Shown: positions 1-64,000 of the stretch, in pieces | Numbering within the stretch: position 1 is the first letter of the stretch | Layout: every line of letters starts with the position of its first letter | NCBI RefSeq assembly: GCF_001189965.1 | Contig: NZ_LFLU01000005.1 | Coordinates: 62,001 to 126,000, forward strand | Direction: 5' to 3' | Source: Herbaspirillum rhizosphaerae | GTDB lineage: Bacteria > Pseudomonadota > Gammaproteobacteria > Burkholderiales > Burkholderiaceae_D | Length of the DNA stretch: 64,000 bases | The notes under the pieces: model-generated | What the model saw: only the letters and a program-made list of their open reading frames with translations | What the model was told of the DNA's origin: nothing | Databases searched by the model: none | Program-made: the position numbers and the translations under genes

Positions 1-792
1 CCGCAGGTGTATCGCGGCGCCGACCTGCGCTACAACCTGGAAATTACGCTGGAACAAGCGGCCCACGGTTTCGACACCACCATCCGCGTGCCGTCCTGGG
101 ACGAGTGCGACACCTGCCACGGTTCCGGCGCCAAGCCCGGCACCTCGCCGACCACGTGCGGCACCTGCGGCGGCCACGGTCAGGTACGCATGCAGCAAGG
201 TTTCTTCAGCATCCAGCAGACTTGCCCGAAGTGCCACGGCAGCGGCAAGGTCATCCCTGAGCCATGCCCGACCTGCGCCGGCGCCGGCCGCCTGAAACGC
301 AACAAGACGCTGGAAGTGAAGATCCCGGAAGGCATCGACGACGGCATGCGCATCCGTTCGTCCGGCAACGGCGAACCCGGCATGAACGGCGGTCCTCCAG
401 GCGACCTGTATGTGGAAATCCACATCAAGCAACACGAAGTATTCCAGCGCGACGGCGACGACCTGCATTGCGAAATGCCGATTTCCTTCGCCAAGGCCGC
501 ATTGGGCGGCGAGATCGAAGCGCCGACCCTGAGCGGCAAGGCATCCTTCACGATTCCCGAAGGCACGCAATCGGGCAAGACCTTCCGCTTGCGCGGCAAG
601 GGCATCAAGGGCGTGCGTTCCGGTTATGCCGGCGACCTGTTCTGCCACGTCGTGGTGGAAACGCCGGTGAAACTGACAGAGCGCCAGAAAGACCTGCTGC
701 GCGAATTTGAAAAACTGACCATCGAAGGCGGCGCCAAGCACAGCCCGCAGACCAAGACCTGGAAAGACAAGGTCAAGGAGTTCTTCGAGTAA
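1..792 (+). CDS. dnaJ: Chaperone protein DnaJ, C-terminal part (cut by window start)
   Basis: Co-chaperone of DnaK in the cytoplasm; it delivers unfolded clients and stimulates ATP hydrolysis by DnaK. The frame is open from base 1, so the J domain and Gly/Phe region lie upstream of the window. Visible are the four zinc-binding repeats ([32 protein letters not shown]) within the first 100 codons, followed by the two beta-sandwich client-binding domains and a C-terminal helix. All eight cysteines are present. A strong hairpin terminator follows. The family assignment is certain; only the extent is partial. Confidence 0.97.
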
Positions 793-804
793 GCCCCGAT
801 GAGA

Positions 805-846
805 CCTGCAGCTTGGCGGCACCAGTCGAAAAGCTGCAGGTTTTTT
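805..846 (+). terminator. Rho-independent terminator of dnaJ
   Basis: Ten-base perfect stem (CCTGCAGCTT at 805-814 with AAGCTGCAGG at 831-840), 16-base loop, then six T residues. It lies 12 bases after the dnaJ stop. The rest of 847-1104 shows no gene and presumably holds the promoter of the carbonic anhydrase gene. Confidence 0.85.
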
Positions 847-1104
847 CCATGTATTTTTCTATACAATGCAGTCGCAGCAGTCGGTGTTGTATCCTGATTG
901 CCGGGCATTTCCCGAAAGACATCTTTTGCACGCGCTGGGCTGATTCATTCTGATGGATTCAGCCGGTCCGGCTGGCTGAAGCAGCGTCCGCCGCGATCGC
1001 GCTTGCACCGTCTTTCGTTCATTCACCACCATGCATGCCGTCACATCGCGTCGCTTCATTCATGCGCCGTACGACGGAAAGCGTGACACTCGATCTTGCC
1101 GACT

Positions 1105-1785
1105 ATGACCAAACCAAGCCAACAAGACCAGGTTCAGGAACTCCTGCTTCAGGGCAACCGCCGCTGGGCGTCCGAAATCACGGCGCGCGATCCCGACTTC
1201 TTTCTGAAGCTCGGTTCGCAGCGCTCGCCGGAATATTTCTGGATCGGCTGCTCCGACAATCGCGTTCCCGCCAACGATCTGCTGGGTTTGTTGCCGGGCG
1301 AGTTGTTCGTCCATCGCAACATCGCCAACGTGGTCGTGCATACCGACCTCAACTGCCTGTCGGTGCTGCAATTCGCCGTCGACGTGCTGAAGGTCAAGCA
1401 CATCATCATCTGCGGCCACTACGGCTGCGCCGGTGTGCAGGCGGCATTGACCAAGCGTCGCGTGGGGCTGGCCGACAACTGGCTGCAACACGTGCAGGAT
1501 GTGCACGAAAAGCACGTTGACTGTTTCCATGACCACATGTCCGAAGGCGACCAGCATGACCGCCTGTGCGAACTGAACGTGCTGGAGCAAGTCGCCAACA
1601 TCTGCCGCACCACCATCGTCACCGACGCCTGGGAACGCGGCCAGGAACTGAGCATCCATGCGCTGGTGTACGGCGTGCACGACGGCCTGCTGGAAGCCTT
1701 GTCGCCGACGATCTCCAATGCCGACGAATGCAGCCGTCATCTGACGCAAAGCCTGGAGCGCTATCACGACATCAGCGGAAATTAA
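1105..1785 (+). CDS. can: Beta-class carbonic anhydrase
   Basis: Zinc enzyme interconverting CO2 and bicarbonate in the cytoplasm, supplying bicarbonate for carboxylations. From the ATG at 1105 the protein has 226 residues, the usual length. Zinc ligands Cys49, His105 and Cys108 and the Asp51-Arg53 dyad are visible (CSDNR motif; CGHYGC motif). An in-frame TTG three codons upstream is less likely than the ATG. The gene stands alone between the dnaJ terminator and a bidirectional terminator shared with panB. The extended acidic C-terminal half resembles Can of E. coli. The assignment is firm; the symbol could equally be written cynT in some genomes. Confidence 0.93.
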   Translation: MTKPSQQDQVQELLLQGNRRWASEITARDPDFFLKLGSQRSPEYFWIGCSDNRVPANDLLGLLPGELFVHRNIANVVVHTDLNCLSVLQFAVDVLKVKHIIICGHYGCAGVQAALTKRRVGLADNWLQHVQDVHEKHVDCFHDHMSEGDQHDRLCELNVLEQVANICRTTIVTDAWERGQELSIHALVYGVHDGLLEALSPTISNADECSRHLTQSLERYHDISGN

Positions 1786-1824
1786 TCGCCGGACTGATCG
1801 CAGGCAAGTAATTGCGCTGCAAAT

Positions 1825-1852
1825 GAAAAAAGCCTGCAATGCAGGCTTTTTT
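1825..1852. terminator. Bidirectional terminator between can and panB
   Basis: A-tract, GCCTGCA stem, short loop, TGCAGGC, T-tract. The symmetric A/T flanks allow it to end both the plus-strand can transcript and the minus-strand panB transcript. Confidence 0.85.
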
Positions 1853-1895
1853 CTTGTCCGCTTCCGGATCAAGCGGCAGGCATGGATGCGGCAAC

Positions 1896-2729
1896 TCAGA
1901 AGCAATGCTCCGCTGCCGGAAAGCTGCGATCGCGCACCGCCGCCACATACGCACGCACGGCGTCTTCCACGCTGGTTGCGCCTTCCATGAAGTTTTTCAC
2001 GAACTTCGCCTTGTGTCCCGGGAATACGCCCAGCATGTCGTGCATCACCAGCACCTGGCCGGAGCAATCGACGCCGGCGCCGATGCCGATGGTGGGGATA
2101 TGCAATTGCGCCGTGACCTCCGCGCCCAGCGTGGCGGGAATCGCCTCCAGCACCAGCAGCGAGGCGCCTGCCGCTTCCACGGCTTTGGCGTCGGCGTGCA
2201 AGAGTTCTGCGCCGGCCAGCGTCTTGCCTTGCACCTTGTAGCCGCCCATCTGATGCACCGATTGCGGCGTCAGGCCGAGATGCGCGCATACCGGGATGCC
2301 GCGTTCGGTCAGCAAGCGTATCGTATCGGCAAGCCAGGCGCCGCCCTCCAGCTTGACCATGTGCGCACCGGCCTGCATCAGTTTGACCGCATTGTCGAAC
2401 GCCGCTACCGGCGTGGCGTATGTGCCGAACGGCATGTCCGCCACAATCAGCATGGTCTGGTTGCCGCGCGCCACGCTGGCGGTATGGTAAGCGATGTCGG
2501 CGACGGTCACCGGCAGCGTCGACTGATGGCCCTGGCACACCATGCCCAGCGAGTCGCCGATGAGGACGGTGTCGACGCCGCTGCGATCCATCAATGCTGC
2601 AAAGCTGGCGTCGTAGCAGGTCAGCATGCTGATCTTCTCGTCCTTGTCGCGCATCGCCTGCAGCGTGTGGACGGTAACGGCTTTTTTGCGCGCAGCAGGT
2701 GCCGGCGTGTCTTGCAGATAGGCTGCCAA
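1896..2729 (-). CDS. panB: 3-methyl-2-oxobutanoate hydroxymethyltransferase
   Basis: Transfers a hydroxymethyl group from methylene-tetrahydrofolate to alpha-ketoisovalerate to give ketopantoate, the first committed step of pantothenate and CoA synthesis. The 277-residue protein has the PanB signatures: LTCYDASFA near residue 36, GDSLGM, the VKLEGG segment and GIGAG near the C-terminus. The apparent start is TTG at 2729. It is preceded six bases earlier by AGGAG, which overlaps the stop of the upstream kinase gene, so the two genes are translationally linked. The ATG inside that overlap is out of frame. Identity is firm; the start is moderately sure. Confidence 0.95.
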
Positions 2730-2730
2730 A

Positions 2731-3372
2731 TCATTCTCCTCGGTTCAGAAACGCGCGCTTGCCGCGCATTTCAACGATGTGCGACAACAGCTGCTGGAAA
2801 TCGTCTTCCCGTTCGGCCATGTTCATGTGCTCGTTGTTGACGATCAGCAGCGGGGCAGCATCGTAGTTGTAAAAAAAGCGGCTGTAGCTGTCGCACAGGC
2901 GCTGCAGGTAGTCGGGCGAGATCGATGCTTCCATCGGAATGCCGCGCTTCCTGATGCGTTCGACCAGCGTTTCCACCGGCGCCTGCAGATAGATCACCAG
3001 ATCCGGCTGCACGGCGTGCGGGCGCATGTGTTGATAGAGTTGTTCGTAGAGTTTCAGTTCTTCGTCGGCCAGCGTCAGGCGCGCAAACAGCGGATCTTTT
3101 TCCAGCAGGAAGTCGCCGACGAAACGCGTCTGGAACAGATCGGATTGCGCCAGCTCCTGCAATTGCTGGATGCGCTGGAACAGGAAGAACATCTGCGTCT
3201 GCAACGCATAGCGCGCGGCGTCGCGATAGAACTTCTCGAGGAAAGGATTTTCCTGCGGCTGCTCCAGCACGGCTTGTGCGCCGAGATGCTCGGCCAGCTT
3301 GCGGGTCAGCGTCGTCTTGCCGACGCCGATCGGGCCTTCGACGACGATATATTTATAGGTGTCTAAATCCAT
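2731..3372 (-). CDS. Deoxynucleoside kinase family protein
   Basis: Predicted to phosphorylate a deoxynucleoside (deoxyadenosine or deoxyguanosine type) for nucleotide salvage. The 213-residue protein begins with a P-loop (GPIGVGKTT at about residues 14-22), has an ERIRKRG-like LID region near residue 140, and an acidic substrate-binding segment ([10 protein letters not shown]) typical of the dNK/thymidine kinase-2 family. It ends one base before the panB start. In many Betaproteobacteria this gene sits between folK and panB; here folK is 13 kb away beyond the chemotaxis cluster. Substrate specificity cannot be read from sequence. Confidence 0.88.
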
Positions 3373-3482
3373 GCGTGGTCTTCACGGTTTGGCATTGCTG
3401 CTGCAAAGAAAGACAGCGAGTCCGCATTGTAGGAGATTGGCGCGGCTGTGTCAGTGCACTGCATCAATCCGTCGCGCCACGC

Positions 3483-3830
3483 TCAACTGCGGAAGATGAA
3501 ATACACCGCGCCCACCAGGCACAACGCTGCCCACACATAGTCCAGTTTGAACGGTTGGTTCATGTAAATCATCGCAAAGGGAACGAACACCGTCAGGGTG
3601 ATGGCTTCCTGCATGATCTTCAGTTGCGCCAGGCTGAACTGGGTGTAGCCGATACGGTTGGCCGGCACCTGCAGCAGATATTCGAACAGGGCGATCGACC
3701 AGCTGATCAGCGCAGCGATCCACCAGGGCTTGGAGGCCAGGCTCTTGAGATGGCCGTACCAGGCGATGGTCATGAAAATATTGGACAGCGCCAGCAAGCC
3801 GACGGTCTGAAAGGCGACAGGGATGGGCAT
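3483..3830 (-). CDS. DUF486 (DMT-like) small membrane protein
   Basis: 115 residues, almost entirely four hydrophobic helices (about 8-24, 38-56, 66-88, 93-113), as in the DUF486 family, which is related to small drug/metabolite transporters. The GYTQFSLAQLKIMQE segment is typical of that family. Function is unknown; export of a small molecule or dimeric half-transporter behaviour is only a guess from fold. It stands alone between the kinase gene and the chemotaxis cluster. Confidence 0.85.
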   Translation of the reverse strand: MPIPVAFQTVGLLALSNIFMTIAWYGHLKSLASKPWWIAALISWSIALFEYLLQVPANRIGYTQFSLAQLKIMQEAITLTVFVPFAMIYMNQPFKLDYVWAALCLVGAVYFIFRS

Positions 3831-4050
3831 GGGTAATCGTAAAGAAAGGTGAATATTTCCTAGGGGAAAATTTACTTTGATAAATCAAGCTGAATTCTGC
3901 CTCTATTCCCCCGACAGACCAAGAGATCTTCGCCCCAGAATAAAGGGAACAGTGAAAATGGCTGAAGTATGGGCGCAAGAGCGGCGTCGACGCCGGACAG
4001 CCTGTTGCCGTGATGCAAGCCATGGTAAAGAATAAATCGTGACGAATGTA

Positions 4051-4078
4051 TAAAAAAGCGGCGATTTGTTGCCGTTAA
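4051..4078 (+). promoter_or_regulatory. Candidate sigma-28 (FliA) promoter of the chemotaxis cluster
   Basis: TAAA at 4051-4054, 16 bases, then GCCGTTAA at 4071-4078. The FliA consensus is TAAA-N15-GCCGATAA, so this has seven of eight -10 bases and a spacer one base long. It directly precedes the first gene of a motility-class operon. It implies transcription starting near 4085, which would favour the GTG start at 4149 over a TTG at 4092. The remainder of 3831-4148 shows no gene. Confidence 0.55.
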
Positions 4079-4148
4079 TGCATGTGGGCCCTTGCTGGGA
4101 GGCGGGTCTGTATCACCTGTGAAAATCCAACATTCTGATTGGGGTATC

Positions 4149-5213
4149 GTGAAGTCGAAACACCACGCCGTGCTGTTGATCTGGGGGATCAATACACTTT
4201 TGCTGGCGCTGCTGGCGCCGAGATGGTGGCAAGGATTGATCGCGGGCGCGCTGATCGCTGCTGCGGCCTGGACGCTGAGTACGAAGGATGCGTCCGCCGC
4301 ATCTGTTTCATCTATTGCACCCACCTCCACAGCACCGAAGTCCGATGCAGCCGTGCGTGCCGTGCCGTCGGAGCTGGTGCAGGGCGTCGTGCCGGCCTGG
4401 CGCAACAATGTGCAGCTGGCGCGTTCGCAAACACAGGAAGCCATCGACCGGCTGACCCAGCGTTTCGTCGGCATCCATCGCCGCCTCGGCGGGGCAGTCA
4501 GCCTCGCGGAAGGCGGCAAGAACGGCGACGTGCTGCAAGTCATCCAAAACGCGGCGACGCAACTGGGCGGCATTGCCGAAGCGCTGGAACAGGTCCTGTC
4601 CACGCGCGATGCTTTGCTGCGCAAGCTGGAAACCCTCGGCCAGCACAATGAAGACATCCGCCAGCTGGCGCAGGAGGTCGAGCAGATCGCCGGCCGCACC
4701 GGCGTCACCGACCTGTTCTCGGACGAACAAAGCTGGACCGAGCTGGCTGCGCGTTCCGCCGACACGGGGCGGCAAATCATCGGCAAGACCAAAAGCGTGC
4801 AGCAGCAGATACAGACTGCCCTGGCCTCGGCCAATCAGCTCGACAGCGACGCCAGCCGCATGATGGATGATTCACGCATTGTCATCGATAGCGTCATCGC
4901 CGATTTCCGCCAGTCCGCACTCAAGCTGAGCGGCACCGTCGGCCAACTGGAAGAAGAAAACCGCGAAGTCGACCAGGAAGTCTGCGACATCCTCGTCAAT
5001 TTGCAATTCCAGGACCGCATCAGCCAGATCCTCGATCACGTGCAGCTCGACATGAGCAAGCTGGTGGGCCTGGTGGAACAGGCGCAGCCTCTGCCCGATC
5101 GCGCCGCCTGGCTGGCCGATCTGGAAAAAACCTATACCACGCAAGAGCAGCGCCAGATACACGCGGGCCAACAGGCCGACAAGTCGATGCAATCGCAAGT
5201 TGATTTCTTCTGA
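4149..5213 (+). CDS. Membrane-anchored MCP-like coiled-coil protein with CheZ-like motif
   Basis: About 354 residues from a GTG at 4149. An in-frame TTG at 4092 would add 19 residues but would lie within a few bases of the predicted transcript start. Two short hydrophobic segments form an N-terminal membrane hairpin (roughly residues 8-23 and 25-43), followed by a long helical, coiled-coil cytoplasmic part without HAMP or the canonical MCP tip. Near the C-terminus the segment LQFQDRISQIL matches the phosphatase helix of CheZ, in which FQDxxxQ supplies the Asp and Gln acting on CheY-P. The extreme C-terminus (SQVDFF) vaguely recalls CheZ's CheY-binding tail. The gene is first in the che operon, immediately before cheY. 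It may be a CheY-P phosphatase or a scaffold; annotation pipelines may call it a methyl-accepting protein. Confidence 0.7.
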   Translation: MKSKHHAVLLIWGINTLLLALLAPRWWQGLIAGALIAAAAWTLSTKDASAASVSSIAPTSTAPKSDAAVRAVPSELVQGVVPAWRNNVQLARSQTQEAIDRLTQRFVGIHRRLGGAVSLAEGGKNGDVLQVIQNAATQLGGIAEALEQVLSTRDALLRKLETLGQHNEDIRQLAQEVEQIAGRTGVTDLFSDEQSWTELAARSADTGRQIIGKTKSVQQQIQTALASANQLDSDASRMMDDSRIVIDSVIADFRQSALKLSGTVGQLEEENREVDQEVCDILVNLQFQDRISQILDHVQLDMSKLVGLVEQAQPLPDRAAWLADLEKTYTTQEQRQIHAGQQADKSMQSQVDFF

Positions 5214-5320
5214 AGAGGGGACGTGCATGCAAGAACGGATGTTAACGATCGCAATCCGCAGCACCGGCGACAGCAATCGCAGCTGTACGCCAGTCTTGTC
5301 TTTCTGTGGAGAACGCTGAA

Positions 5321-5692
5321 ATGAGCCCGAAGACTATCCTGATCGTCGACGATTCGTTCAGCCTGCGCCAGACCATCAGCATGGCGCTCCAGGCCGCCGG
5401 GTATGACGTGGTCGAAGCCATCGACGGGCGCGACGCGCTCAACAAGCTCGACGGCCGCAAATACAACCTCGTCATCTCCGACGTGAACATGCCCAATCTC
5501 GACGGTCTGAGCTTCGTGCGCGAGCTCAAGCAGAATCCGAATTACAAATTCACGCCGGTGTTGATGCTGACCACCGAGAGCGCCGACTCGCGCAAGCAGG
5601 AAGGCAAGACCATCGGCGTGCGCGCGTGGGTGCACAAACCTTTCCTGCCGCCGGTGCTGCTCGAAGCAGTCGCCAAGCTGGTTTCGCCCTGA
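5321..5692 (+). CDS. cheY: Chemotaxis response regulator CheY
   Basis: Stand-alone receiver that carries the signal from CheA to the flagellar switch. 123 residues from ATG 5321, with GGAG upstream; an in-frame GTG five codons earlier is unlikely. Key residues are present: acidic pair Asp10/Asp11, phospho-acceptor Asp54 (VISDVNMP), Thr84/Thr85 and Lys106 (HKP). It lies 107 bases after the CheZ-like gene and 11 bases before the STAS gene. No output domain is fused. The PilG/CheY distinction is made from the che neighbours. Confidence 0.92.
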   Translation: MSPKTILIVDDSFSLRQTISMALQAAGYDVVEAIDGRDALNKLDGRKYNLVISDVNMPNLDGLSFVRELKQNPNYKFTPVLMLTTESADSRKQEGKTIGVRAWVHKPFLPPVLLEAVAKLVSP

Positions 5693-5703
5693 GGATCACG
5701 ATC

Positions 5704-6027
5704 ATGGCCCTGACGCAAAGCACACGCGACGGACACTTGCGACTCCTGGTGAATGGCGGCTTTACCATTTTCCAGGCGGCCGAGTACAAGCCGCAACTGC
5801 TCGGCGTGATCGATGCCGCCGACGACGTGCTGGAAATCGATCTGAGCGGCGTCGATGAAATCGACACCACCGGATTGCAATTGCTGTTGCTGATGAAACG
5901 CGAGACGGCGCTGCAGTACAAACAGCTGTTTTTCAACGGTATCAGTCCCGCCGTACAAAACGTGATCGACATGCTGCACCTGCAGGACGCCTTCGACATT
6001 CAACCGTCCATACAGGGGCTGGCATGA
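5704..6027 (+). CDS. STAS-domain protein (anti-sigma factor antagonist type)
   Basis: 107 residues, a single STAS domain. The phospho-acceptor-like region is DEIDTTGLQLLL near residues 57-68, where a Thr replaces or accompanies the Ser usually phosphorylated in SpoIIAA-like proteins. Small STAS proteins occur next to cheA in several betaproteobacterial and Shewanella-type chemotaxis operons, probably as a scaffolding or regulatory partner, but the exact job is not established. Its stop overlaps the cheA start (ATGA), indicating coupled translation. Confidence 0.85.
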   Translation: MALTQSTRDGHLRLLVNGGFTIFQAAEYKPQLLGVIDAADDVLEIDLSGVDEIDTTGLQLLLLMKRETALQYKQLFFNGISPAVQNVIDMLHLQDAFDIQPSIQGLA

Positions 6028-8315
6028 AAAAAGACGCCGCCCGTGACGCACTGGTGCAGGAGGCGCGGGAACTGCTCGTCGCCATGGAGGCTGCACTGCT
6101 CCAGATCGAGAGCGAAGGGCCCAGCAAGGACGCCATCAACGCCATCTTCCGCGCTGCCCATACGATCAAGGGATCGGCCGGCCTGTTTGCCTTCGACAGT
6201 ATCGTCAGCTTTACCCACGTGCTGGAAAGCGTGCTCGACAAGGTGCGCAACGGCATCCTGAAACTCGACGACGCGATGATGTCGCTGTTGCTCAATTGCG
6301 GCGACTATATGGGCGACCTGGTCGATGCCATCGAACAATCGAAAGAGGCGGAAGAACCGGATCTGGCGCGCCGCTCCGAGCTCGAAGCCGCACTCAATAA
6401 ACACCTGGAAGAAGTGGCTGCGGTCGAAGCCGCCAACGCTGCCAATGCAATCAATGCGCCCGTGATCGACGCCACCGGCCTGACCGAGACCGTGGCCGCC
6501 GTGACGGCCGCGGCGACTGCGCTGGCCGGGAGCGCGCAGCATGCCGGCGGAGATCCGAGCGACAGTGAGCCTGCCGTTGCCAATCCGCATTGGCATCTGT
6601 CATTGCGCTTCAGCCCGGACGTGCTGCGCGACGGCCTGGATCCGCTGTCTTTCCTGCGTTACCTGCTGACCCTGGGACGCAGCGTCTACGCCCATACCAT
6701 CGAATACAACATACCGACGGCCGACGAAATGAATCCGGAGGTCTGCTATATCGGATTTGAAATCGGCTTCGACAGCAACGCCGATCGCCATGCGATTGAA
6801 AGCGTGTTCGAGTTCGTGCGCGAAGACAGCGACATCAACATTTTTGCTCCGCACTGCTCGCTGACGCACTACCGGCACTGGCTGGCGCGCACCGCCGACC
6901 GCGATCACCTGATGCGGCTGTTGTTGCAGTCGGGGGCGCTGACCGATGCCGAGTGCGAGTCGCTGAACAGCGAACCCGTCGCGGGGGCGCACGCCGTCCG
7001 AGGCGAGGTGCTTGTTTCGGCTGCGAAGACCGGCGCATTCGAGCTGGCGCCGCACGCGGTTGCGGGCGGCGCTGCGCGCCAGAGATCGGGTGACGACAAA
7101 AAAGGCCAGGAACAGAAATTCATCAAGATCGAAGTCTCCAAGCTGGATCAACTGATCGATCTGGTCGGCGAGCTGGTGATCGCCGGCGCCGGCGCCAGCC
7201 TGGTTGCCAAGCGTAAGAAGGATCAGCGCTTCGAAGAAGCGACCCAGCTCATCTCCGGTCTGGTGGAACAGATCCGCGATGCGGCGCTGACCTTGCGCAT
7301 GGTGCAGATCAACGAAGTGTTCCAGCGCTTTCCGCGTGTGGTGCGCGACATCTCGCGCGAGATGGGCAAGGAAATCGAACTGATCGTCACCGGCGCCGAC
7401 ACCGAGCTCGACAAATCGATGGTCGAGAAGATCTCGGATCCCTTGATGCACATCGTGCGCAACGCCATGGACCACGGCATCGAAGCCGCCGATATCCGCC
7501 GCGCCATGGGCAAGCCTGAGGCAGGCGTGCTGCGCCTGAATGCGACGCACGAATCGGGCAGCGTCGTGATCGAAGTGTTCGACGACGGCCGCGGCCTCGA
7601 CAAGGACCGGATTTTGCGCAAGGCGATGCAGCAGGGTTTGATTGCCGCCGACGCGAACCTGTCGGAGAAGGATATCTTCCGGCTGATTTTTGAACCGGGA
7701 TTTTCCACGGCCGAGCAGGTGACGGCGTTGTCCGGACGCGGCGTCGGCATGGACGTGGTCAAGCGCAATATCGATTCCTTGCACGGCGAGGTCGATATCT
7801 TCAGCAACCCTGGCCAGGGCACCATGGTGCGTATCCGCTTGCCGCTGACCTTGGCCATCATTGCCGGTTTCCAGGTCGTGGTGGGCGGCGCGGTGTTCGT
7901 CATTCCACTCGATCTGGTGGTGGAATGCATCAATTTGTCGGCGCACCAGGTGCACGAAAACGTCGTGACCTTGCGTGGCGAGCCGCTGCCGTTCATTCCC
8001 CTGCGCGAATTGTTCGATCTTCCCTATCAGGAGTCGCCGCGCAAGAGTCTGGTGATCGTCCAGTACGGGCAGATGCGCGCGGGCTTGCTGGTCGATAACC
8101 TGCTGGGCGAATGCCAGGCAGTGATCAAGCCGCTGGGAAAACTGTTCAGCAAGGTGAAGGGCTTGAGCGGATCGACGATTCTGGGCGATGGACGCGTGGC
8201 GTTGATTCTGGACGTGCCGCATCTGATCGCGCATACGGGGCAGATGGAGCAGGCGAATATCCGGCGCTCGGAGAGCAATGCCGAATATGGTGAATATGGC
8301 GAACGAATGTCGTGA
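6024..8315 (+). CDS. cheA: Chemotaxis histidine kinase CheA
   Basis: Kinase coupled to MCPs through CheW; it autophosphorylates on an HPt histidine and passes phosphate to CheY and CheB. The 763 residues contain, in order: HPt domain with His46 in AAHTIKGSAG; an Ala-rich linker; a P2-like response-regulator-binding domain (about 198-290); dimerisation helices (about 365-430); ATPase domain with N box (HIVRNAMDHG, near 476), G1 (DDGRGLD, near 520) and G2 (GRGVGMD, near 571); and a C-terminal CheW-like domain. No receiver is attached, so this is a flagellar-type CheA and not a ChpA/PilL hybrid. It overlaps the STAS gene by four bases and lies 81 bases before the first MCP gene. Confidence 0.96.
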   Translation: MKKDAARDALVQEARELLVAMEAALLQIESEGPSKDAINAIFRAAHTIKGSAGLFAFDSIVSFTHVLESVLDKVRNGILKLDDAMMSLLLNCGDYMGDLVDAIEQSKEAEEPDLARRSELEAALNKHLEEVAAVEAANAANAINAPVIDATGLTETVAAVTAAATALAGSAQHAGGDPSDSEPAVANPHWHLSLRFSPDVLRDGLDPLSFLRYLLTLGRSVYAHTIEYNIPTADEMNPEVCYIGFEIGFDSNADRHAIESVFEFVREDSDINIFAPHCSLTHYRHWLARTADRDHLMRLLLQSGALTDAECESLNSEPVAGAHAVRGEVLVSAAKTGAFELAPHAVAGGAARQRSGDDKKGQEQKFIKIEVSKLDQLIDLVGELVIAGAGASLVAKRKKDQRFEEATQLISGLVEQIRDAALTLRMVQINEVFQRFPRVVRDISREMGKEIELIVTGADTELDKSMVEKISDPLMHIVRNAMDHGIEAADIRRAMGKPEAGVLRLNATHESGSVVIEVFDDGRGLDKDRILRKAMQQGLIAADANLSEKDIFRLIFEPGFSTAEQVTALSGRGVGMDVVKRNIDSLHGEVDIFSNPGQGTMVRIRLPLTLAIIAGFQVVVGGAVFVIPLDLVVECINLSAHQVHENVVTLRGEPLPFIPLRELFDLPYQESPRKSLVIVQYGQMRAGLLVDNLLGECQAVIKPLGKLFSKVKGLSGSTILGDGRVALILDVPHLIAHTGQMEQANIRRSESNAEYGEYGERMS

Positions 8316-8357
8316 ACGAAACAACAGGCATGACGGCAGGGAAATTCTCCCGGTCGG

Positions 8358-8365
8358 GCCGATAA
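8358..8365 (+). promoter_or_regulatory. Perfect FliA -10 octamer upstream of MCP gene
   Basis: GCCGATAA, identical to the sigma-28 -10 consensus, lies in the 81-base gap between cheA and the first MCP gene. I do not find a matching TAAA 15 bases upstream, so promoter activity is uncertain. If it is used, transcription would begin near 8372 and translation at the ATG 8397. Confidence 0.4.
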
Positions 8366-8396
8366 GAAAGACAGTATGGGAAACAAGGGAGTTGTC

Positions 8397-10193
8397 ATGC
8401 AGAACAAATTGACGCAACGAATGAGCATCCGACAGCTTTTTATCTGGCTGGTGATTGTGTTGGCCGTGCTGATGGGGTCTATCGTCAGCGTGACGCGCGC
8501 ACTCAAGGACGCCAACTCCAACCTGGACCGGGCGCATGAGTCGCGTTATTACTCGTTCGTGCTGGCCAACGAAATGCGGCGCAGCTCGGAAGACCTGACC
8601 AAGTTCGGCCGCGCCTATGTCACCACCGGCGACCCCAACGATGAAGAGCGTTACTACATCGTGCTCGACATTCGCAACGGCAAGCGCCCGCGTCCCAAGA
8701 ACTACGAGCGTTTCAATCTCGATCTTGTCACCGCCAAGCAAGTCAACAGCATGCCGTCCGACCCGGCCATGCCGCTGATCGACCTGATGAAACAGGCCGG
8801 CTTCACCGCGCAGGAACTGGCGAAGATGCAGGATGCAAAAAACAATTCCGACGCCTTGACCAAGATCGAGATCACGGCATTCAACGCCGTGAAGGGGCAG
8901 TTCGACGACGGCGCCGGCAACTTTACCGTGACGGGCGCGCCGAATCAGGCGATGGCGCAGGAACTGATGTTCGACCAGAACTACCGCAGCATGGTCGGCC
9001 GCATCATGGTGCCCATCAATGATTTCTTGCGAATGGTCGACGAGCGCACCGAAAAGCGCGTGAGCATTGCGCAGACGCGTTACTCGGAACTGGAGATGGT
9101 GATCTTCTCGCTGCTCGGCGCGTCCATGCTGCTGTTGCTGGTGTGTCTGTTCTTCACCTATCGCGTGATCCGTTCGCAACTGGGGGGCGAACCGAAGGAC
9201 GCCATGATGGTGTTGCGTAAAGTCGCGGAAGGCGACCTGACCGTCAAAGTGCCGGTATCGGCGAAAGACACCGGCAGCGTTTTGCACAGCACGCAGCAGA
9301 TGGTCGCCAAATGGACTGCCGTGATCGGCGACGTCAGCGGGACCGCGAGCTCGCTGGCATCGGCCTCCGAGCAAATCTCCGCCTCGTCGCAGGCGTTGAG
9401 CAAGAACGCCTCGCAGCAGGCATCCAACGTGGAAGAGACCAGCGCCTCGGTGGAAGAGATCACCGCCACCATTGCGCAGAACGCCGAGAACGCGCGCGTC
9501 ACCGACGGCATCGCCAGCAAGTCCGCCAACTCGGCCGCCGAGGGCGGCGAGGTGGTGCGCGAGACCGTGCTGGCGATGAAGCAGATTGCCGGCAAGATCG
9601 GCATCATCGACGACATCGCCTACCAGACCAATTTGCTGGCGCTGAACGCAGCCATCGAAGCGGCGCGCGCAGGAGAACACGGAAAGGGCTTTGCCGTGGT
9701 TGCCGCCGAAGTGCGAAAACTGGCCGAGCGCTCGCAGACAGCCGCGCAAGAAATCATCGCCGTCGCCGAGAACAGCGTGATGCTGGCGGAGAAAGCCGGC
9801 GGCTTGCTCGACCAGATGGTGCCGTCAATCCGCAGGACTGCCGATCTGGTGCAGGAAATCTCCGCTGCTTCGCGCGAGCAATCCGCCGGGCTGGAGCAAA
9901 TCAACAACGCGGTGCATCAGATGGCGCAGACCACCCAAATGACGGCATCGGCGTCGGAAGAATTGTCGTCGACCTCGGAAGAAATGAGTGCGCAGGCGAT
10001 GCAGTTGCAAGACCTGATCCTGTTCTTTCAGGTCGGAGAAGAAAAGCGCGCACCGGTAAAAAATACCGGCAAAGCCAGCAAGGTGGTCAATGAACCGCCA
10101 GCCATCAGCACCAAGTTCGTCAAGCCAAGCCGTATTTCCATGCTGGATGGCGGAGACGATCCGGTGGATGAATCCTCGTTCAAGCGTTTTTGA
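8397..10193 (+). CDS. Methyl-accepting chemotaxis protein
   Basis: Transmembrane chemoreceptor of 598 residues from ATG 8397, which has GGGAG five bases upstream; an ATG at 8376 is in frame but lacks a good ribosome site. Topology: TM1 about 10-33, periplasmic domain of about 200 residues, TM2 about 234-258, HAMP, then a long signalling hairpin whose tip ([19 protein letters not shown]) near 410 contacts CheA/CheW. Glu/Gln-rich methylation helices flank the tip. There is no C-terminal NWETF-like pentapeptide for CheR/CheB tethering. Ligand unknown; the sensor region contains [11 protein letters not shown], which I cannot assign to a known ligand family. Confidence 0.93.
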
Positions 10194-10233
10194 TCCGATG
10201 ACACAGGGGGAATGACGCGAAGGAGGTGTGGAA

Positions 10234-11844
10234 ATGAAGTTATCCAATAAGCTTGCCGCCAGTTTTGTCTTTGCCGCGCTGTTGACGACTGCCGTCGGTA
10301 CCGACGGCATCGTCAATTTATTTCGCGTCAGTGGCATGCTGCAAGAAATCTACAGCTCGAATTTGCTGACTATCGTCAATTTGAGCCAGACCAACAAGAT
10401 CACATTCGATATCGCCAATTCGATGCAATCGATGGAAAAAACGGATCAACACGTCGAGCGCAAACGTATTGCCGATGCCTTGCGATTCAAGATCGACGAC
10501 CTGACGCGCGCCTATGGCAGCTACAAGGCAACCACGGTATTGAGCGATCTGGAAAAGGTGCAGCAGGCGCAAGCGGACCAACTGGTGGCGGCCTACATCA
10601 AGAAAATCGAATCGCGTCGCGACTATCTGCTGCGCGATGAAGACAGCAGGGGCGACCCGGAAGCCATCAAAAAAGACCTCGATAATCTGCACGTGCAGCT
10701 GGAAGCATTGATCGACGAAAACGTGCGTCAGGCGTTCGTCAATAAACAGCGCGCCGTCGCGCTCGAAAAGCAGAATCTGGAGCAGAGCATTGTGGTCATC
10801 GTGCTTGCTTTGCTGACGGCGATCATCCTCGGCATGTATACGCGGCGCATGTTCGTGCGGCAGATCGGCGGCGATCCGAGAGAAGTCATGCGCATCTTGC
10901 ACAAGATCGCCAACGGCGACCTCGATGTCAAACTGGATGTCGGGGACGTACGCAAAGGCAGCGTGCTGCATAGCGCACAGAGAATGCTGAACCGGCTGAC
11001 GGAGGTCTTGGGCGACGTCAAGGCGGCTAGCGTGACATTGGCTTCGGCCGCCGGACAGTTGACCGCGGCGGCTGAGCAGTTGAGCAAGAATTCGTCGCAG
11101 CAGGCTGCCGACTCCGAGGAAGCCAGCAGCGCTATCGGCCAGATCGCCAACACGGTGGGCATCAATACCGCCAACGCCAATCGCACCAACGAAATTGCAG
11201 GGGAGTCTGCGCGCACGGCATCCGAAGGGCGCGAAGCCGTGCGCGAGACGCTCGATGCGATGCGTGAGATCGCCGCCAAGATCAGCGTGATCGACGACAT
11301 TGCGTACCAGACCAACCTGCTGGCGTTGAATGCGGCCATTGAAGCGGCTCGCGCCGGCGAAAACGGCAAAGGTTTCGCCGTGGTCGCCAATGAGGTGCGC
11401 AAACTGGCCGAGCGCTCTCAGGTCGCCGCACAGGAAATCGTCGAAGTGTCCGAACGCAGCGTCGATCTTGCCGAGAAAGCCGGCAAGCTGCTGGAGAACA
11501 TGCTGCCGTCGATCCAGCAGACGGCGGATCTGGTTGACGGGATTTCACTGTCCGCGCGTGATCAGAATTCCAATCTGATGCAGATCCATGGCGCCATCGG
11601 CCAGATCACCCAGGCGATACAGTTGAATGCCGTAGCTTCGGAAGAGTTGTCCGCGACCTCGGAAGAAATGAGCGACCAGGCCAACCAGTTGCGCGACATG
11701 ATGCGTTACTTTTCGCTGCAGGAAGCCGGGAATGAGACCGTACAAGATGTGCCGATGCAGGCTCTGGCGGAGGGAAAATATTTGCCTCGCGTCGCAGGCG
11801 CTGCCGGGACGCATATGAAGAAATCAGTGTTGTCAGATGTTTGA
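10234..11844 (+). CDS. Methyl-accepting chemotaxis protein
   Basis: Second receptor of the operon, 536 residues from ATG 10234. AGGAGG lies seven bases upstream and decides the start over a GTG at 10228. TM1 is about 8-28; the periplasmic part is a predicted four-helix bundle of about 155 residues (4HB-like); TM2 is about 186-208; then HAMP and a signalling domain with the canonical tip near 357-375 identical to that of the preceding receptor. The signalling halves are close paralogues while the sensor halves differ. No C-terminal pentapeptide. Ligand not predictable. Confidence 0.93.
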
Positions 11845-11855
11845 GGAGTACGCGT

Positions 11856-12413
11856 ATGCCCAGTTTATCGCTGAACGGTGAATCGTCGTTCGCCAAATCT
11901 CAGCAACAGGAAGCGGTGCTGAGCCGCCAGTTCCTGACGTTCATGCTGGGTGAAGAAATGTTCGCCATGCCTATCGATGATATCCGTGAAATCATCGAAT
12001 TTTGCAGCCTGACAGAAGTGCCGTTGATGCCCAACTTCTTGCGCGGGGTGATCAACCTGCGCGGCGCGGTGGTGCCGGTCATCGATCTGTCGGTGCGTTT
12101 CGGCCGTGCGCCGACGCCGGTCGCCAAGCGCACCTGCATCGTCATCATGGAAGTCACGCAAGAAGAGCAGACCATGTTGCTGGGCGTGATGGTCGATGCC
12201 GTGCGCGCCGTGCTGACCGTGGAAAACGACAAGGTCGAGCCGCCGCTGACTTTTGGCGCCAGGCTGCGCGCAGACTTTGTCGAAGGCATGATCAATATCA
12301 AGGACCGCTTCATCGTGGTGCTGGATGTCGGCGCGGTATTGTCGGTGGACGAATTGTCGAGTCTGATGGGCATGGCTGCGATTGAAGAACTCAATACGCC
12401 GTCAGGCAGCTGA
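11856..12413 (+). CDS. cheW: Chemotaxis adaptor CheW
   Basis: Adaptor linking MCP tips to CheA. 185 residues from ATG 11856, preceded by GAGGAG; the CheW domain occupies about residues 22-165, with the characteristic MPNFLRGVINLRGAVVPVIDL segment split across beta strands (only partly quoted: NLRGAVVPVIDL). It starts 11 bases after the preceding MCP gene. A short extra C-terminal tail after the domain has no recognisable motif. Confidence 0.94.
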   Translation: MPSLSLNGESSFAKSQQQEAVLSRQFLTFMLGEEMFAMPIDDIREIIEFCSLTEVPLMPNFLRGVINLRGAVVPVIDLSVRFGRAPTPVAKRTCIVIMEVTQEEQTMLLGVMVDAVRAVLTVENDKVEPPLTFGARLRADFVEGMINIKDRFIVVLDVGAVLSVDELSSLMGMAAIEELNTPSGS

Positions 12414-12499
12414 GGCTATGATGAAGACGTCATCGGTATGAATATGCCCGGAAGCAATTCCGGCGGCAGATACGGCAGGTCAATCGTGGGAGTCGGCAG

Positions 12500-13330
12500 A
12501 TGAATTCCAGCCTCGAGTCGATGGCACTGGATGTCAGTGATCAGGAAATGCTGTTGTATCAACAGCTTTTCAAGCACTACATCGGCTTGTACCTGCCGTT
12601 CTCGAAGAAAGCATTGCTATGCAGCCGCCTCTCGCGCCGGCTGGGCGAGCTCGGGCTTGCAGATTTGCGGGAATATTACGCGCTGATTTCTGCGCCGCAG
12701 GAAGAGGAAGAGCGGCAACGCGCCATCGACCTGATCACGACCAACGAGACGTATTTCTTCCGCGAGCAAAAACACTTTGATGCCTTGCGCGACGAGATCC
12801 TGCCGGAAATGTCATCGCGGCAGGAACTCAAGATCTGGAGCGCCGCCAGTTCTTCCGGCGAAGAAGCCTATTCCATCGCCATGCTGCTCGATGATTGCCG
12901 CGGTCATCATCCATGGACCATCTTTGCCTCCGACATCAGCCTGCGCGTGCTGAGCTTTGCGCGCCGCGCCCTGTATCCGATGGTGCGCGGAGAGCATATC
13001 CCGAAACCGTATCTGTCGCGCTATTGCCTTTGCGGCACCGGCGAATATGAGGGACATTTCCTGATCGACCAGCGGATTCGCAAACGCGTCGTCTTTGAGC
13101 AACGCAACCTGCTGAACCTGCCGTCGGAAATGGATCAGAAATTCGACATCGTGTTCTTGCGCAACGTGATTATCTATTTCGATTTTCCAACCAAGGTGGA
13201 TGTGATCCGGGCCGTCATTCAGAAGATCCGACCCGGCGGCTGGCTGATCGTCGGCCACTCGGAATCGCTGCACGGCATGCCGCTTGATCTGCAGATGCAT
13301 GCGCCTTCGATTTACCGGAGACCGCTATGA
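12500..13330 (+). CDS. cheR: Chemotaxis protein methyltransferase CheR
   Basis: S-adenosylmethionine-dependent methylation of MCP glutamates, giving adaptation. 276 residues: N-terminal helical domain, then a Rossmann methyltransferase domain with the SAM-binding IWSAASSSGEEAYS segment near 113, FASDIS near 138, and FLRNVIIYFD near 214. It lacks a TPR tail. The stop overlaps cheD by four bases (ATGA). The spacing of 86 bases from cheW is the largest gap in this part of the operon. Confidence 0.95.
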   Translation: MNSSLESMALDVSDQEMLLYQQLFKHYIGLYLPFSKKALLCSRLSRRLGELGLADLREYYALISAPQEEEERQRAIDLITTNETYFFREQKHFDALRDEILPEMSSRQELKIWSAASSSGEEAYSIAMLLDDCRGHHPWTIFASDISLRVLSFARRALYPMVRGEHIPKPYLSRYCLCGTGEYEGHFLIDQRIRKRVVFEQRNLLNLPSEMDQKFDIVFLRNVIIYFDFPTKVDVIRAVIQKIRPGGWLIVGHSESLHGMPLDLQMHAPSIYRRPL

Positions 13331-13893
13331 CCGAACGCGTCTTCGTCAATCTCGGGGAAGTGTATTTCGGCCAGGGCGACGTGCAGGTCGAGACCTTGCT
13401 GGGTTCGTGCGTGGCCATCACGTTCTGGCATCCGGTCCGGCATCTGGGGGGATTGTGTCATTTCCTGCTGCCGGCGCGGCGCCTGCATCGCGAAGAGAAC
13501 GCGCATGCCGAGCCGGACGGGCGTTACGGCGACGAGGCGCTGGTGCGCCTGCTCAGCGAAGTGCGTAAGCACGATACGCGGGTCGCCGATTACCGGGTGA
13601 AGGTTTTCGGCGGCGGCAACGTCCTGGGTTTGCCGGCATCGAAAGTGCGAATCGGGCAGGCCAATGTCGACTTTGCGCTGGAGGCATTGCAGCGGCAGCA
13701 GATACCGATCACGGCGCAGGACATCGCCGGCGACGGCTATCGTTATCTGCGTTTCGATATGAATAACGGCGACGTCTGGGTGCGGCGCGGACACGGCGTC
13801 ATGCACGATATGGAAAAGGTCCCGGCAGGACGAATCGGCGCACCTGTGCCGACGCCGGCCGCCGATGTGTTGCTGGAGAGGGGGCGGGAATGA
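13327..13893 (+). CDS. cheD: Chemoreceptor glutamine deamidase CheD
   Basis: Deamidates specific receptor glutamines to methylatable glutamates. 188 residues. The catalytic Cys28 (GSCVAI), His45 (GGLCHF) and a Thr at 23 are visible. It overlaps cheR and cheB by four bases each, so the three adaptation enzymes are translationally coupled. The C-terminal 30 residues are extra and low in complexity. In some species CheD also interacts with CheC, which is not present in this window. Confidence 0.94.
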
Positions 13894-15050
13894 CGATCAA
13901 GGTCATGATTGTCGATGATTCGTCGGTGGTCCGTCAGGTGATCCAGGATCTGATTGCGCCGTGCCACGATATTGCCGTGATCTCCACGGCGCCGGATCCG
14001 ATTTTTGCCATGGCGAAGATGCGCGCCAACTGGCCCGACGTCATCATTCTGGACATCGAAATGCCGCGCATGGACGGCATCACGTTCCTGCGCCAGATCA
14101 TGGCGATCAGGCCGACCCCTGTGGTGATCTGCTCATCGCTGGCCGAACGCAGCGCTACGGTCACAATGGAGGCGCTGGCAGCCGGTGCGGTCGGCATCAT
14201 CACCAAACCTTCATTGGGCATCCGCGATTTTTTGCAGGACAGTTCGGAAGATCTCATTGCCGCCATTCGCGCGGCATCGCATGCACGCTTGCGTCGCACG
14301 CACGGTAGCAACAGCGCCGCAGGCACGAATGCTGCAAGTGCAACGAATGGCTCCCATACCGGCATGGAGATGGAGAGGCTGTTGCGCGCGGAGGTGTCGC
14401 CTGCAGTCAAACCGGACAGCACGCGCTTGACTGCGGACGCGATTCTGGAGCCGCCAGGTTTCCTGGACGGATTGATTCCTATTACATCGAAGATTGTGGC
14501 GATCGGCGCGTCGACCGGCGGACCGCAGGCATTGGAAAGAGTGTTGAAAGCGGTGGGAGAGGACAGTCCCGGGCTGGTGATCGTGCAGCACATGCCGGAA
14601 AAATTCACGCAGAGTTTTGCGAAACGGCTCGATTCGATCTCCGCCATCCAGGTCAAGGAAGCCGAACATCACGACCTGGTGTTGCCCGGACGCGCATTAG
14701 TTGCGCCTGGTGGTTCGCACATGATGGTCAGGCGCGATGGTGTGCAGTACTATGTAGAAGTCATCGGGGGGCCGCTGGTCAGCCGCCACAGGCCGTCGGT
14801 GGATGTGCTGTTTCGCTCCGTGGCCAAGGCCGCCGGCAAGAACGCCGTAGGCATCATCATGACCGGCATGGGCGACGACGGTGCGCATGGCATGAAGGAA
14901 ATGCGCGAGTGCGGTGCAGCGACGTACGCGCAGGATGAAAATAGCTGTGTCGTGTTCGGCATGCCGAAAGAAGCGATGTTGCTGGGTGGTGTGGGCGATG
15001 TCGTTTCTCTTGAAAACATCTCTTCCGTAATTGACAGATATGGTTACTAA
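13890..15050 (+). CDS. cheB: Chemotaxis methylesterase/response regulator CheB
   Basis: Phosphorylation-activated demethylation and deamidation of receptors. 386 residues: receiver domain with phospho-acceptor Asp in [11 protein letters not shown] near 56; a linker of about 70 residues; methylesterase domain with catalytic Ser in GASTGGP (near 207), His in VQHMPE and Asp in MGDDGAHG. All catalytic residues are present. It overlaps cheD by four bases, and the next gene's ATG lies inside its 3' end. Confidence 0.95.
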
Positions 15051-16311
15051 ATTGACGCCCTTTCCAATAGAAACCTTGTTGATTGTCGATGACAGCCCGT
15101 TGCAGCGTTTGCATACGGTGGGTCTGATGCGCGACCTCGGTGTCGAGATGATCTATGAAGCCGGCGACGGGCATGAAGCGCTGGAGCTGCTGGCGTTGCT
15201 GCGTTTGCCGCCGAGCCTGGTGATTGTGGATCTGGAAATGCCGGGCATGGACGGTGTCGAATTCATCCAGCAGTTGCAGGCCAGGAATCTGCACTTCCCC
15301 TTGATCGTCGCTTCCAGCCGCGAGCGATCGCTGCTGGCGTCGGTGGAGACCATGATAGAAGCGCTCGGCATGCATGTGCTGGGCGCGCTGCAAAAGCCGT
15401 TGAATCAGGAAAAAATCCTGGGTGCACTGAATTCCTCCGGCAGCAATCTTTCCCTGCCGCAAAAAGATCCGACCCTGCCCGTCGTCACCGAGGCGGAACT
15501 GGCCGAGGCCATCCGCAATCATGAGGTGATTGCCTATTATCAGCCCAAGGTCGATATTCGCACCGGCATGCTCAAGGGCGTGGAAGCGTTGGCGCGCTGG
15601 ATGCATCCGCAAGCCGGCGTGATTCCGCCGAATCACTTCATCCCGTTGGCCGAAAGCAGCGGCCTGATCCACGAACTGACCTTGTCGATGCTGGCGCAGG
15701 CCATGGCGCAGGCCGCATTGTGGAATGAGCGCGGCTTGTCGCTGAAGGTGGCGGTGAATCTGTCGCCGCTGTCGCTCGACATCCCCAGTTTCGTGCAGAA
15801 GGTGTCCGACCTGCTGGCCCAGCATGCCTTGCTGGCGGAACAGATCGTGCTGGAGATCACCGAGAGTTCGGTGGTGGCGAACCTGGGTAGTGCGCTCGGC
15901 ACGCTGGCGCGTTTCCGCCTCAAGGGTTTCGGCCTGTCGATCGACGATTACGGCACCGGCTTTTCATCGATGCAGCAACTGGCGCGCATCCCTTTCACCG
16001 AACTGAAGATCGATCGCTCGTTTGTGCACGGTGCGCATGCACGCCAGAATCTGCGCGTGATTTTGCAGTCGGCGCTCGATATGGCCAAGCGGCTGGAGCT
16101 GGTGACGGTGGCGGAGGGGATCGAGACGATCGAAGACTGGCGTTTGCTGCAGGACTCGGGTTGCACGCTGGGGCAGGGTTACCTGATCGCCAAACCGATG
16201 CTGCCGAGCGAACTGCCGATCTGGCTCAAAGGCCATCATCGCCGCCTGGCCGAGCTCCGCCCGCAGCAGGATGCCGCGAACGGCGCCGAAGGCGCCGATC
16301 ACGACAACTGA
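15040..16311 (+). CDS. Response regulator with EAL (c-di-GMP phosphodiesterase) domain
   Basis: 423 residues from ATG 15040, inside the last 11 bases of cheB, so it is coupled to the chemotaxis operon. Receiver domain first (DD near 18; phospho-acceptor Asp in [11 protein letters not shown]), then an EAL domain from about 150 to 400. Catalytic signatures are intact: [36 protein letters not shown] and QGYLIAKP, so hydrolysis of cyclic di-GMP to pGpG is expected. There is no DNA-binding part. It probably ties chemosensory phosphorylation to c-di-GMP level and thus to motility-sessility decisions. A TTG three codons upstream is an alternative start. Confidence 0.9.
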
Positions 16312-16370
16312 TCGACGCTCGTGTATCGCGCAGCGTCTGCCGGCGCACCTGTATTTCTTTTGGTGATTGA

Positions 16371-16877
16371 TCAGCCGCCGAGGCGTTGAATCGCCTGGTC
16401 CGCCACAGCTGCGCGCAAGTCCTGCGCCGCACCGACGCCGGGGATGACAACGGCGGGATCGATATCCAGCAGGGGAATCAGCACGAAGGCGCGTTGCGTC
16501 ATGCGCGGATGCGGCACCGTCAATACGTCGTCGGCGATAGTCCGGTCGCCGTAGAGCAAGATATCCAGATCCAGCGTACGCGGCGCATTGCGATAGGGGC
16601 GTTCGCGTCCGTGTGCCTGTTCGATCTCTTGCAATGCCTTCAGCAAGTCATGCGGCGTCAAGGCGGTGATGAGTTGCGCTACGGCGTTGACATAGTCGTC
16701 GCCGCCGGCGTCCACCGGTGCGGTGCGGTACAAAGGGGATTGTGCAGAGAGCGTGGTGTGCGGCAATTGCGCCAGCCGGCGCAAGGCGTCTTCCACCGTC
16801 GCGCGGGCGTCGCCCAGGTTGCCGCCGATGCCGATATAGGCGGTCGTCGGCGTTGCGACGGATCCGGCCAGGATCAT
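16371..16877 (-). CDS. folK: 2-amino-4-hydroxy-6-hydroxymethyldihydropteridine pyrophosphokinase
   Basis: Transfers pyrophosphate from ATP to the pterin precursor of folate. 168 residues from ATG 16877. HPPK signatures are visible: YIGIGGNLGD at the N-terminus, the RTAPV segment, and RTLDLDILLYGD with the metal-binding Asp pair, then HPRMTQRAFVL. The start overlaps the pcnB stop by four bases, so it is the last gene of the AI-2E-hda-HAD-pcnB-folK operon. The long frame that continues upstream over pcnB is not coding. Confidence 0.95.
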   Translation of the reverse strand: MILAGSVATPTTAYIGIGGNLGDARATVEDALRRLAQLPHTTLSAQSPLYRTAPVDAGGDDYVNAVAQLITALTPHDLLKALQEIEQAHGRERPYRNAPRTLDLDILLYGDRTIADDVLTVPHPRMTQRAFVLIPLLDIDPAVVIPGVGAAQDLRAAVADQAIQRLGG

Positions 16878-18301
16878 GCCTCGCCGTCGTTCGATGGCTT
16901 GTCGGCGCCGCCGCTCTTGCTGCGATTGCGGCCGCCGCGGCGTTTGCGTTTCTTGGCCGGACCGGCATTGGGGCTCGAGCCCGGGCCGGCGCCTGCTCCT
17001 GCGCCGGCGTTGCTGCTGCCGGCGTTTGTCGGTTTGCGCGACAGCAGGACTTCGCGTTCCGGCGCATCGCCGTCGATGAATGCGGTCCACCAGTCGCCCA
17101 GTTCCGCATCGATTTCGCCGGACGCGCAGCGCAGCAGCAGGAAGTCGTATCCGGCGCGCAGGCGCAGATGTTCCAGCAGCTTGTACGGCGCCTTGCCGGT
17201 GCGGCGTTCGAAGCGCGGCTGCATGGCCCAGATGTCGCGCATGTCGGAAGCGATCTTGCGTTGCAGTGCGAGCTTTTCGGTCTGTGCGTTGAGCACATCG
17301 TCGGCGGCCAGATGCAGCGCCGGGATCGGATATTCGCCGGCCGCCTGATAGGCGCGCCATTTTTCCAGCACCTGATGCCACAGCAGCGATGCGAACAGGA
17401 AGCCCGGCGAGACCGGCTTGCCTTGCTTGATGCGGGCGTCGGTATTGGCCAGCGCCAGGGTAACGAATTTTTCGCCGAGCGGTTGTTCCAGCACGACGTC
17501 GAGCAGCGGCAGCAAGCCGTGATGCAGGCCTTGCTTGCGCAATTGCTGCAGGCAGGCGAGGGCGTGGCCGCTCATGAGCAGCTTGAGCATTTCGTCGAAC
17601 ACGCGCGCTGCCGGCACGTTGTCGATCAGCGGCGCCATGACCGCGATCGGTGCGCTGCTGGCGGGATCGATATTGAATTTGAGCTTGGCGGCGAAGCGCA
17701 CCACGCGCAGCATGCGCACCGGATCTTCGCGATAGCGCGCTTCCGGTTCGCCGATGATGCGCAGCGTCTTGGCGCGGATGTCGGCGATGCCGCCGTGATA
17801 ATCCAGCACGCTTTGCGAGGCCGGATCGTAGTACATCGCGTTGATGGTGAAGTCGCGCCGCACGGCGTCTTCGTGCTGCTCGCCGAAGGTGTTGTCGCGC
17901 AGCACGCGGCCGTGTTCATCCTTGGGCGCCATGTCGGCCGAGGCGCCGCGGAAGGTGGTGACCTCGATCAGCTCCTGGCCGAACATCACGTGCACGATCT
18001 GGAAGCGGCGGCCGATGATGAAGGCGCGGCGGAACAGTTGCTTGACCTGCTCCGGCGTGGCGTTGGTGGCGACGTCGAAGTCCTTGGGCTTGACCGACAG
18101 CAGCAGGTCGCGCACGGCGCCGCCGACGATGAAGGCCTTGAAGCCGGCGTCCTGCAAGGTCTGCGTCACGCGGATGGCGTTGGGCGACACCAGCTGCAGG
18201 TCGATGCCATGCTGCTTCTGACTCAGGATGGTCGGCTCGGTGGAGGAGGCTGCGTCCTTCTTGTTCTTGCCGAGGATCGAGCGGATGAACTTTTTAATCA
18301 T
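16874..18301 (-). CDS. pcnB: Poly(A) polymerase I
   Basis: Adds 3' poly(A) tails to RNA, promoting decay. 475 residues of the class II nucleotidyltransferase/tRNA CCA-adding superfamily: GGAVRDLLL with the DFDVATNA catalytic Asp pair near 76, the DFTINAMYYD segment, and the GEPEARYREDPVRMLRVVRFAAKL region (partly quoted: REDPVRMLR). The basic, Gly/Ser-rich C-terminal tail (KKRKRRGGRNRSK) fits RNA binding and is typical of PcnB rather than of CCA-adding enzymes. It overlaps folK. Confidence 0.93.
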   Translation of the reverse strand: MIKKFIRSILGKNKKDAASSTEPTILSQKQHGIDLQLVSPNAIRVTQTLQDAGFKAFIVGGAVRDLLLSVKPKDFDVATNATPEQVKQLFRRAFIIGRRFQIVHVMFGQELIEVTTFRGASADMAPKDEHGRVLRDNTFGEQHEDAVRRDFTINAMYYDPASQSVLDYHGGIADIRAKTLRIIGEPEARYREDPVRMLRVVRFAAKLKFNIDPASSAPIAVMAPLIDNVPAARVFDEMLKLLMSGHALACLQQLRKQGLHHGLLPLLDVVLEQPLGEKFVTLALANTDARIKQGKPVSPGFLFASLLWHQVLEKWRAYQAAGEYPIPALHLAADDVLNAQTEKLALQRKIASDMRDIWAMQPRFERRTGKAPYKLLEHLRLRAGYDFLLLRCASGEIDAELGDWWTAFIDGDAPEREVLLSRKPTNAGSSNAGAGAGAGPGSSPNAGPAKKRKRRGGRNRSKSGGADKPSNDGEA

Positions 18302-18322
18302 TGCGTTTCAGTTTGATTTTTA

Positions 18323-18997
18323 TCATTGCGCGTCGAAGAGATTCAGAATCGGCCAGCCTTTGGCGATTGCATGTGCCTTGAGCTTGTCGTTGGGATTGGT
18401 GGCGACCGGATGCGTGACGCGCGAGAGCAGCGGGATGTCGTTTTGCGAGTCGCTGTAGAAATGGCTTTGTTCGTAATCGGCGATGGTCTTGCCGAGCGTC
18501 TTGAGCCAGGCTTCGGTGTGCGTCACCTTGCCTTCGGCGTAAGTCGGCGTGCCCAGCAAGCGGCCGGTGATGTTGCCCTCGGCGTCCAGTTCCGGCAGCG
18601 CGGCGATCAGGTGATGCACTTTGAACAGTTTGGCGATCGGTTCGGTGACGAAGCTGTTGGTGGCGGTGATGATGGCGACGGTGTCGCCGGCATCGAGATG
18701 TTTCTGCACTACGGCGACGGCGGCGGGCACCATGGCCGGTTTGATGACTTCTTCCATGAATTGCGCATGCCAGTCGTCGAGTTGCTTGCGCGGGAATCTG
18801 GACAGCGTGCCGAACGCGAATTCCAGATACTTCACCGGGTCCAGCGTGCCGGCCTGGTAGTGGGCATACCATTCATTGTTGGCCTTGCGGAACGCATCGG
18901 CGTCGATGGCGCCGGTGCGGGACAGGAACTCACCCCACTCGTGGTCGGAGTCGATGGGAATCAGGGTATGGTCGAGGTCAAATAAGGCGAGATTCAT
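18323..18997 (-). CDS. HAD-IB family phosphatase
   Basis: 224 residues. HAD motif I is DLDHTL (nucleophile Asp7, acid/base Asp9), motif II is the Thr in IITATN, motif III Lys in the following helix, and motif IV SDSQNDIPLL. It is close to SerB and to the HAD-IB enzymes annotated as histidinol-phosphatase in Betaproteobacteria, so it is a small-molecule phosphatase of uncertain substrate. It overlaps hda by four bases and lies 21 bases before pcnB. Confidence 0.88.
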   Translation of the reverse strand: MNLALFDLDHTLIPIDSDHEWGEFLSRTGAIDADAFRKANNEWYAHYQAGTLDPVKYLEFAFGTLSRFPRKQLDDWHAQFMEEVIKPAMVPAAVAVVQKHLDAGDTVAIITATNSFVTEPIAKLFKVHHLIAALPELDAEGNITGRLLGTPTYAEGKVTHTEAWLKTLGKTIADYEQSHFYSDSQNDIPLLSRVTHPVATNPNDKLKAHAIAKGWPILNLFDAQ

Positions 18998-19689
18998 GGC
19001 GTTTCGTCTTCAGCTTCCTGTTGTAGTAGATCGCGCAGCAGCGGCAGGGTGATGGGACGCTTGGTTTCCAGCGAGTAGCGGTCAAGCGCGTCGAGCATGC
19101 GCGACAGGGAAGGCATGTCGCGCCGGTAGTGGGTCAGCAGATACGAGAGAATGCCGGGCGACACGGTCATGCCGCGGCCTTGCGCGGATTGCGTCAGGGC
19201 GGCGATTTTTTCGTCGTCGGTCAGGCCGTGCAACTGATAGATCAGGCCCCAGCCCAGCCGGGTGCGCAAGTCTTCGCGCACCTGCAATTGCGCCGGCGGC
19301 TGGGTGCCGGTGCTGATCAGGTAGCCGCCCAGTTCGCGGATCTGGTTGAACAGCGCAAAGGCGGCGATCTGTGCGTCCGGCGAGAGCTGTTCGCAATCGT
19401 CGAGCAGATAGCATTGCACGGCGGGCGTGTAATCGAAATCGCTGTCGAATGCGTCGGCGGCGGTGATCAGGCGGCTGGCGATATTGGCATGCGCCAGCGA
19501 ATGCAGCAGATGCGTTTTGCCCGCGCCGTTCTCGCCCCAGAGGTAGATAAAGCGGTCGTTTAATGTCGGCTGCGCCTGCGCCGACGCGATGGCCTGCAAC
19601 CGTTGCAGCAACTCTGCATTCTGGCCGGTCACAAAGGTATCGAAAGTCGGCGGCTGCTGCGCGCTCAAATCCAGCAGAAGTTGTCTCAT
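18994..19689 (-). CDS. hda: DnaA-homologue Hda, regulatory inactivation of DnaA
   Basis: AAA+ protein that, with the DNA-loaded beta clamp, stimulates ATP hydrolysis by DnaA and prevents re-initiation. 231 residues. It has an N-terminal clamp-binding motif (QLLLDL at 3-8), a Walker A-like GENGAGKTH near 53, and Walker B LLDDCE near 96. It lacks the DnaA domain IV for DNA binding. Four-base overlaps with both neighbours show operon membership. Confidence 0.92.
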   Translation of the reverse strand: MRQLLLDLSAQQPPTFDTFVTGQNAELLQRLQAIASAQAQPTLNDRFIYLWGENGAGKTHLLHSLAHANIASRLITAADAFDSDFDYTPAVQCYLLDDCEQLSPDAQIAAFALFNQIRELGGYLISTGTQPPAQLQVREDLRTRLGWGLIYQLHGLTDDEKIAALTQSAQGRGMTVSPGILSYLLTHYRRDMPSLSRMLDALDRYSLETKRPITLPLLRDLLQQEAEDETP

Positions 19690-20774
19690 GTCTCGCTATT
19701 GTAGAAACTGCTGCTCAGGTAATGTTGGCGCAGGTGCCGCACCATCACCGAAATGATGGCCGAGGTTGGCAGGGCGAGCAGCACGCCGACAAAACCGAAT
19801 AACTGCCCGAACGCCAGCAGGGCGAAGATCACGACCAGCGGATGCAGGCCGATGCGTTCTCCTACCAGCTGCGGCGTCAGGATGAAGCTTTCCAGCACCT
19901 GGCCGATGCCATAGATGATGGCAATGGCGACCAGCCCGTACAGGCCGGTGAATTGCAAGACGGCGGCGATCAGCGCCAGCACCAGGCCGAGACCGAAGCC
20001 GACGTAAGGAATGAAGACCAGCAAGCCGGTCAGGATGCCGACCGGCAAGGCGATGTCGAAGCCGGCAATGGCCAGCGCTATTGAATAATAGGCCGCCAGG
20101 ATCAACATCACCAGCAATTGTCCGCGCAGGTATTGCGCGAGCAGGTCGTCGACCTCTTCCGTCATGTGGCTGATCTTGGCGACCCAGCGGCGCGGGATCA
20201 TGCCGCGCAGGCGTCCGATGAAGGGATGCCAGTCTTGCAACAAATAAAACAACACCATCGGGATGAACAGCAGATTGGCCAGCCAGGCCAGCACGGCGGT
20301 GCCGCCGATCTTGACCGAAGCCAGCACGGAGGCCCAGATTTCATCGCCGCTGGTGGCCAGCTGCTGGGTCATGATCTTTTTGATGCCGGTGACGTCCAGG
20401 CGCACGTGGATGCCGTATTCGCTCAGGCGCGGCGCCACGGCGGTGTTGAGTTTGTCGAGGAAATTCGGGATCTGTTGTTGCAGCAGCGGGATTTCTTTGA
20501 CCAGCACCGGCACCACCACCAGAATCAGCGCCAGCACCGCCAGCACCAGCAGCAGGATGACGATCAGCACCGCCAGTACGCGCGGCAGGCGGAAACGGCC
20601 GATGCGGCGGCCTGCCAGCCAGTCTACGCCCGGGTTGAGGGCATACGCGAGGATGGCGGCGGTGACGAAGGGAGTCAGCATTGGCCCCAGAAGTACCAGG
20701 AGGCCTATTAACGAAAGCCCTAAAATGAGCCACAACAAGCTTTGTTTTTGCTCATCCGAGAAAGAAAAAGGCAT
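19686..20774 (-). CDS. AI-2E family (PerM/TqsA-like) membrane transporter
   Basis: 362 residues with about eight predicted membrane helices and a central soluble loop (about 130-190), the pattern of the AI-2E/UPF0118 family. Characterised members export autoinducer-2 or exchange ions; substrate here is unknown. First gene of the hda-pcnB-folK operon, divergent from purM. The 129-base gap at 20775-20903 must hold both promoters. Confidence 0.9.
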   Translation of the reverse strand: MPFSFSDEQKQSLLWLILGLSLIGLLVLLGPMLTPFVTAAILAYALNPGVDWLAGRRIGRFRLPRVLAVLIVILLLVLAVLALILVVVPVLVKEIPLLQQQIPNFLDKLNTAVAPRLSEYGIHVRLDVTGIKKIMTQQLATSGDEIWASVLASVKIGGTAVLAWLANLLFIPMVLFYLLQDWHPFIGRLRGMIPRRWVAKISHMTEEVDDLLAQYLRGQLLVMLILAAYYSIALAIAGFDIALPVGILTGLLVFIPYVGFGLGLVLALIAAVLQFTGLYGLVAIAIIYGIGQVLESFILTPQLVGERIGLHPLVVIFALLAFGQLFGFVGVLLALPTSAIISVMVRHLRQHYLSSSFYNSET

Positions 20775-20903
20775 GGAAATCGGGCTTTAGGTGAATCGGT
20801 TTGATAAAATCATGGTTTACGCAGTAATTCAGCAGCCTTGCCGGCCGTTTTACTCCTCTACGCTTCAGACCTCTATTTTACCGCCTCTAGTGCCAATATC
20901 ATC

Positions 20904-21947
20904 ATGACTTCATCATCCAATGTTTCCCTTTCCTACCGCGACGCCGGTGTCGATATCGATGCAGGCGACGCTTTGGTCGAGGCAATCAAGCCTTTTGCCA
21001 AGCGTACGACCCGTGAAGGCGTGCTGGGCGGCATTGGCGGTTTCGGCGCCTTGTTCGAAATCAGCAAGAAATTCAAGGAACCGGTGCTGGTATCCGGTAC
21101 CGACGGCGTCGGCACCAAGCTGAAGCTGGCTTTCATGCTCAAGCGCCATGACACGGTGGGCATCGACCTGGTCGCCATGAGCGTCAACGACATCCTGGTG
21201 CAGGGCGCCGAGCCGCTGTTCTTCCTCGACTACTTCGCCTGCGGCAAGCTGGACGTGGCCAGCGCCACCGATGTCATCAAGGGCATCGCCAAGGGCTGCG
21301 AACAAGCCGGTTGCGCGCTGATCGGCGGCGAAACCGCCGAAATGCCGAGCATGTATCCGGACGGCGAATACGATCTGGCCGGCTTCGCCGTCGGCGCGGT
21401 CGAAAAATCCAAGCTGATCGACGGCACCAAGATCATCCCGGGCGACGTCGTGCTGGGCCTGGCGTCGTCGGGCGCGCACTCCAACGGCTATTCGCTGGTG
21501 CGCAAGATCCTGGAAGTGGCCAAGCCTGACCTGAACGCCGACTTCCACGGCCGCAAGCTGGCCGACGTGCTGCTCGAACCGACCCGCATCTACGTCAAGC
21601 CGCTGCTGGCCTTGATGGAAGCGATGGAAGTGAAGGGCATGGTCCACATCACCGGCGGCGGTCTGGTCGAAAACATTCCGCGCGTGCTGCAAGACAACCT
21701 GACTGCGGTGCTGGACAGCAAAGCCTGGACCATGCCGCCGCTGTTCACCTGGCTGCAGCAGCACGGCGGCGTGGCCGACGCAGAAATGCATCGCGTCTTC
21801 AACTGCGGCATCGGCATGACCGTGATCGTGTCGAAAGAAAACGCCGACGCCGCCGAAGCGCAACTGAAGGCAGCCGGCGAGACCGTGTTCCGTATCGGCG
21901 AAATCCGCGCGCGCGCGGAAGGTGAAGCGCAGACCATCGTTGTTTAA
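20904..21947 (+). CDS. purM: Phosphoribosylformylglycinamidine cyclo-ligase
   Basis: AIR synthetase, fifth step of purine synthesis: ATP-dependent ring closure of FGAM. 347 residues from ATG 20904, standard length; an upstream in-frame extension is non-coding. Motifs include [12 protein letters not shown] at the N-terminus, [25 protein letters not shown] and [16 protein letters not shown] monocistronic gene followed at once by a structured repeat and a terminator. Confidence 0.97.
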
Positions 21948-22089
21948 AAACCTGTTTGGGATCTTACTGCGAGGCCATGATCCGGCGTCGGGCGGTGCTC
22001 AGAATCCTCATGTACTCAAGTACATTCCGGTTCTTGCGCTCCGGCCGCCACCGGCTGATGGCCTCTCGCTACAGATCGCAAACAGGTTT
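21948..22089. repeat. 142-bp structured inverted-repeat element downstream of purM
   Basis: Imperfect inverted repeat with arms of about 29 bases: outer AAACCTGTTTG (21948-21958) pairs with CAAACAGGTTT (22079-22089), and the match continues with gaps to GGCC on both sides. The centre is a second hairpin around ATGTACTCAAGTACAT. The whole element could fold into one long cruciform or RNA stem. It begins directly after the purM stop codon. No ORF and no transposase. See also the comparable element after sucD. Confidence 0.75.
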
Positions 22090-22130
22090 AGATATTTGCT
22101 GATATTTCGTCCGGTTGGCGCCGGGCAATA

Positions 22131-22162
22131 AAAAACGGCTGCAAGCAATTGCAGCCGTTTTT
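22131..22162. terminator. Bidirectional terminator between purM and the Anbu gene
   Basis: AAAAACGGCTGCAA (22131-22144), loop GCAA, TTGCAGCCGTTTTT (22149-22162): a 14-base perfect stem with A and T tracts at the ends. It serves convergent purM and the minus-strand protease gene. Confidence 0.9.
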
Positions 22163-22194
22163 GTTTGGATGACGCTGAATGATTCAGGCGGCGA

Positions 22195-23079
22195 TCAGGT
22201 CGGTTGCTGCGCCACATCCGCTTCGCCGTCGCCGGCCAGCGTTTGACGCGCCACCGGCTGGGCTTCGCGCACCAGCGCTTCCGGCGGTTGCACGCGCACC
22301 GGCTGGCTGTGGTCGATGGACGAGGAGAGCACGTTGAGCGTCGCTTCTGGCGCTGCATCCCAGACCGGATCGTCGATCGCTTCGAACACGCGCTTCAGTT
22401 GCGATCCCCAGCTGCGGCGGATCATCTGGAAGTACTGATTTTGTTCGTCGATGGTGACGAAGCGCGTCACGGCCAGGTCGTTGGTGTTGTAGACCAGCAG
22501 ATCCAGCGGCAGGCCGACCGAGATATTCGACTTCAGCGTCGAATCCATGGAAATCAACGCACACTTTGCGGCCTCGTCCAGCGAGGTGTGGGGCGTGACG
22601 ACGCGGTCGATGATCGGCTTGCCGTACTTGGCTTCGCCGATCTGGAAATAGGTGTTTTCGTCGTGCGACTCGATGAAATTGCCGGCCGAATACATCTGGA
22701 ACAGGCGGCAGCGCTCGCCCTTGATCTGGCCGCCGAAGATGATGCTGACATTGAAGTCGATGCCGAATTTGCTCAGTTCTTCCGCATCGCGGTCATGCAC
22801 GGTGCGAATGGCGTCGCCCAGGATCTGCGCGGCTTCGTACATCGAATGTGCCGTCCAGATGGTGCGGCCTTCGGCGTTGGTCTTTTCGGACACGATCTGG
22901 CGGATCGATTGCGAAATGGAAAGATTGCCGGCCGTCATCATTACCATGACGCGCTCGCCCGGATTCTCGTAGACGTTCATCTTGCGGAAGGTGCCGATAT
23001 GATCGACGCCCGCATTGGTCCGTGAGTCGGATAAGAAGACCAGGCCTTCGTTCAGGCGCATGGCAACGCAATAAGTCAT
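22195..23079 (-). CDS. Anbu-type proteasome-like NTN peptidase
   Basis: Ancestral beta-subunit homologue of HslV and the 20S proteasome. 294 residues; removal of Met1 exposes Thr1 (MTYCVAM), the expected nucleophile, with Asp17 (FLSDSRTNAG) and Lys32 (FRKMNVYE) at the positions used by NTN peptidases. The fold-typical strand MVMMTAGNLS follows. The last 40 or so residues after the core are Ala/Gln/Pro-rich and probably disordered. Peptidase activity of Anbu proteins is debated in the literature. The neighbours (alpha-E protein, circularly permuted ATP-grasp, transglutaminases) are the classic Anbu context, suggesting that it cuts or trims a peptide product of those ligases. Confidence 0.9.
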   Translation of the reverse strand: MTYCVAMRLNEGLVFLSDSRTNAGVDHIGTFRKMNVYENPGERVMVMMTAGNLSISQSIRQIVSEKTNAEGRTIWTAHSMYEAAQILGDAIRTVHDRDAEELSKFGIDFNVSIIFGGQIKGERCRLFQMYSAGNFIESHDENTYFQIGEAKYGKPIIDRVVTPHTSLDEAAKCALISMDSTLKSNISVGLPLDLLVYNTNDLAVTRFVTIDEQNQYFQMIRRSWGSQLKRVFEAIDDPVWDAAPEATLNVLSSSIDHSQPVRVQPPEALVREAQPVARQTLAGDGEADVAQQPT

Positions 23080-23224
23080 GATGTGAGATAAAAATGTAAA
23101 AGCCGAATTTTACAGGAAGCCCCGCCGACGCTGAGCATGGGCGGGGCCTAAATGTCGTGAGCCTGACACATTATCGGCAAATTTCTGATAATTCTTAAGT
23201 GTCGGCTTGGCAGAATAATAAAAA

Positions 23225-24229
23225 TTATGCTGCCAAAGGAACAAGAAAGTCTTTGCTGATGCGATTTCCCAGCTCAAAGATGCGTTCCAGAAACACGGTC
23301 AGGTAATCGTGCAGGCCGGCGTCGAGAACTTCTTCGATGCGGCTGAACTTCAGATCGGCGTGCAGCTTGCCGGCGAAGCGTTCCGTGTCTGCGGAAACAT
23401 CGTTGTGCACGTGCTTCAGGTTGCTCAGCACCTGATCCATGCAGGCCGCCAGCGAGCGCGGCATGTCGGCGCGCAGGATCAGCAATTCGGCAACGCGTTC
23501 CGGCGTGATGACGTCGCGATAGACCTTGCGGTAAATCTCGAAGCCGGACACCGAGCGCAGGATCGCCGCCCAGTAATAGAAGTCGATCTGATTGTCCTGG
23601 CCTTTGGCTTCCTTGGTCAGCAGGCTTTGACTCAACTGCGATTGCTGCTGGCTTTGCTTGCCGGTCGCTTCCTTGGCGCCATGGAATTTGACGTCGATGA
23701 TGCGGGCCGTGTTATCGGCGCGTTCGAGGAAAGTGCCGAGGCGGATGAAGTGGAATGCTTCGTCTTTCAGCATGGTGCCGATGGTCACGCCGCGCGACAG
23801 GTGGGAGCGATGCTTGACCCACTCGAAGAAGTCGCTCGGATTTTGCTCCAGCGCGTCCGTCTTCAGGTAGCCCTGCATCTTGATCCAGGTGGCGTTCTGA
23901 ATCTCCCATGCTTCGGTGGTCAGTGCGCCGCGCACGGCGCGTGCGTTTTCGCGCGCCTGCTTGAGGCAGGAAGCGATCGACGATGGATTGCTCGGATCGC
24001 GCACCATGAAGTTGATGACGTCTTTTTGCGTCAGCGTGTCGTACTTCTGGTTATAGCCGTACAGCAGCTCGGAAATGCCGAGCACGGCGCGCCAGCCTTG
24101 TTCGGCGTCGTCGATCGATTGCGGCAGCAGGGCGGTTTGTACGTGCACGTCCAGCATGCGTGCGGTGTTTTCGGCGCGTTCGGTGTAGCGCGCCATCCAG
24201 AAGAGGTGGTCAGCGGTGCGGCTCAACAT
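23225..24229 (-). CDS. Alpha-E domain protein (DUF403)
   Basis: 334 residues, all-helical alpha-E domain beginning MLSRTADHLFWMARYTERAEN, the family signature. Several conserved Arg/Glu pairs recur along the helices. The family has no biochemically proven activity; it is always tied by fusion or adjacency to the circularly permuted ATP-grasp ligase, so it is presumably a partner or substrate-binding subunit. It starts three bases after the ATP-grasp gene's stop. The 145 bases between its stop and the Anbu start (23080-23224) contain no gene and may carry a separate Anbu promoter. Confidence 0.9.
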   Translation of the reverse strand: MLSRTADHLFWMARYTERAENTARMLDVHVQTALLPQSIDDAEQGWRAVLGISELLYGYNQKYDTLTQKDVINFMVRDPSNPSSIASCLKQARENARAVRGALTTEAWEIQNATWIKMQGYLKTDALEQNPSDFFEWVKHRSHLSRGVTIGTMLKDEAFHFIRLGTFLERADNTARIIDVKFHGAKEATGKQSQQQSQLSQSLLTKEAKGQDNQIDFYYWAAILRSVSGFEIYRKVYRDVITPERVAELLILRADMPRSLAACMDQVLSNLKHVHNDVSADTERFAGKLHADLKFSRIEEVLDAGLHDYLTVFLERIFELGNRISKDFLVPLAA

Positions 24230-24232
24230 GTT

Positions 24233-25648
24233 TTATTTCTCCAGAATCCAGGTGTCCTTGGTGCCGCCGCCTTGCGACGAATTCACCACCAGCGAGCCTT
24301 CTTTGAGCGCCACGCGCGTCAGGCCGCCCTTGACCATCGAAACGGTCTTGCCCGACAGCACGAAGGGGCGCAAGTCGAGATGGCGCGGTGCGATGCCGGA
24401 TTCGACATAGGTCGGGCACACCGACAAGGCCAGCGTCGGCTGGGCGATGTAGCCGTCCGGCTTGGCGATCACGCGCTGGCGGAAATCTTCGATTTCCTGC
24501 TTGGTCGATGCGGGACCGACCAGCATGCCGTAGCCGCCGGCGCCGTGGACTTCCTTGACGACCAGCTTTTCCAGGTTGGCCAGCGTGTAGGAAAGATCTT
24601 CCTTCTTGCGGCACTGATAGGTCGGGACGTTGTTGAGGATGGGTTCTTCGGACAGGTAAAACTTGATCATGTCCGGCACGTAGGGATAAATCGATTTGTC
24701 GTCGGCCACGCCGGTGCCGATGGCATTGGTCAGCGTGACCTTGCCGGCGCGATAGGCCGACAGCAGGCCCGGCACGCCCAGCGACGAATCGGCACGGAAC
24801 GCCAGCGGGTCGAGATAGTCGTCGTCGATGCGGCGATAGATCACGTCGACGCGTTTCGGACCGCGCGTGGTGCGCATGTAGACCGTATTGTCCTTGACGA
24901 ACAAGTCCTGTCCTTCGACCAGTTCGACACCCATTTGCTGCGCCAGGAAAGCGTGTTCGAAATACGCCGAGTTGTACATGCCCGGCGTCATCACCACCAC
25001 GGTCGGGTCGACCACGCCGACCGGCGCGACCGAGCGCAGATTGTCGAGCAGCATGTCGGGATAATGATCGACCGGCGCAATCTTGTGGCGCGTGAACAGT
25101 TCAGGGAACAGCCGCATCATCATCTTGCGGTTTTCCAGCATGTAGGACACGCCCGACGGCACGCGCAGGTTGTCTTCCAGTACGTAGAACTCGCCTTCGC
25201 CGGCGCGCACGATGTCGACGCCGGCAATGTGGGCGTAGATGTCGGAGGCGACATCCACGTCCTGCATTTCAGGACGGTATTGCGCGTTCTTCAAAATCTG
25301 CTCGGCGGGAATGACGCCCGCCTTGATGATTTTTTGACCGTGATAGATATCGTGGATGAACATGTTCAGCGCTTTGACGCGCTGCACCAGGCCGGCTTCC
25401 AGCTTGGTCCATTCCGCGGCGTGAATGATGCGCGGAATAATGTCGAAGGGGATCAGCCTTTCCGTACCTGCATCGTTGCCGTAGACCGCGAAGGTAATGC
25501 CGACGCGGCGGAAGATCAGGTCGGATTCGGCGCGTTTGCGAACAATGGTTTCAGCGGATTGTGCGGAGAGCCATGCCGCAAATTCATCATAGTGCTTGCG
25601 TACGGAAACGGCTCCATCGGAATACATCTCATCGAAAAAATTTGCCAT
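24233..25648 (-). CDS. Circularly permuted type 2 ATP-grasp ligase (DUF404/407), stand-alone
   Basis: 471 residues. Predicted to form an amide or peptide bond through an acyl-phosphate. Motifs expected for ATP and metal binding are intact: LEDNLRVPSG with Glu158 and Asn160, RRIDDDYLDP near 272-281, Lys365 followed by the glycine loop GAGGYG (369-374), and DLRPF at 425-429. The circular permutation puts the ATP loop after the metal-binding segment. It heads a minus-strand unit with the alpha-E gene. Comparison with its fused paralogue on the other strand shows that only this copy keeps the full active-site set. Substrate unknown. Of 25649-25897 I can say only that it is AT-richer and probably holds the promoter. 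Confidence 0.9.
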   Translation of the reverse strand: MANFFDEMYSDGAVSVRKHYDEFAAWLSAQSAETIVRKRAESDLIFRRVGITFAVYGNDAGTERLIPFDIIPRIIHAAEWTKLEAGLVQRVKALNMFIHDIYHGQKIIKAGVIPAEQILKNAQYRPEMQDVDVASDIYAHIAGVDIVRAGEGEFYVLEDNLRVPSGVSYMLENRKMMMRLFPELFTRHKIAPVDHYPDMLLDNLRSVAPVGVVDPTVVVMTPGMYNSAYFEHAFLAQQMGVELVEGQDLFVKDNTVYMRTTRGPKRVDVIYRRIDDDYLDPLAFRADSSLGVPGLLSAYRAGKVTLTNAIGTGVADDKSIYPYVPDMIKFYLSEEPILNNVPTYQCRKKEDLSYTLANLEKLVVKEVHGAGGYGMLVGPASTKQEIEDFRQRVIAKPDGYIAQPTLALSVCPTYVESGIAPRHLDLRPFVLSGKTVSMVKGGLTRVALKEGSLVVNSSQGGGTKDTWILEK

Positions 25649-25897
25649 AAATTTGCTTCGTTTTCTGGTGCTGATGCTGGGGGATTTTGGGGCTTCTGAT
25701 CAAGCGAATATTATTTGTAGAATCGTATTGGCCGGCATCCTCATCGCTGGTGAACGTAGACTAAGACTATCACGCCATTTCTGCTTTTGGACAGCGAAAA
25801 TTGCGCGACGTCCCGGCCCGGATTCGCACCAGCGATGGCCGTCCTGACGGGAATGGGAGTGTTGAAAATGCAGTTTCCTTTCAGCGCAAAAATTGGT

Positions 25898-26338
25898 TCA
25901 TGCCCACGGCGTCGGAGCAGGAACGTCGCAGGGCGCAGGCATGTCGATGGTGGTGAAATCAGCCGGGCTGACGATTTCCAGGTATTCCATGTCCGGTGAA
26001 TAATCGAACAGGAAGTGCACGATGCCCGGTCGCTGGTGTACGCAGTCGCCGGTCTTCACCAGCGTGACCTGATCCTCGTACATGAAGCGCGCCCAGCCCT
26101 TGAGCATGATGACGATGTGGAAGTTGGCTTCATGCCGGTGCCAGCCGGTGCCGGCCTCCGGCGCCATGTTGGCTTTGACCAGCTGGGCGATCACCTGGCC
26201 GCCGGTGGCGGCGGCAATGCCCAGGTCCCGGTACAGGAAGAAGTCGCGCAGGCCGCCCGATTCAAACGGCGTATCGCCCTCGCTGACATGGGAGAACACA
26301 TTCAAGGCTGTCGGATTGGTTTCGGTTATCGTATTCAT
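25898..26338 (-). CDS. Cupin domain protein
   Basis: 146 residues from ATG 26338. One double-stranded beta-helix (cupin) domain with metal-ligand pattern HRHEANFH near 78-85 and a second motif GDCVHQRPGIVHFLF. Small single-domain cupins bind a metal and act as isomerases, dioxygenases or ligand sensors; none can be chosen here. It stands alone between the ATP-grasp gene and the GST gene, both on the same strand, with 249 and 151 bases of spacing. Confidence 0.8.
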   Translation of the reverse strand: MNTITETNPTALNVFSHVSEGDTPFESGGLRDFFLYRDLGIAAATGGQVIAQLVKANMAPEAGTGWHRHEANFHIVIMLKGWARFMYEDQVTLVKTGDCVHQRPGIVHFLFDYSPDMEYLEIVSPADFTTIDMPAPCDVPAPTPWA

Positions 26339-26489
26339 CACACTGATCCTTTCTGCGGCGTCCCGCATTTCACGCGATTGAGAATGACGTTGCTGGTGCT
26401 GTCTCCTCTTGTTCTTCCCGGCGAGGCTTTGTGTAAAAAATCAACTTCCAGCGCACACCGCCTGCCGCTGTGCAGACGGCTGCAGGTGT

Positions 26490-27143
26490 TTAAAACTCCA
26501 CATCCAGTTCATCGATATCTTCCGGCTCTTTCTGCGCGGCTGCAATCCATTCTTTCATTTCCGGCATGGCCATGATCCGCTTGCTGTAAGCGGCGCAGAT
26601 CGGTTCGAGCGCGACGTCGTAGGTGATGAAGCGGGTGATCACCGGCGCATACATGGCGTCGGCCATGGTGCGTTCACCGAACAGGTAAGGGCCGCCGTAC
26701 TTGGCCAGGCATTCTTTCCAGATGGTCGTGATGCGCTGGATGTCGGCCTGCGCGCGCGACCAGACTTTGAAATTGGGGAAGTGTGCCTTGAGGTTCATCG
26801 GCAACGCCGAACGCAGGGCGCTGAAGCCGGAATGCATTTCGCCGCAGATCGCGCGGCAATGCGCGCGCGCTGCCTGGTCGGCCGGCAGCAGCTTGGCGGC
26901 GGGGCGGATTTCGTTGAGGTATTCGGCGATGGCCAGCGTATCCCAGACGAAGATGTCGCCATGTTTCAGGCTGGGAACGAGAATGGATGAGGACAGCAGC
27001 AGTATTTCGGCACGTGCATCCGGATCGTCGGGCGAGACGATGTCTTCCTGAAACGGCAGCCCGGCAAATTTGGCGAGCAGCCAGCCACGCATGGACCACG
27101 AAGAATAGTTCTTGCTGGTGATGCGCAAAGTCGTTTTAGGCAT
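26490..27143 (-). CDS. Glutathione S-transferase family protein
   Basis: 217 residues. Thioredoxin-like N-terminal domain with the candidate catalytic Ser in KNYSSWSMRGWL (residues 11-22), the cis-Pro strand SILVPSLKHGD, and the DTLAIAEYL glutathione-binding motif; then the all-helical C-terminal domain ending in a short acidic tail. Resembles the GST subfamily annotated YfcF/maleylacetoacetate-isomerase-like, but the substrate is open. Divergent from the PHB depolymerase gene across a 223-base gap. Confidence 0.88.
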   Translation of the reverse strand: MPKTTLRITSKNYSSWSMRGWLLAKFAGLPFQEDIVSPDDPDARAEILLLSSSILVPSLKHGDIFVWDTLAIAEYLNEIRPAAKLLPADQAARAHCRAICGEMHSGFSALRSALPMNLKAHFPNFKVWSRAQADIQRITTIWKECLAKYGGPYLFGERTMADAMYAPVITRFITYDVALEPICAAYSKRIMAMPEMKEWIAAAQKEPEDIDELDVEF

Positions 27144-27366
27144 GTCAGTCCTTTATGTGTATGTGTACATCTGACTTTGGCGCGTCGATCTCCTGACGCG
27201 CAGTTTGCGTGGACGCGTCGATGTTTCCTGGTGTTGCATTGGTGGTACTTGCAAAGGGCGTGCCAGCGACTCGCATCAGAAAGCGCGCAGGCATACCGCA
27301 TCGAAGGTCAGTGGCATGCATATTGCATCGATTGCAGGACTGGTGAGAACAGAGGGAATCAGTTCT

Positions 27367-28593
27367 ATGACAAATATTTACCAGGCATATCAGCAATACG
27401 CCGACGCCACCGATCCGCTGCGGGCCTCGGCGCGCGCAGCCGCACCGTTTCTGGGGCATAGCTGGCCGGGCTTTCCGTCCAGCCTGACGCTGCGAAAAAT
27501 GTCTGCCGCTTACGAAGTATTTGCCCGTACGCAACTTACGCATGTACGTCCACCCTTCGATATCGACAGCGTGGAAGACGGCGGTCGCACCGTTGCGGTG
27601 CAGGAGCAGGTCGTCGATCAGACGCCGTTCTGCACTTTGTTGCGCTTCCGCAAGGAAACCGCCGCCGAGCAGCCTGCCGTCTTGCTGGTGGCGCCGATGT
27701 CCGGCCACTTCGCCACCTTGCTGCGCGGCACTGTCAAAACTCTGTTGCGCGATCACGACGTCTACATTACCGACTGGCACAACGCCCGCGACATCTCGCT
27801 GGAGCATGGCCGTTTCGGCCTCGATGAATACGTCTCCCATCTGGTGCATTTCCTGCAAACCATCGGTCCCGGCGCGCATATCGTCGCGGTCTGCCAGCCG
27901 ACCGTGGCGGCCATCACCGCGGTGGCCGTGATGGCGGAAGACAACGACGCCGCCCAGCCGCGCACCATGACGCTCATGGCCGGCCCGCTCGATACCCGCG
28001 TCAATCCGACCACAGTCAACGAACTGGCAAAGAGCAAGCCCATCGAATGGTTCGAAAAGAATCTGGTCAGCACGGTGCCGGCGCGCCATCCCGGCGGCGG
28101 CCGGCGCGTGTATCCCGGTTTCATGCAACTGGCGGCGTTCATGAACATGAACATGAATCGCCACGTCGACGCGTTCCGGAATCTGTACAACTATCTCATC
28201 GAGGGAGAGAGCGAAAAAGCCGAAGCAATCAAAGTTTTTTATGAAGAATACTTCGCCATGTCGGACCTGCCGGCGGAGTTTTATCTGGAAACGGTGCGCA
28301 TCGTGTTCCAGGAGCACGCGCTGCCGCTCGGCCTGTTGCAATACAAAGGCCGTCCGGTCAATCTCAAAGCGATCCGGCGCACCGCATTATTCACGGTAGA
28401 AGGTGAAAAAGACGACATCTGCGCCGTCGGCCAGACCGTCGCTGCACAAGATATGTGCAGCAGCATTCGCCCCTATATGCGTTTGCACCATGTGCAAACA
28501 GCGGTCGGCCACTACGGCGTGTTCAACGGACGCCGCTGGGAAAATGAAATCTACCCACGCATGAGGGATTTCATTAATATGCACCACAGGTGA
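27367..28593 (+). CDS. phaZ: Intracellular polyhydroxybutyrate depolymerase
   Basis: Mobilises stored PHB granules to hydroxybutyrate oligomers. 408 residues from ATG 27367; no signal peptide, consistent with an intracellular enzyme. Instead of a Ser lipase box it has Cys176 in VAVCQPTVA, with Asp349 (EKDDI) and His382 (VGHYGV). These correspond closely in spacing to the Cys-Asp-His triad of Ralstonia eutropha PhaZ1. No other pha gene is nearby. The first 160 bases upstream contain an open frame but no plausible start with a ribosome site. Confidence 0.93.
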   Translation: MTNIYQAYQQYADATDPLRASARAAAPFLGHSWPGFPSSLTLRKMSAAYEVFARTQLTHVRPPFDIDSVEDGGRTVAVQEQVVDQTPFCTLLRFRKETAAEQPAVLLVAPMSGHFATLLRGTVKTLLRDHDVYITDWHNARDISLEHGRFGLDEYVSHLVHFLQTIGPGAHIVAVCQPTVAAITAVAVMAEDNDAAQPRTMTLMAGPLDTRVNPTTVNELAKSKPIEWFEKNLVSTVPARHPGGGRRVYPGFMQLAAFMNMNMNRHVDAFRNLYNYLIEGESEKAEAIKVFYEEYFAMSDLPAEFYLETVRIVFQEHALPLGLLQYKGRPVNLKAIRRTALFTVEGEKDDICAVGQTVAAQDMCSSIRPYMRLHHVQTAVGHYGVFNGRRWENEIYPRMRDFINMHHR

Positions 28594-28691
28594 TCAGATA
28601 GCAGATAGCTTGCAGTCGGATCATCTGTCGTTCATCGACGCCCGGCACTACCGTATCCATCAGCTCAACTTGTTTGTTGTAAAGGATCTTC

Positions 28692-31600
28692 ATGTCAATT
28701 CATGTGGCGCTGAACCATGTCACGTCGTACCGTTATGACCGTGCTATCAATCTTGGACCTCAAATCGTCCGCTTGCGGCCGGCCCCGCATTGCCGCACCC
28801 GCATCCTGAGCTATTCCCTGCGCATCCTGCCGGAACCGCATTTCGTCAACTGGCAGCAGGATCCGCAAGCCAACTACATGGCGCGCCTGGTCTTTCCGGA
28901 AAAAACCGAAGAATTCCGCATCGAAGTCGACCTCGTGGCCGAAATGTCGGTCATCAATCCGTTCGACTTCTTCCTTGAACCGTATGCCGAGCAGATTCCT
29001 TTCGAATACGCCAAGGAACTGCAAAACGAGCTGTCGCCGTATCGCAAGACGCTGCCGCTGACACCGCTGTTCCAGAAACTGCTCGACAGCATTCCGCGTG
29101 AAAAGGTGCGCAGCGCCGATTTCCTGGTGGGTTTGAATCAAAAACTGGCCGATCTCGTCGACTACACCATCCGCATGGAGCCGGGCGTGCAGACGCCGGA
29201 AGAGACGCTCACCATCGGATCGGGCTCGTGCCGCGATTCGTCCTGGCTGCTGGTGCAATTGCTGCGCCATCTCGGCCTGGCGTCGCGCTTCGTTTCCGGC
29301 TATCTGATTCAGCTCACCGCCGATCAGAAATCGCTCGACGGCCCTTCGGGCCCGGAAGCCGATTTCACCGATCTGCATGCCTGGTGCGAAGTCTACCTGC
29401 CGGGCGCCGGCTGGGTCGGCCTCGATCCGACGTCCGGCCTGTTCGCCGGCGAAGGTCACATCCCGCTGTCGTGCACGCCCGAGCCGTCGTCGGCGGCGCC
29501 GGTCAGCGGCATGGTCGATCCTTGCGAAGTGGAATTCGAGCACTCCATGAGCGTGTCGCGCTTCTGGGAAGCGCCGCGCGTCACCAAGCCCTATACCGAA
29601 GCGCAATGGGGCGAAATCGAAGAACTCGGCCATGCCATCGACGACGATCTGGATGCGCTTGACGTGCGCCTGACCATGGGCGGCGAGCCGACCTTCGTGG
29701 CGCTCGATTATCCGGACGAACCGGAGTGGAATACCGCGGCGCTGGGCGAGACCAAGAAGCCGCTCGCGGCCGATCTCTACCACCGCATGCGCGAGAAATA
29801 CGCGATCAAAGGCTTGCCGCATTTCGGCCAGGGCAAGTGGTATCCGGGCGAGCAGCTGCCGCGCTGGGCGCTCAACTGCTACTGGCGCCGCGACGGCCAG
29901 CCGATCTGGAACAACCGCGACCTGATCGGCGACGAAACCAAGCCCAACGTCACCGACGACGACATCACCGAGCGCTTCCTCAAAGGCGTTGCGGCGCGCC
30001 TGTCGCTGGACGGCAAGCACGTGTTTTCGGCCTACGAAGACGTGTTCTACTACATGTGGCGCGAACGCCGCCTGCCGGGCAACGTCGATCCTTTCGATTC
30101 CAAACTGGAAGACAAGCAGGAACGCGCGCGCCTGCTGCGCGTGTTCTCGCAAGGTCTCGACAAAGTCGCCGGCCACGTCTTGCCGGTGGCGCGCCGTCCC
30201 GACGAAAGCGGCTGGCAGACCGGCGACTGGTTCCTGCGCAGCGAGCGTTGCTACCTGTATCCGGGCGATTCGCCGCTGGGTTATCGTTTGCCGCTGGATT
30301 CGCAGCCTTGGGTCACTTCCACCGACTATCCGTATGTGTATCCGGAAGATCCGTCGCAACAATTCCAGTCGCTGCCGCAAGCGTCTGAAATCCGCCTGCA
30401 ATACGCCAAGCGTCCTTCGCTGACCGGCGCGACTTCGGTCGCCTTCTTGCAGGATTACTACGCCACGCAGCGCGGCGCAGCGACCACCGGTAACGGCAAA
30501 GGCAATGGTGCGCGTACCGGCGCCGCCGGCGGCGTCCCGGGCGCCTTCGAATCGGCTGACTGGATCACGCGCACCGCCTTGTGCGCTGAAGTGCGCAACG
30601 GCGTGCTGTATCTGTTCATGCCGCCGCTGGCCAAGATGGAAAGCTATCTGGAACTGGTCGCGGCGATCGAAGCGACCGCCGAAGAACTCAAGCAGCCGGT
30701 GCTGATGGAAGGTTACGAGCCGCCGCACGACCCGCGCGTGCGCAAGTTCAGCGTCACGCCGGATCCGGGGGTGATTGAAGTCAACATCCAGCCGGCCTCC
30801 AACTGGACCGAGCTGGTCGACCAGACGACCCACCTGTACGAAGCCGGCCGCGAGTCGCGTCTGACTACCGAAAAGTTCATGCTCGACGGGCATCACTCCG
30901 GCACCGGCGGCGGCAATCATATGGTGATGGGTGGTGCAACCACCGGCGATTCGCCGTTCCTGCGCCGTCCGGATTTGCTGCGCAGCCTGATCAGCTACTG
31001 GCATAACCATCCGTCGCTGTCGTATTTGTTCTCGGGCATGTTCATCGGCCCGACTTCGCAGGCGCCGCGCATCGATGAGGCGCGCAACGATTCCACCGTG
31101 GAAATCGAGCTGGCCTTTGCCGAGATGGAAAACCAGATCGCCAAGGGCGGTTGCCCGCCGTGGCTGGTCGATCGCCTGCTGCGCAATCTGCTGATCGACG
31201 TCACCGGCAACACGCATCGCGCCGAATTCTGCATCGACAAACTGTATTCGCCCGACAGCGCCACCGGCCGTCTCGGCCTGCTGGAACTGCGCGCCTTTGA
31301 AATGCCGCCGCATGCGCGCATGAGCCTGACGCAGCAATTGCTGCTGCGCGCACTGGTGGCGCGTTTCTGGAAGACGCCGTACAAGCCGCAACGCCTGGTG
31401 CGCTGGGGCACGGAACTGCACGATCGTTTCCTGTTGCCGCATTTCATCTGGCAGGATTTCAACGACATCATGGACGACATGCAGGAAGCCGGTTATCCGA
31501 TGCAGGCCGAGTGGTTCGCACCGCACTTCGAGTTCCGTTTCCCCAAGATCGGCGACTTTGCGGTCAAGGGTATGGCGCTGGAATTGCGCACCGCGCTGGA

Positions 31601-32078
31601 ACCTTGGCATGTGCTGGGCGAAGAGGGCAGTTCGTCGGGCACCGCGCGCTACGTCGATTCTTCGCTGGAACGGCTGCAGGTCAAGGTCAGCGGCATGGCG
31701 AAGGACCGTTATGTGCTCACCTGCAACGGCGTTGCCGTGCCTTTGCAGCCGACCGGCGTGGTCGGCGAATTCGTCACCGGCGTGCGTTACCGCGCCTGGC
31801 AGCCGCCGTCGGCCTTGCATCCGACCATCGGCATCGATTCGCCGCTGACCTTCGATCTGGTGGATACCTGGAACGGCCGCAGCCTGGGCGGTTGCCAGTA
31901 CCACGTGGTGCATCCGGGCGGACGCAGTTACGAAACCTTCCCGGTCAATGCCTTCGAAGCGGAAAGTCGTCGCCTGACGCGTTATTTCCGTCTCAATCAC
32001 ACACCGGGAAAGATGGAAGTTACCTCTGCAAGACCGTCAATCGAGTTCCCATTTACGTTAGACTTGAGACATTTCTAA
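28692..32078 (+). CDS. Transglutaminase / DUF2126 glutamine-synthetase-like ligase fusion
   Basis: 1128 residues. The first 300 are a bacterial transglutaminase N-terminal beta domain plus a papain-like transglutaminase core with Cys180 (GSGSCRDSS), His229 (LHAWCEVY) and Asp245 (GLDPTSG). From about 320 on comes DUF2126, classified by comparative genomics as a circularly permuted glutamine-synthetase-like amidoligase. Candidate metal/substrate segments are LTMGGEPTF, HRAEFCIDKLY and GLLELRAFEMPPH. Starts with AAGGA before ATG and is followed by the ATP-grasp/alpha-E fusion 73 bases downstream. It may both ligate and hydrolyse or transfer amide bonds in one chain. Substrate unknown. High confidence in domains, low in role. 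Confidence 0.9.
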   Translation: MSIHVALNHVTSYRYDRAINLGPQIVRLRPAPHCRTRILSYSLRILPEPHFVNWQQDPQANYMARLVFPEKTEEFRIEVDLVAEMSVINPFDFFLEPYAEQIPFEYAKELQNELSPYRKTLPLTPLFQKLLDSIPREKVRSADFLVGLNQKLADLVDYTIRMEPGVQTPEETLTIGSGSCRDSSWLLVQLLRHLGLASRFVSGYLIQLTADQKSLDGPSGPEADFTDLHAWCEVYLPGAGWVGLDPTSGLFAGEGHIPLSCTPEPSSAAPVSGMVDPCEVEFEHSMSVSRFWEAPRVTKPYTEAQWGEIEELGHAIDDDLDALDVRLTMGGEPTFVALDYPDEPEWNTAALGETKKPLAADLYHRMREKYAIKGLPHFGQGKWYPGEQLPRWALNCYWRRDGQPIWNNRDLIGDETKPNVTDDDITERFLKGVAARLSLDGKHVFSAYEDVFYYMWRERRLPGNVDPFDSKLEDKQERARLLRVFSQGLDKVAGHVLPVARRPDESGWQTGDWFLRSERCYLYPGDSPLGYRLPLDSQPWVTSTDYPYVYPEDPSQQFQSLPQASEIRLQYAKRPSLTGATSVAFLQDYYATQRGAATTGNGKGNGARTGAAGGVPGAFESADWITRTALCAEVRNGVLYLFMPPLAKMESYLELVAAIEATAEELKQPVLMEGYEPPHDPRVRKFSVTPDPGVIEVNIQPASNWTELVDQTTHLYEAGRESRLTTEKFMLDGHHSGTGGGNHMVMGGATTGDSPFLRRPDLLRSLISYWHNHPSLSYLFSGMFIGPTSQAPRIDEARNDSTVEIELAFAEMENQIAKGGCPPWLVDRLLRNLLIDVTGNTHRAEFCIDKLYSPDSATGRLGLLELRAFEMPPHARMSLTQQLLLRALVARFWKTPYKPQRLVRWGTELHDRFLLPHFIWQDFNDIMDDMQEAGYPMQAEWFAPHFEFRFPKIGDFAVKGMALELRTALEPWHVLGEEGSSSGTARYVDSSLERLQVKVSGMAKDRYVLTCNGVAVPLQPTGVVGEFVTGVRYRAWQPPSALHPTIGIDSPLTFDLVDTWNGRSLGGCQYHVVHPGGRSYETFPVNAFEAESRRLTRYFRLNHTPGKMEVTSARPSIEFPFTLDLRHF

Positions 32079-32151
32079 CGCACCCTGTTAAGCCGCCGCC
32101 GTCCGTCATTGCTTCATTGCATGACGGCGGCGGTTGCGCCCCAAAAATTCT

Positions 32152-34704
32152 ATGTATCAGCGCCTCCTGCAAAGCTACACTGCCGACGCCGATCGTTATG
32201 ACGAGATGCTGGCTGCCGACGGCGGTTTGCGCCCACACTGGCGCACGCTGATCGATCAGCTGGAGAATCTTTCTCCCGAGATGATGCGCCGTCGCGCCGA
32301 CGAAGTGCGCGATGCGATTGCCTCCGACGGCATGACGTACAACGTCTACGCCGACCCGCAAGGCGTGAATCGTCCGTGGGAGCTGGACCTGCTGCCGCAG
32401 ATCGTTGCCGCTGATGAGTGGCAAAAGCTGTCGGGCGCCGTCGCGCAGCGTGCACGCCTGCTCAACGGCGTCCTCGCTGATCTGTATGGCGAACAGCAAT
32501 TGCTGTCCGAAGGTTTGCTGCCGCCGGCGCTGGTGTTCGGCCAGCACGGCTACCTGTGGCCGTGCCGCGACGTGCGCCCGCCGGGCGGCGTGCATCTGCA
32601 TTTGTATGCGATCGACCTGGCCCGCTCTGCGGACGGCAAGTGGTGGGTGATCGCCGATCGTACGCAAGGGCCGTCCGGTTCCGGCTATGCCTTGCAGAAT
32701 CGCCAGATCATGATGCGCGCCTTGCCCGAAGCCCTGCGCGACATGCACGTGCAACCCTTGCTCAACTATTTCCACGCACTGCATCAATGCCTCACGCGGT
32801 TGGCGCCGACTTCCGGCGAGCCGCCGCTGGTGGTGCTGCTGACGCCGGGGCCGTACAACGAAACCTATTCCGAGCACGCCTTCCTGGCGCATACGCTGGG
32901 TTTCCCGCTGGTCGAAGGCGTGGACCTCACTGTGCGCGGCGACATGGTCTACCTGAAAACACTGACCGGCCTGCGCCGCGTGCACGCGATCATGCGCCGT
33001 CTGGACGATGATTATTGCGATCCGCTGGAGTTGCGTTCCGACTCGGCGCTGGGGATTCCCGGCCTGACGCAGGCGGCGCGTTCCGGCAACGTGCTGATCG
33101 CCAATGCGCTCGGCAGCGGCGTGCTGGAGTCGACGGCCTTGCACGGCTTCCTGCCGGCGATTTGCCAGCGCCTGCTGGGCGAAGAACTGGCGTTGCCGGC
33201 TGTCGCATCCTGGTGGTGCGGCGAAAAGCCGGCGCTGGAATATACGCTGGCGCATCTGGAAGAGCTGGTGATCATGCCGGCCTTTCCGTCGATGCGCATG
33301 CAGCCGGTGTTCGGCCACACATTGAATGCGCAGGCGCGCCGCCGTCTGGTGGAGAGCCTGCAGTTGCAGCCGCATGCCTATGTCGCGCAGGAATGGGTGC
33401 GCCTGTCGCAGGCGCCGGTGCTGTCGCGCAGCGGCGAATACCGTCTGATGAACCGCACCGTCAGCTTGCGCGTCTTTGCGGTGGCTGACGGCGAAGGCGG
33501 TTACCACGTCATGCCGGGCGGCCTCACGCGCGTGGCGCCGCGCCAGCGTCGCGACGTCGTGTCGATGCAGCAGGGCGGCACCAGCAAGGACGTCTGGGTG
33601 CTCAGCGAAAAAGCCGTCGACGACGATGCCGCGGGTGTCGGCGCCGCCACGGCCGAGACCAGCGTTGCGGTCGGACCGGGCGCCATGACGGATCCGGTGT
33701 CGCGCACCTCGGAGCTGATCCGCACCACCGTCGATGTTTCTTCGCACGCCGGCGAAAACCTGTTCTGGATGGGGCGCTACGCCGAACGCACGGAAAACCT
33801 CACGCGCCTGTTGCGCACCACGCTGCAATGCACGACCGAAGCGCAGAATGAAAACCGCACCATCCTGCGCAGCGTCAGCGAGATCGGCTTGCGCCTCGGC
33901 ATCCTGATGCCGAAGTCGGAGCAGGCGCATCCCACCATCACGGCCTTGCAGCAAAGCCTGCAGGCGGCGATCGCGGACCCGAGCGCCAGCGTCAGCATCG
34001 CCACCCATTTGCGCCACTTGCATCACTCGGGTTATCAGGTGCGCGAGCATCTGTCGCTGGACAACTGGCACGCGCTCAACCGCATGCCGCAAATGGTGCA
34101 GGACAAGATCAATTCGCCCACCGCCATGCTGCACGTCCTCAACAACATCATCCAGGCCTGTTCCGGCCTGGCCGGCCATGCGCTGGACGACATGACGCGC
34201 GATGAAGGCTGGCAGTTCCTGATGATCGGCCGCCATATCGAACGCATGGTGCATCTGGCGACGCTGTTCGACCAGTTCATGCAGCTCGAACCGGCGCGCC
34301 AGAATGCGGCGCTGACCTGGCTGCTGGAATCGTCGAGCAGCATCGTGACCTACCGCGTGCGCTACCGGCGCACGCCGGAATGGCTGCAGGTATTGCATCT
34401 GCTGGTGTTCGACGTCAGCAATCCGCATAGCATCGCCTATCAGTTCCGCATGCTGCAGCATTACCTGACCGACATTGCGCAACAGCTGGGCATCCTGAGC
34501 ATGAATATTCCCGCGCACCTGAGCGAGCAGTTGAACAGCTTCGCCTTGCCCGATTTCGCGCGCGACTCCGCCGCAGCCGAAGCAACCAACGAACGCCTGA
34601 TACAGTTGATGCGAGAAGCCACGGCGGCGGGCTTCTCGCTCACCGACGACCTGGCGCGGCATTTCTTCACGCCGCTCAGCGCGCCGGTCAGCCAGGGCGT
34701 ATGA
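32152..34704 (+). CDS. ATP-grasp / alpha-E fusion protein (DUF404-DUF407-DUF403)
   Basis: 850 residues from ATG 32152 (an upstream TTG at 32134 is in frame). Residues 1-490 are homologous to the stand-alone ATP-grasp ligase encoded on the other strand; residues from about 530 to the end are an alpha-E domain beginning HAGENLFWMGRYAERTEN. Alignment by eye shows that key ATP-grasp residues are replaced: LEDN of the stand-alone enzyme is IADR here (167-170), the Lys plus GAGGYG loop is replaced by MPAFPSMRM (375-383), and DLR is SLR (438-440). RRLDDDYCDP and PGGLTRVAP are kept. So the fused ligase domain may be inactive or use another chemistry. It lies 13 bases before the second transglutaminase gene. 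Confidence 0.88.
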   Translation: MYQRLLQSYTADADRYDEMLAADGGLRPHWRTLIDQLENLSPEMMRRRADEVRDAIASDGMTYNVYADPQGVNRPWELDLLPQIVAADEWQKLSGAVAQRARLLNGVLADLYGEQQLLSEGLLPPALVFGQHGYLWPCRDVRPPGGVHLHLYAIDLARSADGKWWVIADRTQGPSGSGYALQNRQIMMRALPEALRDMHVQPLLNYFHALHQCLTRLAPTSGEPPLVVLLTPGPYNETYSEHAFLAHTLGFPLVEGVDLTVRGDMVYLKTLTGLRRVHAIMRRLDDDYCDPLELRSDSALGIPGLTQAARSGNVLIANALGSGVLESTALHGFLPAICQRLLGEELALPAVASWWCGEKPALEYTLAHLEELVIMPAFPSMRMQPVFGHTLNAQARRRLVESLQLQPHAYVAQEWVRLSQAPVLSRSGEYRLMNRTVSLRVFAVADGEGGYHVMPGGLTRVAPRQRRDVVSMQQGGTSKDVWVLSEKAVDDDAAGVGAATAETSVAVGPGAMTDPVSRTSELIRTTVDVSSHAGENLFWMGRYAERTENLTRLLRTTLQCTTEAQNENRTILRSVSEIGLRLGILMPKSEQAHPTITALQQSLQAAIADPSASVSIATHLRHLHHSGYQVREHLSLDNWHALNRMPQMVQDKINSPTAMLHVLNNIIQACSGLAGHALDDMTRDEGWQFLMIGRHIERMVHLATLFDQFMQLEPARQNAALTWLLESSSSIVTYRVRYRRTPEWLQVLHLLVFDVSNPHSIAYQFRMLQHYLTDIAQQLGILSMNIPAHLSEQLNSFALPDFARDSAAAEATNERLIQLMREATAAGFSLTDDLARHFFTPLSAPVSQGV

Positions 34705-34717
34705 ACGAGACACGAAC

Positions 34718-35653
34718 ATGAGCGACGCCACCTATCACATCGTCCACGAGACCAACTACCAGTACGCCGTGCCGGTGCGCCTGTCGCACCAGGTGCTGCG
34801 ACTGACGCCGCGTTCGCTGCCGTGGCAGACCTGCACCTCGCACTTCATCAACATCCTGCCGGGACCGACCAACCTGATCAACCTGTACACCGACAGCTTC
34901 GGCAATGCGCTGCAGTCGTTTTCCCTCGATCAGGATCACAGCAGCCTCGAGGTGTATGCCGAATCCTGGGTGGAAATTTCATCGCGCACGCTGCCGGTAT
35001 CTACGCCGCCATGGGAGCAGGTGGCAGAGACCTTGTCGTATCACGCCCAGCGCAATTTGCCGCCGGACATGCTGGAAGCTTCCAGCTTCATGTTTGAATC
35101 GTCGCACGTCAGGATCAAGCTGGAATTCGCGCGCTACGCGCTGGAATGTTTCACGCCGGGTTTGTCGCTGCTGGAAGGCGTCGGCGCGCTGATGCGACGC
35201 ATCTTCAATGAATTCACCTTCGATCCCGAAGCGACCACGGTGTCGACGCCGGTTACGGAAGTGTTCGTCAATCAGCGCGGCGTGTGCCAGGACTTTGCGC
35301 ACTTCATGCTGTCCTGCCTGCGTTCGCTGGGCTTGTCGGCGCGCTACGTCAGCGGCTACCTGCTGACGCAACCGCCGCCGGGGCAGATACGCCTGATCGG
35401 CGCCGACGCCTCGCACGCCTGGGTCTCGGTGTATTGTCCGGGCAGCGACGGCCAGCCCGGTTTCTGGATCGATGCCGATCCCACCAACGGCATCTTTCCC
35501 GACATCAGCCACGTCACGCTGGGCTGGGGGCGCGACTTCCTCGACATCTCCCCCCTGCGCGGCGTGCTGATCGGCGGCGGCGCGCAAACCATGCAAGTGG
35601 CGGTCACCGTCATGCCTGCAGAAGAAGTGCCGGGACTGCCTTTCGCGCGCTGA
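34718..35653 (+). CDS. Transglutaminase family protein
   Basis: 311 residues, cytoplasmic (no signal peptide). N-terminal beta domain (about 1-90), then the transglutaminase-like cysteine-peptidase core with Cys190 (RGVCQDFAH), His233 (ASHAWVSVY) and Asp254 (DADPTNG). Such proteins accompany the ATP-grasp/alpha-E/Anbu set and could act as peptidases or amide transferases on its product. Last gene of the plus-strand unit. Its stop is one base away from the stop of the converging symporter gene, leaving no room for a terminator between them. Confidence 0.9.
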   Translation: MSDATYHIVHETNYQYAVPVRLSHQVLRLTPRSLPWQTCTSHFINILPGPTNLINLYTDSFGNALQSFSLDQDHSSLEVYAESWVEISSRTLPVSTPPWEQVAETLSYHAQRNLPPDMLEASSFMFESSHVRIKLEFARYALECFTPGLSLLEGVGALMRRIFNEFTFDPEATTVSTPVTEVFVNQRGVCQDFAHFMLSCLRSLGLSARYVSGYLLTQPPPGQIRLIGADASHAWVSVYCPGSDGQPGFWIDADPTNGIFPDISHVTLGWGRDFLDISPLRGVLIGGGAQTMQVAVTVMPAEEVPGLPFAR

Positions 35654-35654
35654 A

Positions 35655-37697
35655 TCAGGGCGTGCGGATATGGTCGATTAAAGCCAGCGTGCGTTCATCG
35701 GGAGGCGGCGTCAGCAAGCTGACGATCACCAGCGCGGCAATGCCGACCGGCACGCCGAAGATGCCGGCTGAGATCGGCGCAATGTGGAACCACTGATTCG
35801 CCGCGTGACCGCCGAAGGCCGGGTGCGTGGTCAGCATGTAATACACGCACATGACAAAGCCGGCGACGATGCCGGCAACGGCGCCGGCCTGGTTGGCGCG
35901 CTTCCAGAAGATGCCCAGCACCAGCGCCGGGAACAAGGTCGATGCCGCCAGCGAAAAGGCCACGCCGACCATGGACAGAATGTCGCCCGGTTTCAACGAC
36001 GCTGCATAGGCGGCCAGCAGGGCAACCACCAGCAGCAACAGCTTGGAAATGGTCACGCGCTTTTGCGACGAGGCCGTCGGGTCGATGACTTTGTAATACA
36101 CGTCGTGCGACAAGGCATTCGAAATCGTCAGCAGCAATCCATCCGCGGTCGACAGCGCCGCCGCCAGCCCGCCGGCCGCCACCAGGCCGGAGATGAAGTA
36201 GGGCAGGCCGGCGATCTCGGGCGTGGCCAGCACGATGATGTCGCCGTCCAGCGCGATCTCGCCGAGCTGCACCACATTGTCGTGATTGAGGTCGGTGATG
36301 CTGACCAGCGGATTGACCTTGTCGATATTGGCCCAGTAGTACACCCAGTCCGGCAGGTGCGCATAGTTGCTGCCGACCAGTGAAGTGTAGATGTCGTACT
36401 TCACCAGGATCGCCAGCGCCGGCACCGTGATGTAGATCAGCATGATGAAGAACAGGGTCCAGAACACCGACTTGCGCGCTTCGTGCACCGTCGGCGTGGT
36501 GTAGTAACGCATCAGGATATGCGGCAGCGCCGCGGTGCCGAGCATCAGGCAAAACACCAGCGCCAGGAAGTTGTTGCGTTTGATCTCCGATGCTTCTTCA
36601 TCTTTGCCGGGGAACGGTTCGGTTTGCGATACCGGCGGCTGCGCGCGCGCCTGGTTGTAGGCTTTGGCGTCGTTCCACTTGCGCTCGGCTTCTTCCGCCG
36701 TTTTGGGATACGCGGTCAGTGCGCGGCTGGCGCTCTTGATCTCGGCCAGCGAAGCGTGGCTGTTGCGTTTGACTTCTTCGATGTGATGTTGCGCATCGAT
36801 GCGGCCGTCCTCCCAGGAGCGCGGCAGGGTCTTCAGTTTTTTGTCGAAGTCGTCGGCGCGCGCCTGGAAGATGGCGCTGACTTCCTTTTCCTTGGGATCG
36901 GCGGCGATGCGTTTTTCGGCCGCGTTCAGTTTGGGCAGCACCGAGCCGTATGCGACTTGCGGCACCGGCACGCTGGTGTGCTTGGCCGACAGCCAGATCA
37001 CCGGTATCAGATAGGCGAACAGGATGATGATGTATTGCGCGACCTGGGTCCAGGTGATCGCGCGCATGCCGCCGAGGAAAGAACACACCAGGATGCTGGC
37101 CAGGCCGAGGAAGATGCCGATCGAAAAATCAATGCCGGTGAAGCGCGATGTGATCAGGCCGACGCCATAAATCTGCGCCACCACGTAGGTGAAGGAAATG
37201 ATGATCGTCGCGATGACCGCCAGGATGCGTACGAAGTTGCCGCTGTAGCGCCCGGAATAACGCTCCGCCAAAAAATCAGCAATGGTGTATTGGCCGAACT
37301 TGCGCAGGTAAGGCGCGATCAACAGGGCGACCAGGCAATAGCCGCCGGTCCAGCCCATGATGTAAGCGAGGCCGTCGAAGCCTTGCAGGTACAAGCCGCC
37401 GGCCAGGCTGATGAAGGTCGCCGCCGAAATCCAGTCGGCGGCGGTCGCCATGCCGTTGAACAGCGCCGGCACGCGCCGTCCGGCGACGTAATATTCCGGC
37501 ACGTCGGAGGTGCGGCAGACGACGCCGATGCCGGCATACAGCGCGATCGTGACGAACATGAACAGGTAGCCGATCCAGGCGCGCGGCATGCCTTCGTGCT
37601 CGAGCACCGCCAGCACCAGCAGGAACAGGATGAAGCCGACCGTGTACCACGCGTAGTAGCCGCTCAGGCGGCGGAAGAATTGCTTGTTAGTCTCCAT
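35655..37697 (-). CDS. Sodium:solute symporter (SSS family, VC_2705-like)
   Basis: 680 residues, about 13 membrane helices. The SSS signature runs through YYVAGRRVPALFNGMATAADWISAATF (partly: GMATAADWISA). Related to acetate/organic-acid permeases such as ActP, but substrate is not decidable. About residues 250-370 form a charged, soluble helical insertion (AEKRIAADPKEKE to EIKRNN) between membrane helices, which makes the protein longer than ActP. The start overlaps the 3' end of the DUF4212 gene by 11 bases; the two are expected to work together. Probably controlled by the two-component system encoded just upstream in the same operon. Confidence 0.9.
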   Translation of the reverse strand: METNKQFFRRLSGYYAWYTVGFILFLLVLAVLEHEGMPRAWIGYLFMFVTIALYAGIGVVCRTSDVPEYYVAGRRVPALFNGMATAADWISAATFISLAGGLYLQGFDGLAYIMGWTGGYCLVALLIAPYLRKFGQYTIADFLAERYSGRYSGNFVRILAVIATIIISFTYVVAQIYGVGLITSRFTGIDFSIGIFLGLASILVCSFLGGMRAITWTQVAQYIIILFAYLIPVIWLSAKHTSVPVPQVAYGSVLPKLNAAEKRIAADPKEKEVSAIFQARADDFDKKLKTLPRSWEDGRIDAQHHIEEVKRNSHASLAEIKSASRALTAYPKTAEEAERKWNDAKAYNQARAQPPVSQTEPFPGKDEEASEIKRNNFLALVFCLMLGTAALPHILMRYYTTPTVHEARKSVFWTLFFIMLIYITVPALAILVKYDIYTSLVGSNYAHLPDWVYYWANIDKVNPLVSITDLNHDNVVQLGEIALDGDIIVLATPEIAGLPYFISGLVAAGGLAAALSTADGLLLTISNALSHDVYYKVIDPTASSQKRVTISKLLLLVVALLAAYAASLKPGDILSMVGVAFSLAASTLFPALVLGIFWKRANQAGAVAGIVAGFVMCVYYMLTTHPAFGGHAANQWFHIAPISAGIFGVPVGIAALVIVSLLTPPPDERTLALIDHIRTP

Positions 37698-37998
37698 GCA
37701 TTTGCTCGCTGTGCAGGTGCAGCCGGCGTTCGGCGCGGCGCATCCGGATGGTGTAGACCACGACGATGGCGAGATAGACCAGCATGATGCCCTGAGCCGC
37801 CATGTAAAACGACAAAGGCCAGCCGAACAGGATCACGCGATCGAGCTGGCGGGCGAAGAACACGGCGACGAAGGTCACCACGAACCACAGGCCCAGCAGG
37901 GCCAGTGTCAGGCGCCGGGTCTTGTCCCAGTATGCGGCCGGCGTCATCGGTGTGGCCGGGGGCGTAGCGGCGTCGCGGGCGGAGTTTTTTTCTGTCAT
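37687..37998 (-). CDS. DUF4212 small subunit of sodium/solute symporter
   Basis: 103 residues: a short disordered N-terminus, a helix with the YWDKTRRLTL motif, and two membrane spans (about 31-50 and 62-85) with GWPLSFYMAAQG between them, the DUF4212 signature. Always found directly upstream of a symporter of the VC_2705 type and overlapping it here. One base separates it from the stop of the sensor kinase gene. Confidence 0.9.
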   Translation of the reverse strand: MTEKNSARDAATPPATPMTPAAYWDKTRRLTLALLGLWFVVTFVAVFFARQLDRVILFGWPLSFYMAAQGIMLVYLAIVVVYTIRMRRAERRLHLHSEQMHGD

Positions 37999-37999
37999 G

Positions 38000-39553
38000 T
38001 CAGCCGATGTCGTCGATGTAGATTTGGCGCGGCGTCATCGGCAGCGTCACGCGGAACAGGCAACCCGGCGCCTTGGGGTCCTGGCTGCGCGGGTTGTTGA
38101 GGATCTCCACGGTGGCGTCGTGCTGCTGCGCAATTTCGCGCACGATGGCCAGCCCCAGCCCGCTGCCGGCGGCGTGGGTGCCGAGGATGCGATAGAAGCG
38201 TTCGAATACATGATTGCGTTCTCCCGGCGCGATGCCGGGGCCGGTGTCTTCCACTTCCAGGAAAGCCAGGCCGGTCTCGTCATCGTCGCGCGCACGCACG
38301 GTGACGCTGCCCAGCGGCGGCGTGTAATGCAGGGCGTTGTCGAGCAGGTTGCTGAGCAGCTCGCGCAACATGATGGCGTTGCCGGCGATCATGATCGGAT
38401 GGCCCGGTTGTTCAAAGCCGAGATCGATGCGCTGCGAGAACGACATCGGCACCCAGTCCTGCACCACGGTGCGCGCCAGTTCCGACAATTCGATGGGTTG
38501 GAACGGCGAGGTTTCCGGCGTCTGGTTTTCTGCGCGCGCCAGCGACAGCAATTGATTCACCAGGCGCGTGGCCGATTCCGAACTCTTGGCAAGCTGCTCC
38601 AGCGAGCGATGCACGTCAGCCTGATCGGTCTGTCGCAGGGCCAGTTCGGATTGCATGCGCATGCCGGCCAATGGCGTTTTCATCTGATGCGCAGCGTCGG
38701 CGATGAAGCGTTTTTGCAGCGCGATGGTTTGCGACAGCCGCGCCAGCATGTCGTTGAGCGAACGCACCAGCGGCGAGATTTCTTCCGGCACCTGGCCGGA
38801 GTCGATCGGGCTCAGGTCGTCGGGGCGGCGCGCACGGATGCGTTGCTGCAATTCCGACAGCGGCGACAAGCCGCGCGACAAGGCAAACCAGACCAGCGCC
38901 AGCGCCACCGGCAGGATCACGAATTGCGGCAGGATCACGCCCTTGATGATTTCGTTGGCGAGCTGGGCGCGTTTTTCGAGTGTTTCGCCGACTTGCACCG
39001 TGGCCAGGCGCGGCTCTTTGGACGAGGTGGCGCGCTGTTCCGAGGTGCGGCGCAAATCGACCTGGGTATACGCAATGCGCACGTCGTTGCCATGCAGGAT
39101 GTCGTTGCGGAACAAGACCGTGCCGATGGTCAGCTTGTCGTCCTCGGTGGTCGGCTGCGGCATGTCGCGATCGCCTTCGACGAATTCGCCGCGCGGGCCG
39201 GTGATCTGGAAATAGATATTGTCGATGTCGTCGGCGCGCAGCAGGTCGCGCGCCGACACCGGCAGGCGCGCCACGGTTTTACCGTTGACTTCGGAAACCT
39301 GCTGCGCCAGCACCGTGACACTGTCTTCCAGCGCGCGGTCGAAGGGCTGGTTGGCGATCGATTGCGCGATCAGGTAGGTGATGGCGATGCTCATCGGCCA
39401 CAGCAGCAGCAGCGGCGCCAGCATCCAGTCGAGGATTTCGCCGAACAGCGAGCGCTGGATGCGCTCTTCCGGCTGGGTGGCGATGGCGGCGCGGCGCTTG
39501 CCTTTGGTGGGAGGCGGTGACGAAACACCGACAGCGTCGCGTGCGTCAGGCAT
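38000..39553 (-). CDS. Two-component sensor histidine kinase (TctE/QseC-like)
   Basis: 517 residues from ATG 39553, preceded by AGGTG; a longer open frame upstream runs into the regulator gene and is not used. TM1 about 42-65, periplasmic sensor (2CSK_N type) about 66-210, TM2 about 215-240, HAMP, then HisKA with phospho-acceptor His in DAAHQMKTPL, N box (LLSNLLDNALHY), G1 (VEDTGPGIA) and G2 (GSGLGLAIV). Operon order regulator, kinase, DUF4212, symporter implies that it controls uptake of a carboxylate. Stimulus not predictable. Confidence 0.92.
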   Translation of the reverse strand: MPDARDAVGVSSPPPTKGKRRAAIATQPEERIQRSLFGEILDWMLAPLLLLWPMSIAITYLIAQSIANQPFDRALEDSVTVLAQQVSEVNGKTVARLPVSARDLLRADDIDNIYFQITGPRGEFVEGDRDMPQPTTEDDKLTIGTVLFRNDILHGNDVRIAYTQVDLRRTSEQRATSSKEPRLATVQVGETLEKRAQLANEIIKGVILPQFVILPVALALVWFALSRGLSPLSELQQRIRARRPDDLSPIDSGQVPEEISPLVRSLNDMLARLSQTIALQKRFIADAAHQMKTPLAGMRMQSELALRQTDQADVHRSLEQLAKSSESATRLVNQLLSLARAENQTPETSPFQPIELSELARTVVQDWVPMSFSQRIDLGFEQPGHPIMIAGNAIMLRELLSNLLDNALHYTPPLGSVTVRARDDDETGLAFLEVEDTGPGIAPGERNHVFERFYRILGTHAAGSGLGLAIVREIAQQHDATVEILNNPRSQDPKAPGCLFRVTLPMTPRQIYIDDIG

Positions 39554-39612
39554 GCGATTCACCTGCGGCAGGGATGCACGGATGGGGAAACAGAAAAGAA
39601 GATCGCGCCGTA

Positions 39613-40323
39613 TCAGGCGCTGCTGGCAACGCTGATGCCGGCGCCGGCGATGGAGTCGGGCAATTTTTCCAGGCAATATCCGAGACCGCGCACCGTCGCA
39701 ATGCGGATGCCGCCGACTTCGATTTTCTTGCGCAGACGGTGGACATAGACTTCGATCGCATTATTGCTGACTTCCTCGCCCCATTCGCATAGATGATCCA
39801 CCAGCTGTTCCTTGGAAACCAGCCGCCCGGTACGCTGCAATAATACTTCGAGCAAGCCCAGTTCGCGTGCAGAAAGATCGAGCATTTGTTCGCCGATGTA
39901 AGCAATGCGGCCGACCTGGTCGTAACTGAGCGAACCATGCCTGATCACCGTCGGACCGCCGCCGGCGCCGCGCCGGGTCAGGGCGCGCACGCGCGCTTCC
40001 AGTTCGGACAGCGCAAACGGTTTGGCCATGTAATCGTCGGCGCCCAGGTCGAGGCCCTGCACGCGCTGCTCGACCGAGTCGGCCGCGGTCAGGATCAGCA
40101 CCGGCAAGCGCGAGTTGCGCGCGCGCAGGCGGCGCAGCACTTCCAGTCCGGACATCTTGGGCAAGCCCAGGTCGAGGATCAGCAAATCGAAGTCTTGCGT
40201 GGACAAGGCGGAATCGGCTTCCACGCCATTCTTGACGCAATCGGCCGCGTAACCCGAATGACGCAGCGAGCGCGTCAAACCGTCGGCCAGGACACTGTCA
40301 TCTTCTGCAAGCAGGATACGCAT
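39613..40323 (-). CDS. OmpR-family response regulator
   Basis: 236 residues. Receiver with Asp8/Asp9 pair (AEDDS), phospho-acceptor Asp51 (LILDLGLP), Thr79-Ala80 and Lys101 (AKPF); winged-helix DNA-binding domain from about 125 (LSARELGLLEVLLQ, NAIEVYVHRLRKKI, TVRGLGYCLE). An unusual 15-residue Ala/Ser tail follows. First gene of the four-gene operon ending in the symporter; it is divergent from the small secreted protein at 40552. Confidence 0.93.
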   Translation of the reverse strand: MRILLAEDDSVLADGLTRSLRHSGYAADCVKNGVEADSALSTQDFDLLILDLGLPKMSGLEVLRRLRARNSRLPVLILTAADSVEQRVQGLDLGADDYMAKPFALSELEARVRALTRRGAGGGPTVIRHGSLSYDQVGRIAYIGEQMLDLSARELGLLEVLLQRTGRLVSKEQLVDHLCEWGEEVSNNAIEVYVHRLRKKIEVGGIRIATVRGLGYCLEKLPDSIAGAGISVASSA

Positions 40324-40515
40324 GGTTGGATCCGCAGGAGTATGCGGCGTTGTCTCGTGTTTTATAGGAATATTGCAGTATTTTTCTGCATATTCTACTA
40401 AATCGGGGTCTATTGCAACGCATAATCACGCTTGTTTTGCGGTATGGCAAGGCGGCCTTATTTTCTTCTTAAGCCCTTGATAAATCAGCGTAATGCCCGC
40501 ATCTGACCTGACTCT

Positions 40516-40524
40516 TGGTATAAT
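40516..40524 (+). promoter_or_regulatory. Extended -10 promoter element
   Basis: TGG followed by TATAAT (40519-40524), a consensus -10 with the TGn extension, 28 bases before the ATG at 40552. The -35 region is weak, as is usual for extended -10 promoters. Confidence 0.55.
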
Positions 40525-40551
40525 TTTCGAGTTAATTGCCTCAAAACCTCA

Positions 40552-40974
40552 ATGAAACGTCTGTTTGCCCTCTTGTTGATCTGTCTGCTGCCCATGCAAG
40601 TATTTGCAGGGATGCTGACGTACAAGACCGGCATCGACTCGGCGGCGCTGGAGTTGCGGGTGCAACAGCAGCAGATGCTGGAAGTGCAGCTGGAGATGCA
40701 GCGCCAATTGACGGAAGTCGCCGGCAGCGGCCAGACGGTGGCTGACGACTTGCAGGCTGTGCTTGATCAATCGGATCAAGCCGACCGCGACGACGACACG
40801 TCGTATGCGGACAGCGAAGACTTTTCCAATCACGCCGGCATTGGCGACGAAACCGTGCTCAATCCGACACTGGCTTTCATCGTCGACTCGGCTACCTTGG
40901 CGCCGGCGCTGCGCAGCGACGATGTGCGCCAACCGCCTTTCCTTCCTCCCGCCGGCCGTCCGCCGCGGGTCTGA
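40552..40974 (+). CDS. Hypothetical secreted coiled-coil protein
   Basis: 140 residues with a clear Sec signal peptide (MKRLFALLLICLLPMQVFAG; likely cleavage after VFA). The mature part starts with a Gln/Leu-rich amphipathic helix (about 30-65) likely to be a coiled coil, then an acidic, Asp/Ser-rich segment, and ends Pro-rich (PPFLPPAGRPPRV). No domain recognised. A consensus -10 box precedes it. Probably periplasmic; function unknown. The 211 bases after it (40975-41186) contain no gene. Confidence 0.6.
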   Translation: MKRLFALLLICLLPMQVFAGMLTYKTGIDSAALELRVQQQQMLEVQLEMQRQLTEVAGSGQTVADDLQAVLDQSDQADRDDDTSYADSEDFSNHAGIGDETVLNPTLAFIVDSATLAPALRSDDVRQPPFLPPAGRPPRV

Positions 40975-41186
40975 TCCCCTTCTTGCCGTTCGCGGCAATC
41001 CCCGGTTTTCGTCCTTCGTGCGGCGATAGCTGACGGCACGCGCCTTCTGCATCTTGTTTCGCGTTGTGTTCGTTGCGTCTGCCGCATCTGATCCGATGCC
41101 TTGACCTGGGTTGTTTTACTACCGGTTTTTATTGCTTTACGGCCGATGCGACCGCCTTCGCATCACATTCCATCTCAGGAGATAGC

Positions 41187-42140
41187 ATGAAAAAAGTATT
41201 TGTCGCGCTGATAGTGGCTGCGATGACCCTATCAATTGGCGTAAGCAGCGTCGAGGCCAAGCGTCTCGGCGGCGGCGGCTCGTTCGGCAAACAGTCGTCG
41301 GGCGCCAGCCGTCAGGCGCAAAGCCCGATGCAGCAGAACCAGGCCGCAGCTGCCAAGCCTGCAGCGCCTGCCGCAGCGCCGGCTGCCGCTGCACCCAAGC
41401 CTAGTCCTTGGAAGGGCATCCTCGGCGGAGCGCTGCTGGGCCTGGGCCTGGGCGCTTTGTTGTCGCACTTCGGTCTCGGCGGCGCCATGGCCAGCATGAT
41501 CAGCACCATTCTGATGGTGGCCTTGCTGGCGTTCGTTGCGATGTTCATCTACCGCATGTTCCGCCGCAAATCGGAAGGCAACAGCAACGAGCGTCCGGCC
41601 TATGCGTCGGCGCCGGGTGCCGATCAATCCGGCAGTTCCACGCCGGCTATCGGTTCCCTGCTGGAACCGGCACAACCGCCGAAGGCGCTGCAAGGCACTT
41701 CTTTCGGTAGCGGCGCTACGGCCGTCGGCATGGGCGCTGCGGCAGCGGAGCAATCGTCTTACGGTATTCCTGCCGACTTCGATACGGTTGGTTTTGTGCG
41801 CAATGCCAAAACCTACTTTATCCGTCTGCAGGCAGCCTGGGACAAGGGCGACGCCAACGACATCCGCGAATTCACCACGCCGGAAATGTTCGGCGAGCTG
41901 AAGCTGCAATTGCAGGAACGCGGCGCCTCGGCCAATCATACCGACGTGGTCTCGCTGGATGCCGATATGCTGGGCGTGGAAACGGTCGGCAACGACTATC
42001 TGGCCAGCGTGAAATTCTTCGGGTTCATCAAGGAAGATCCGGCTTCGTCGCCAACGCAGTTCAACGAAATCTGGAATCTGTCCAAACCTGTCTCCGGCAA
42101 TGGCGGCTGGGTGCTGGCGGGTATCCAGCAATTGTCGTAA
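41187..42140 (+). CDS. Tim44-like domain membrane protein
   Basis: 317 residues from ATG 41187 (AGGAG upstream). N-terminal signal-like helix (about 5-25), then a Gly/Ser/Gln/Ala-rich linker, two hydrophobic helices (about 78-98 and 102-122), and a C-terminal Tim44-like domain (about 190-317) with the FIRLQAAWDKGD-type segment FVRNAKTYFIRLQAAWDKGD (only part is needed to recognise the family) and a TPEMF motif. Bacterial Tim44-like proteins are membrane-associated but of unknown role. Followed by a good terminator. Confidence 0.82.
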   Translation: MKKVFVALIVAAMTLSIGVSSVEAKRLGGGGSFGKQSSGASRQAQSPMQQNQAAAAKPAAPAAAPAAAAPKPSPWKGILGGALLGLGLGALLSHFGLGGAMASMISTILMVALLAFVAMFIYRMFRRKSEGNSNERPAYASAPGADQSGSSTPAIGSLLEPAQPPKALQGTSFGSGATAVGMGAAAAEQSSYGIPADFDTVGFVRNAKTYFIRLQAAWDKGDANDIREFTTPEMFGELKLQLQERGASANHTDVVSLDADMLGVETVGNDYLASVKFFGFIKEDPASSPTQFNEIWNLSKPVSGNGGWVLAGIQQLS

Positions 42141-42178
42141 TGTGTTGATCGCTGGCCGGACGTGTTCCGGTCACGCTG

Positions 42179-42207
42179 AAAAAGCCGCTCTCCGGAGCGG
42201 CTTTTTT
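42179..42207 (+). terminator. Rho-independent terminator after the Tim44-like gene
   Basis: AAAAAGCCGCTC, loop TCCG, GAGCGGCTTTTTTT: a 12-base stem including the A/T part, followed by a T run. Confidence 0.88.
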
Positions 42208-42311
42208 TATGCAGCGCCGCTTCCTGCTCTCCTACGCCCGGTTGCGCGCTTGTCCGATGCCGCTTGGCTCGCCACAGCCGCATGATGGTGTTTTGTACAA
42301 AGGAGAACACC

Positions 42312-42734
42312 ATGCAACGACAAGCTTCCGCCGTCTGGAACGGCAGTCTGAGAGACGGCAAGGGATCACTGACCACCGAGAGCAAGACGCTGGACGCAAC
42401 GCAATATTCTTTTTCCACGCGCTTTGAAAACGGCGTCGGCACCAATCCCGAAGAACTGATCGCGGCGGCGCATGCCGGTTGCTTTTCCATGGACTTGTCG
42501 AGTCGCCTGGGCAAGGCCGGTCTCGGCGTCGAGCGCATCGACACCAACGCCACGCTGACGCTGGAAAAGGTCGAGGACGGTTTTTCCATCACGTCCATCG
42601 TGCTGGACGTGAAGGCCAAATTGCAGAATCCGGATCAGGCCAAGTTCGACCAGGCCGTCGATGCGGCAAAGAAAGGGTGTCCGGTGTCAAAGGTGTTGAA
42701 GGCCGACATCAGCGTGCGCGCCAGCCTTGCATGA
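42312..42734 (+). CDS. osmC: OsmC-family peroxiredoxin
   Basis: Reduces organic hydroperoxides in the cytoplasm. 140 residues from ATG 42312, preceded by AGGAG. The two reactive cysteines are in AAHAGCFSMDL (peroxidatic, about 56) and KKGCPVSKVL (resolving, about 121), with the NPEELIAAAHAGC pattern typical of OsmC rather than Ohr. Monocistronic, convergent with the small minus-strand gene downstream. Confidence 0.9.
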   Translation: MQRQASAVWNGSLRDGKGSLTTESKTLDATQYSFSTRFENGVGTNPEELIAAAHAGCFSMDLSSRLGKAGLGVERIDTNATLTLEKVEDGFSITSIVLDVKAKLQNPDQAKFDQAVDAAKKGCPVSKVLKADISVRASLA

Positions 42735-42762
42735 CAAATCGGACGTCGGCGTCTCTTGCGCC

Positions 42763-42999
42763 TTAGCGCGGGCCGAAGTGAGACGGCGGCCGTCTGTCGG
42801 GTTGCCGTTCTTGCGCCGGCTCTTCTTCCTGAGGAATCGTTCGATATTGGCCCGTTGAATCCGCTACGTCTTTGACGTCCTTCGCCGTGCAGTCGCACGA
42901 GAAGGGCAAGGAATCTTCTTTTGTACGCAAGGGAAAACGCAACGCCAGCGGTACGGCGATGATCGCCAGTGCCGCGGTGGTTGCGTCGAGCCAATCCAT
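42763..42999 (-). CDS. Small hypothetical protein with N-terminal membrane helix
   Basis: 78 residues: short hydrophobic helix (about 5-22, ATTAALAIIAVPLAL), then a polar tail with a CDC motif and a Pro/Arg-rich end. The ATG is eight bases after the stop of the binding-protein gene, with AAGAAG upstream, so it may be the last gene of that unit. No homology recognised; could be a chance frame, as the stretch is short. Confidence 0.4.
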   Translation of the reverse strand: MDWLDATTAALAIIAVPLALRFPLRTKEDSLPFSCDCTAKDVKDVADSTGQYRTIPQEEEPAQERQPDRRPPSHFGPR

Positions 43000-43007
43000 A
43001 TGCTTCT

Positions 43008-43973
43008 TTAAGCCGGTTTCCAGATTGCCACGTCGGTCGCATTGACCTTTTTCGGCAGCAGGCCGGCAGCGAAAAACGTATCGGCGATGCGTTGCTGTTC
43101 GCCCAGCGCACTCACCACCACCGCGCGCACATCGTAGCTGCGACGGCTGTTCGCCAGTTCGATGGTCGGCGCATCCAGGCCCCAGAGCGGCGCCAGGAAG
43201 GTCGCAGCTTCCTTGGGATACTGGCGCACCCACAACCCGGTCTTTTTCAGTTCGTTGAACACGATGGCCAGCACATCGGGATGCGCCTCGGCAAACGGCG
43301 TCGACGCCAGGTAATAGCGCTGATAGTCGGCGACATTGCGACCATCCGAGAGGACGCGCACGGGCGTTTGCTTCTGCACGCCGGCGAGGAACGGATCCCA
43401 GGTAACCCAGGCGTCGACGCTGCCGCGCTCAAAGGCCGCGCGCCCATCGGCCGGGGTGAGATAGGCGACGTCGATGTCGCTGAATTTCAGGCCGGCTTTT
43501 TCCAGCGTCGCAATCAACAGGTAATGCACGCCGGCCGCCTTGGTGACGGCGATCTTCTTGCGCCTGAGGTCGGCCACCGTCCTGATCGTTGAATCGGCGC
43601 GCACGATGACGGCCTGCGCCGACGGCGAGGGAGCTTCCTGCGCCACGTAGGTCAGTTTGGCGCCGGCTGCCTGCGCAAACACCGGCACGGTATCGGCCAC
43701 GTCGGCGCTGAGATCGACGCCGCCGACGTTGAGCGCTTCCAGCAAGGGCAGGCCGCTGGAAAACTCGTGCCAGCTGATCTTGACGCTGAGCGGCGCCAGC
43801 AGTTTCTCCAGCGTGCCGTTGCTCTTGATGATGGTGAGCAGCGTCGACGATTTCTGATAACCGATGCGCAGCGGTGTGACTTTTGCGTTTTGTGCAAAGG
43901 CGGGCAATGTAAGACTTGCACTGCCGCTGGCGCTCAACAGGGCGATGGCCTGGAGCAGGCGACGGCGTTTCAT
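43008..43973 (-). CDS. ABC transporter substrate-binding protein, aliphatic sulfonate type
   Basis: 321 residues from ATG 43973, with a Sec/Tat-like signal peptide (MKRRRLLQAIALL, cleavage near AFA-QN). Periplasmic NMT1/SsuA-like fold: LRIGYQKS at the N-terminus of the mature protein, DLSADVADTVPVFAQAAG, and the AWVTWDPFLAGVQ segment of SsuA-like proteins. Likely ligand an alkanesulfonate or similar anion. No permease, ATPase or monooxygenase gene lies next to it, so it is an orphan component here. Confidence 0.87.
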   Translation of the reverse strand: MKRRRLLQAIALLSASGSASLTLPAFAQNAKVTPLRIGYQKSSTLLTIIKSNGTLEKLLAPLSVKISWHEFSSGLPLLEALNVGGVDLSADVADTVPVFAQAAGAKLTYVAQEAPSPSAQAVIVRADSTIRTVADLRRKKIAVTKAAGVHYLLIATLEKAGLKFSDIDVAYLTPADGRAAFERGSVDAWVTWDPFLAGVQKQTPVRVLSDGRNVADYQRYYLASTPFAEAHPDVLAIVFNELKKTGLWVRQYPKEAATFLAPLWGLDAPTIELANSRRSYDVRAVVVSALGEQQRIADTFFAAGLLPKKVNATDVAIWKPA

Positions 43974-44177
43974 GTTGTTCTTTTCCTTTTTCTGATCGAA
44001 TCCGGGCCGGCAATTGACAGGCAATTGCAGCCGCTTTGGGATCGACTCTACGGACGAAGTCCGGCGAAAAGAACGATTTTTTTCGCGCTTGCTTATTTGC
44101 TCAGCGCATGTGTTTCAAGGAGATGGTGAGGAACGAACCGGCGCGCGGCAGGCGGGCGCCGGGTGAAGTCGGGGAAA

Positions 44178-44783
44178 TTAAGGCAGGCGCAGCTCAAATT
44201 GGGCGCCGCCGTCGGGATGATTGGCGAGCAGGGCTTCGCCTTTCTTGTCGCCTTTGTGATGGGCGCCGGCGATGGCTTTGCACAGATCCATGCCGAGGCC
44301 GGTCGACGGCTTGGCTTCGTGCGTGCCGATGCCGGGACCGTCGTCGCGCACGCTGAACACGATGCCGCCGCCATCTTTATGGCAGCCGAGCTCGATGCGC
44401 GTACGGGCGAAACGGGTGGCGTTCTGAAGCGCCGCTTCGAGCGCCAGGCCGACCAGGTTTTCGTCGAAGAAGGCGATTACCGGCATGCCTTCCTGGTTGA
44501 TGACGACTTCGAGTCCGGTCTGATTGATGGTCAGGTGGCGCAGCAATCCTTCCAGGAAATCCTGGGGCGACAGCGCGTCGACTTGCGCAGTCAGACCTTG
44601 CGACGAGGCCTTGTACAAGGTCAGGAAGCCGATCAGTTTTTCTTGCAGGGTCAGGCAAGTGGTGTGCGCCTGGCCGGCGCGTTCGTCTGTGGCGCCGTCA
44701 GCCAGCATGCGCAGCTGGCCTTCGAGAACGCCGAGTGAATTTTTGATGTCGTGGACAATGATCGCAGCCAGTTTGGGGTCCAT
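44178..44783 (-). CDS. Minimal soluble histidine kinase
   Basis: 201 residues without sensor or membrane segment. The H-box is at the very N-terminus (IIVHDIKNSLG, His11); the N box is LEAALQNATRFA, G1 DDGPGIG and G2 STGLGMDLC, so the ATPase part is complete although compact. It starts two bases after the stop of the receiver-TPR gene, showing co-expression and a likely pair. Input must come from a partner protein. Not a ChpT-like phosphotransferase, since ATP-binding motifs are kept. Confidence 0.85.
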   Translation of the reverse strand: MDPKLAAIIVHDIKNSLGVLEGQLRMLADGATDERAGQAHTTCLTLQEKLIGFLTLYKASSQGLTAQVDALSPQDFLEGLLRHLTINQTGLEVVINQEGMPVIAFFDENLVGLALEAALQNATRFARTRIELGCHKDGGGIVFSVRDDGPGIGTHEAKPSTGLGMDLCKAIAGAHHKGDKKGEALLANHPDGGAQFELRLP

Positions 44784-44785
44784 GT

Positions 44786-46414
44786 TCAGCTTTTCTGAGC
44801 GGCTTTTGCTACCGCTTCGCGTAAGAATTTATGCATCTTGCTGACACGGTCGTTGCCCGGTATCAGACGATCGAGGGTGTTGAGGTAGCGATTGACGCGC
44901 TTGACGTATTCCTGATTGATGCCGCGCTGGCTCATCCAAAGCAGATGCAGCTGGGCGGCAGCCATCAGGACGCCGGTGTTTTCCGGCATGCTGTGCAGCG
45001 CCTCTTCCAGCTTGGCCAGCGATTCGTCGGGCTTGGCGCTGCGCATGAGCGCGTTGGCTTCCGAGATGATGGACATGCACTGTTTGACCGCGCCGTCGAC
45101 CAGTTCGTCGGCCATGTTTTCGCGGCCGCTGTCGATCAGCACCTTGCGCGCCAGCGCCTGCAGCGTTTTGTTTTCGTGATCCGACTTGACGGCCTTGGAG
45201 ATCAGCTCTGCGCCTTCGTCATCGCGGCCCATCGAGAAGGCTGCGCGCGCCAGCGCCAGGGTGGCCATTTCGGACGGCACGCCGCCGGCCGATCGCATCG
45301 CGCTTTCGAATTCCTTTTCGGCGGAAATCATGTCGCCGCGCTGCACGTGCGCCTGGGCGGCGACCGCCGATTGCGCCGAGGTGAACATCTTCGATTCGGC
45401 ATAGCGCTTGGGAGCCGTGGCCAGCAATTCCAGCGCGCCTTCGGCATCGCCGGTGTCGACGTGCACTTGCGCCAGCGTCAGCAAGTCGCTCGGTTGCGCC
45501 GTCAGCGAACCCTTGGTGTGCTTGAGTACCCGGTCGAAGGCCGTCTTGGCCTGCTCCAGATCGCCGACGCGGTATGCGGCGTCGCCGACCAGACGGCTGC
45601 GGCGCGCGGACGGAATGATTTCCGACGAACGCGACAAGGCGTCCAACGCTTCATTCTGGTTGCCCTGGGCTTCTTCGATTTGCGCCAGCAGGTCGTAGGC
45701 TTCGATGTATTGCGAATTCTGCGCCAGCACGTCCTGCACCAGCACCTTGGCGTCATCCAGTTGGCCCGCAACGATATTGCAGCGCGCCATGCCGACCTTG
45801 GCCCAGACCAGATCGTCGCGCATTTCCAGCGCCTGCGCATAGACTGCGCGGGCTTCCTCGATGCGGCGCAGCTCGATCAGCAGGCTGCCCTTGGTCTTGA
45901 GGATGTCGACGATCCACTTCGGCGCAACCTTCAGTACGTTGTCGCACTCGACGATGGCGCCGGCCTGGTCCTTGCGCTTGAGTTTTTCGTTGATCGGCAG
46001 CAGGGCGTTCTGTTTTTCCAGCAGGCGATCGATGCGCTCGGCCAGCTTGGATGCCGTCAGCGGCTTGAGCATGTACGCGTCAGGCTGGAACTCGGCGGCG
46101 CTGGCCACCAGGTTGTAGCCGCTTTCCGCCGTCACCATGATGAACATGGTGGTCGGCGGCAGCATGTGCTGGGTGCGGAAGAATTCCAGCAACTGCTGAC
46201 CGTTGGTTTCCTTGTTCAGGTTGTAGTCGCAGACGATCAGATCGTAGGCGGCCGCTTCCACGAAGCGGATCGCTTCGTCGGGCGTGCCGGCCTGGTCGAC
46301 TTTCGTGATGCCAAGCTGCCCCAGGTGCATGCGGATGTTTTGGCGCATGGTGGGCATGTCATCAATGATGAGCGAACGCAGGCTGCTGATACGGCTGAAT
46401 GGAACCAGGGTCAT
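44786..46414 (-). CDS. Response regulator with TPR repeats
   Basis: 542 residues. N-terminal receiver (IIDDMPTMRQN; phospho-acceptor Asp in IVCDYNLNKETNG; VTAES; LKPL), followed by about 400 residues of tetratricopeptide-like helical repeats (for example QALEMRDDLVWAKVGMARCN and TFAEYDLLAQIEEAQGNQNEA-like units). There is no DNA-binding or enzymatic output, so signalling is expected through protein-protein contact. It is the first gene of a two-gene unit with the minimal kinase and is divergent from recA. Confidence 0.88.
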   Translation of the reverse strand: MTLVPFSRISSLRSLIIDDMPTMRQNIRMHLGQLGITKVDQAGTPDEAIRFVEAAAYDLIVCDYNLNKETNGQQLLEFFRTQHMLPPTTMFIMVTAESGYNLVASAAEFQPDAYMLKPLTASKLAERIDRLLEKQNALLPINEKLKRKDQAGAIVECDNVLKVAPKWIVDILKTKGSLLIELRRIEEARAVYAQALEMRDDLVWAKVGMARCNIVAGQLDDAKVLVQDVLAQNSQYIEAYDLLAQIEEAQGNQNEALDALSRSSEIIPSARRSRLVGDAAYRVGDLEQAKTAFDRVLKHTKGSLTAQPSDLLTLAQVHVDTGDAEGALELLATAPKRYAESKMFTSAQSAVAAQAHVQRGDMISAEKEFESAMRSAGGVPSEMATLALARAAFSMGRDDEGAELISKAVKSDHENKTLQALARKVLIDSGRENMADELVDGAVKQCMSIISEANALMRSAKPDESLAKLEEALHSMPENTGVLMAAAQLHLLWMSQRGINQEYVKRVNRYLNTLDRLIPGNDRVSKMHKFLREAVAKAAQKS

Positions 46415-46756
46415 AAGGGGGGATACGAAAAACGTAATATTACTAGCTAGAAATGTATATCAGATATGGTGAATACCCACGAAAAAAACGGGTATTTAAC
46501 GCAATTTGTTCAAATTATAGAGGCTGAAGACATTTTCCTCACTGAGGTGCGTCGTTTTGTTCCGCTTTCTTTGCCGTGTCGCAACATAAGGGTGGCGAGG
46601 CGGCCTTGGCTGGGAGGCTATAATCGGGGTGCCGATACTAACAGACATCAGATGCAGGCTGCTTTCTTTCACCAAGGCGCGACTTCAACCGCCGCCGCCG
46701 ACGGCGTTGTTTTTAACGCAAATCTGCAACAGCAGAAAAAGAACTTGCAAGAACAA
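46415..46756. other. Intergenic region between the receiver-TPR gene and recA
   Basis: No convincing gene. A 106-codon open frame on the plus strand runs through it into the recA promoter and has no ribosome site or recognisable sequence. A short inverted repeat (AATACCC at 46472-46478, GGGTATT at 46490-46496) is visible near the minus-strand gene start; its meaning is unclear. Confidence 0.5.
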
Positions 46757-46772
46757 CTGTTTTTTTATACAG
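46757..46772. promoter_or_regulatory. LexA (SOS) box of recA
   Basis: CTGT-TTTTTTAT-ACAG, a perfect CTGT-N8-ACAG match to the proteobacterial LexA operator, 46 bases before the recA ATG. It overlaps a probable promoter (TTGCAA at 46745-46750 as -35; TACAGT or TATACA as -10), so LexA bound here would block recA transcription. Confidence 0.88.
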
Positions 46773-46818
46773 TATCGTTTAACTGATGTAGACGACTCCT
46801 CTTGCTGAAAGAAACCAT

Positions 46819-47928
<1,110 letters not shown>

Positions 47929-47984
47929 TGTCGTTGTACTTCGCTCGGGTCTTGTCGGTTGCAACGATCGCGACGGTGTAACCG

Positions 47985-48452
47985 ATGCCCAGGCCGCAAC
48001 TCAGCCTGAAGGCACGAGCGCTCAAATATCTCTCTTCACGTGAGCATAGTCGTCTGGAACTTGCGCGTAAGCTAACCCCTTACGCGCAAGATGACGACGA
48101 TATCGAAGCCCTGCTCAACTGGCTTCAAGAATCCAAATTCCTCTCTCAAGAACGCTTTTCCGAATCGCTGGTGCATCGCCGCGCGGGCCGCTACGGCAAT
48201 AATCGTATCTTGTCCGAGCTGAAAAGCCATGGAATCGACGGCGAGGCGCTGGGTGATGCAAAGCTTGAGCTGGCGCAAGGCGAGACGCAACGCGCGCGCG
48301 AGGTGCTGAGTCGCAAGTACGCCGAAGCGCCGACAGACGCCGGCGAACGCGCCAAGTGCATGCGCTTCCTGCAGCAGCGCGGTTTTTCGCATCGCGCAAT
48401 CCAGGTTGCGGTCAAAACCGCCTGGAACGAGGTGCAGCATGACGACGACTGA
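47985..48452 (+). CDS. recX: Recombination regulator RecX
   Basis: Binds RecA filaments and limits their extension. 155 residues of three-helix repeats: [18 protein letters not shown] at the N-terminus (partly quoted) and [12 protein letters not shown] near the C-terminus are standard RecX motifs. Same strand as recA with 56 bases between, so it is probably expressed by read-through from the SOS-regulated promoter. Confidence 0.92.
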
Positions 48453-48903
48453 GCGAGATGGTCTCGCGTCGTGATACCTCGATAAGCGCATCGTCGGACG
48501 GGGGAAAATCCCAAGTGACGCTTCGATTCCATCCCCGCCTTTATTCTGCGTTAATCTCTGCAAAATACCTCGTAGCAGCCGATCCTACTGCCTAGTCCGG
48601 CCGAGCTGTGCTAAAATCTCCGGGTTTTTGCTGCGCCGCATTAGCGGCTGTCATGGCAATCTTTGCGATGACGACACGCAATGCGACAACGATTAATGTT
48701 GATCAAATGGCATTCTCTATGCCCAACGCACTGTCTGTACCTTCTATTAAGCAATCCGCGAGGCTTTCCGGCTTCAGCGCGTCCCCTTTCGGGCGGGCTG
48801 CGCAATCGCGGGTTCTTGCCTCCATTCGCGCCGCGCGGTGTTGCCGCCAGCCGGATTTCAATCCAGTAAGTTTTATTTAATAGTGTCTTAAAGGGAAGCT
48901 CCC
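48453..48903. other. 451-bp intergenic region upstream of sucC
   Basis: No supported gene. A candidate extended -10 (TGC-TAAAAT, 48609-48617) could start a long leader for sucCD. A 90-codon plus-strand frame inside has no ribosome site. The segment 48760-48850 is GC-rich and may be structured, but I see no known riboswitch. Confidence 0.5.
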
Positions 48904-50070
48904 ATGAAAATCCACGAGTATCAGGGCAAAGAAATCCTCCGCCAATTCGGCGTGACCGTTCCACGCGGCATTCCGTGCCAATCCGTCGAAGACGCTGTCA
49001 AGGCAGCTGAAACGCTGGGCGGTCCGGTATGGGTCGTCAAGGCGCAAATCCACGCGGGTGGCCGCGGCAAGGGCGGCGGCGTGAAAGTTGCCAAGTCCCT
49101 GGAGCAAGTCAAGGAATACGCCAGCCAGATCCTCGGCATGCAGCTGATCACTCACCAAACCGGCCCGGAAGGCCAAAAGGTGCGTCGCCTGCTGATCGAA
49201 GAAGGCGCTGACATCAAGAAAGAACTGTACGTTTCCATGGTCACCGACCGTGTGAGCCAACGTGTGGTCCTGATGGCTTCCAGCGAAGGCGGCATGGACA
49301 TCGAAGAAGTCGCGGAAAGCCATCCGGAACTGATTCACCAGATCGCTATCGACCCATCGACCGGCCTGACCGACGCCGACGCTGACAGCATCGCCACCAA
49401 GATCGGCGTTCCAGCTGCTTCCGTCGTTGATGCACGCAAGCAACTGCAAGGTCTGTACAAGGCATACTGGGAAACCGATGCATCGCTGGCCGAAATCAAT
49501 CCGCTGATCCTGACCGGCGACGGCAAGGTCATCGCTCTGGACGCGAAGTTCAACTTCGACTCCAACGCATTGTTCCGTCATCCGGAAATCGTCGCTTACC
49601 GCGATCTGGACGAAGAAGATCCGGCTGAAGTCGAAGCTTCCAAGTTCGACCTGGCTTACATCTCCCTCGACGGCAACATCGGCTGCCTGGTCAACGGCGC
49701 TGGTCTGGCCATGGCAACCATGGACACTATCAAGCTGTTCGGCGGCGAGCCTGCCAACTTCCTGGACGTGGGCGGCGGCGCAACAACAGAGAAGGTTACC
49801 GAAGCATTCAAGATCATGCTGAAGAACCCAGAACTGAAAGCCATCCTGGTCAACATCTTCGGCGGCATCATGCGCTGTGACGTGATCGCCGAAGGCGTGA
49901 TCGCTGCGTCCAAGGCTGTGTCCCTGAAAGTGCCGCTGGTCGTGCGCATGAAGGGCACCAACGAAGAAATCGGCAAGAAGCTGTTGGCCGACTCCGGCCT
50001 GCCTATCATCTCGGCAGACAGCATGGAAGAAGCTGCGCAAAAAGTTGTTGCTGCAGCCAACGGTAAATAA
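48904..50070 (+). CDS. sucC: Succinyl-CoA synthetase beta subunit (ADP-forming)
   Basis: TCA-cycle enzyme: succinyl-CoA + ADP + Pi to succinate + ATP, with SucD. 388 residues, the usual length. ATP-grasp N-terminal domain ([17 protein letters not shown] start; [17 protein letters not shown]) and CoA-ligase domain with [11 protein letters not shown] and the [10 protein letters not shown] motif. GGGAAG precedes the ATG. Codon choice is more even and CCA/GCA-rich than in the surrounding genes, as in highly expressed genes. 17 bases before sucD. Confidence 0.98.
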
Positions 50071-50087
50071 TAGGACAAGGAATAGCT

Positions 50088-50969
50088 ATGTCGATTCTGA
50101 TCAATAAAGACACCAAAGTCATCACCCAAGGTATCACCGGCAAAACCGGTCAATTTCACACACGCATGTGCCGCGACTACGCGAACGGCAAGAATGCATT
50201 CGTTGCAGGCGTGAACCCGAAAAAGGCTGGCGAAGATTTCGAAGGCATTCCAATTTTCGCGAATGTTTCCGAAGCCAAGAAGGCAACCGGCGCGACTGTT
50301 TCCGTGATCTACGTTCCGCCGGCCGGCGCAGCCGCTGCCATCTGGGAAGCCGTTGAAGCCGATCTGGACCTGGCCATCTGTATCACTGAAGGCATTCCTG
50401 TCCGCGACATGCTGGAACTGAAAAACCGCATGGCAAAGGCTGGCAGCAAGACGCTGCTGCTGGGCCCTAACTGCCCAGGTCTGATCACACCGGACGAAAT
50501 CAAGATCGGCATCATGCCAGGCCACATCCACAAAAAGGGCCGTATCGGCGTGGTGTCGCGTTCGGGCACACTGACTTACGAAGCCGTCGGTCAGCTGACA
50601 GCACTGGGTCTGGGCCAATCGTCCGCAGTCGGTATCGGCGGCGACCCGATCAACGGTCTGAAGCACATCGACATCATGAAGGCATTCAATGATGATCCTG
50701 ACACCGACGCCGTCATCATGATCGGTGAAATCGGCGGTCCTGACGAAGCCAACGCTTCGTACTGGGTCAAGGAAAACATGAAGAAACCAGTCATCGGCTT
50801 CATCGCCGGCGTGACTGCGCCTCCAGGCAAGCGTATGGGCCACGCCGGTGCGTTGATCTCCGGTGGCGCCGATACTGCCGAAGCCAAGCTGGCGATCATG
50901 GAAGAGTGCGGCATCAAGGCAACACGCAATCCTTCCGAAATGGCGCGTCTGCTGAAGTCGGTTCTGTAA
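50088..50969 (+). CDS. sucD: Succinyl-CoA synthetase alpha subunit
   Basis: 293 residues with the CoA-binding Rossmann domain (VITQGITGKTGQFHT, near 13) and the ligase domain carrying the phosphorylated histidine in GKRMGHAGAL (near 246). The GPNCPGLI motif is present. Operon with sucC. Followed by a hairpin and a structured inverted repeat that separate it from the terC-like gene. Confidence 0.98.
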   Translation: MSILINKDTKVITQGITGKTGQFHTRMCRDYANGKNAFVAGVNPKKAGEDFEGIPIFANVSEAKKATGATVSVIYVPPAGAAAAIWEAVEADLDLAICITEGIPVRDMLELKNRMAKAGSKTLLLGPNCPGLITPDEIKIGIMPGHIHKKGRIGVVSRSGTLTYEAVGQLTALGLGQSSAVGIGGDPINGLKHIDIMKAFNDDPDTDAVIMIGEIGGPDEANASYWVKENMKKPVIGFIAGVTAPPGKRMGHAGALISGGADTAEAKLAIMEECGIKATRNPSEMARLLKSVL

Positions 50970-51065
50970 TTCGTCTGCTGCGATAGCAAGCAAACGGCAG
51001 GCTGGGTGGATTTGTCGCAGTTGTTGCAGTATCGGCAGAACTTCCCGGCCTGACCGGTGACATAC

Positions 51066-51095
51066 CAATATGGGGAGCTCCGGCTCCCCATATTG
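51066..51095. terminator. Hairpin after sucD
   Basis: Perfect 13-base stem CAATATGGGGAGC / GCTCCCCATATTG with loop TCCG. There is no T-tract on the plus strand, so it could be a Rho-assisted end, an RNA 3'-end stabiliser for the sucCD message, or part of the adjoining repeat. Confidence 0.6.
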
Positions 51096-51098
51096 CTT

Positions 51099-51214
51099 GG
51101 AGCTGCTAACAAAATGCCGCTGGCGGCGTTGCACATCCCGCTTCAGCTTAACTGAGGTACCTGCGTACTGTCTGCGTCGGCGCGCCTTGCCAGCGACATT
51201 TTGTTAGCAGCTCC
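51099..51214. repeat. 116-bp inverted-repeat element between sucD and the TerC gene
   Basis: Arms of 26 bases with one mismatch: 51099-51124 (begins GGAGCTGCTAACAAAATG) and 51189-51214 (ends CATTTTGTTAGCAGCTCC). The 64-base centre contains GAGGTACCTG and GTAC steps. No ORF. It resembles in design (long arms, GTAC-containing core) the element after purM, although the arms are unrelated in sequence. It ends 33 bases before the next start codon. Confidence 0.8.
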
Positions 51215-51246
51215 TGATGTCCGCATAATATTTGGGGGAACGGTTA

Positions 51247-51972
51247 ATGGATTTTTTACTGGAGTTGAATTGGCTTGCAGTCGGCCAGATCATCCTGATT
51301 GATATTTTGCTCGGTGGCGACAATGCCATCGTGATCGCGCTGGCATGTCGCAACTTGCCGAGCAACCTGCGTTTTCGCGGGATCCTGTGGGGCACGTTCG
51401 GCGCCATCGCCATTCGCATCGTACTGATCGCGTTTGCGGTAAGCCTGCTGCAGATGCCCTATATCAAGCTGGTCGGCGGCGTGCTGCTGTTCTGGATCGG
51501 CACCAAGCTGTTGAGCGATGACGACGGTCATGGAGAAATCAGCGGCAGCGACAAATTGTTTTCAGCGATCAAGACCATCATCGTGGCCGATCTGGTGATG
51601 AGCCTGGACAACGTCATCGCCATCGCCAGCGCGGCCGAACAGGCCGCCGGCGAGCATCAGTTGTTGCTGGTGGTGTTCGGCATTCTCGTCAGCATTCCTA
51701 TCATCGTCTGGGGCAGCACGCTGGTGCTCAAGCTGATGGAAAAGGCGCCGCTGATCATCACGCTGGGCGCGGCGCTGCTCGGTTACCTGGCGGGCGGCAT
51801 GATCATTTCCGACGTGGCGATCCGGGGTTGGGTGCAGACCTATCTGCCGCACCACGAATTTACGGTGCCTGGTCTGCAATTGCATCTGAGCCTGCCGGGC
51901 CTGATCGGCGCCGTCGGCGTAGTGATCGTCGGTAGCTTACTGGCGCGCAGGGCGAACAAGCAAGCGGCGTGA
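51247..51972 (+). CDS. TerC/YjbE-family integral membrane protein
   Basis: 241 residues from ATG 51247 (GGGGGAA upstream). Seven or so membrane helices. The two intramembrane acidic motifs of the TerC family are present: GGDNAIVIAL near 24-33 and MSLDNVIAIAS near 118-128. Characterised members (Alx, YceF, YkoY) export Mn2+; metal export is the likely role. The short helix-rich C-terminus ends in ARRANKQ. No riboswitch of the yybP-ykoY type is recognisable upstream, where the repeat element lies. Confidence 0.88.
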   Translation: MDFLLELNWLAVGQIILIDILLGGDNAIVIALACRNLPSNLRFRGILWGTFGAIAIRIVLIAFAVSLLQMPYIKLVGGVLLFWIGTKLLSDDDGHGEISGSDKLFSAIKTIIVADLVMSLDNVIAIASAAEQAAGEHQLLLVVFGILVSIPIIVWGSTLVLKLMEKAPLIITLGAALLGYLAGGMIISDVAIRGWVQTYLPHHEFTVPGLQLHLSLPGLIGAVGVVIVGSLLARRANKQAA

Positions 51973-52167
51973 TGTCGGCAGGCAAGGCGTGCTGCGTTTC
52001 GGCGCTATCCCGCCTTGCCCGCGTGGTTATAAAAATGTTCACAAATTTGCCGTTGGCGAATATGATCCATGCGGGGAGTAAGGCGTTGCCGGAGAGAAAA
52101 CCGCGGCGATGGACAGATCGCCAGGCGACGCTCCCGAGAAATCTATTTTTTGTAATAGGAAAACAAT

Positions 52168-52647
52168 ATGCAAGCAACACGGTCCGCACGTTATACACAA
52201 ACCGGTTTCACCCTGATTGAATTGATGATCGTCATCGCTATCGTTGGCGTTCTGGCCATGGTGGCGATTCCGCAATATCGCGACCATCTCATCCGCGCCA
52301 AGGTAGCAGAAGGCATCAATCTGGCGGCGCCGGCAAAAATGGCGGTGACGGAAACCATCATGGCAAGAGGCGGAACCGCCTTCAATCAGGCGGCAACCGG
52401 CTATAGCTTTACCGGGACATCCAATGTGGCCAAGATCGAAATTGCCGACGGAACCACGACCGCTGCAAACGGCGGCGTCATCACAATTACTTTCGGCAAG
52501 ATCGGCAGCGACGCCAGCGACAAAACCCTGGTGCTGGTGCCGACCGTCACCACCGGCGCCACTAGCTGGGCCTGCCGTGCATTGGGCGCGGCAGATCATC
52601 CAGGCACCTTGCCAGCGCAATACGCGCCGGAAAACTGCCGAGAGTGA
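52168..52647 (+). CDS. pilA: Type IV pilin (PilA-like)
   Basis: 159 residues. Type III leader [13 protein letters not shown] with cleavage before Phe by PilD, and Glu5 in [17 protein letters not shown]. Hydrophobic N-terminal helix, then a variable beta-rich head with a C-terminal disulfide loop between the Cys in WACRA and the Cys in ENCRE. The gene stands alone, with no pil assembly genes in the window, so secretion depends on genes elsewhere. I looked for a sigma-54 promoter in 51973-52167 and found none that fits. Major versus minor pilin cannot be told. Confidence 0.88.
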
Positions 52648-52658
52648 TTTTCTTGCAG

Positions 52659-52698
52659 ACATAAAAAAAGCGTGCATACCGGCACGCTTTTTTTATGT
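52659..52698. terminator. Bidirectional terminator between pilA and moaC
   Basis: ACATAAAAAAAGCGTGC (52659-52675), loop ATACCG, GCACGCTTTTTTTATGT (52682-52698): a 17-base stem with A7 and T7 tracts. Serves both convergent genes. Confidence 0.92.
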
Positions 52699-52730
52699 CT
52701 GAATTTCAGCCCGTCCAGGCTAATGCAAGG

Positions 52731-53255
52731 TCACGCCTGCGACCACGATCCGGATTTGCCGCCGTGTTTTTCCTGCACACGGATGTCCGTCATCACCATG
52801 CCGCGATCGATGGCTTTGGACATATCGTAAATCGTCAACAGGCCGACCTGCACTGCAGTCAGCGCCTCCATCTCGACGCCGGTCTTTCCCTGCGTTTCCA
52901 CACGCACGGTACAGCCGATGCTCGATTGCGCCTGGTCGATGTCAAACTCTACCGAAACATGCGTCAGCGCCAGCGGATGGCACAGCGGAATCAGATCGCT
53001 GGTGCGCTTGGAAGCCATGATGGCGGCAATGCGAGCGATGCCGAGCACGTCGCCCTTTTTCGCGGTGCCGGATTGAATCACCGCGAGCGTTTCGGGCTTC
53101 ATGCGGATGGCGCCGCTGGCGATGGCGACGCGGTGCGTTTCAGCCTTGCCGCCGACATCCACCATGTGCGCCTGGCCGCCCTGGTCGAAATGCGTCAGGC
53201 CTTGATTGTTCTGATGATTGTCAGCGTCGGAATGGATGGTCGTGGAAGAAGTCAT
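52731..53255 (-). CDS. moaC: Cyclic pyranopterin monophosphate synthase
   Basis: Converts 3',8-cH2GTP to cPMP in molybdenum-cofactor synthesis. 174 residues; motifs [16 protein letters not shown] (partly: HMVDVGGK), [23 protein letters not shown] and YDMSKAID with the catalytic Lys/Asp. A 16-residue polar N-terminal extension precedes the core. Divergent from the M48 protease gene. Confidence 0.95.
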
Positions 53256-53329
53256 GGCGGCAGAATGTCGGAGCAGTGAATACTGCGAGTATCATAGCAG
53301 GCATCGCAGGTAACTATTTCATTGTCCCT

Positions 53330-54898
53330 ATGCGTCAGCCAGTCGTCCCCGCCCGAACCAGCAATACCGTTACACCGTCACGGCATCGTTTTTTTCGCTT
53401 GCGCCCCTTGCTGGCGGCGCTGGCCTTGTCGCTGGCGAGCCTGCCTCTGGCGGTGGCGCCCAACCTCAGTACAGCGCAAACCTTGCCTACGCTCGGCGAC
53501 ACCGAGCGCGAAGGTTTGTCGCCGCTGATGGAGCGCAAGCTGGGCGAGCAGATCATGAAGGAGATCCGGCACGATCCGGATTATCTCGACGATGGTCCGT
53601 TGCTCGAATACTTGAACAACTTCGGCTCGAATCTGGTGTCGGTGCGCCCCGATGTGCGTGGAGAAGCCGGTTACGATTTCTTCTTCTTCGCCGTGCGCGA
53701 TCCGGTGCTCAATGCGTTTGCCTTGCCGGGCGGTTTTATCGCCGTGCACTCCGGCTTGCTGCTGGCGGCGCAAAGCGAATCGGAACTGGCGTCCGTGCTG
53801 GCGCATGAAATCGGCCACGTCGCGCAGCGCCATATCGCGCGCATGATCGGACAGCAAAAGCAAAATTCCATGATCCAGTTGGCTTCCATCGTGCTCGGCG
53901 CGCTGGCCGGTGTGTCCAAGGTGGGTGGCGACGCCGCCATGGCGACCATGATGGGCGGCACCGGCGTGGCGATGCAGCGGCAGCTGAATTTCAGCCGCGA
54001 TGCCGAGCGCGAAGCCGATCGTGTCGGCTTGCAGATTCTGCGCGACGGCGGTTTTGACACCTCCGGCATGGTGGCGTTTTTCGGCCGCCTGCAAAGCGCT
54101 TCGCGCAATTTCGGCGACTCCTTGCCGCCTTACCTGCTGACGCACCCGCTGACGACGGAACGTATCGCCGACATCCAGGCGCGCATTCGCGACCAGCGCT
54201 ACAAGCAGCGTGCAGACAACCCCGACTTCCAGCTGATCCGCGCCCGCGTGCGGCTGTTGCAGGATAATTCGGCGCAGGGCGTGCGCGACGCGCAGGCTTA
54301 CTTCGAATCGCAATTGCGCCAGAACACCAAGATGCAGATCATGGTGTCCAAGTACGGGCTGGCGTATGCCGCCTACCTGCAGCGTTCCTACGACAAGGCG
54401 GATGCCTTGTTGCAAGAAGCGCGTGCGGCGTCGCAGCCGATGGTGCCGAGCATCCTGTTCAGCAATCTGGAGATCGACATCAAGATCGCCAAAAAGCAGC
54501 CCGAGCAGGCGCTCAAGATTGCCGATACCTTGCGTAAACAGTTTCCCATCTCGCGCATGGCGGCGCGGCAATACGCCGACGCGCTGATTGAAAGCCGCCG
54601 CTACGACCAGGCGGTGACGTATCTGCGGGATCAGGCGCAACTCTATCGCAGCGAAGTGGCGGTGCAGAATCTGCTCGCCAAAGCATACGCAGCGCAGGGC
54701 AAGCAGGCCTTGCAGCATATGGCGCTGGCGGAATCCTACTTCTTGTCCGGCAGTTTGCCGGCGGCGATTGAGCAGTTGGGTATTGCGCGCACGGCGCCGG
54801 ACGCGACCTTCTACGATCAGGCGATGATCGATGCGCGTGAACGCGACCTCAAAGAGCAGTGGAAAGAAGAAATGAAGGAAACCAAAGGGCGCGGATAA
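53330..54898 (+). CDS. M48 family metalloprotease, BepA-like
   Basis: Periplasmic zinc metallopeptidase and chaperone of the outer-membrane assembly pathway. 522 residues from ATG 53330. Basic N-terminus and signal peptide (LLAALALSLASLPLAV, cleavage around 50). Zinc motif HEIGH (in LAHEIGHVAQRH) and third ligand Glu in READRVG. The C-terminal half contains TPR-like helices (about 320-490) as in BepA/YfgC, which uses them to contact the BAM complex and LptD. Stop followed 18 bases later by a converging gene. Confidence 0.9.
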   Translation: MRQPVVPARTSNTVTPSRHRFFRLRPLLAALALSLASLPLAVAPNLSTAQTLPTLGDTEREGLSPLMERKLGEQIMKEIRHDPDYLDDGPLLEYLNNFGSNLVSVRPDVRGEAGYDFFFFAVRDPVLNAFALPGGFIAVHSGLLLAAQSESELASVLAHEIGHVAQRHIARMIGQQKQNSMIQLASIVLGALAGVSKVGGDAAMATMMGGTGVAMQRQLNFSRDAEREADRVGLQILRDGGFDTSGMVAFFGRLQSASRNFGDSLPPYLLTHPLTTERIADIQARIRDQRYKQRADNPDFQLIRARVRLLQDNSAQGVRDAQAYFESQLRQNTKMQIMVSKYGLAYAAYLQRSYDKADALLQEARAASQPMVPSILFSNLEIDIKIAKKQPEQALKIADTLRKQFPISRMAARQYADALIESRRYDQAVTYLRDQAQLYRSEVAVQNLLAKAYAAQGKQALQHMALAESYFLSGSLPAAIEQLGIARTAPDATFYDQAMIDARERDLKEQWKEEMKETKGRG

Positions 54899-54916
54899 GC
54901 CGGGCGAGGCGAGCGG

Positions 54917-55531
54917 TCAGTTTGCGGTTTGCGTTTCTTCCGCGGCACGCGGTTGGGCGACGAAGCCGAATTGTTCCGAGAGGTTCTCTGCTGCAGTCCA
55001 TTGCAAGGCAAGAACCTGTCCGCCATGCGGCAGGCTCAGCGCGCCGCGGTGTTTGCCTTCCAGCCATGCCATGATTTGCTCGTCGCTGGCCGGAGCGCCG
55101 TCCAGCGTGAGGGCGGCAAGCACGCCGGCGGCGTCTCTGTCGTCCAGCGCGGCGACAACTTCTCCTGCAACCAACAGCAAGCGTCCCTCCTGCGTCAGCC
55201 ATGCCTGCGACGGCATCGGCAGCGTCTCGCCGGTGTGCAGCACGAAGCCTGCCGACGGATCGGTGCGGACGATATAGGGCGAGATCTCCAGATCGACATA
55301 GACGCGCTGCGGACCATTCTGGAAATACCAGCGGCCCTCGGTGTCATGCGTGTAATTGCGGTTGATGAAGCCCAGCAGCGCCGGATGAAGGATCTTGTCG
55401 CCCGGCAGCTTGAGATGTTGCGCGCGTTCGTCGCGCATGCGCCAGTTGCCGCGCGCGTCCAGCATCAGCCAGCCGAAGCAATGCGGCACGTTCGGCCACT
55501 TGGCCATGGCTTGCCGGACGATCTCATCCAT
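54917..55531 (-). CDS. Conserved hypothetical protein (DUF-type, betaproteobacterial)
   Basis: 204 residues from ATG 55531. Contains MAKWPNVPHCFGWLMLDARGNWRM at the N-terminus (partly: WPNVPHCFGWL) and INRNYTHDTEGRWYFQNGPQRV in the middle (partly: GRWYFQNGPQRVYV). No signal peptide, membrane span or catalytic motif seen. It starts four bases after the stop of the YheT-like hydrolase gene, so they are co-transcribed. I recognise it as a recurring neighbour of such hydrolases but cannot give it a function. Confidence 0.75.
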   Translation of the reverse strand: MDEIVRQAMAKWPNVPHCFGWLMLDARGNWRMRDERAQHLKLPGDKILHPALLGFINRNYTHDTEGRWYFQNGPQRVYVDLEISPYIVRTDPSAGFVLHTGETLPMPSQAWLTQEGRLLLVAGEVVAALDDRDAAGVLAALTLDGAPASDEQIMAWLEGKHRGALSLPHGGQVLALQWTAAENLSEQFGFVAQPRAAEETQTAN

Positions 55532-55535
55532 AGAT

Positions 55536-56486
55536 TTATTTGCCTTCGAGGAAATGCAGCATGCGCTGCGGCAGCCAGTCGAGCTTGCCCGGCGGCGCGC
55601 CGGTGGCGAAGCCGACATGGCCGCCTTCTGCAGGATATTCCAGTTTGACGCAGGCCGCTGCACTTTGCGGCAGATAGCGCGCCGGCAGGAAGGGATCGTT
55701 CTGCGCATTCAGCACCAGCGTCGGCACGGTGATGTCGTGCAGGATGTGTTTGGCGCTGGCACGGTCCCAGTAGTCCTCGGTGTTGCGGTAGCCGTGCAGC
55801 GGCGCCGTGACGATATTGTCGAAGGTGTAGAGGTCGCGCGCCTGCATCAGCGCATCGCGGCTGAACAGATCGGGAAATTGATTCAGCTTGACCAGCGACT
55901 TGGTACGCATGGTGCGCAGGAACACGTGCGAATAGATGCGATTGAAGCCGCTCGCCAGCGCAGCGCCGCCGCCGGCCAGATCGAGCGGCGCCGAGATGGC
56001 GCAGGCGGCGTCGATGAACTCCGCCTGGTGTTGAGATTCCCCCAGCCAGCGCAGCAGGGCATTGCCGCCCAGCGATACGCCTGCTGCGTAAAACTTCGCC
56101 GCGCCGATGGTGCTGCGGTGGCTCGCCAGGCGCTGCAAAATCCAGTCGAGTTCGGCGCTGTCGCCGGAATGATAAAAGCGCGGCGCCAGGTTGATCTCGC
56201 CGGAGCAGCCGCGAAAGTGCGGCACCACGCCGGACCATCCGCGTGCGGCGACGGCGGCCATGAAGGCGCGGCTGTAGTGGCTGTCCGACGAGCCTTCCAG
56301 CCCGTGAAACAGTACTGCCAGCGGTTGCCCCGGCTGGCCGTCGACAAAGTCGACGTCGATGAAATCGGCGTCAGGCGTATCCCAGCGCTCGCGCCGGAAA
56401 CGCACCGGCGGTTTGGCGATGAAGGTGGCGGGATAAATGGTTTGCAGGTTGCCGCCGGGGAGCCAGCGGGGTGCGGAGTATTGCAT
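55536..56486 (-). CDS. YheT-family alpha/beta hydrolase
   Basis: 316 residues from ATG 56486. Starts YSAPRWLPGGNLQTIYP, the typical YheT N-terminus; nucleophile Ser in GVSLGGNALLRWLG (near 138), oxyanion segment LFHGLEGSSDSHY, acid in NAQNDPFLP and His in EGGHVGF. Likely a carboxylesterase of unknown substrate. An upstream in-frame TTG at 56507 is possible. Adjacent to the hypothetical gene downstream. Confidence 0.88.
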   Translation of the reverse strand: MQYSAPRWLPGGNLQTIYPATFIAKPPVRFRRERWDTPDADFIDVDFVDGQPGQPLAVLFHGLEGSSDSHYSRAFMAAVAARGWSGVVPHFRGCSGEINLAPRFYHSGDSAELDWILQRLASHRSTIGAAKFYAAGVSLGGNALLRWLGESQHQAEFIDAACAISAPLDLAGGGAALASGFNRIYSHVFLRTMRTKSLVKLNQFPDLFSRDALMQARDLYTFDNIVTAPLHGYRNTEDYWDRASAKHILHDITVPTLVLNAQNDPFLPARYLPQSAAACVKLEYPAEGGHVGFATGAPPGKLDWLPQRMLHFLEGK

Positions 56487-56582
56487 CTGACTTCTTACGT
56501 ATATCAAAGGAAGCGCCGAAGGACGGCAGCAACGTGTTGCGGCGGCAGCGGGTGGATTTCCCGCCGCAAGGTATTCGGCAGG

Positions 56583-57014
56583 CTAGTGCAGCATCGTTTC
56601 GGTCACCGGTTCCGTCGGCGCAGGCCCCGGCGCCACCGAGGCGTGGTGGGTGACGATGCGCCAGCCTTGCGCGGTTTTCATGTAGATGTTGGTAGCGATC
56701 ACGTGCACGTCGGCGCGGGCGTTTTCCGGATGCTGGATATCTTCGATGACGTTGTGGACCGCAGTGGTCATCGTGTGCGCCGCATGCAGTTGGCGCGGCT
56801 GGATATGCAAGCCGCCGCGCGCCAGGATTTCTTCCCAGGAGTTGCGTATCGCCACGTGGCCGATCAGGCGCACCGCGCCGGGATGGACGCAGACGATTTC
56901 TTCATCCTCGGCCCACAATGCCATCAGGGCTTCCAGATCGGCCCTGGCGAGCGCGTCGTAATAGGCCGCTTCAACTTCGTCGGGTGAACCTTGTATCAGT
57001 TTGGCGCGTGGCAT
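56583..57014 (-). CDS. NTF2/SnoaL-like protein
   Basis: 143 residues with the cone-shaped NTF2-like fold pattern: EVEAAYYDALARADLEALMALWAEDEEIVCVHPGA (partly: MALWAEDEEIVCVHPG) and WRIVTHHASVAP at the end, as in the ketosteroid-isomerase-like YybH/DUF4440 group. Binding-pocket residues are not specific enough to give a substrate. Starts behind a terminator and ends before the hydrolase gene with a 96-base gap. Confidence 0.8.
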   Translation of the reverse strand: MPRAKLIQGSPDEVEAAYYDALARADLEALMALWAEDEEIVCVHPGAVRLIGHVAIRNSWEEILARGGLHIQPRQLHAAHTMTTAVHNVIEDIQHPENARADVHVIATNIYMKTAQGWRIVTHHASVAPGPAPTEPVTETMLH

Positions 57015-57035
57015 GTTTTCTCCGGAGGAAAAAGC

Positions 57036-57069
57036 AAAGAGGGCCAGTCAATTCTTGGTGGCCCTCTTT
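57036..57069 (-). terminator. Terminator of the zinc-finger protein gene
   Basis: AAAGAGGGCCA / TGGCCCTCTTT stem of 11 bases with a 12-base loop, and a T-rich stretch (GCTTTTTC) on the minus-strand side. It lies between the zinc-finger gene and the NTF2-like gene, both minus strand. Confidence 0.78.
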
Positions 57070-57098
57070 GTCTGTGTCGCTATGGCGTGTCGTTGTGC

Positions 57099-57296
57099 TT
57101 AGTGAGCCTTGACGACGGCGCCAGGTTTCAACTGGTATTGCGTACCGCAGTAGGGGCACTTGGCGGCTCCGTGCGCGTCCAGCTCGAGGAACACGCGCGG
57201 GTGCGACGACCAGTGCGGCATGTTTGGATTCGGGCAATGCGCCGGCAGGTCTTTGCCGTCGAGTTGTACTGGCTGGGTTTGTTGAACTTGGCTCAT
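57099..57296 (-). CDS. Zinc-finger domain protein (NDUFS6/zf-CHCC type)
   Basis: 65 residues. Zinc ligands Cys21 (HCPNP), His32 (SSHPRVFLEL), Cys47 and Cys50 (KCPYCGTQY) match the zf-CHCC family related to the 13-kDa subunit of mitochondrial complex I. Role in bacteria unknown. Directly downstream of ilvE (83 bases) on the same strand, so it may share its promoter. Confidence 0.85.
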   Translation of the reverse strand: MSQVQQTQPVQLDGKDLPAHCPNPNMPHWSSHPRVFLELDAHGAAKCPYCGTQYQLKPGAVVKAH

Positions 57297-57379
57297 GTGA
57301 TTCTCCGTTGCTGGGTGCTTTAAATGTGATGCAGTAATTCAGGAAATTCGTTCAGTGTATGCGTTCAGGGTAGCCGATA

Positions 57380-58300
57380 TCAGACCAGCGTCAGCCAGTG
57401 CTGATACTGCGGCGCCTTGCCGGACACGACGTCGAAGAACAGGGATTGCAGCTTTTCGGTGATCGGGCCGCGCCCGCCGTTGCCGATGGTGCGGTTGTCG
57501 AGTTCGCGGATCGGCGTGATTTCAGCGGCAGTGCCGGTGAAGAAGGCTTCGTCGGCGCAGTACATTTCGTCGCGCGTGATGCGTTTTTCGATGACGGCTA
57601 TGCCGAGATCGCGCGCCATGGTCAGCACGGCGTCGCGCGTGATGCCGTCGAGGCAGGACGCGAGGTCGGGGGTGTAGACCTTGCCGTTCTTGACGATGAA
57701 GACGTTTTCGCCCGAACCTTCCGACACGTAGCCGTCGGTGTCCAGCAGCAGCGCTTCATCGTAGCCGTCGGCCAGCGCTTCCTGATTGGCGAGGATGGAA
57801 TTGATGTAGTACCCCGACGCCTTGGCGCGCACCAGCGACACGTTGACGTGATGGCGGCTGAAGGACGAAGTCTTGACGCGGATGCCCTTGGTGATGCCGT
57901 CTTCGCCGAGATAGGCGCCCCATGGCCAGGCGGCGATGGCGACGTGGATCTTGTTGCCCTTGGCGGACACGCCGAGCTTTTCGGAGCCGATCCAGATCAG
58001 CGGGCGGATGTAGCAGGATTCGAGTTTGTTTTCACGCACCACCTGGCGTTGCGCTTCGAGGATGGTGGCCTGGTCGAAAGGCACTTCCATCTGGAAAATC
58101 TTGGCCGAGTTGAACAGGCGCTGGGTATGTTCCTTCAGGCGGAAAATCGCCGTGCCCTGCGGCGTCTTGTATGCGCGCACGCCTTCGAATACGCCCATGC
58201 CGTAATGCAGCGTGTGGGTCAGTACGTGAATGGTGGCGTCGCGCCAGTCGATCAGTGCGCCGTCTTTCCAGATTTTTCCGTCGCGGTCTGCCATGGACAT
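57380..58300 (-). CDS. ilvE: Branched-chain amino acid aminotransferase
   Basis: PLP enzyme making Ile, Leu and Val from their keto acids. 306 residues, class IV aminotransferase: GVRAYKTPQG near 42, IRPLIWIGSEKLG, the Lys in the segment before GYDEALLLDTDGYVSEGSGENVF (partly: YVSEGSGENVF), and the ITRDEMYCADEAFFTGTAAE C-terminal signature (partly: ADEAFFTGTAAE). Divergent from azlC across 152 bases. The association with the azlCD exporter is consistent with branched-chain amino acid balance. Confidence 0.95.
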   Translation of the reverse strand: MSMADRDGKIWKDGALIDWRDATIHVLTHTLHYGMGVFEGVRAYKTPQGTAIFRLKEHTQRLFNSAKIFQMEVPFDQATILEAQRQVVRENKLESCYIRPLIWIGSEKLGVSAKGNKIHVAIAAWPWGAYLGEDGITKGIRVKTSSFSRHHVNVSLVRAKASGYYINSILANQEALADGYDEALLLDTDGYVSEGSGENVFIVKNGKVYTPDLASCLDGITRDAVLTMARDLGIAVIEKRITRDEMYCADEAFFTGTAAEITPIRELDNRTIGNGGRGPITEKLQSLFFDVVSGKAPQYQHWLTLV

Positions 58301-58452
58301 GATGAAAGTCTCCGATGAATGGTAAAGCTGCGGTCAACGCTGCGAAGTCCACATTTTAACGGAACAAGCGCGTAAAAAGTTTCATCTATAAAATGTTCGA
58401 ACTACGTAAAAATGCTATGTAGCAAGTTCTCAATAAAAACGATCAGGGCGAA

Positions 58453-59247
58453 ATGAACAAGGAGACAGACGCCGGGGACAGTCGATCTGACCCGACAGCA
58501 GGATCTGCCGCAGCCGCGGATGCACAGGCAAAGGCGCAGGCGCGACGTATCGAGAAAGAGGCGTTTCAGGAAGGCTGGCGCGCCAGCGCGTCGACCATTC
58601 CTGCCGTGCTGGCCTGGGGGATCGTGTCGGGCATGGCGATGGTCAAGTCCGGCATGACCATCTGGCAATCGCTGGCCATGACGCTCACCGTCTACGCCGG
58701 ATCCGCCCAATTCGCCGTCCTGCCGCTGCTGGCGGCGCATACGCCGCTGATCGTGATCTTCCTGACGGCCATGATCGTCAATCTCCGTTTCGTCATCTTC
58801 TCCGCCGCCGTGGCGCCGCATTTCGCCCATTTGCCCTGGTATCGCCGCGTCTGGTACGGCTACTTCAACGGCGACATTTCCATGGGATTCTTCCCGCAGC
58901 GCTTCCCGGCGCATACGGTGCATCAGCCGGCCGGCAAGCTGGGCTTTTTCGAGGCAGTCTGCTATCCGGGCTGGTTTGCCTGGCAGGTCGGCGCCATCGT
59001 CGGCATCCTGCTGGCCAGCCAGATCCCCGAAAGCTGGAACATCGGCTTCGCCGGGACGCTGGCGCTGATCGCCATCATGATTCCGATGGTCATCAACCGT
59101 GCAGCGCTGGCCGGCGTGATCGTGTCCGGCGCGGTTGCCGTTGTGGCAATCAATCTGCCGTACCGGCTGGGTTTGTTGCTGGCGGTCGTGATCGGCATGG
59201 CCGCCGCCATGCTGGCGGATAAATTTATCGTTAAGGAAAAAGAATGA
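58453..59247 (+). CDS. azlC: AzlC-family branched-chain amino acid exporter subunit
   Basis: 264 residues with a 40-residue polar N-terminus and about seven membrane helices. The family segments are AWGIVSGMAMVKSG, YAGSAQFAVLPLL and VNLRFVIFSAAVAPH. Works with the small AzlD subunit; known pairs export branched-chain amino acids or analogues such as 4-azaleucine. Overlaps azlD by four bases. Confidence 0.9.
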   Translation: MNKETDAGDSRSDPTAGSAAAADAQAKAQARRIEKEAFQEGWRASASTIPAVLAWGIVSGMAMVKSGMTIWQSLAMTLTVYAGSAQFAVLPLLAAHTPLIVIFLTAMIVNLRFVIFSAAVAPHFAHLPWYRRVWYGYFNGDISMGFFPQRFPAHTVHQPAGKLGFFEAVCYPGWFAWQVGAIVGILLASQIPESWNIGFAGTLALIAIMIPMVINRAALAGVIVSGAVAVVAINLPYRLGLLLAVVIGMAAAMLADKFIVKEKE

Positions 59248-59567
59248 ACGCCTTCGACGTTTGGGTTTCTATAGTCTTGTTGACGATGTCGACCTTGCTG
59301 ACCCGCAGCGGCTTTTTCCTGTTCGGCCATGCGGTCAAGCTGCCGCCCAAGCTGCAGCATGCTCTTGGTTATGCGCCGGCAGCGGCGATGGCGGCGATCG
59401 TGATGCCGGATCTGGTGACGTCGGGCGGTGCGGTGGATATCAACTGGGCCAATCCCAAGTTGCTGGCGGGTATCGGCGGCGGCCTCTTTTTCATGGCGAC
59501 GCGGCATCTGCTGGGAACGATTGTTGCCGGGATGACACTGTTCACGGTGCTGCGTCTGGCGCTGTAG
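59244..59567 (+). CDS. azlD: AzlD-family small exporter subunit
   Basis: 107 residues, four membrane helices; the segment LPPKLQHALGYAPAAAMAAIVMPDL (partly: LGYAPAAAMAAIVMPD) is the AzlD signature. Its ATG is in the azlC stop overlap (ATGA), so the subunits are translationally coupled. 138 bases to pgk. Confidence 0.9.
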   Translation: MNAFDVWVSIVLLTMSTLLTRSGFFLFGHAVKLPPKLQHALGYAPAAAMAAIVMPDLVTSGGAVDINWANPKLLAGIGGGLFFMATRHLLGTIVAGMTLFTVLRLAL

Positions 59568-59705
59568 CCCCTCATGTAGGCGCTGATGGGCATTATGGCG
59601 GTTTTCCTTGTCGCGTTTCCCTGATTCCCCTCCGAAAACCATGCTGGGAGCAGGGCGGGTAGAGTAAAATAACGCGTTTTTGCCCCACCTTCGATTCTGC
59701 GAAAA

Positions 59706-60896
59706 ATGAAATTCAACCGACTCAGCGATCTCATCTCTTCCAATCAACTGCAAGGCAAGCGCGTCTTTATTCGCGCCGATCTGAACGTGCCGCAGGATGA
59801 TGCAGGCAATATCACCGAAGATACGCGCATTCGCGCTTCGGTGCCGGCCATTCGCGAGGCGCGCGACGCCGGCGCGGCGGTGATGGTGACATCACACCTG
59901 GGCCGCCCGGTTGAAGGTGCGTTCAAGCCGGAAGATTCGCTGGCGCCGGTCGCCAAGCGTCTGTCGGAATTGCTGGGCGCGGAAGTCAAACTGGTATCGG
60001 ACTGGACCGATGGCGTGGACGTCGCGCCCGGCCAGGTCGTGCTGCTGGAAAATTGCCGCCTCAACAAGGGCGAAAAGAAGAACAGCGACGAGCTGGCGCA
60101 AAAGATCGCCAAGCTGTGCGACGTTTACGTCAACGACGCTTTCGGCACGGCGCACCGCGCTGAAGCAACAACCTACGGTATTGCCAAGTTCGCACCGATC
60201 GCTTGCGCCGGCCCGTTGCTGGCCGCCGAACTCGATGCGCTGGGCAAGGCCCTGAACCAGCCGGCGCGTCCGCTGGTGGCGATCGTCGCCGGTTCCAAAG
60301 TCTCAAGCAAATTGACGATCCTGAAAGCACTGGCCGACAAGGTCGACAACCTGATCGTCGGCGGCGGCATCGCCAACACCTTCATGCTGGCCTCCGGCCT
60401 GAAGATCGGCAAGTCGCTGGTCGAGGCTGATCTGGTCGACGAAGCCAAGGCCATCATTGAGATGATGGCCAAGCGCGGCGCATCGGTGCCGATTCCGGTC
60501 GACGTGGTGTGCGGCAAGGAGTTTTCGCCGACCGCAGTGGCGACGGTCAAGGACGCCAGGGATGTGGCCGACGACGACATGATTTTCGATATCGGTCCGA
60601 AGACCTCGGCAATTCTGGCGGCGCAGCTGGCCAAGGCCGGCACCATCGTCTGGAACGGTCCGGTGGGCGTGTTCGAATTCGATCAGTTCGGCGCAGGTAC
60701 GATGGCGCTGGCGCATGCGATTGCCGACTCCAAGGGCTTCTCGATTGCCGGCGGCGGCGACACGCTGGCGGCGATCGCCAAATACGATATCACCGACAAG
60801 GTCGGCTATATTTCGACCGGCGGCGGCGCTTTCCTGGAGTTCCTGGAAGGCAAGACCCTGCCGGCAGTGGAAATTCTGATGCAGCGTGCGCAATAA
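59706..60896 (+). CDS. pgk: Phosphoglycerate kinase
   Basis: Transfers phosphate from 1,3-bisphosphoglycerate to ADP. 396 residues. Signature [14 protein letters not shown] at the N-terminus, the basic substrate patch [17 protein letters not shown] (as [16 protein letters not shown]), and [12 protein letters not shown] near the C-terminus. First of three glycolytic genes read in the same direction (pgk-pyk-fba). Confidence 0.97.
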
Positions 60897-60976
60897 GTCG
60901 TCGTTAAATTACGACGCAGCGCCCACGAAGATAACGAGACAACGAGCTTTTCAACCACGGTCAGAGAAAGATTTTC

Positions 60977-62410
<1,434 letters not shown>

Positions 62411-62436
62411 TTTTTTTATCGTTCTGGAGTTTTATC

Positions 62437-63501
62437 ATGCCTCTCGTATCCATGCGTCAATTGCTGGACCACGCCGCCGAAAACGGCTACGGTTTGCCAG
62501 CCTTCAACGTCAACAATCTGGAGCAAGTCACTGCGATCATGCAGGCTGCCGACGAAGTTGGCGCGCCCGTCATCATGCAAGCCTCCGCAGGCGCGCGCAA
62601 GTACGCCGGTGAAGCTTTCCTGCGTCACCTGATCGAAGCCGCGGTCGAAGCGTATCCGCATATCCCGGTCGTCATGCACCAGGACCACGGCCAGTCGCCG
62701 GCAGTCTGCATGGCAGCGATCAAGTCCGGTTTCACGTCCGTGATGATGGACGGTTCGCTGATGGAAGACGGCAAGTCGGTCGCCAGCTACGAATACAACG
62801 TCGAAGTGTCGCGCAAGGTGGTGGAGTTCTCGCACGCCATCGGCGTCACGGTGGAAGCCGAACTGGGTGTGCTCGGTTCGCTGGAAACCATGATGGGCGA
62901 CAAGGAAGACGGCCACGGCGCCGACGGCAAGATGACGCGCGAACAGCTGTTGACCGACGTCGGCCAGGCTGCCGATTTCGTCAAGCAAACGCAATGCGAC
63001 GCGCTGGCGATCGCCATCGGTACCTCGCACGGCGCTTACAAGTTTTCGCGCAAGCCGACTGGCGACATCCTCGCCATCGACCGCATCAAGGAAATCCACG
63101 CGCGCATTCCGAACACGCATCTGGTGATGCACGGTTCATCCTCGGTTCCACAGGAACTGCTGGCTGAAATCCGCGAATTCGGCGGCGACATGAAGGAAAC
63201 CTACGGCGTGCCCGTCGAAGAGATCCAGGAAGGCATCAAGCACGGCGTGCGCAAGATCAACATCGACACCGACATCCGTCTGGCGATGACCGGCGCAATC
63301 CGTCGCTACCTGATGGAAAATCCAGGCAAGTTCGATCCGCGCGATTACCTCAAGCCTGCCCGCGAAGCGGCGAAGCTGGTGTGCAAGGCGCGCTACCTGT
63401 CGTTCGGCTGCGAAGGCCAGGCCGGCAAGATCAAGGCGATCCCGCTGGAAAAGATTGCAGAGAAATACAAGAAGGGCGAGCTCTCCCAAATCGTTCAGTA
63501 A
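62437..63501 (+). CDS. fba: Fructose-bisphosphate aldolase, class II
   Basis: 354 residues. Zinc-dependent aldolase: [19 protein letters not shown] at the N-terminus, zinc His and catalytic Asp in [17 protein letters not shown](T), GTSHGAYK, and the [17 protein letters not shown] segment. The CbbA/Fba-like subtype of proteobacteria. A strong terminator follows. Confidence 0.97.
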
Positions 63502-63525
63502 TACGATCGGCGAGCAAACCAAGCG

Positions 63526-63557
63526 ACCGGGACTGGCAACAGCAGTCCCGGTTTTTT
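63526..63557 (+). terminator. Rho-independent terminator after fba
   Basis: ACCGGGACTG (63526-63535), loop GCAACAG, CAGTCCCGGT (63543-63552), then T6. Ends the pgk-pyk-fba transcript. Confidence 0.92.
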
Positions 63558-63642
63558 GACTTTAAAGGTGGGCAGAAAAATGGTGCTTTCGCCATCCTGG
63601 CGTAACCCTTGATCCTCGACCCACAGAATGACCGGAATCAAC

Positions 63643-64000
63643 ATGACCAGCCTCTACAAAACTTCCATCACTTCACTCCCTCTGCTGGGCAACGGCAAGG
63701 TGCGCGACAACTATGCAGTTGGCGACGACAAATTGCTGATCGTCACGACCGACCGCCTGTCCGCGTTCGACGTCATCATGAACGAGCCGATTCCGGGCAA
63801 GGGCAAAGTGTTGAACCAGATGTCGGATTTCTGGTTCGAGAAGCTGGGCGGCATCGTGCCGAATCATCTGACCGGCATCGCTCCGGAAACTGTGGTCGCC
63901 GCCAATGAAGTCGAGCAGGTGCGCGGCCGCGCCGTGGTTGCCAAGCGCCTCAAGCCGATTCTGGTGGAAGCGGTTGTACGCGGCTACATCATCGGTTCCG
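63643..64000 (+). CDS. purC: Phosphoribosylaminoimidazole-succinocarboxamide synthase, N-terminal part (cut by window end)
   Basis: SAICAR synthetase of purine synthesis. From ATG 63643 the first 119 residues are visible: [28 protein letters not shown] (partly: [22 protein letters not shown]), the [17 protein letters not shown] segment and the start of [12 protein letters not shown]. The rest lies beyond base 64000. The family is unambiguous. Confidence 0.96.

Follow-up and report, generated by a model that had tools for sequence, protein, structure and literature searches.

A divergent Anbu, Alpha-E, ATP-grasp and DUF2126 locus with paired sigma54-like sites in Herbaspirillum rhizosphaerae: a possible amide cycle for nitrogen starvation

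Two divergent arms of nine genes

The window, that is, the whole stretch of 64,000 nucleotides analysed here, contains nine genes in two back-to-back arms that meet in 27144–27366. Arm A reads leftward (minus strand) in the order GST-cupin-(ATP-grasp)-(Alpha-E)-Anbu, with a GST-family protein as first gene (26490–27143, Pfam), followed by a cupin (25898–26368, Pfam), a stand-alone CP_ATPgrasp_2 ligase (24233–25648; Pfam 561 bits, PDB 3n6x at 6.8e-233), Alpha-E (23225–24229; Pfam 333 bits) and Anbu, an NTN hydrolase and proteasome homologue (22195–23079). Arm B reads rightward (plus strand) in the order phaZ-(TG-DUF2126)-(ATP-grasp/Alpha-E)-TG and opens with a PHB depolymerase (PhaZ; 27367–28593; PHB_depo_C 298 bits), presumably of the intracellular type. 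It continues with a transglutaminase (TG)-DUF2126 fusion (28692–32078; Bact_transglu_N, Transglut_core and DUF2126, the latter at 1346 bits), an ATP-grasp/Alpha-E fusion (32152–34704; CP_ATPgrasp_2 509 bits, Alpha-E 213 bits), for which an upstream TTG at 32134 is likewise open as start, and a stand-alone transglutaminase-like protein (34718–35653, Pfam). Every domain listed in the initial annotation thus has its Pfam match. The divergent arms described there stand as well, but the depolymerase, GST and cupin are no strangers between them: GST and cupin share the orientation of arm A and the depolymerase that of arm B, giving arms of five and four genes.

By sequence the 22195–23079 product is an Anbu, combining the proteasome-beta fold with an N-terminal Thr1/Asp17/Lys32. 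It matches Pfam Proteasome (PF00227) at 24.4 bits (cut-off 22.4) and five Anbu-type PDB sequences at 4.9e-89 to 1.3e-65, carries a C-terminal tail of about 50 residues past the Anbu fold, and on inspection keeps Thr1, Asp17 and Lys32 (numbering after the initiator Met), the catalytic residues being named as Thr1, Asp17 and Lys32/33 in extracts of PMC6376114. The Anbu operon as described for Yersinia bercovieri and P. putida (PP_2685–2688), in the parts of the literature drawn on here, comprises ATP-grasp, Alpha-E, transglutaminase-like and Anbu genes, families in common with arm A, whereas arm A of the window is without the transglutaminase: the 145-bp gap 23080–23224 holds no such gene, which is found between Alpha-E and Anbu in homologous loci L036, L083 and L084, and the stand-alone transglutaminase of the window falls in the arm-B clade. 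The statement that all components are present is therefore right for the parts listed but not as to completeness. A further difference from the Anbu operon is that the window adds a back-to-back second arm with DUF2126, as well as phaZ, GST and cupin.

Alpha-E (PF04168) spans the full length of its protein, which is all-helical and falls into two halves homologous to one another; an ER(A)xNTAR motif is present in both, so the conserved ER motif is kept; the window's genome has only two matches at E ≤ 0.001, both within the locus. Among 150 genomes of the order, Alpha-E is carried by 77 of the 78 with Anbu and by all 51 with DUF2126, which bears out the earlier view of the parts as one conserved system. 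Anbu is missing from 5/51 DUF2126 genomes and 6/83 Alpha-E genomes in the same survey; the ligase core can thus do without it, and a tag pathway of the proteasome kind becomes less likely. When neighbour ORFs without a label were clustered, no further component was recognised among the top clusters, which were mainly antisense ORFs and lineage-specific neighbours.

Ligase and hydrolase domains

The arm-A ATP-grasp has an intact Gly-rich loop and an intact ExN motif (E158, N160), which we take to be the metal motif of the ATP-grasp superfamily and which is kept in 75/75 arm-A copies. In the fused arm-B copy ExN is replaced by AxR in the window and by SxR in Azospirillum and Sinorhizobium, and across 97 arm-B sequences E158 and N160 are each kept in none. 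Because the metal motif is lost in 97/97, the locus probably does not encode two working ATP-grasp ligases, and the fused copy is probably a pseudo-ligase. The initial proposal of two amide-forming folds is borne out by the arm-A ATP-grasp and DUF2126. The latter is predicted to adopt a glutamine-synthetase (GS) fold, its predicted model resembling GS, GmaS and 1-naphthylamine GS in a VIA-align comparison, with just 8–14% identity among the matches listed and no PDB sequence match at E ≤ 0.1. DUF2126 differs from GS and the gamma-glutamyl-amide synthetases in being fused to a cysteine-hydrolase domain, namely a transglutaminase domain that keeps its Cys-His-Asp. The stand-alone arm-B transglutaminase likewise keeps its triad (C190/H233/D254), and in a transglutaminase-like alignment of 69 rows Cys is found in 65, His in 68 and Asp in 67.

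A ligase next to an amide hydrolase recalls glutathionylspermidine synthetase/amidase (GspS), in which an ATP-grasp ligase is coupled to a papain-like amidase, and the ATP-grasp of the locus may be paired with amide hydrolases in analogous fashion. An ExN...P-S-like motif seems, by eye, to be shared with GspS and YgiC/YjfC (PF03738), but profile comparison of the ATP-grasp with GspS (hhalign) was not significant; PF03738 has no match in the window's genome and occurs in 7/100 order genomes. As a separate observation, other ATP-grasp positions persist in the arm-B copies, Lys365 in 74/97 (the window's copy has Met there) and, in nearly all of the 97, D145, R427, R273 and D275, which counts against a dead fusion.

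Promoters, nitrogen regulation and the phaZ-GST pair

Between GST and phaZ lie two opposed sigma54-like -24/-12 sites recognised from the DNA sequence only, TGGCACGCCCTTTGCA upstream of GST (27250–27265, minus strand) and TGGCATGCATATTGCA upstream of the depolymerase (27312–27327, plus strand), a sign of sigma54/nitrogen regulation that the initial annotation had overlooked. An opposed pair is lacking in 3/14 phaZ-GST gaps; those of L086 and L088 hold no sigma54 site at up to 3 mismatches, the sites of L087 are weak, and L161, where phaZ and GST are not divergent, has no site pair. For the arm-A ATP-grasp itself, 6/6 loci of the window's family show no separate sigma54 site, and arm A must then depend on read-through over a distance of 249 bp. 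Taking every locus together, 13/70 first genes of the ATP-grasp kind and 24/89 of the DUF2126 kind have no sigma54 site even at 2 mismatches. The window contains no good NtrC-like site, the best having 4 mismatches to the consensus, and sites with at most 1 mismatch are weakly enriched in relatives (4/38 ATP-grasp promoters versus 0.1; 1/53 DUF2126 promoters versus 0.08). These shortfalls count against the sigma54- and NtrC-driven locus favoured below.

Induction has been shown by others in relatives. Extracts of PMC6376114, PMC7801951 and PMC8050072 report nitrogen induction in P. putida (PP_2685–2688); against the favoured reading, PP_2685 (Anbu) shows no increase in the first column (1.12) of the table excerpt from PMC7801951, and PP_2686–2688 stand at 14.2, 16.0 and 19.6, about wild type, in what appears, from an inferred column order, to be the rpoN-mutant column. 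In B. cenocepacia H111, I35_5080–83 and I35_4672–73 are all down in the ntrC mutant (extracts of PMC5491218). These NtrC/sigma54 genes, likened to ours by family names alone, are called ATP-grasp (DUF404/407), Alpha-E (DUF403), TG, large TG, PHB depolymerase and GST, and lie by locus tag in two separate places as opposed to the one divergent locus here. The locus terms searched for are absent from the P. stutzeri NtrC study PMC8443478, and in the extracts of the Caulobacter NtrC study PMC10274813 only 'transglutaminase' occurs, for HvyA.

Whether phaZ, GST and cupin recur had been asked at the outset: they do so together in other genomes, under predicted common regulation and mostly unlinked from the arms. 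The GST subfamily is present in 14/150 order genomes and the depolymerase subfamily in 13/150; of 15 fetched loci with the two, 9 also have the cupin, and most of the homologous loci fetched lack GST and cupin. An unlikely reading, if a serious one, is that a phaZ-GST divergon sits between two arms by chance, common regulation being merely typical of NtrC-regulon genes. Within the stretches fetched, GST does not adjoin the arms in 11/14 GST-subfamily genomes, and L053, L083 and L084, of the window's own family, have arms without adjoining phaZ/GST, both in favour of this reading; against it, phaZ/GST are linked to the arms in the window, L036, L110 and L161 and, at about 2 kb, in L062, and DUF2126 is present in 14/14 GST-subfamily genomes, a count that size-matched draws reach in 38/20000.

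A possible amide cycle under nitrogen starvation

We favour, at a probability of roughly 40%, a single divergent sigma54-driven nitrogen-starvation locus running a cycle of amide making and cutting together with PHB mobilisation. The opposed promoters between GST and phaZ would drive both arms, with NtrC as the likely activator. Arm-A ATP-grasp and GS-like DUF2126, both probably live, would each spend ATP to link a carboxylate with an amine or amino acid, and the transglutaminase-like (cysteine) and Anbu (threonine) hydrolases would cleave amides of the same type, while Alpha-E and the dead ATP-grasp-Alpha-E fusion may act as scaffold or regulator. Nitrogen would most likely be recovered from amines, peptides or tagged protein, and PHB mobilised by PhaZ for carbon and energy. 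The portions of the literature cited here report no substrate or product for Anbu, Alpha-E, permuted ATP-grasp or DUF2126.

A doubtful alternative is protein tagging and degradation, in which proteins would receive a peptide or amino acid from the ligases, trimming would fall to the transglutaminase-like proteases, and Anbu would degrade the tagged proteins so that their amino acids are recycled, as a functional analogue of the Pup-proteasome system. Pup ligase has a GS fold, so that, with DUF2126 modelled as one, both systems would combine a GS-fold ligase with a proteasome homologue, here with its catalytic residues kept, and amino-acid recycling is consistent with nitrogen induction. Unlike the Pup system, the locus offers no recognised tag protein or unfoldase: no conserved small tag ORF was recognised among the top clusters of ORFs of at least 60 aa (short gap ORFs being listed for the window), no AAA+ unfoldase is among the arm genes, and the genomes without Anbu weigh against it too. 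According to extracts of PMC6376114, neither peptidase activity nor a stable partner was seen for purified Anbu, which speaks against this reading and the amide cycle alike; those of another study (PMC5666114) favour Anbu as a protease. The initial suggestion of synthesis and turnover of a peptide or peptide tag keeps its ligase folds, while its tag pathway is weakened. Least convincing is the synthesis, when nitrogen is limiting, of a small non-ribosomal peptide (signal, compatible solute or thiol conjugate) that GST and cupin would tailor. The two ligase folds beside GST and cupin invite this reading, as does a proposal from comparative genomics, cited in extracts of PMC6376114, that two of the proteins form amide bonds. 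Against it, a nitrogen-rich product would be uneconomical in nitrogen starvation, no exporter or carrier is found among the arm genes, and most of the fetched homologous loci are devoid of GST and cupin.

A more detailed version of the amide cycle, improbable as a whole, would have one live ATP-grasp and one live GS-fold ligase, each with Alpha-E and amide hydrolases. An ancient pseudo-ATP-grasp, its metal site swapped for a conserved Arg-Gln pair, would hold together or gate the ligases, and nitrogen would be scavenged through gamma-glutamyl-like conjugates, with PHB breakdown, driven by the same divergent promoter, as the fuel.

Proteins of the Anbu, Alpha-E, permuted ATP-grasp and DUF2126 families occur widely, and the parts were already known; what merits testing is the arrangement of the arms and the dead-looking ligase copy. 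The shared promoter kind, the tie to a single carbon store and the presence in each arm of one ligase that is probably live indicate the condition to examine and the ligases to mutate, and the pseudo-ligase reading marks the copy from which activity would not be expected. A vague 'peptide system' may in this way become a testable nitrogen-starvation pathway.

Gene content and distribution of the two arms

Pfam searches of the window located every protein named in the initial annotation at the coordinates it had first given, in two arms that diverge from a junction at 27144–27366. Arm A, on the minus strand, comprises in leftward order a GST (26490–27143), a cupin (25898–26368), a permuted ATP-grasp protein, Alpha-E (23225–24229) and the proteasome homologue Anbu (22195–23079). 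Arm B, on the plus strand, comprises in rightward order the PHB depolymerase PhaZ (27367–28593), a transglutaminase-like (TG) protein fused to DUF2126 (28692–32078), a permuted ATP-grasp–Alpha-E fusion (32152–34704) and a stand-alone TG. The nearest of 80 named loci, in a comparison from which the window's own record was possibly excluded, is that of a Herbaspirillum frisingense MAG (L110; 83% over DUF2126), which has the same gene order; L036, from the window's family (genome G006), has this order with an arm-A TG in addition. Convergent with arm B lies a VC_2705-family sodium/solute symporter (35655–37697), and a symporter of this family is also close to the locus in L036, L083 and L110. Positions 1–16311 hold the C-terminal part of DnaJ at the edge and then a chemotaxis cluster (CheA-like protein, two MCPs, CheR, CheB and a response-regulator EAL protein). 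Within Alpha-E the sequence is duplicated: residues 1–129 align with 153–300 (score 94; shuffled maximum 52), and each half contains ERAxNTAR. Anbu carries a C-terminal tail of about 50 residues (22195–22347) that extends past solved Anbu structures; in same-family relatives the match reaches residue 283–284 in three and 250 in one.

Across 150 genomes of the order (an identical draw in every search, with family labels running to f50), DUF2126 occurs in 51, Anbu in 78 and Alpha-E in 83. Alpha-E is present in all 51 DUF2126 genomes and in 77 of the 78 with Anbu, Anbu is missing from five DUF2126 genomes, and all 27 genomes with the fusion have DUF2126 and stand-alone Alpha-E. By these counts arm A can occur by itself, DUF2126 is an optional addition, and the fusion supplements the two of them. 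TG-DUF2126 immediately follows Anbu or Alpha-E, with no adjoining fusion, in many fetched homologous loci. The sole genome with Anbu and no Alpha-E match (G082, C5:57467–58324; 60%) could reflect an assembly gap, and in L050 and L064 a second, divergent Anbu (34–35%) precedes ATP-grasp within the same cluster.

The PhaZ subfamily (at least 58% identity; next full-length homologue 49%) is found in 13 of the 150 genomes, a count excluding a fragment in G100, and the GST subfamily (at least 64%; next 49%) in 14, one of which (G149) lacks the PhaZ subfamily. The G100 fragment (L055, 5924–6292; 63%, residues 44–166) lies between the separated arms of the system. PhaZ and GST form a divergent pair in 14 of the 15 fetched loci holding both, the exception being L161, and the cupin accompanies them in nine. 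Every GST-subfamily genome carries DUF2126 (14/14; hypergeometric 7e-8; 1e-4 when restricted to genomes of at least 3.7 Mb; 14 attained in 38 of 20000 size-matched draws), statistics that ignore shared ancestry, the 14 genomes representing nine families. Among fetched loci, the window, L036, L110, L161 and, at about 2 kb, L062 are the only ones where the pair adjoins Anbu/DUF2126 genes.

Sigma54-like sites and probable nitrogen control

Facing GST is a perfect minus-strand sigma54 match (27250–27265), and facing PhaZ a plus-strand one (27312–27327) that is exact if C or T is permitted at position 6. Window-wide, matches with two mismatches are not commoner than in shuffles (41 vs 43.9), so the case for these sites rests on place and conservation. 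Opposed sites with at most two mismatches occur in 11 of 14 divergent PhaZ–GST gaps (500 shuffles: mean 0.056, maximum 1), spanning seven families (f1, f3, f6, f8, f22, f45 and f48, with L110 assigned to f1), and at least one site with at most one mismatch likewise in 11 of 14 (shuffles 0.30); no site was found in the gaps of L086 and L088, and L087 has a weak one. In fetched loci where ATP-grasp or DUF2126 is the first gene, a site with at most one mismatch lies upstream in 39/70 and 53/89 cases, respectively (random windows, same loci: 1.25 and 1.34), the latter becoming 36/72 without Pseudomonas; 13 and 24 of these first genes have no upstream site even at two mismatches. First-gene Anbu (1/16) and fusion (1/21) show little or no excess over random (0.3 each). 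No sigma54 site precedes the arm-A ATP-grasp itself in any of six loci from the window's family (window, L036, L110, L053, L083 and L084), and nitrogen control of arm A would therefore operate here only via read-through from the GST promoter. The lack of an own arm-A site counts against such control, as do NtrC-like sites, which are only weakly enriched in other loci and absent from the window. A further sigma54-like match with one mismatch (43757–43772) is internal to the gene of an NMT1/OpuAC-type ABC substrate-binding protein (43008–44024).

Nitrogen induction has been shown in relatives by published work. An ntrC mutant of B. cenocepacia H111 lowers DUF404/407 8.2-fold, DUF403 9.4-fold, TG 9.4-fold, the large TG 6.0-fold, PHB depolymerase 6.6-fold and GST 5.3-fold (PMC5491218); matched by name alone, these genes represent both window modules, which lie apart in H111 but together here. 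In its kin B. stagnalis, a sigma54 site with one mismatch lies about 85 bp upstream of ATP-grasp. P. putida expresses Anbu (PP_2685) and ATP-grasp (PP_2688) 16- to 22-fold more strongly on nitrate than on ammonium (log2 3.99 and 4.44; PMC8050072), and under N limitation its PP_2685–2687 exceed their C-limited level 6.6- to 11-fold (PMC3325844). In PMC7801951, N limitation raises PP_2686–2688 11- to 15-fold. Counting against nitrogen/sigma54 control, Anbu (PP_2685) is at only 1.12 in the first column there, and the rise of PP_2686–2688 is approximately equal in a column that we read as the rpoN mutant. Three depolymerases are up in N-starved Paraburkholderia phymatum (PMC5748707). Also on the opposing side, a separate study found expression unchanged under several other conditions (PMC5666114, section 14). 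Nitrogen/sigma54 control of Anbu genes is already known in part; the literature searched yielded no statement of Anbu genes jointly with PhaZ–GST in one divergent locus. We put the probability that arm B is under nitrogen-linked sigma54 control at about 0.8, and consider the same control of arm A somewhat favoured.

Active sites of the ATP-grasp and transglutaminase proteins

The metal motif of ATP-grasp enzymes is ExN (E158/N160); a direct profile match of ATP-grasp to GspS failed. In an alignment of 75 arm-A and 97 arm-B sequences, all of arm A keep E158, N160, R162, K318, K365, G371, Y373, G374 and N456. Arm B has A (45), S (33), G (13), N (4), D (1) or R (1) at 158, R (96) or H (1) at 160, Q at 162 and S at 456 in 88 each, and a scattered Gly-rich loop, the window fusion reading A, R, Q at 158, 160 and 162. 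Fusions from Azospirillum and Sinorhizobium likewise read SxR, whereas ExN is intact in the stand-alone proteins of L194 and L195. Some positions do survive in arm B: D145 in 94 sequences, R427 in 96 and K365 in 74, the last being Met in the window. In a 54-row tree (27 per arm) the arms form separate, fully supported sides. Since ExN is lost, the fusion is very probably a pseudo-ligase rather than a ligase, and the conservation of the replacement residues suggests another role.

The TG tree (69 rows) resolves fused, arm-A and arm-B groups, with the window's stand-alone TG in the last. The arm-A TG is present in L036, L083 and L084 and absent in the window and L110. The Cys-His-Asp triad is intact in each of the window's two TG domains, and the catalytic Cys is kept in 65 of the 69 rows, all four exceptions falling in the arm-A group. 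Ser or Gly replaces it in the arm-A-type TGs L152 7994, L150 9998, L141 1594 and L055 17091, hosted by a Burkholderia, two Achromobacter and G100.

A putative nitrogen-recovery cycle

Alongside the gene content, conservation, sites and motif loss observed here, we propose a cycle in which sigma54/NtrC would control the locus, the arm-A ATP-grasp and DUF2126 would carry out ligation, TG and Anbu would carry out hydrolysis, and the fusion may act as a scaffold. As a whole this cycle is tentative, and we rate it somewhat below even odds. Its purpose would be nitrogen recovery, with PHB as the likely source of carbon and energy.
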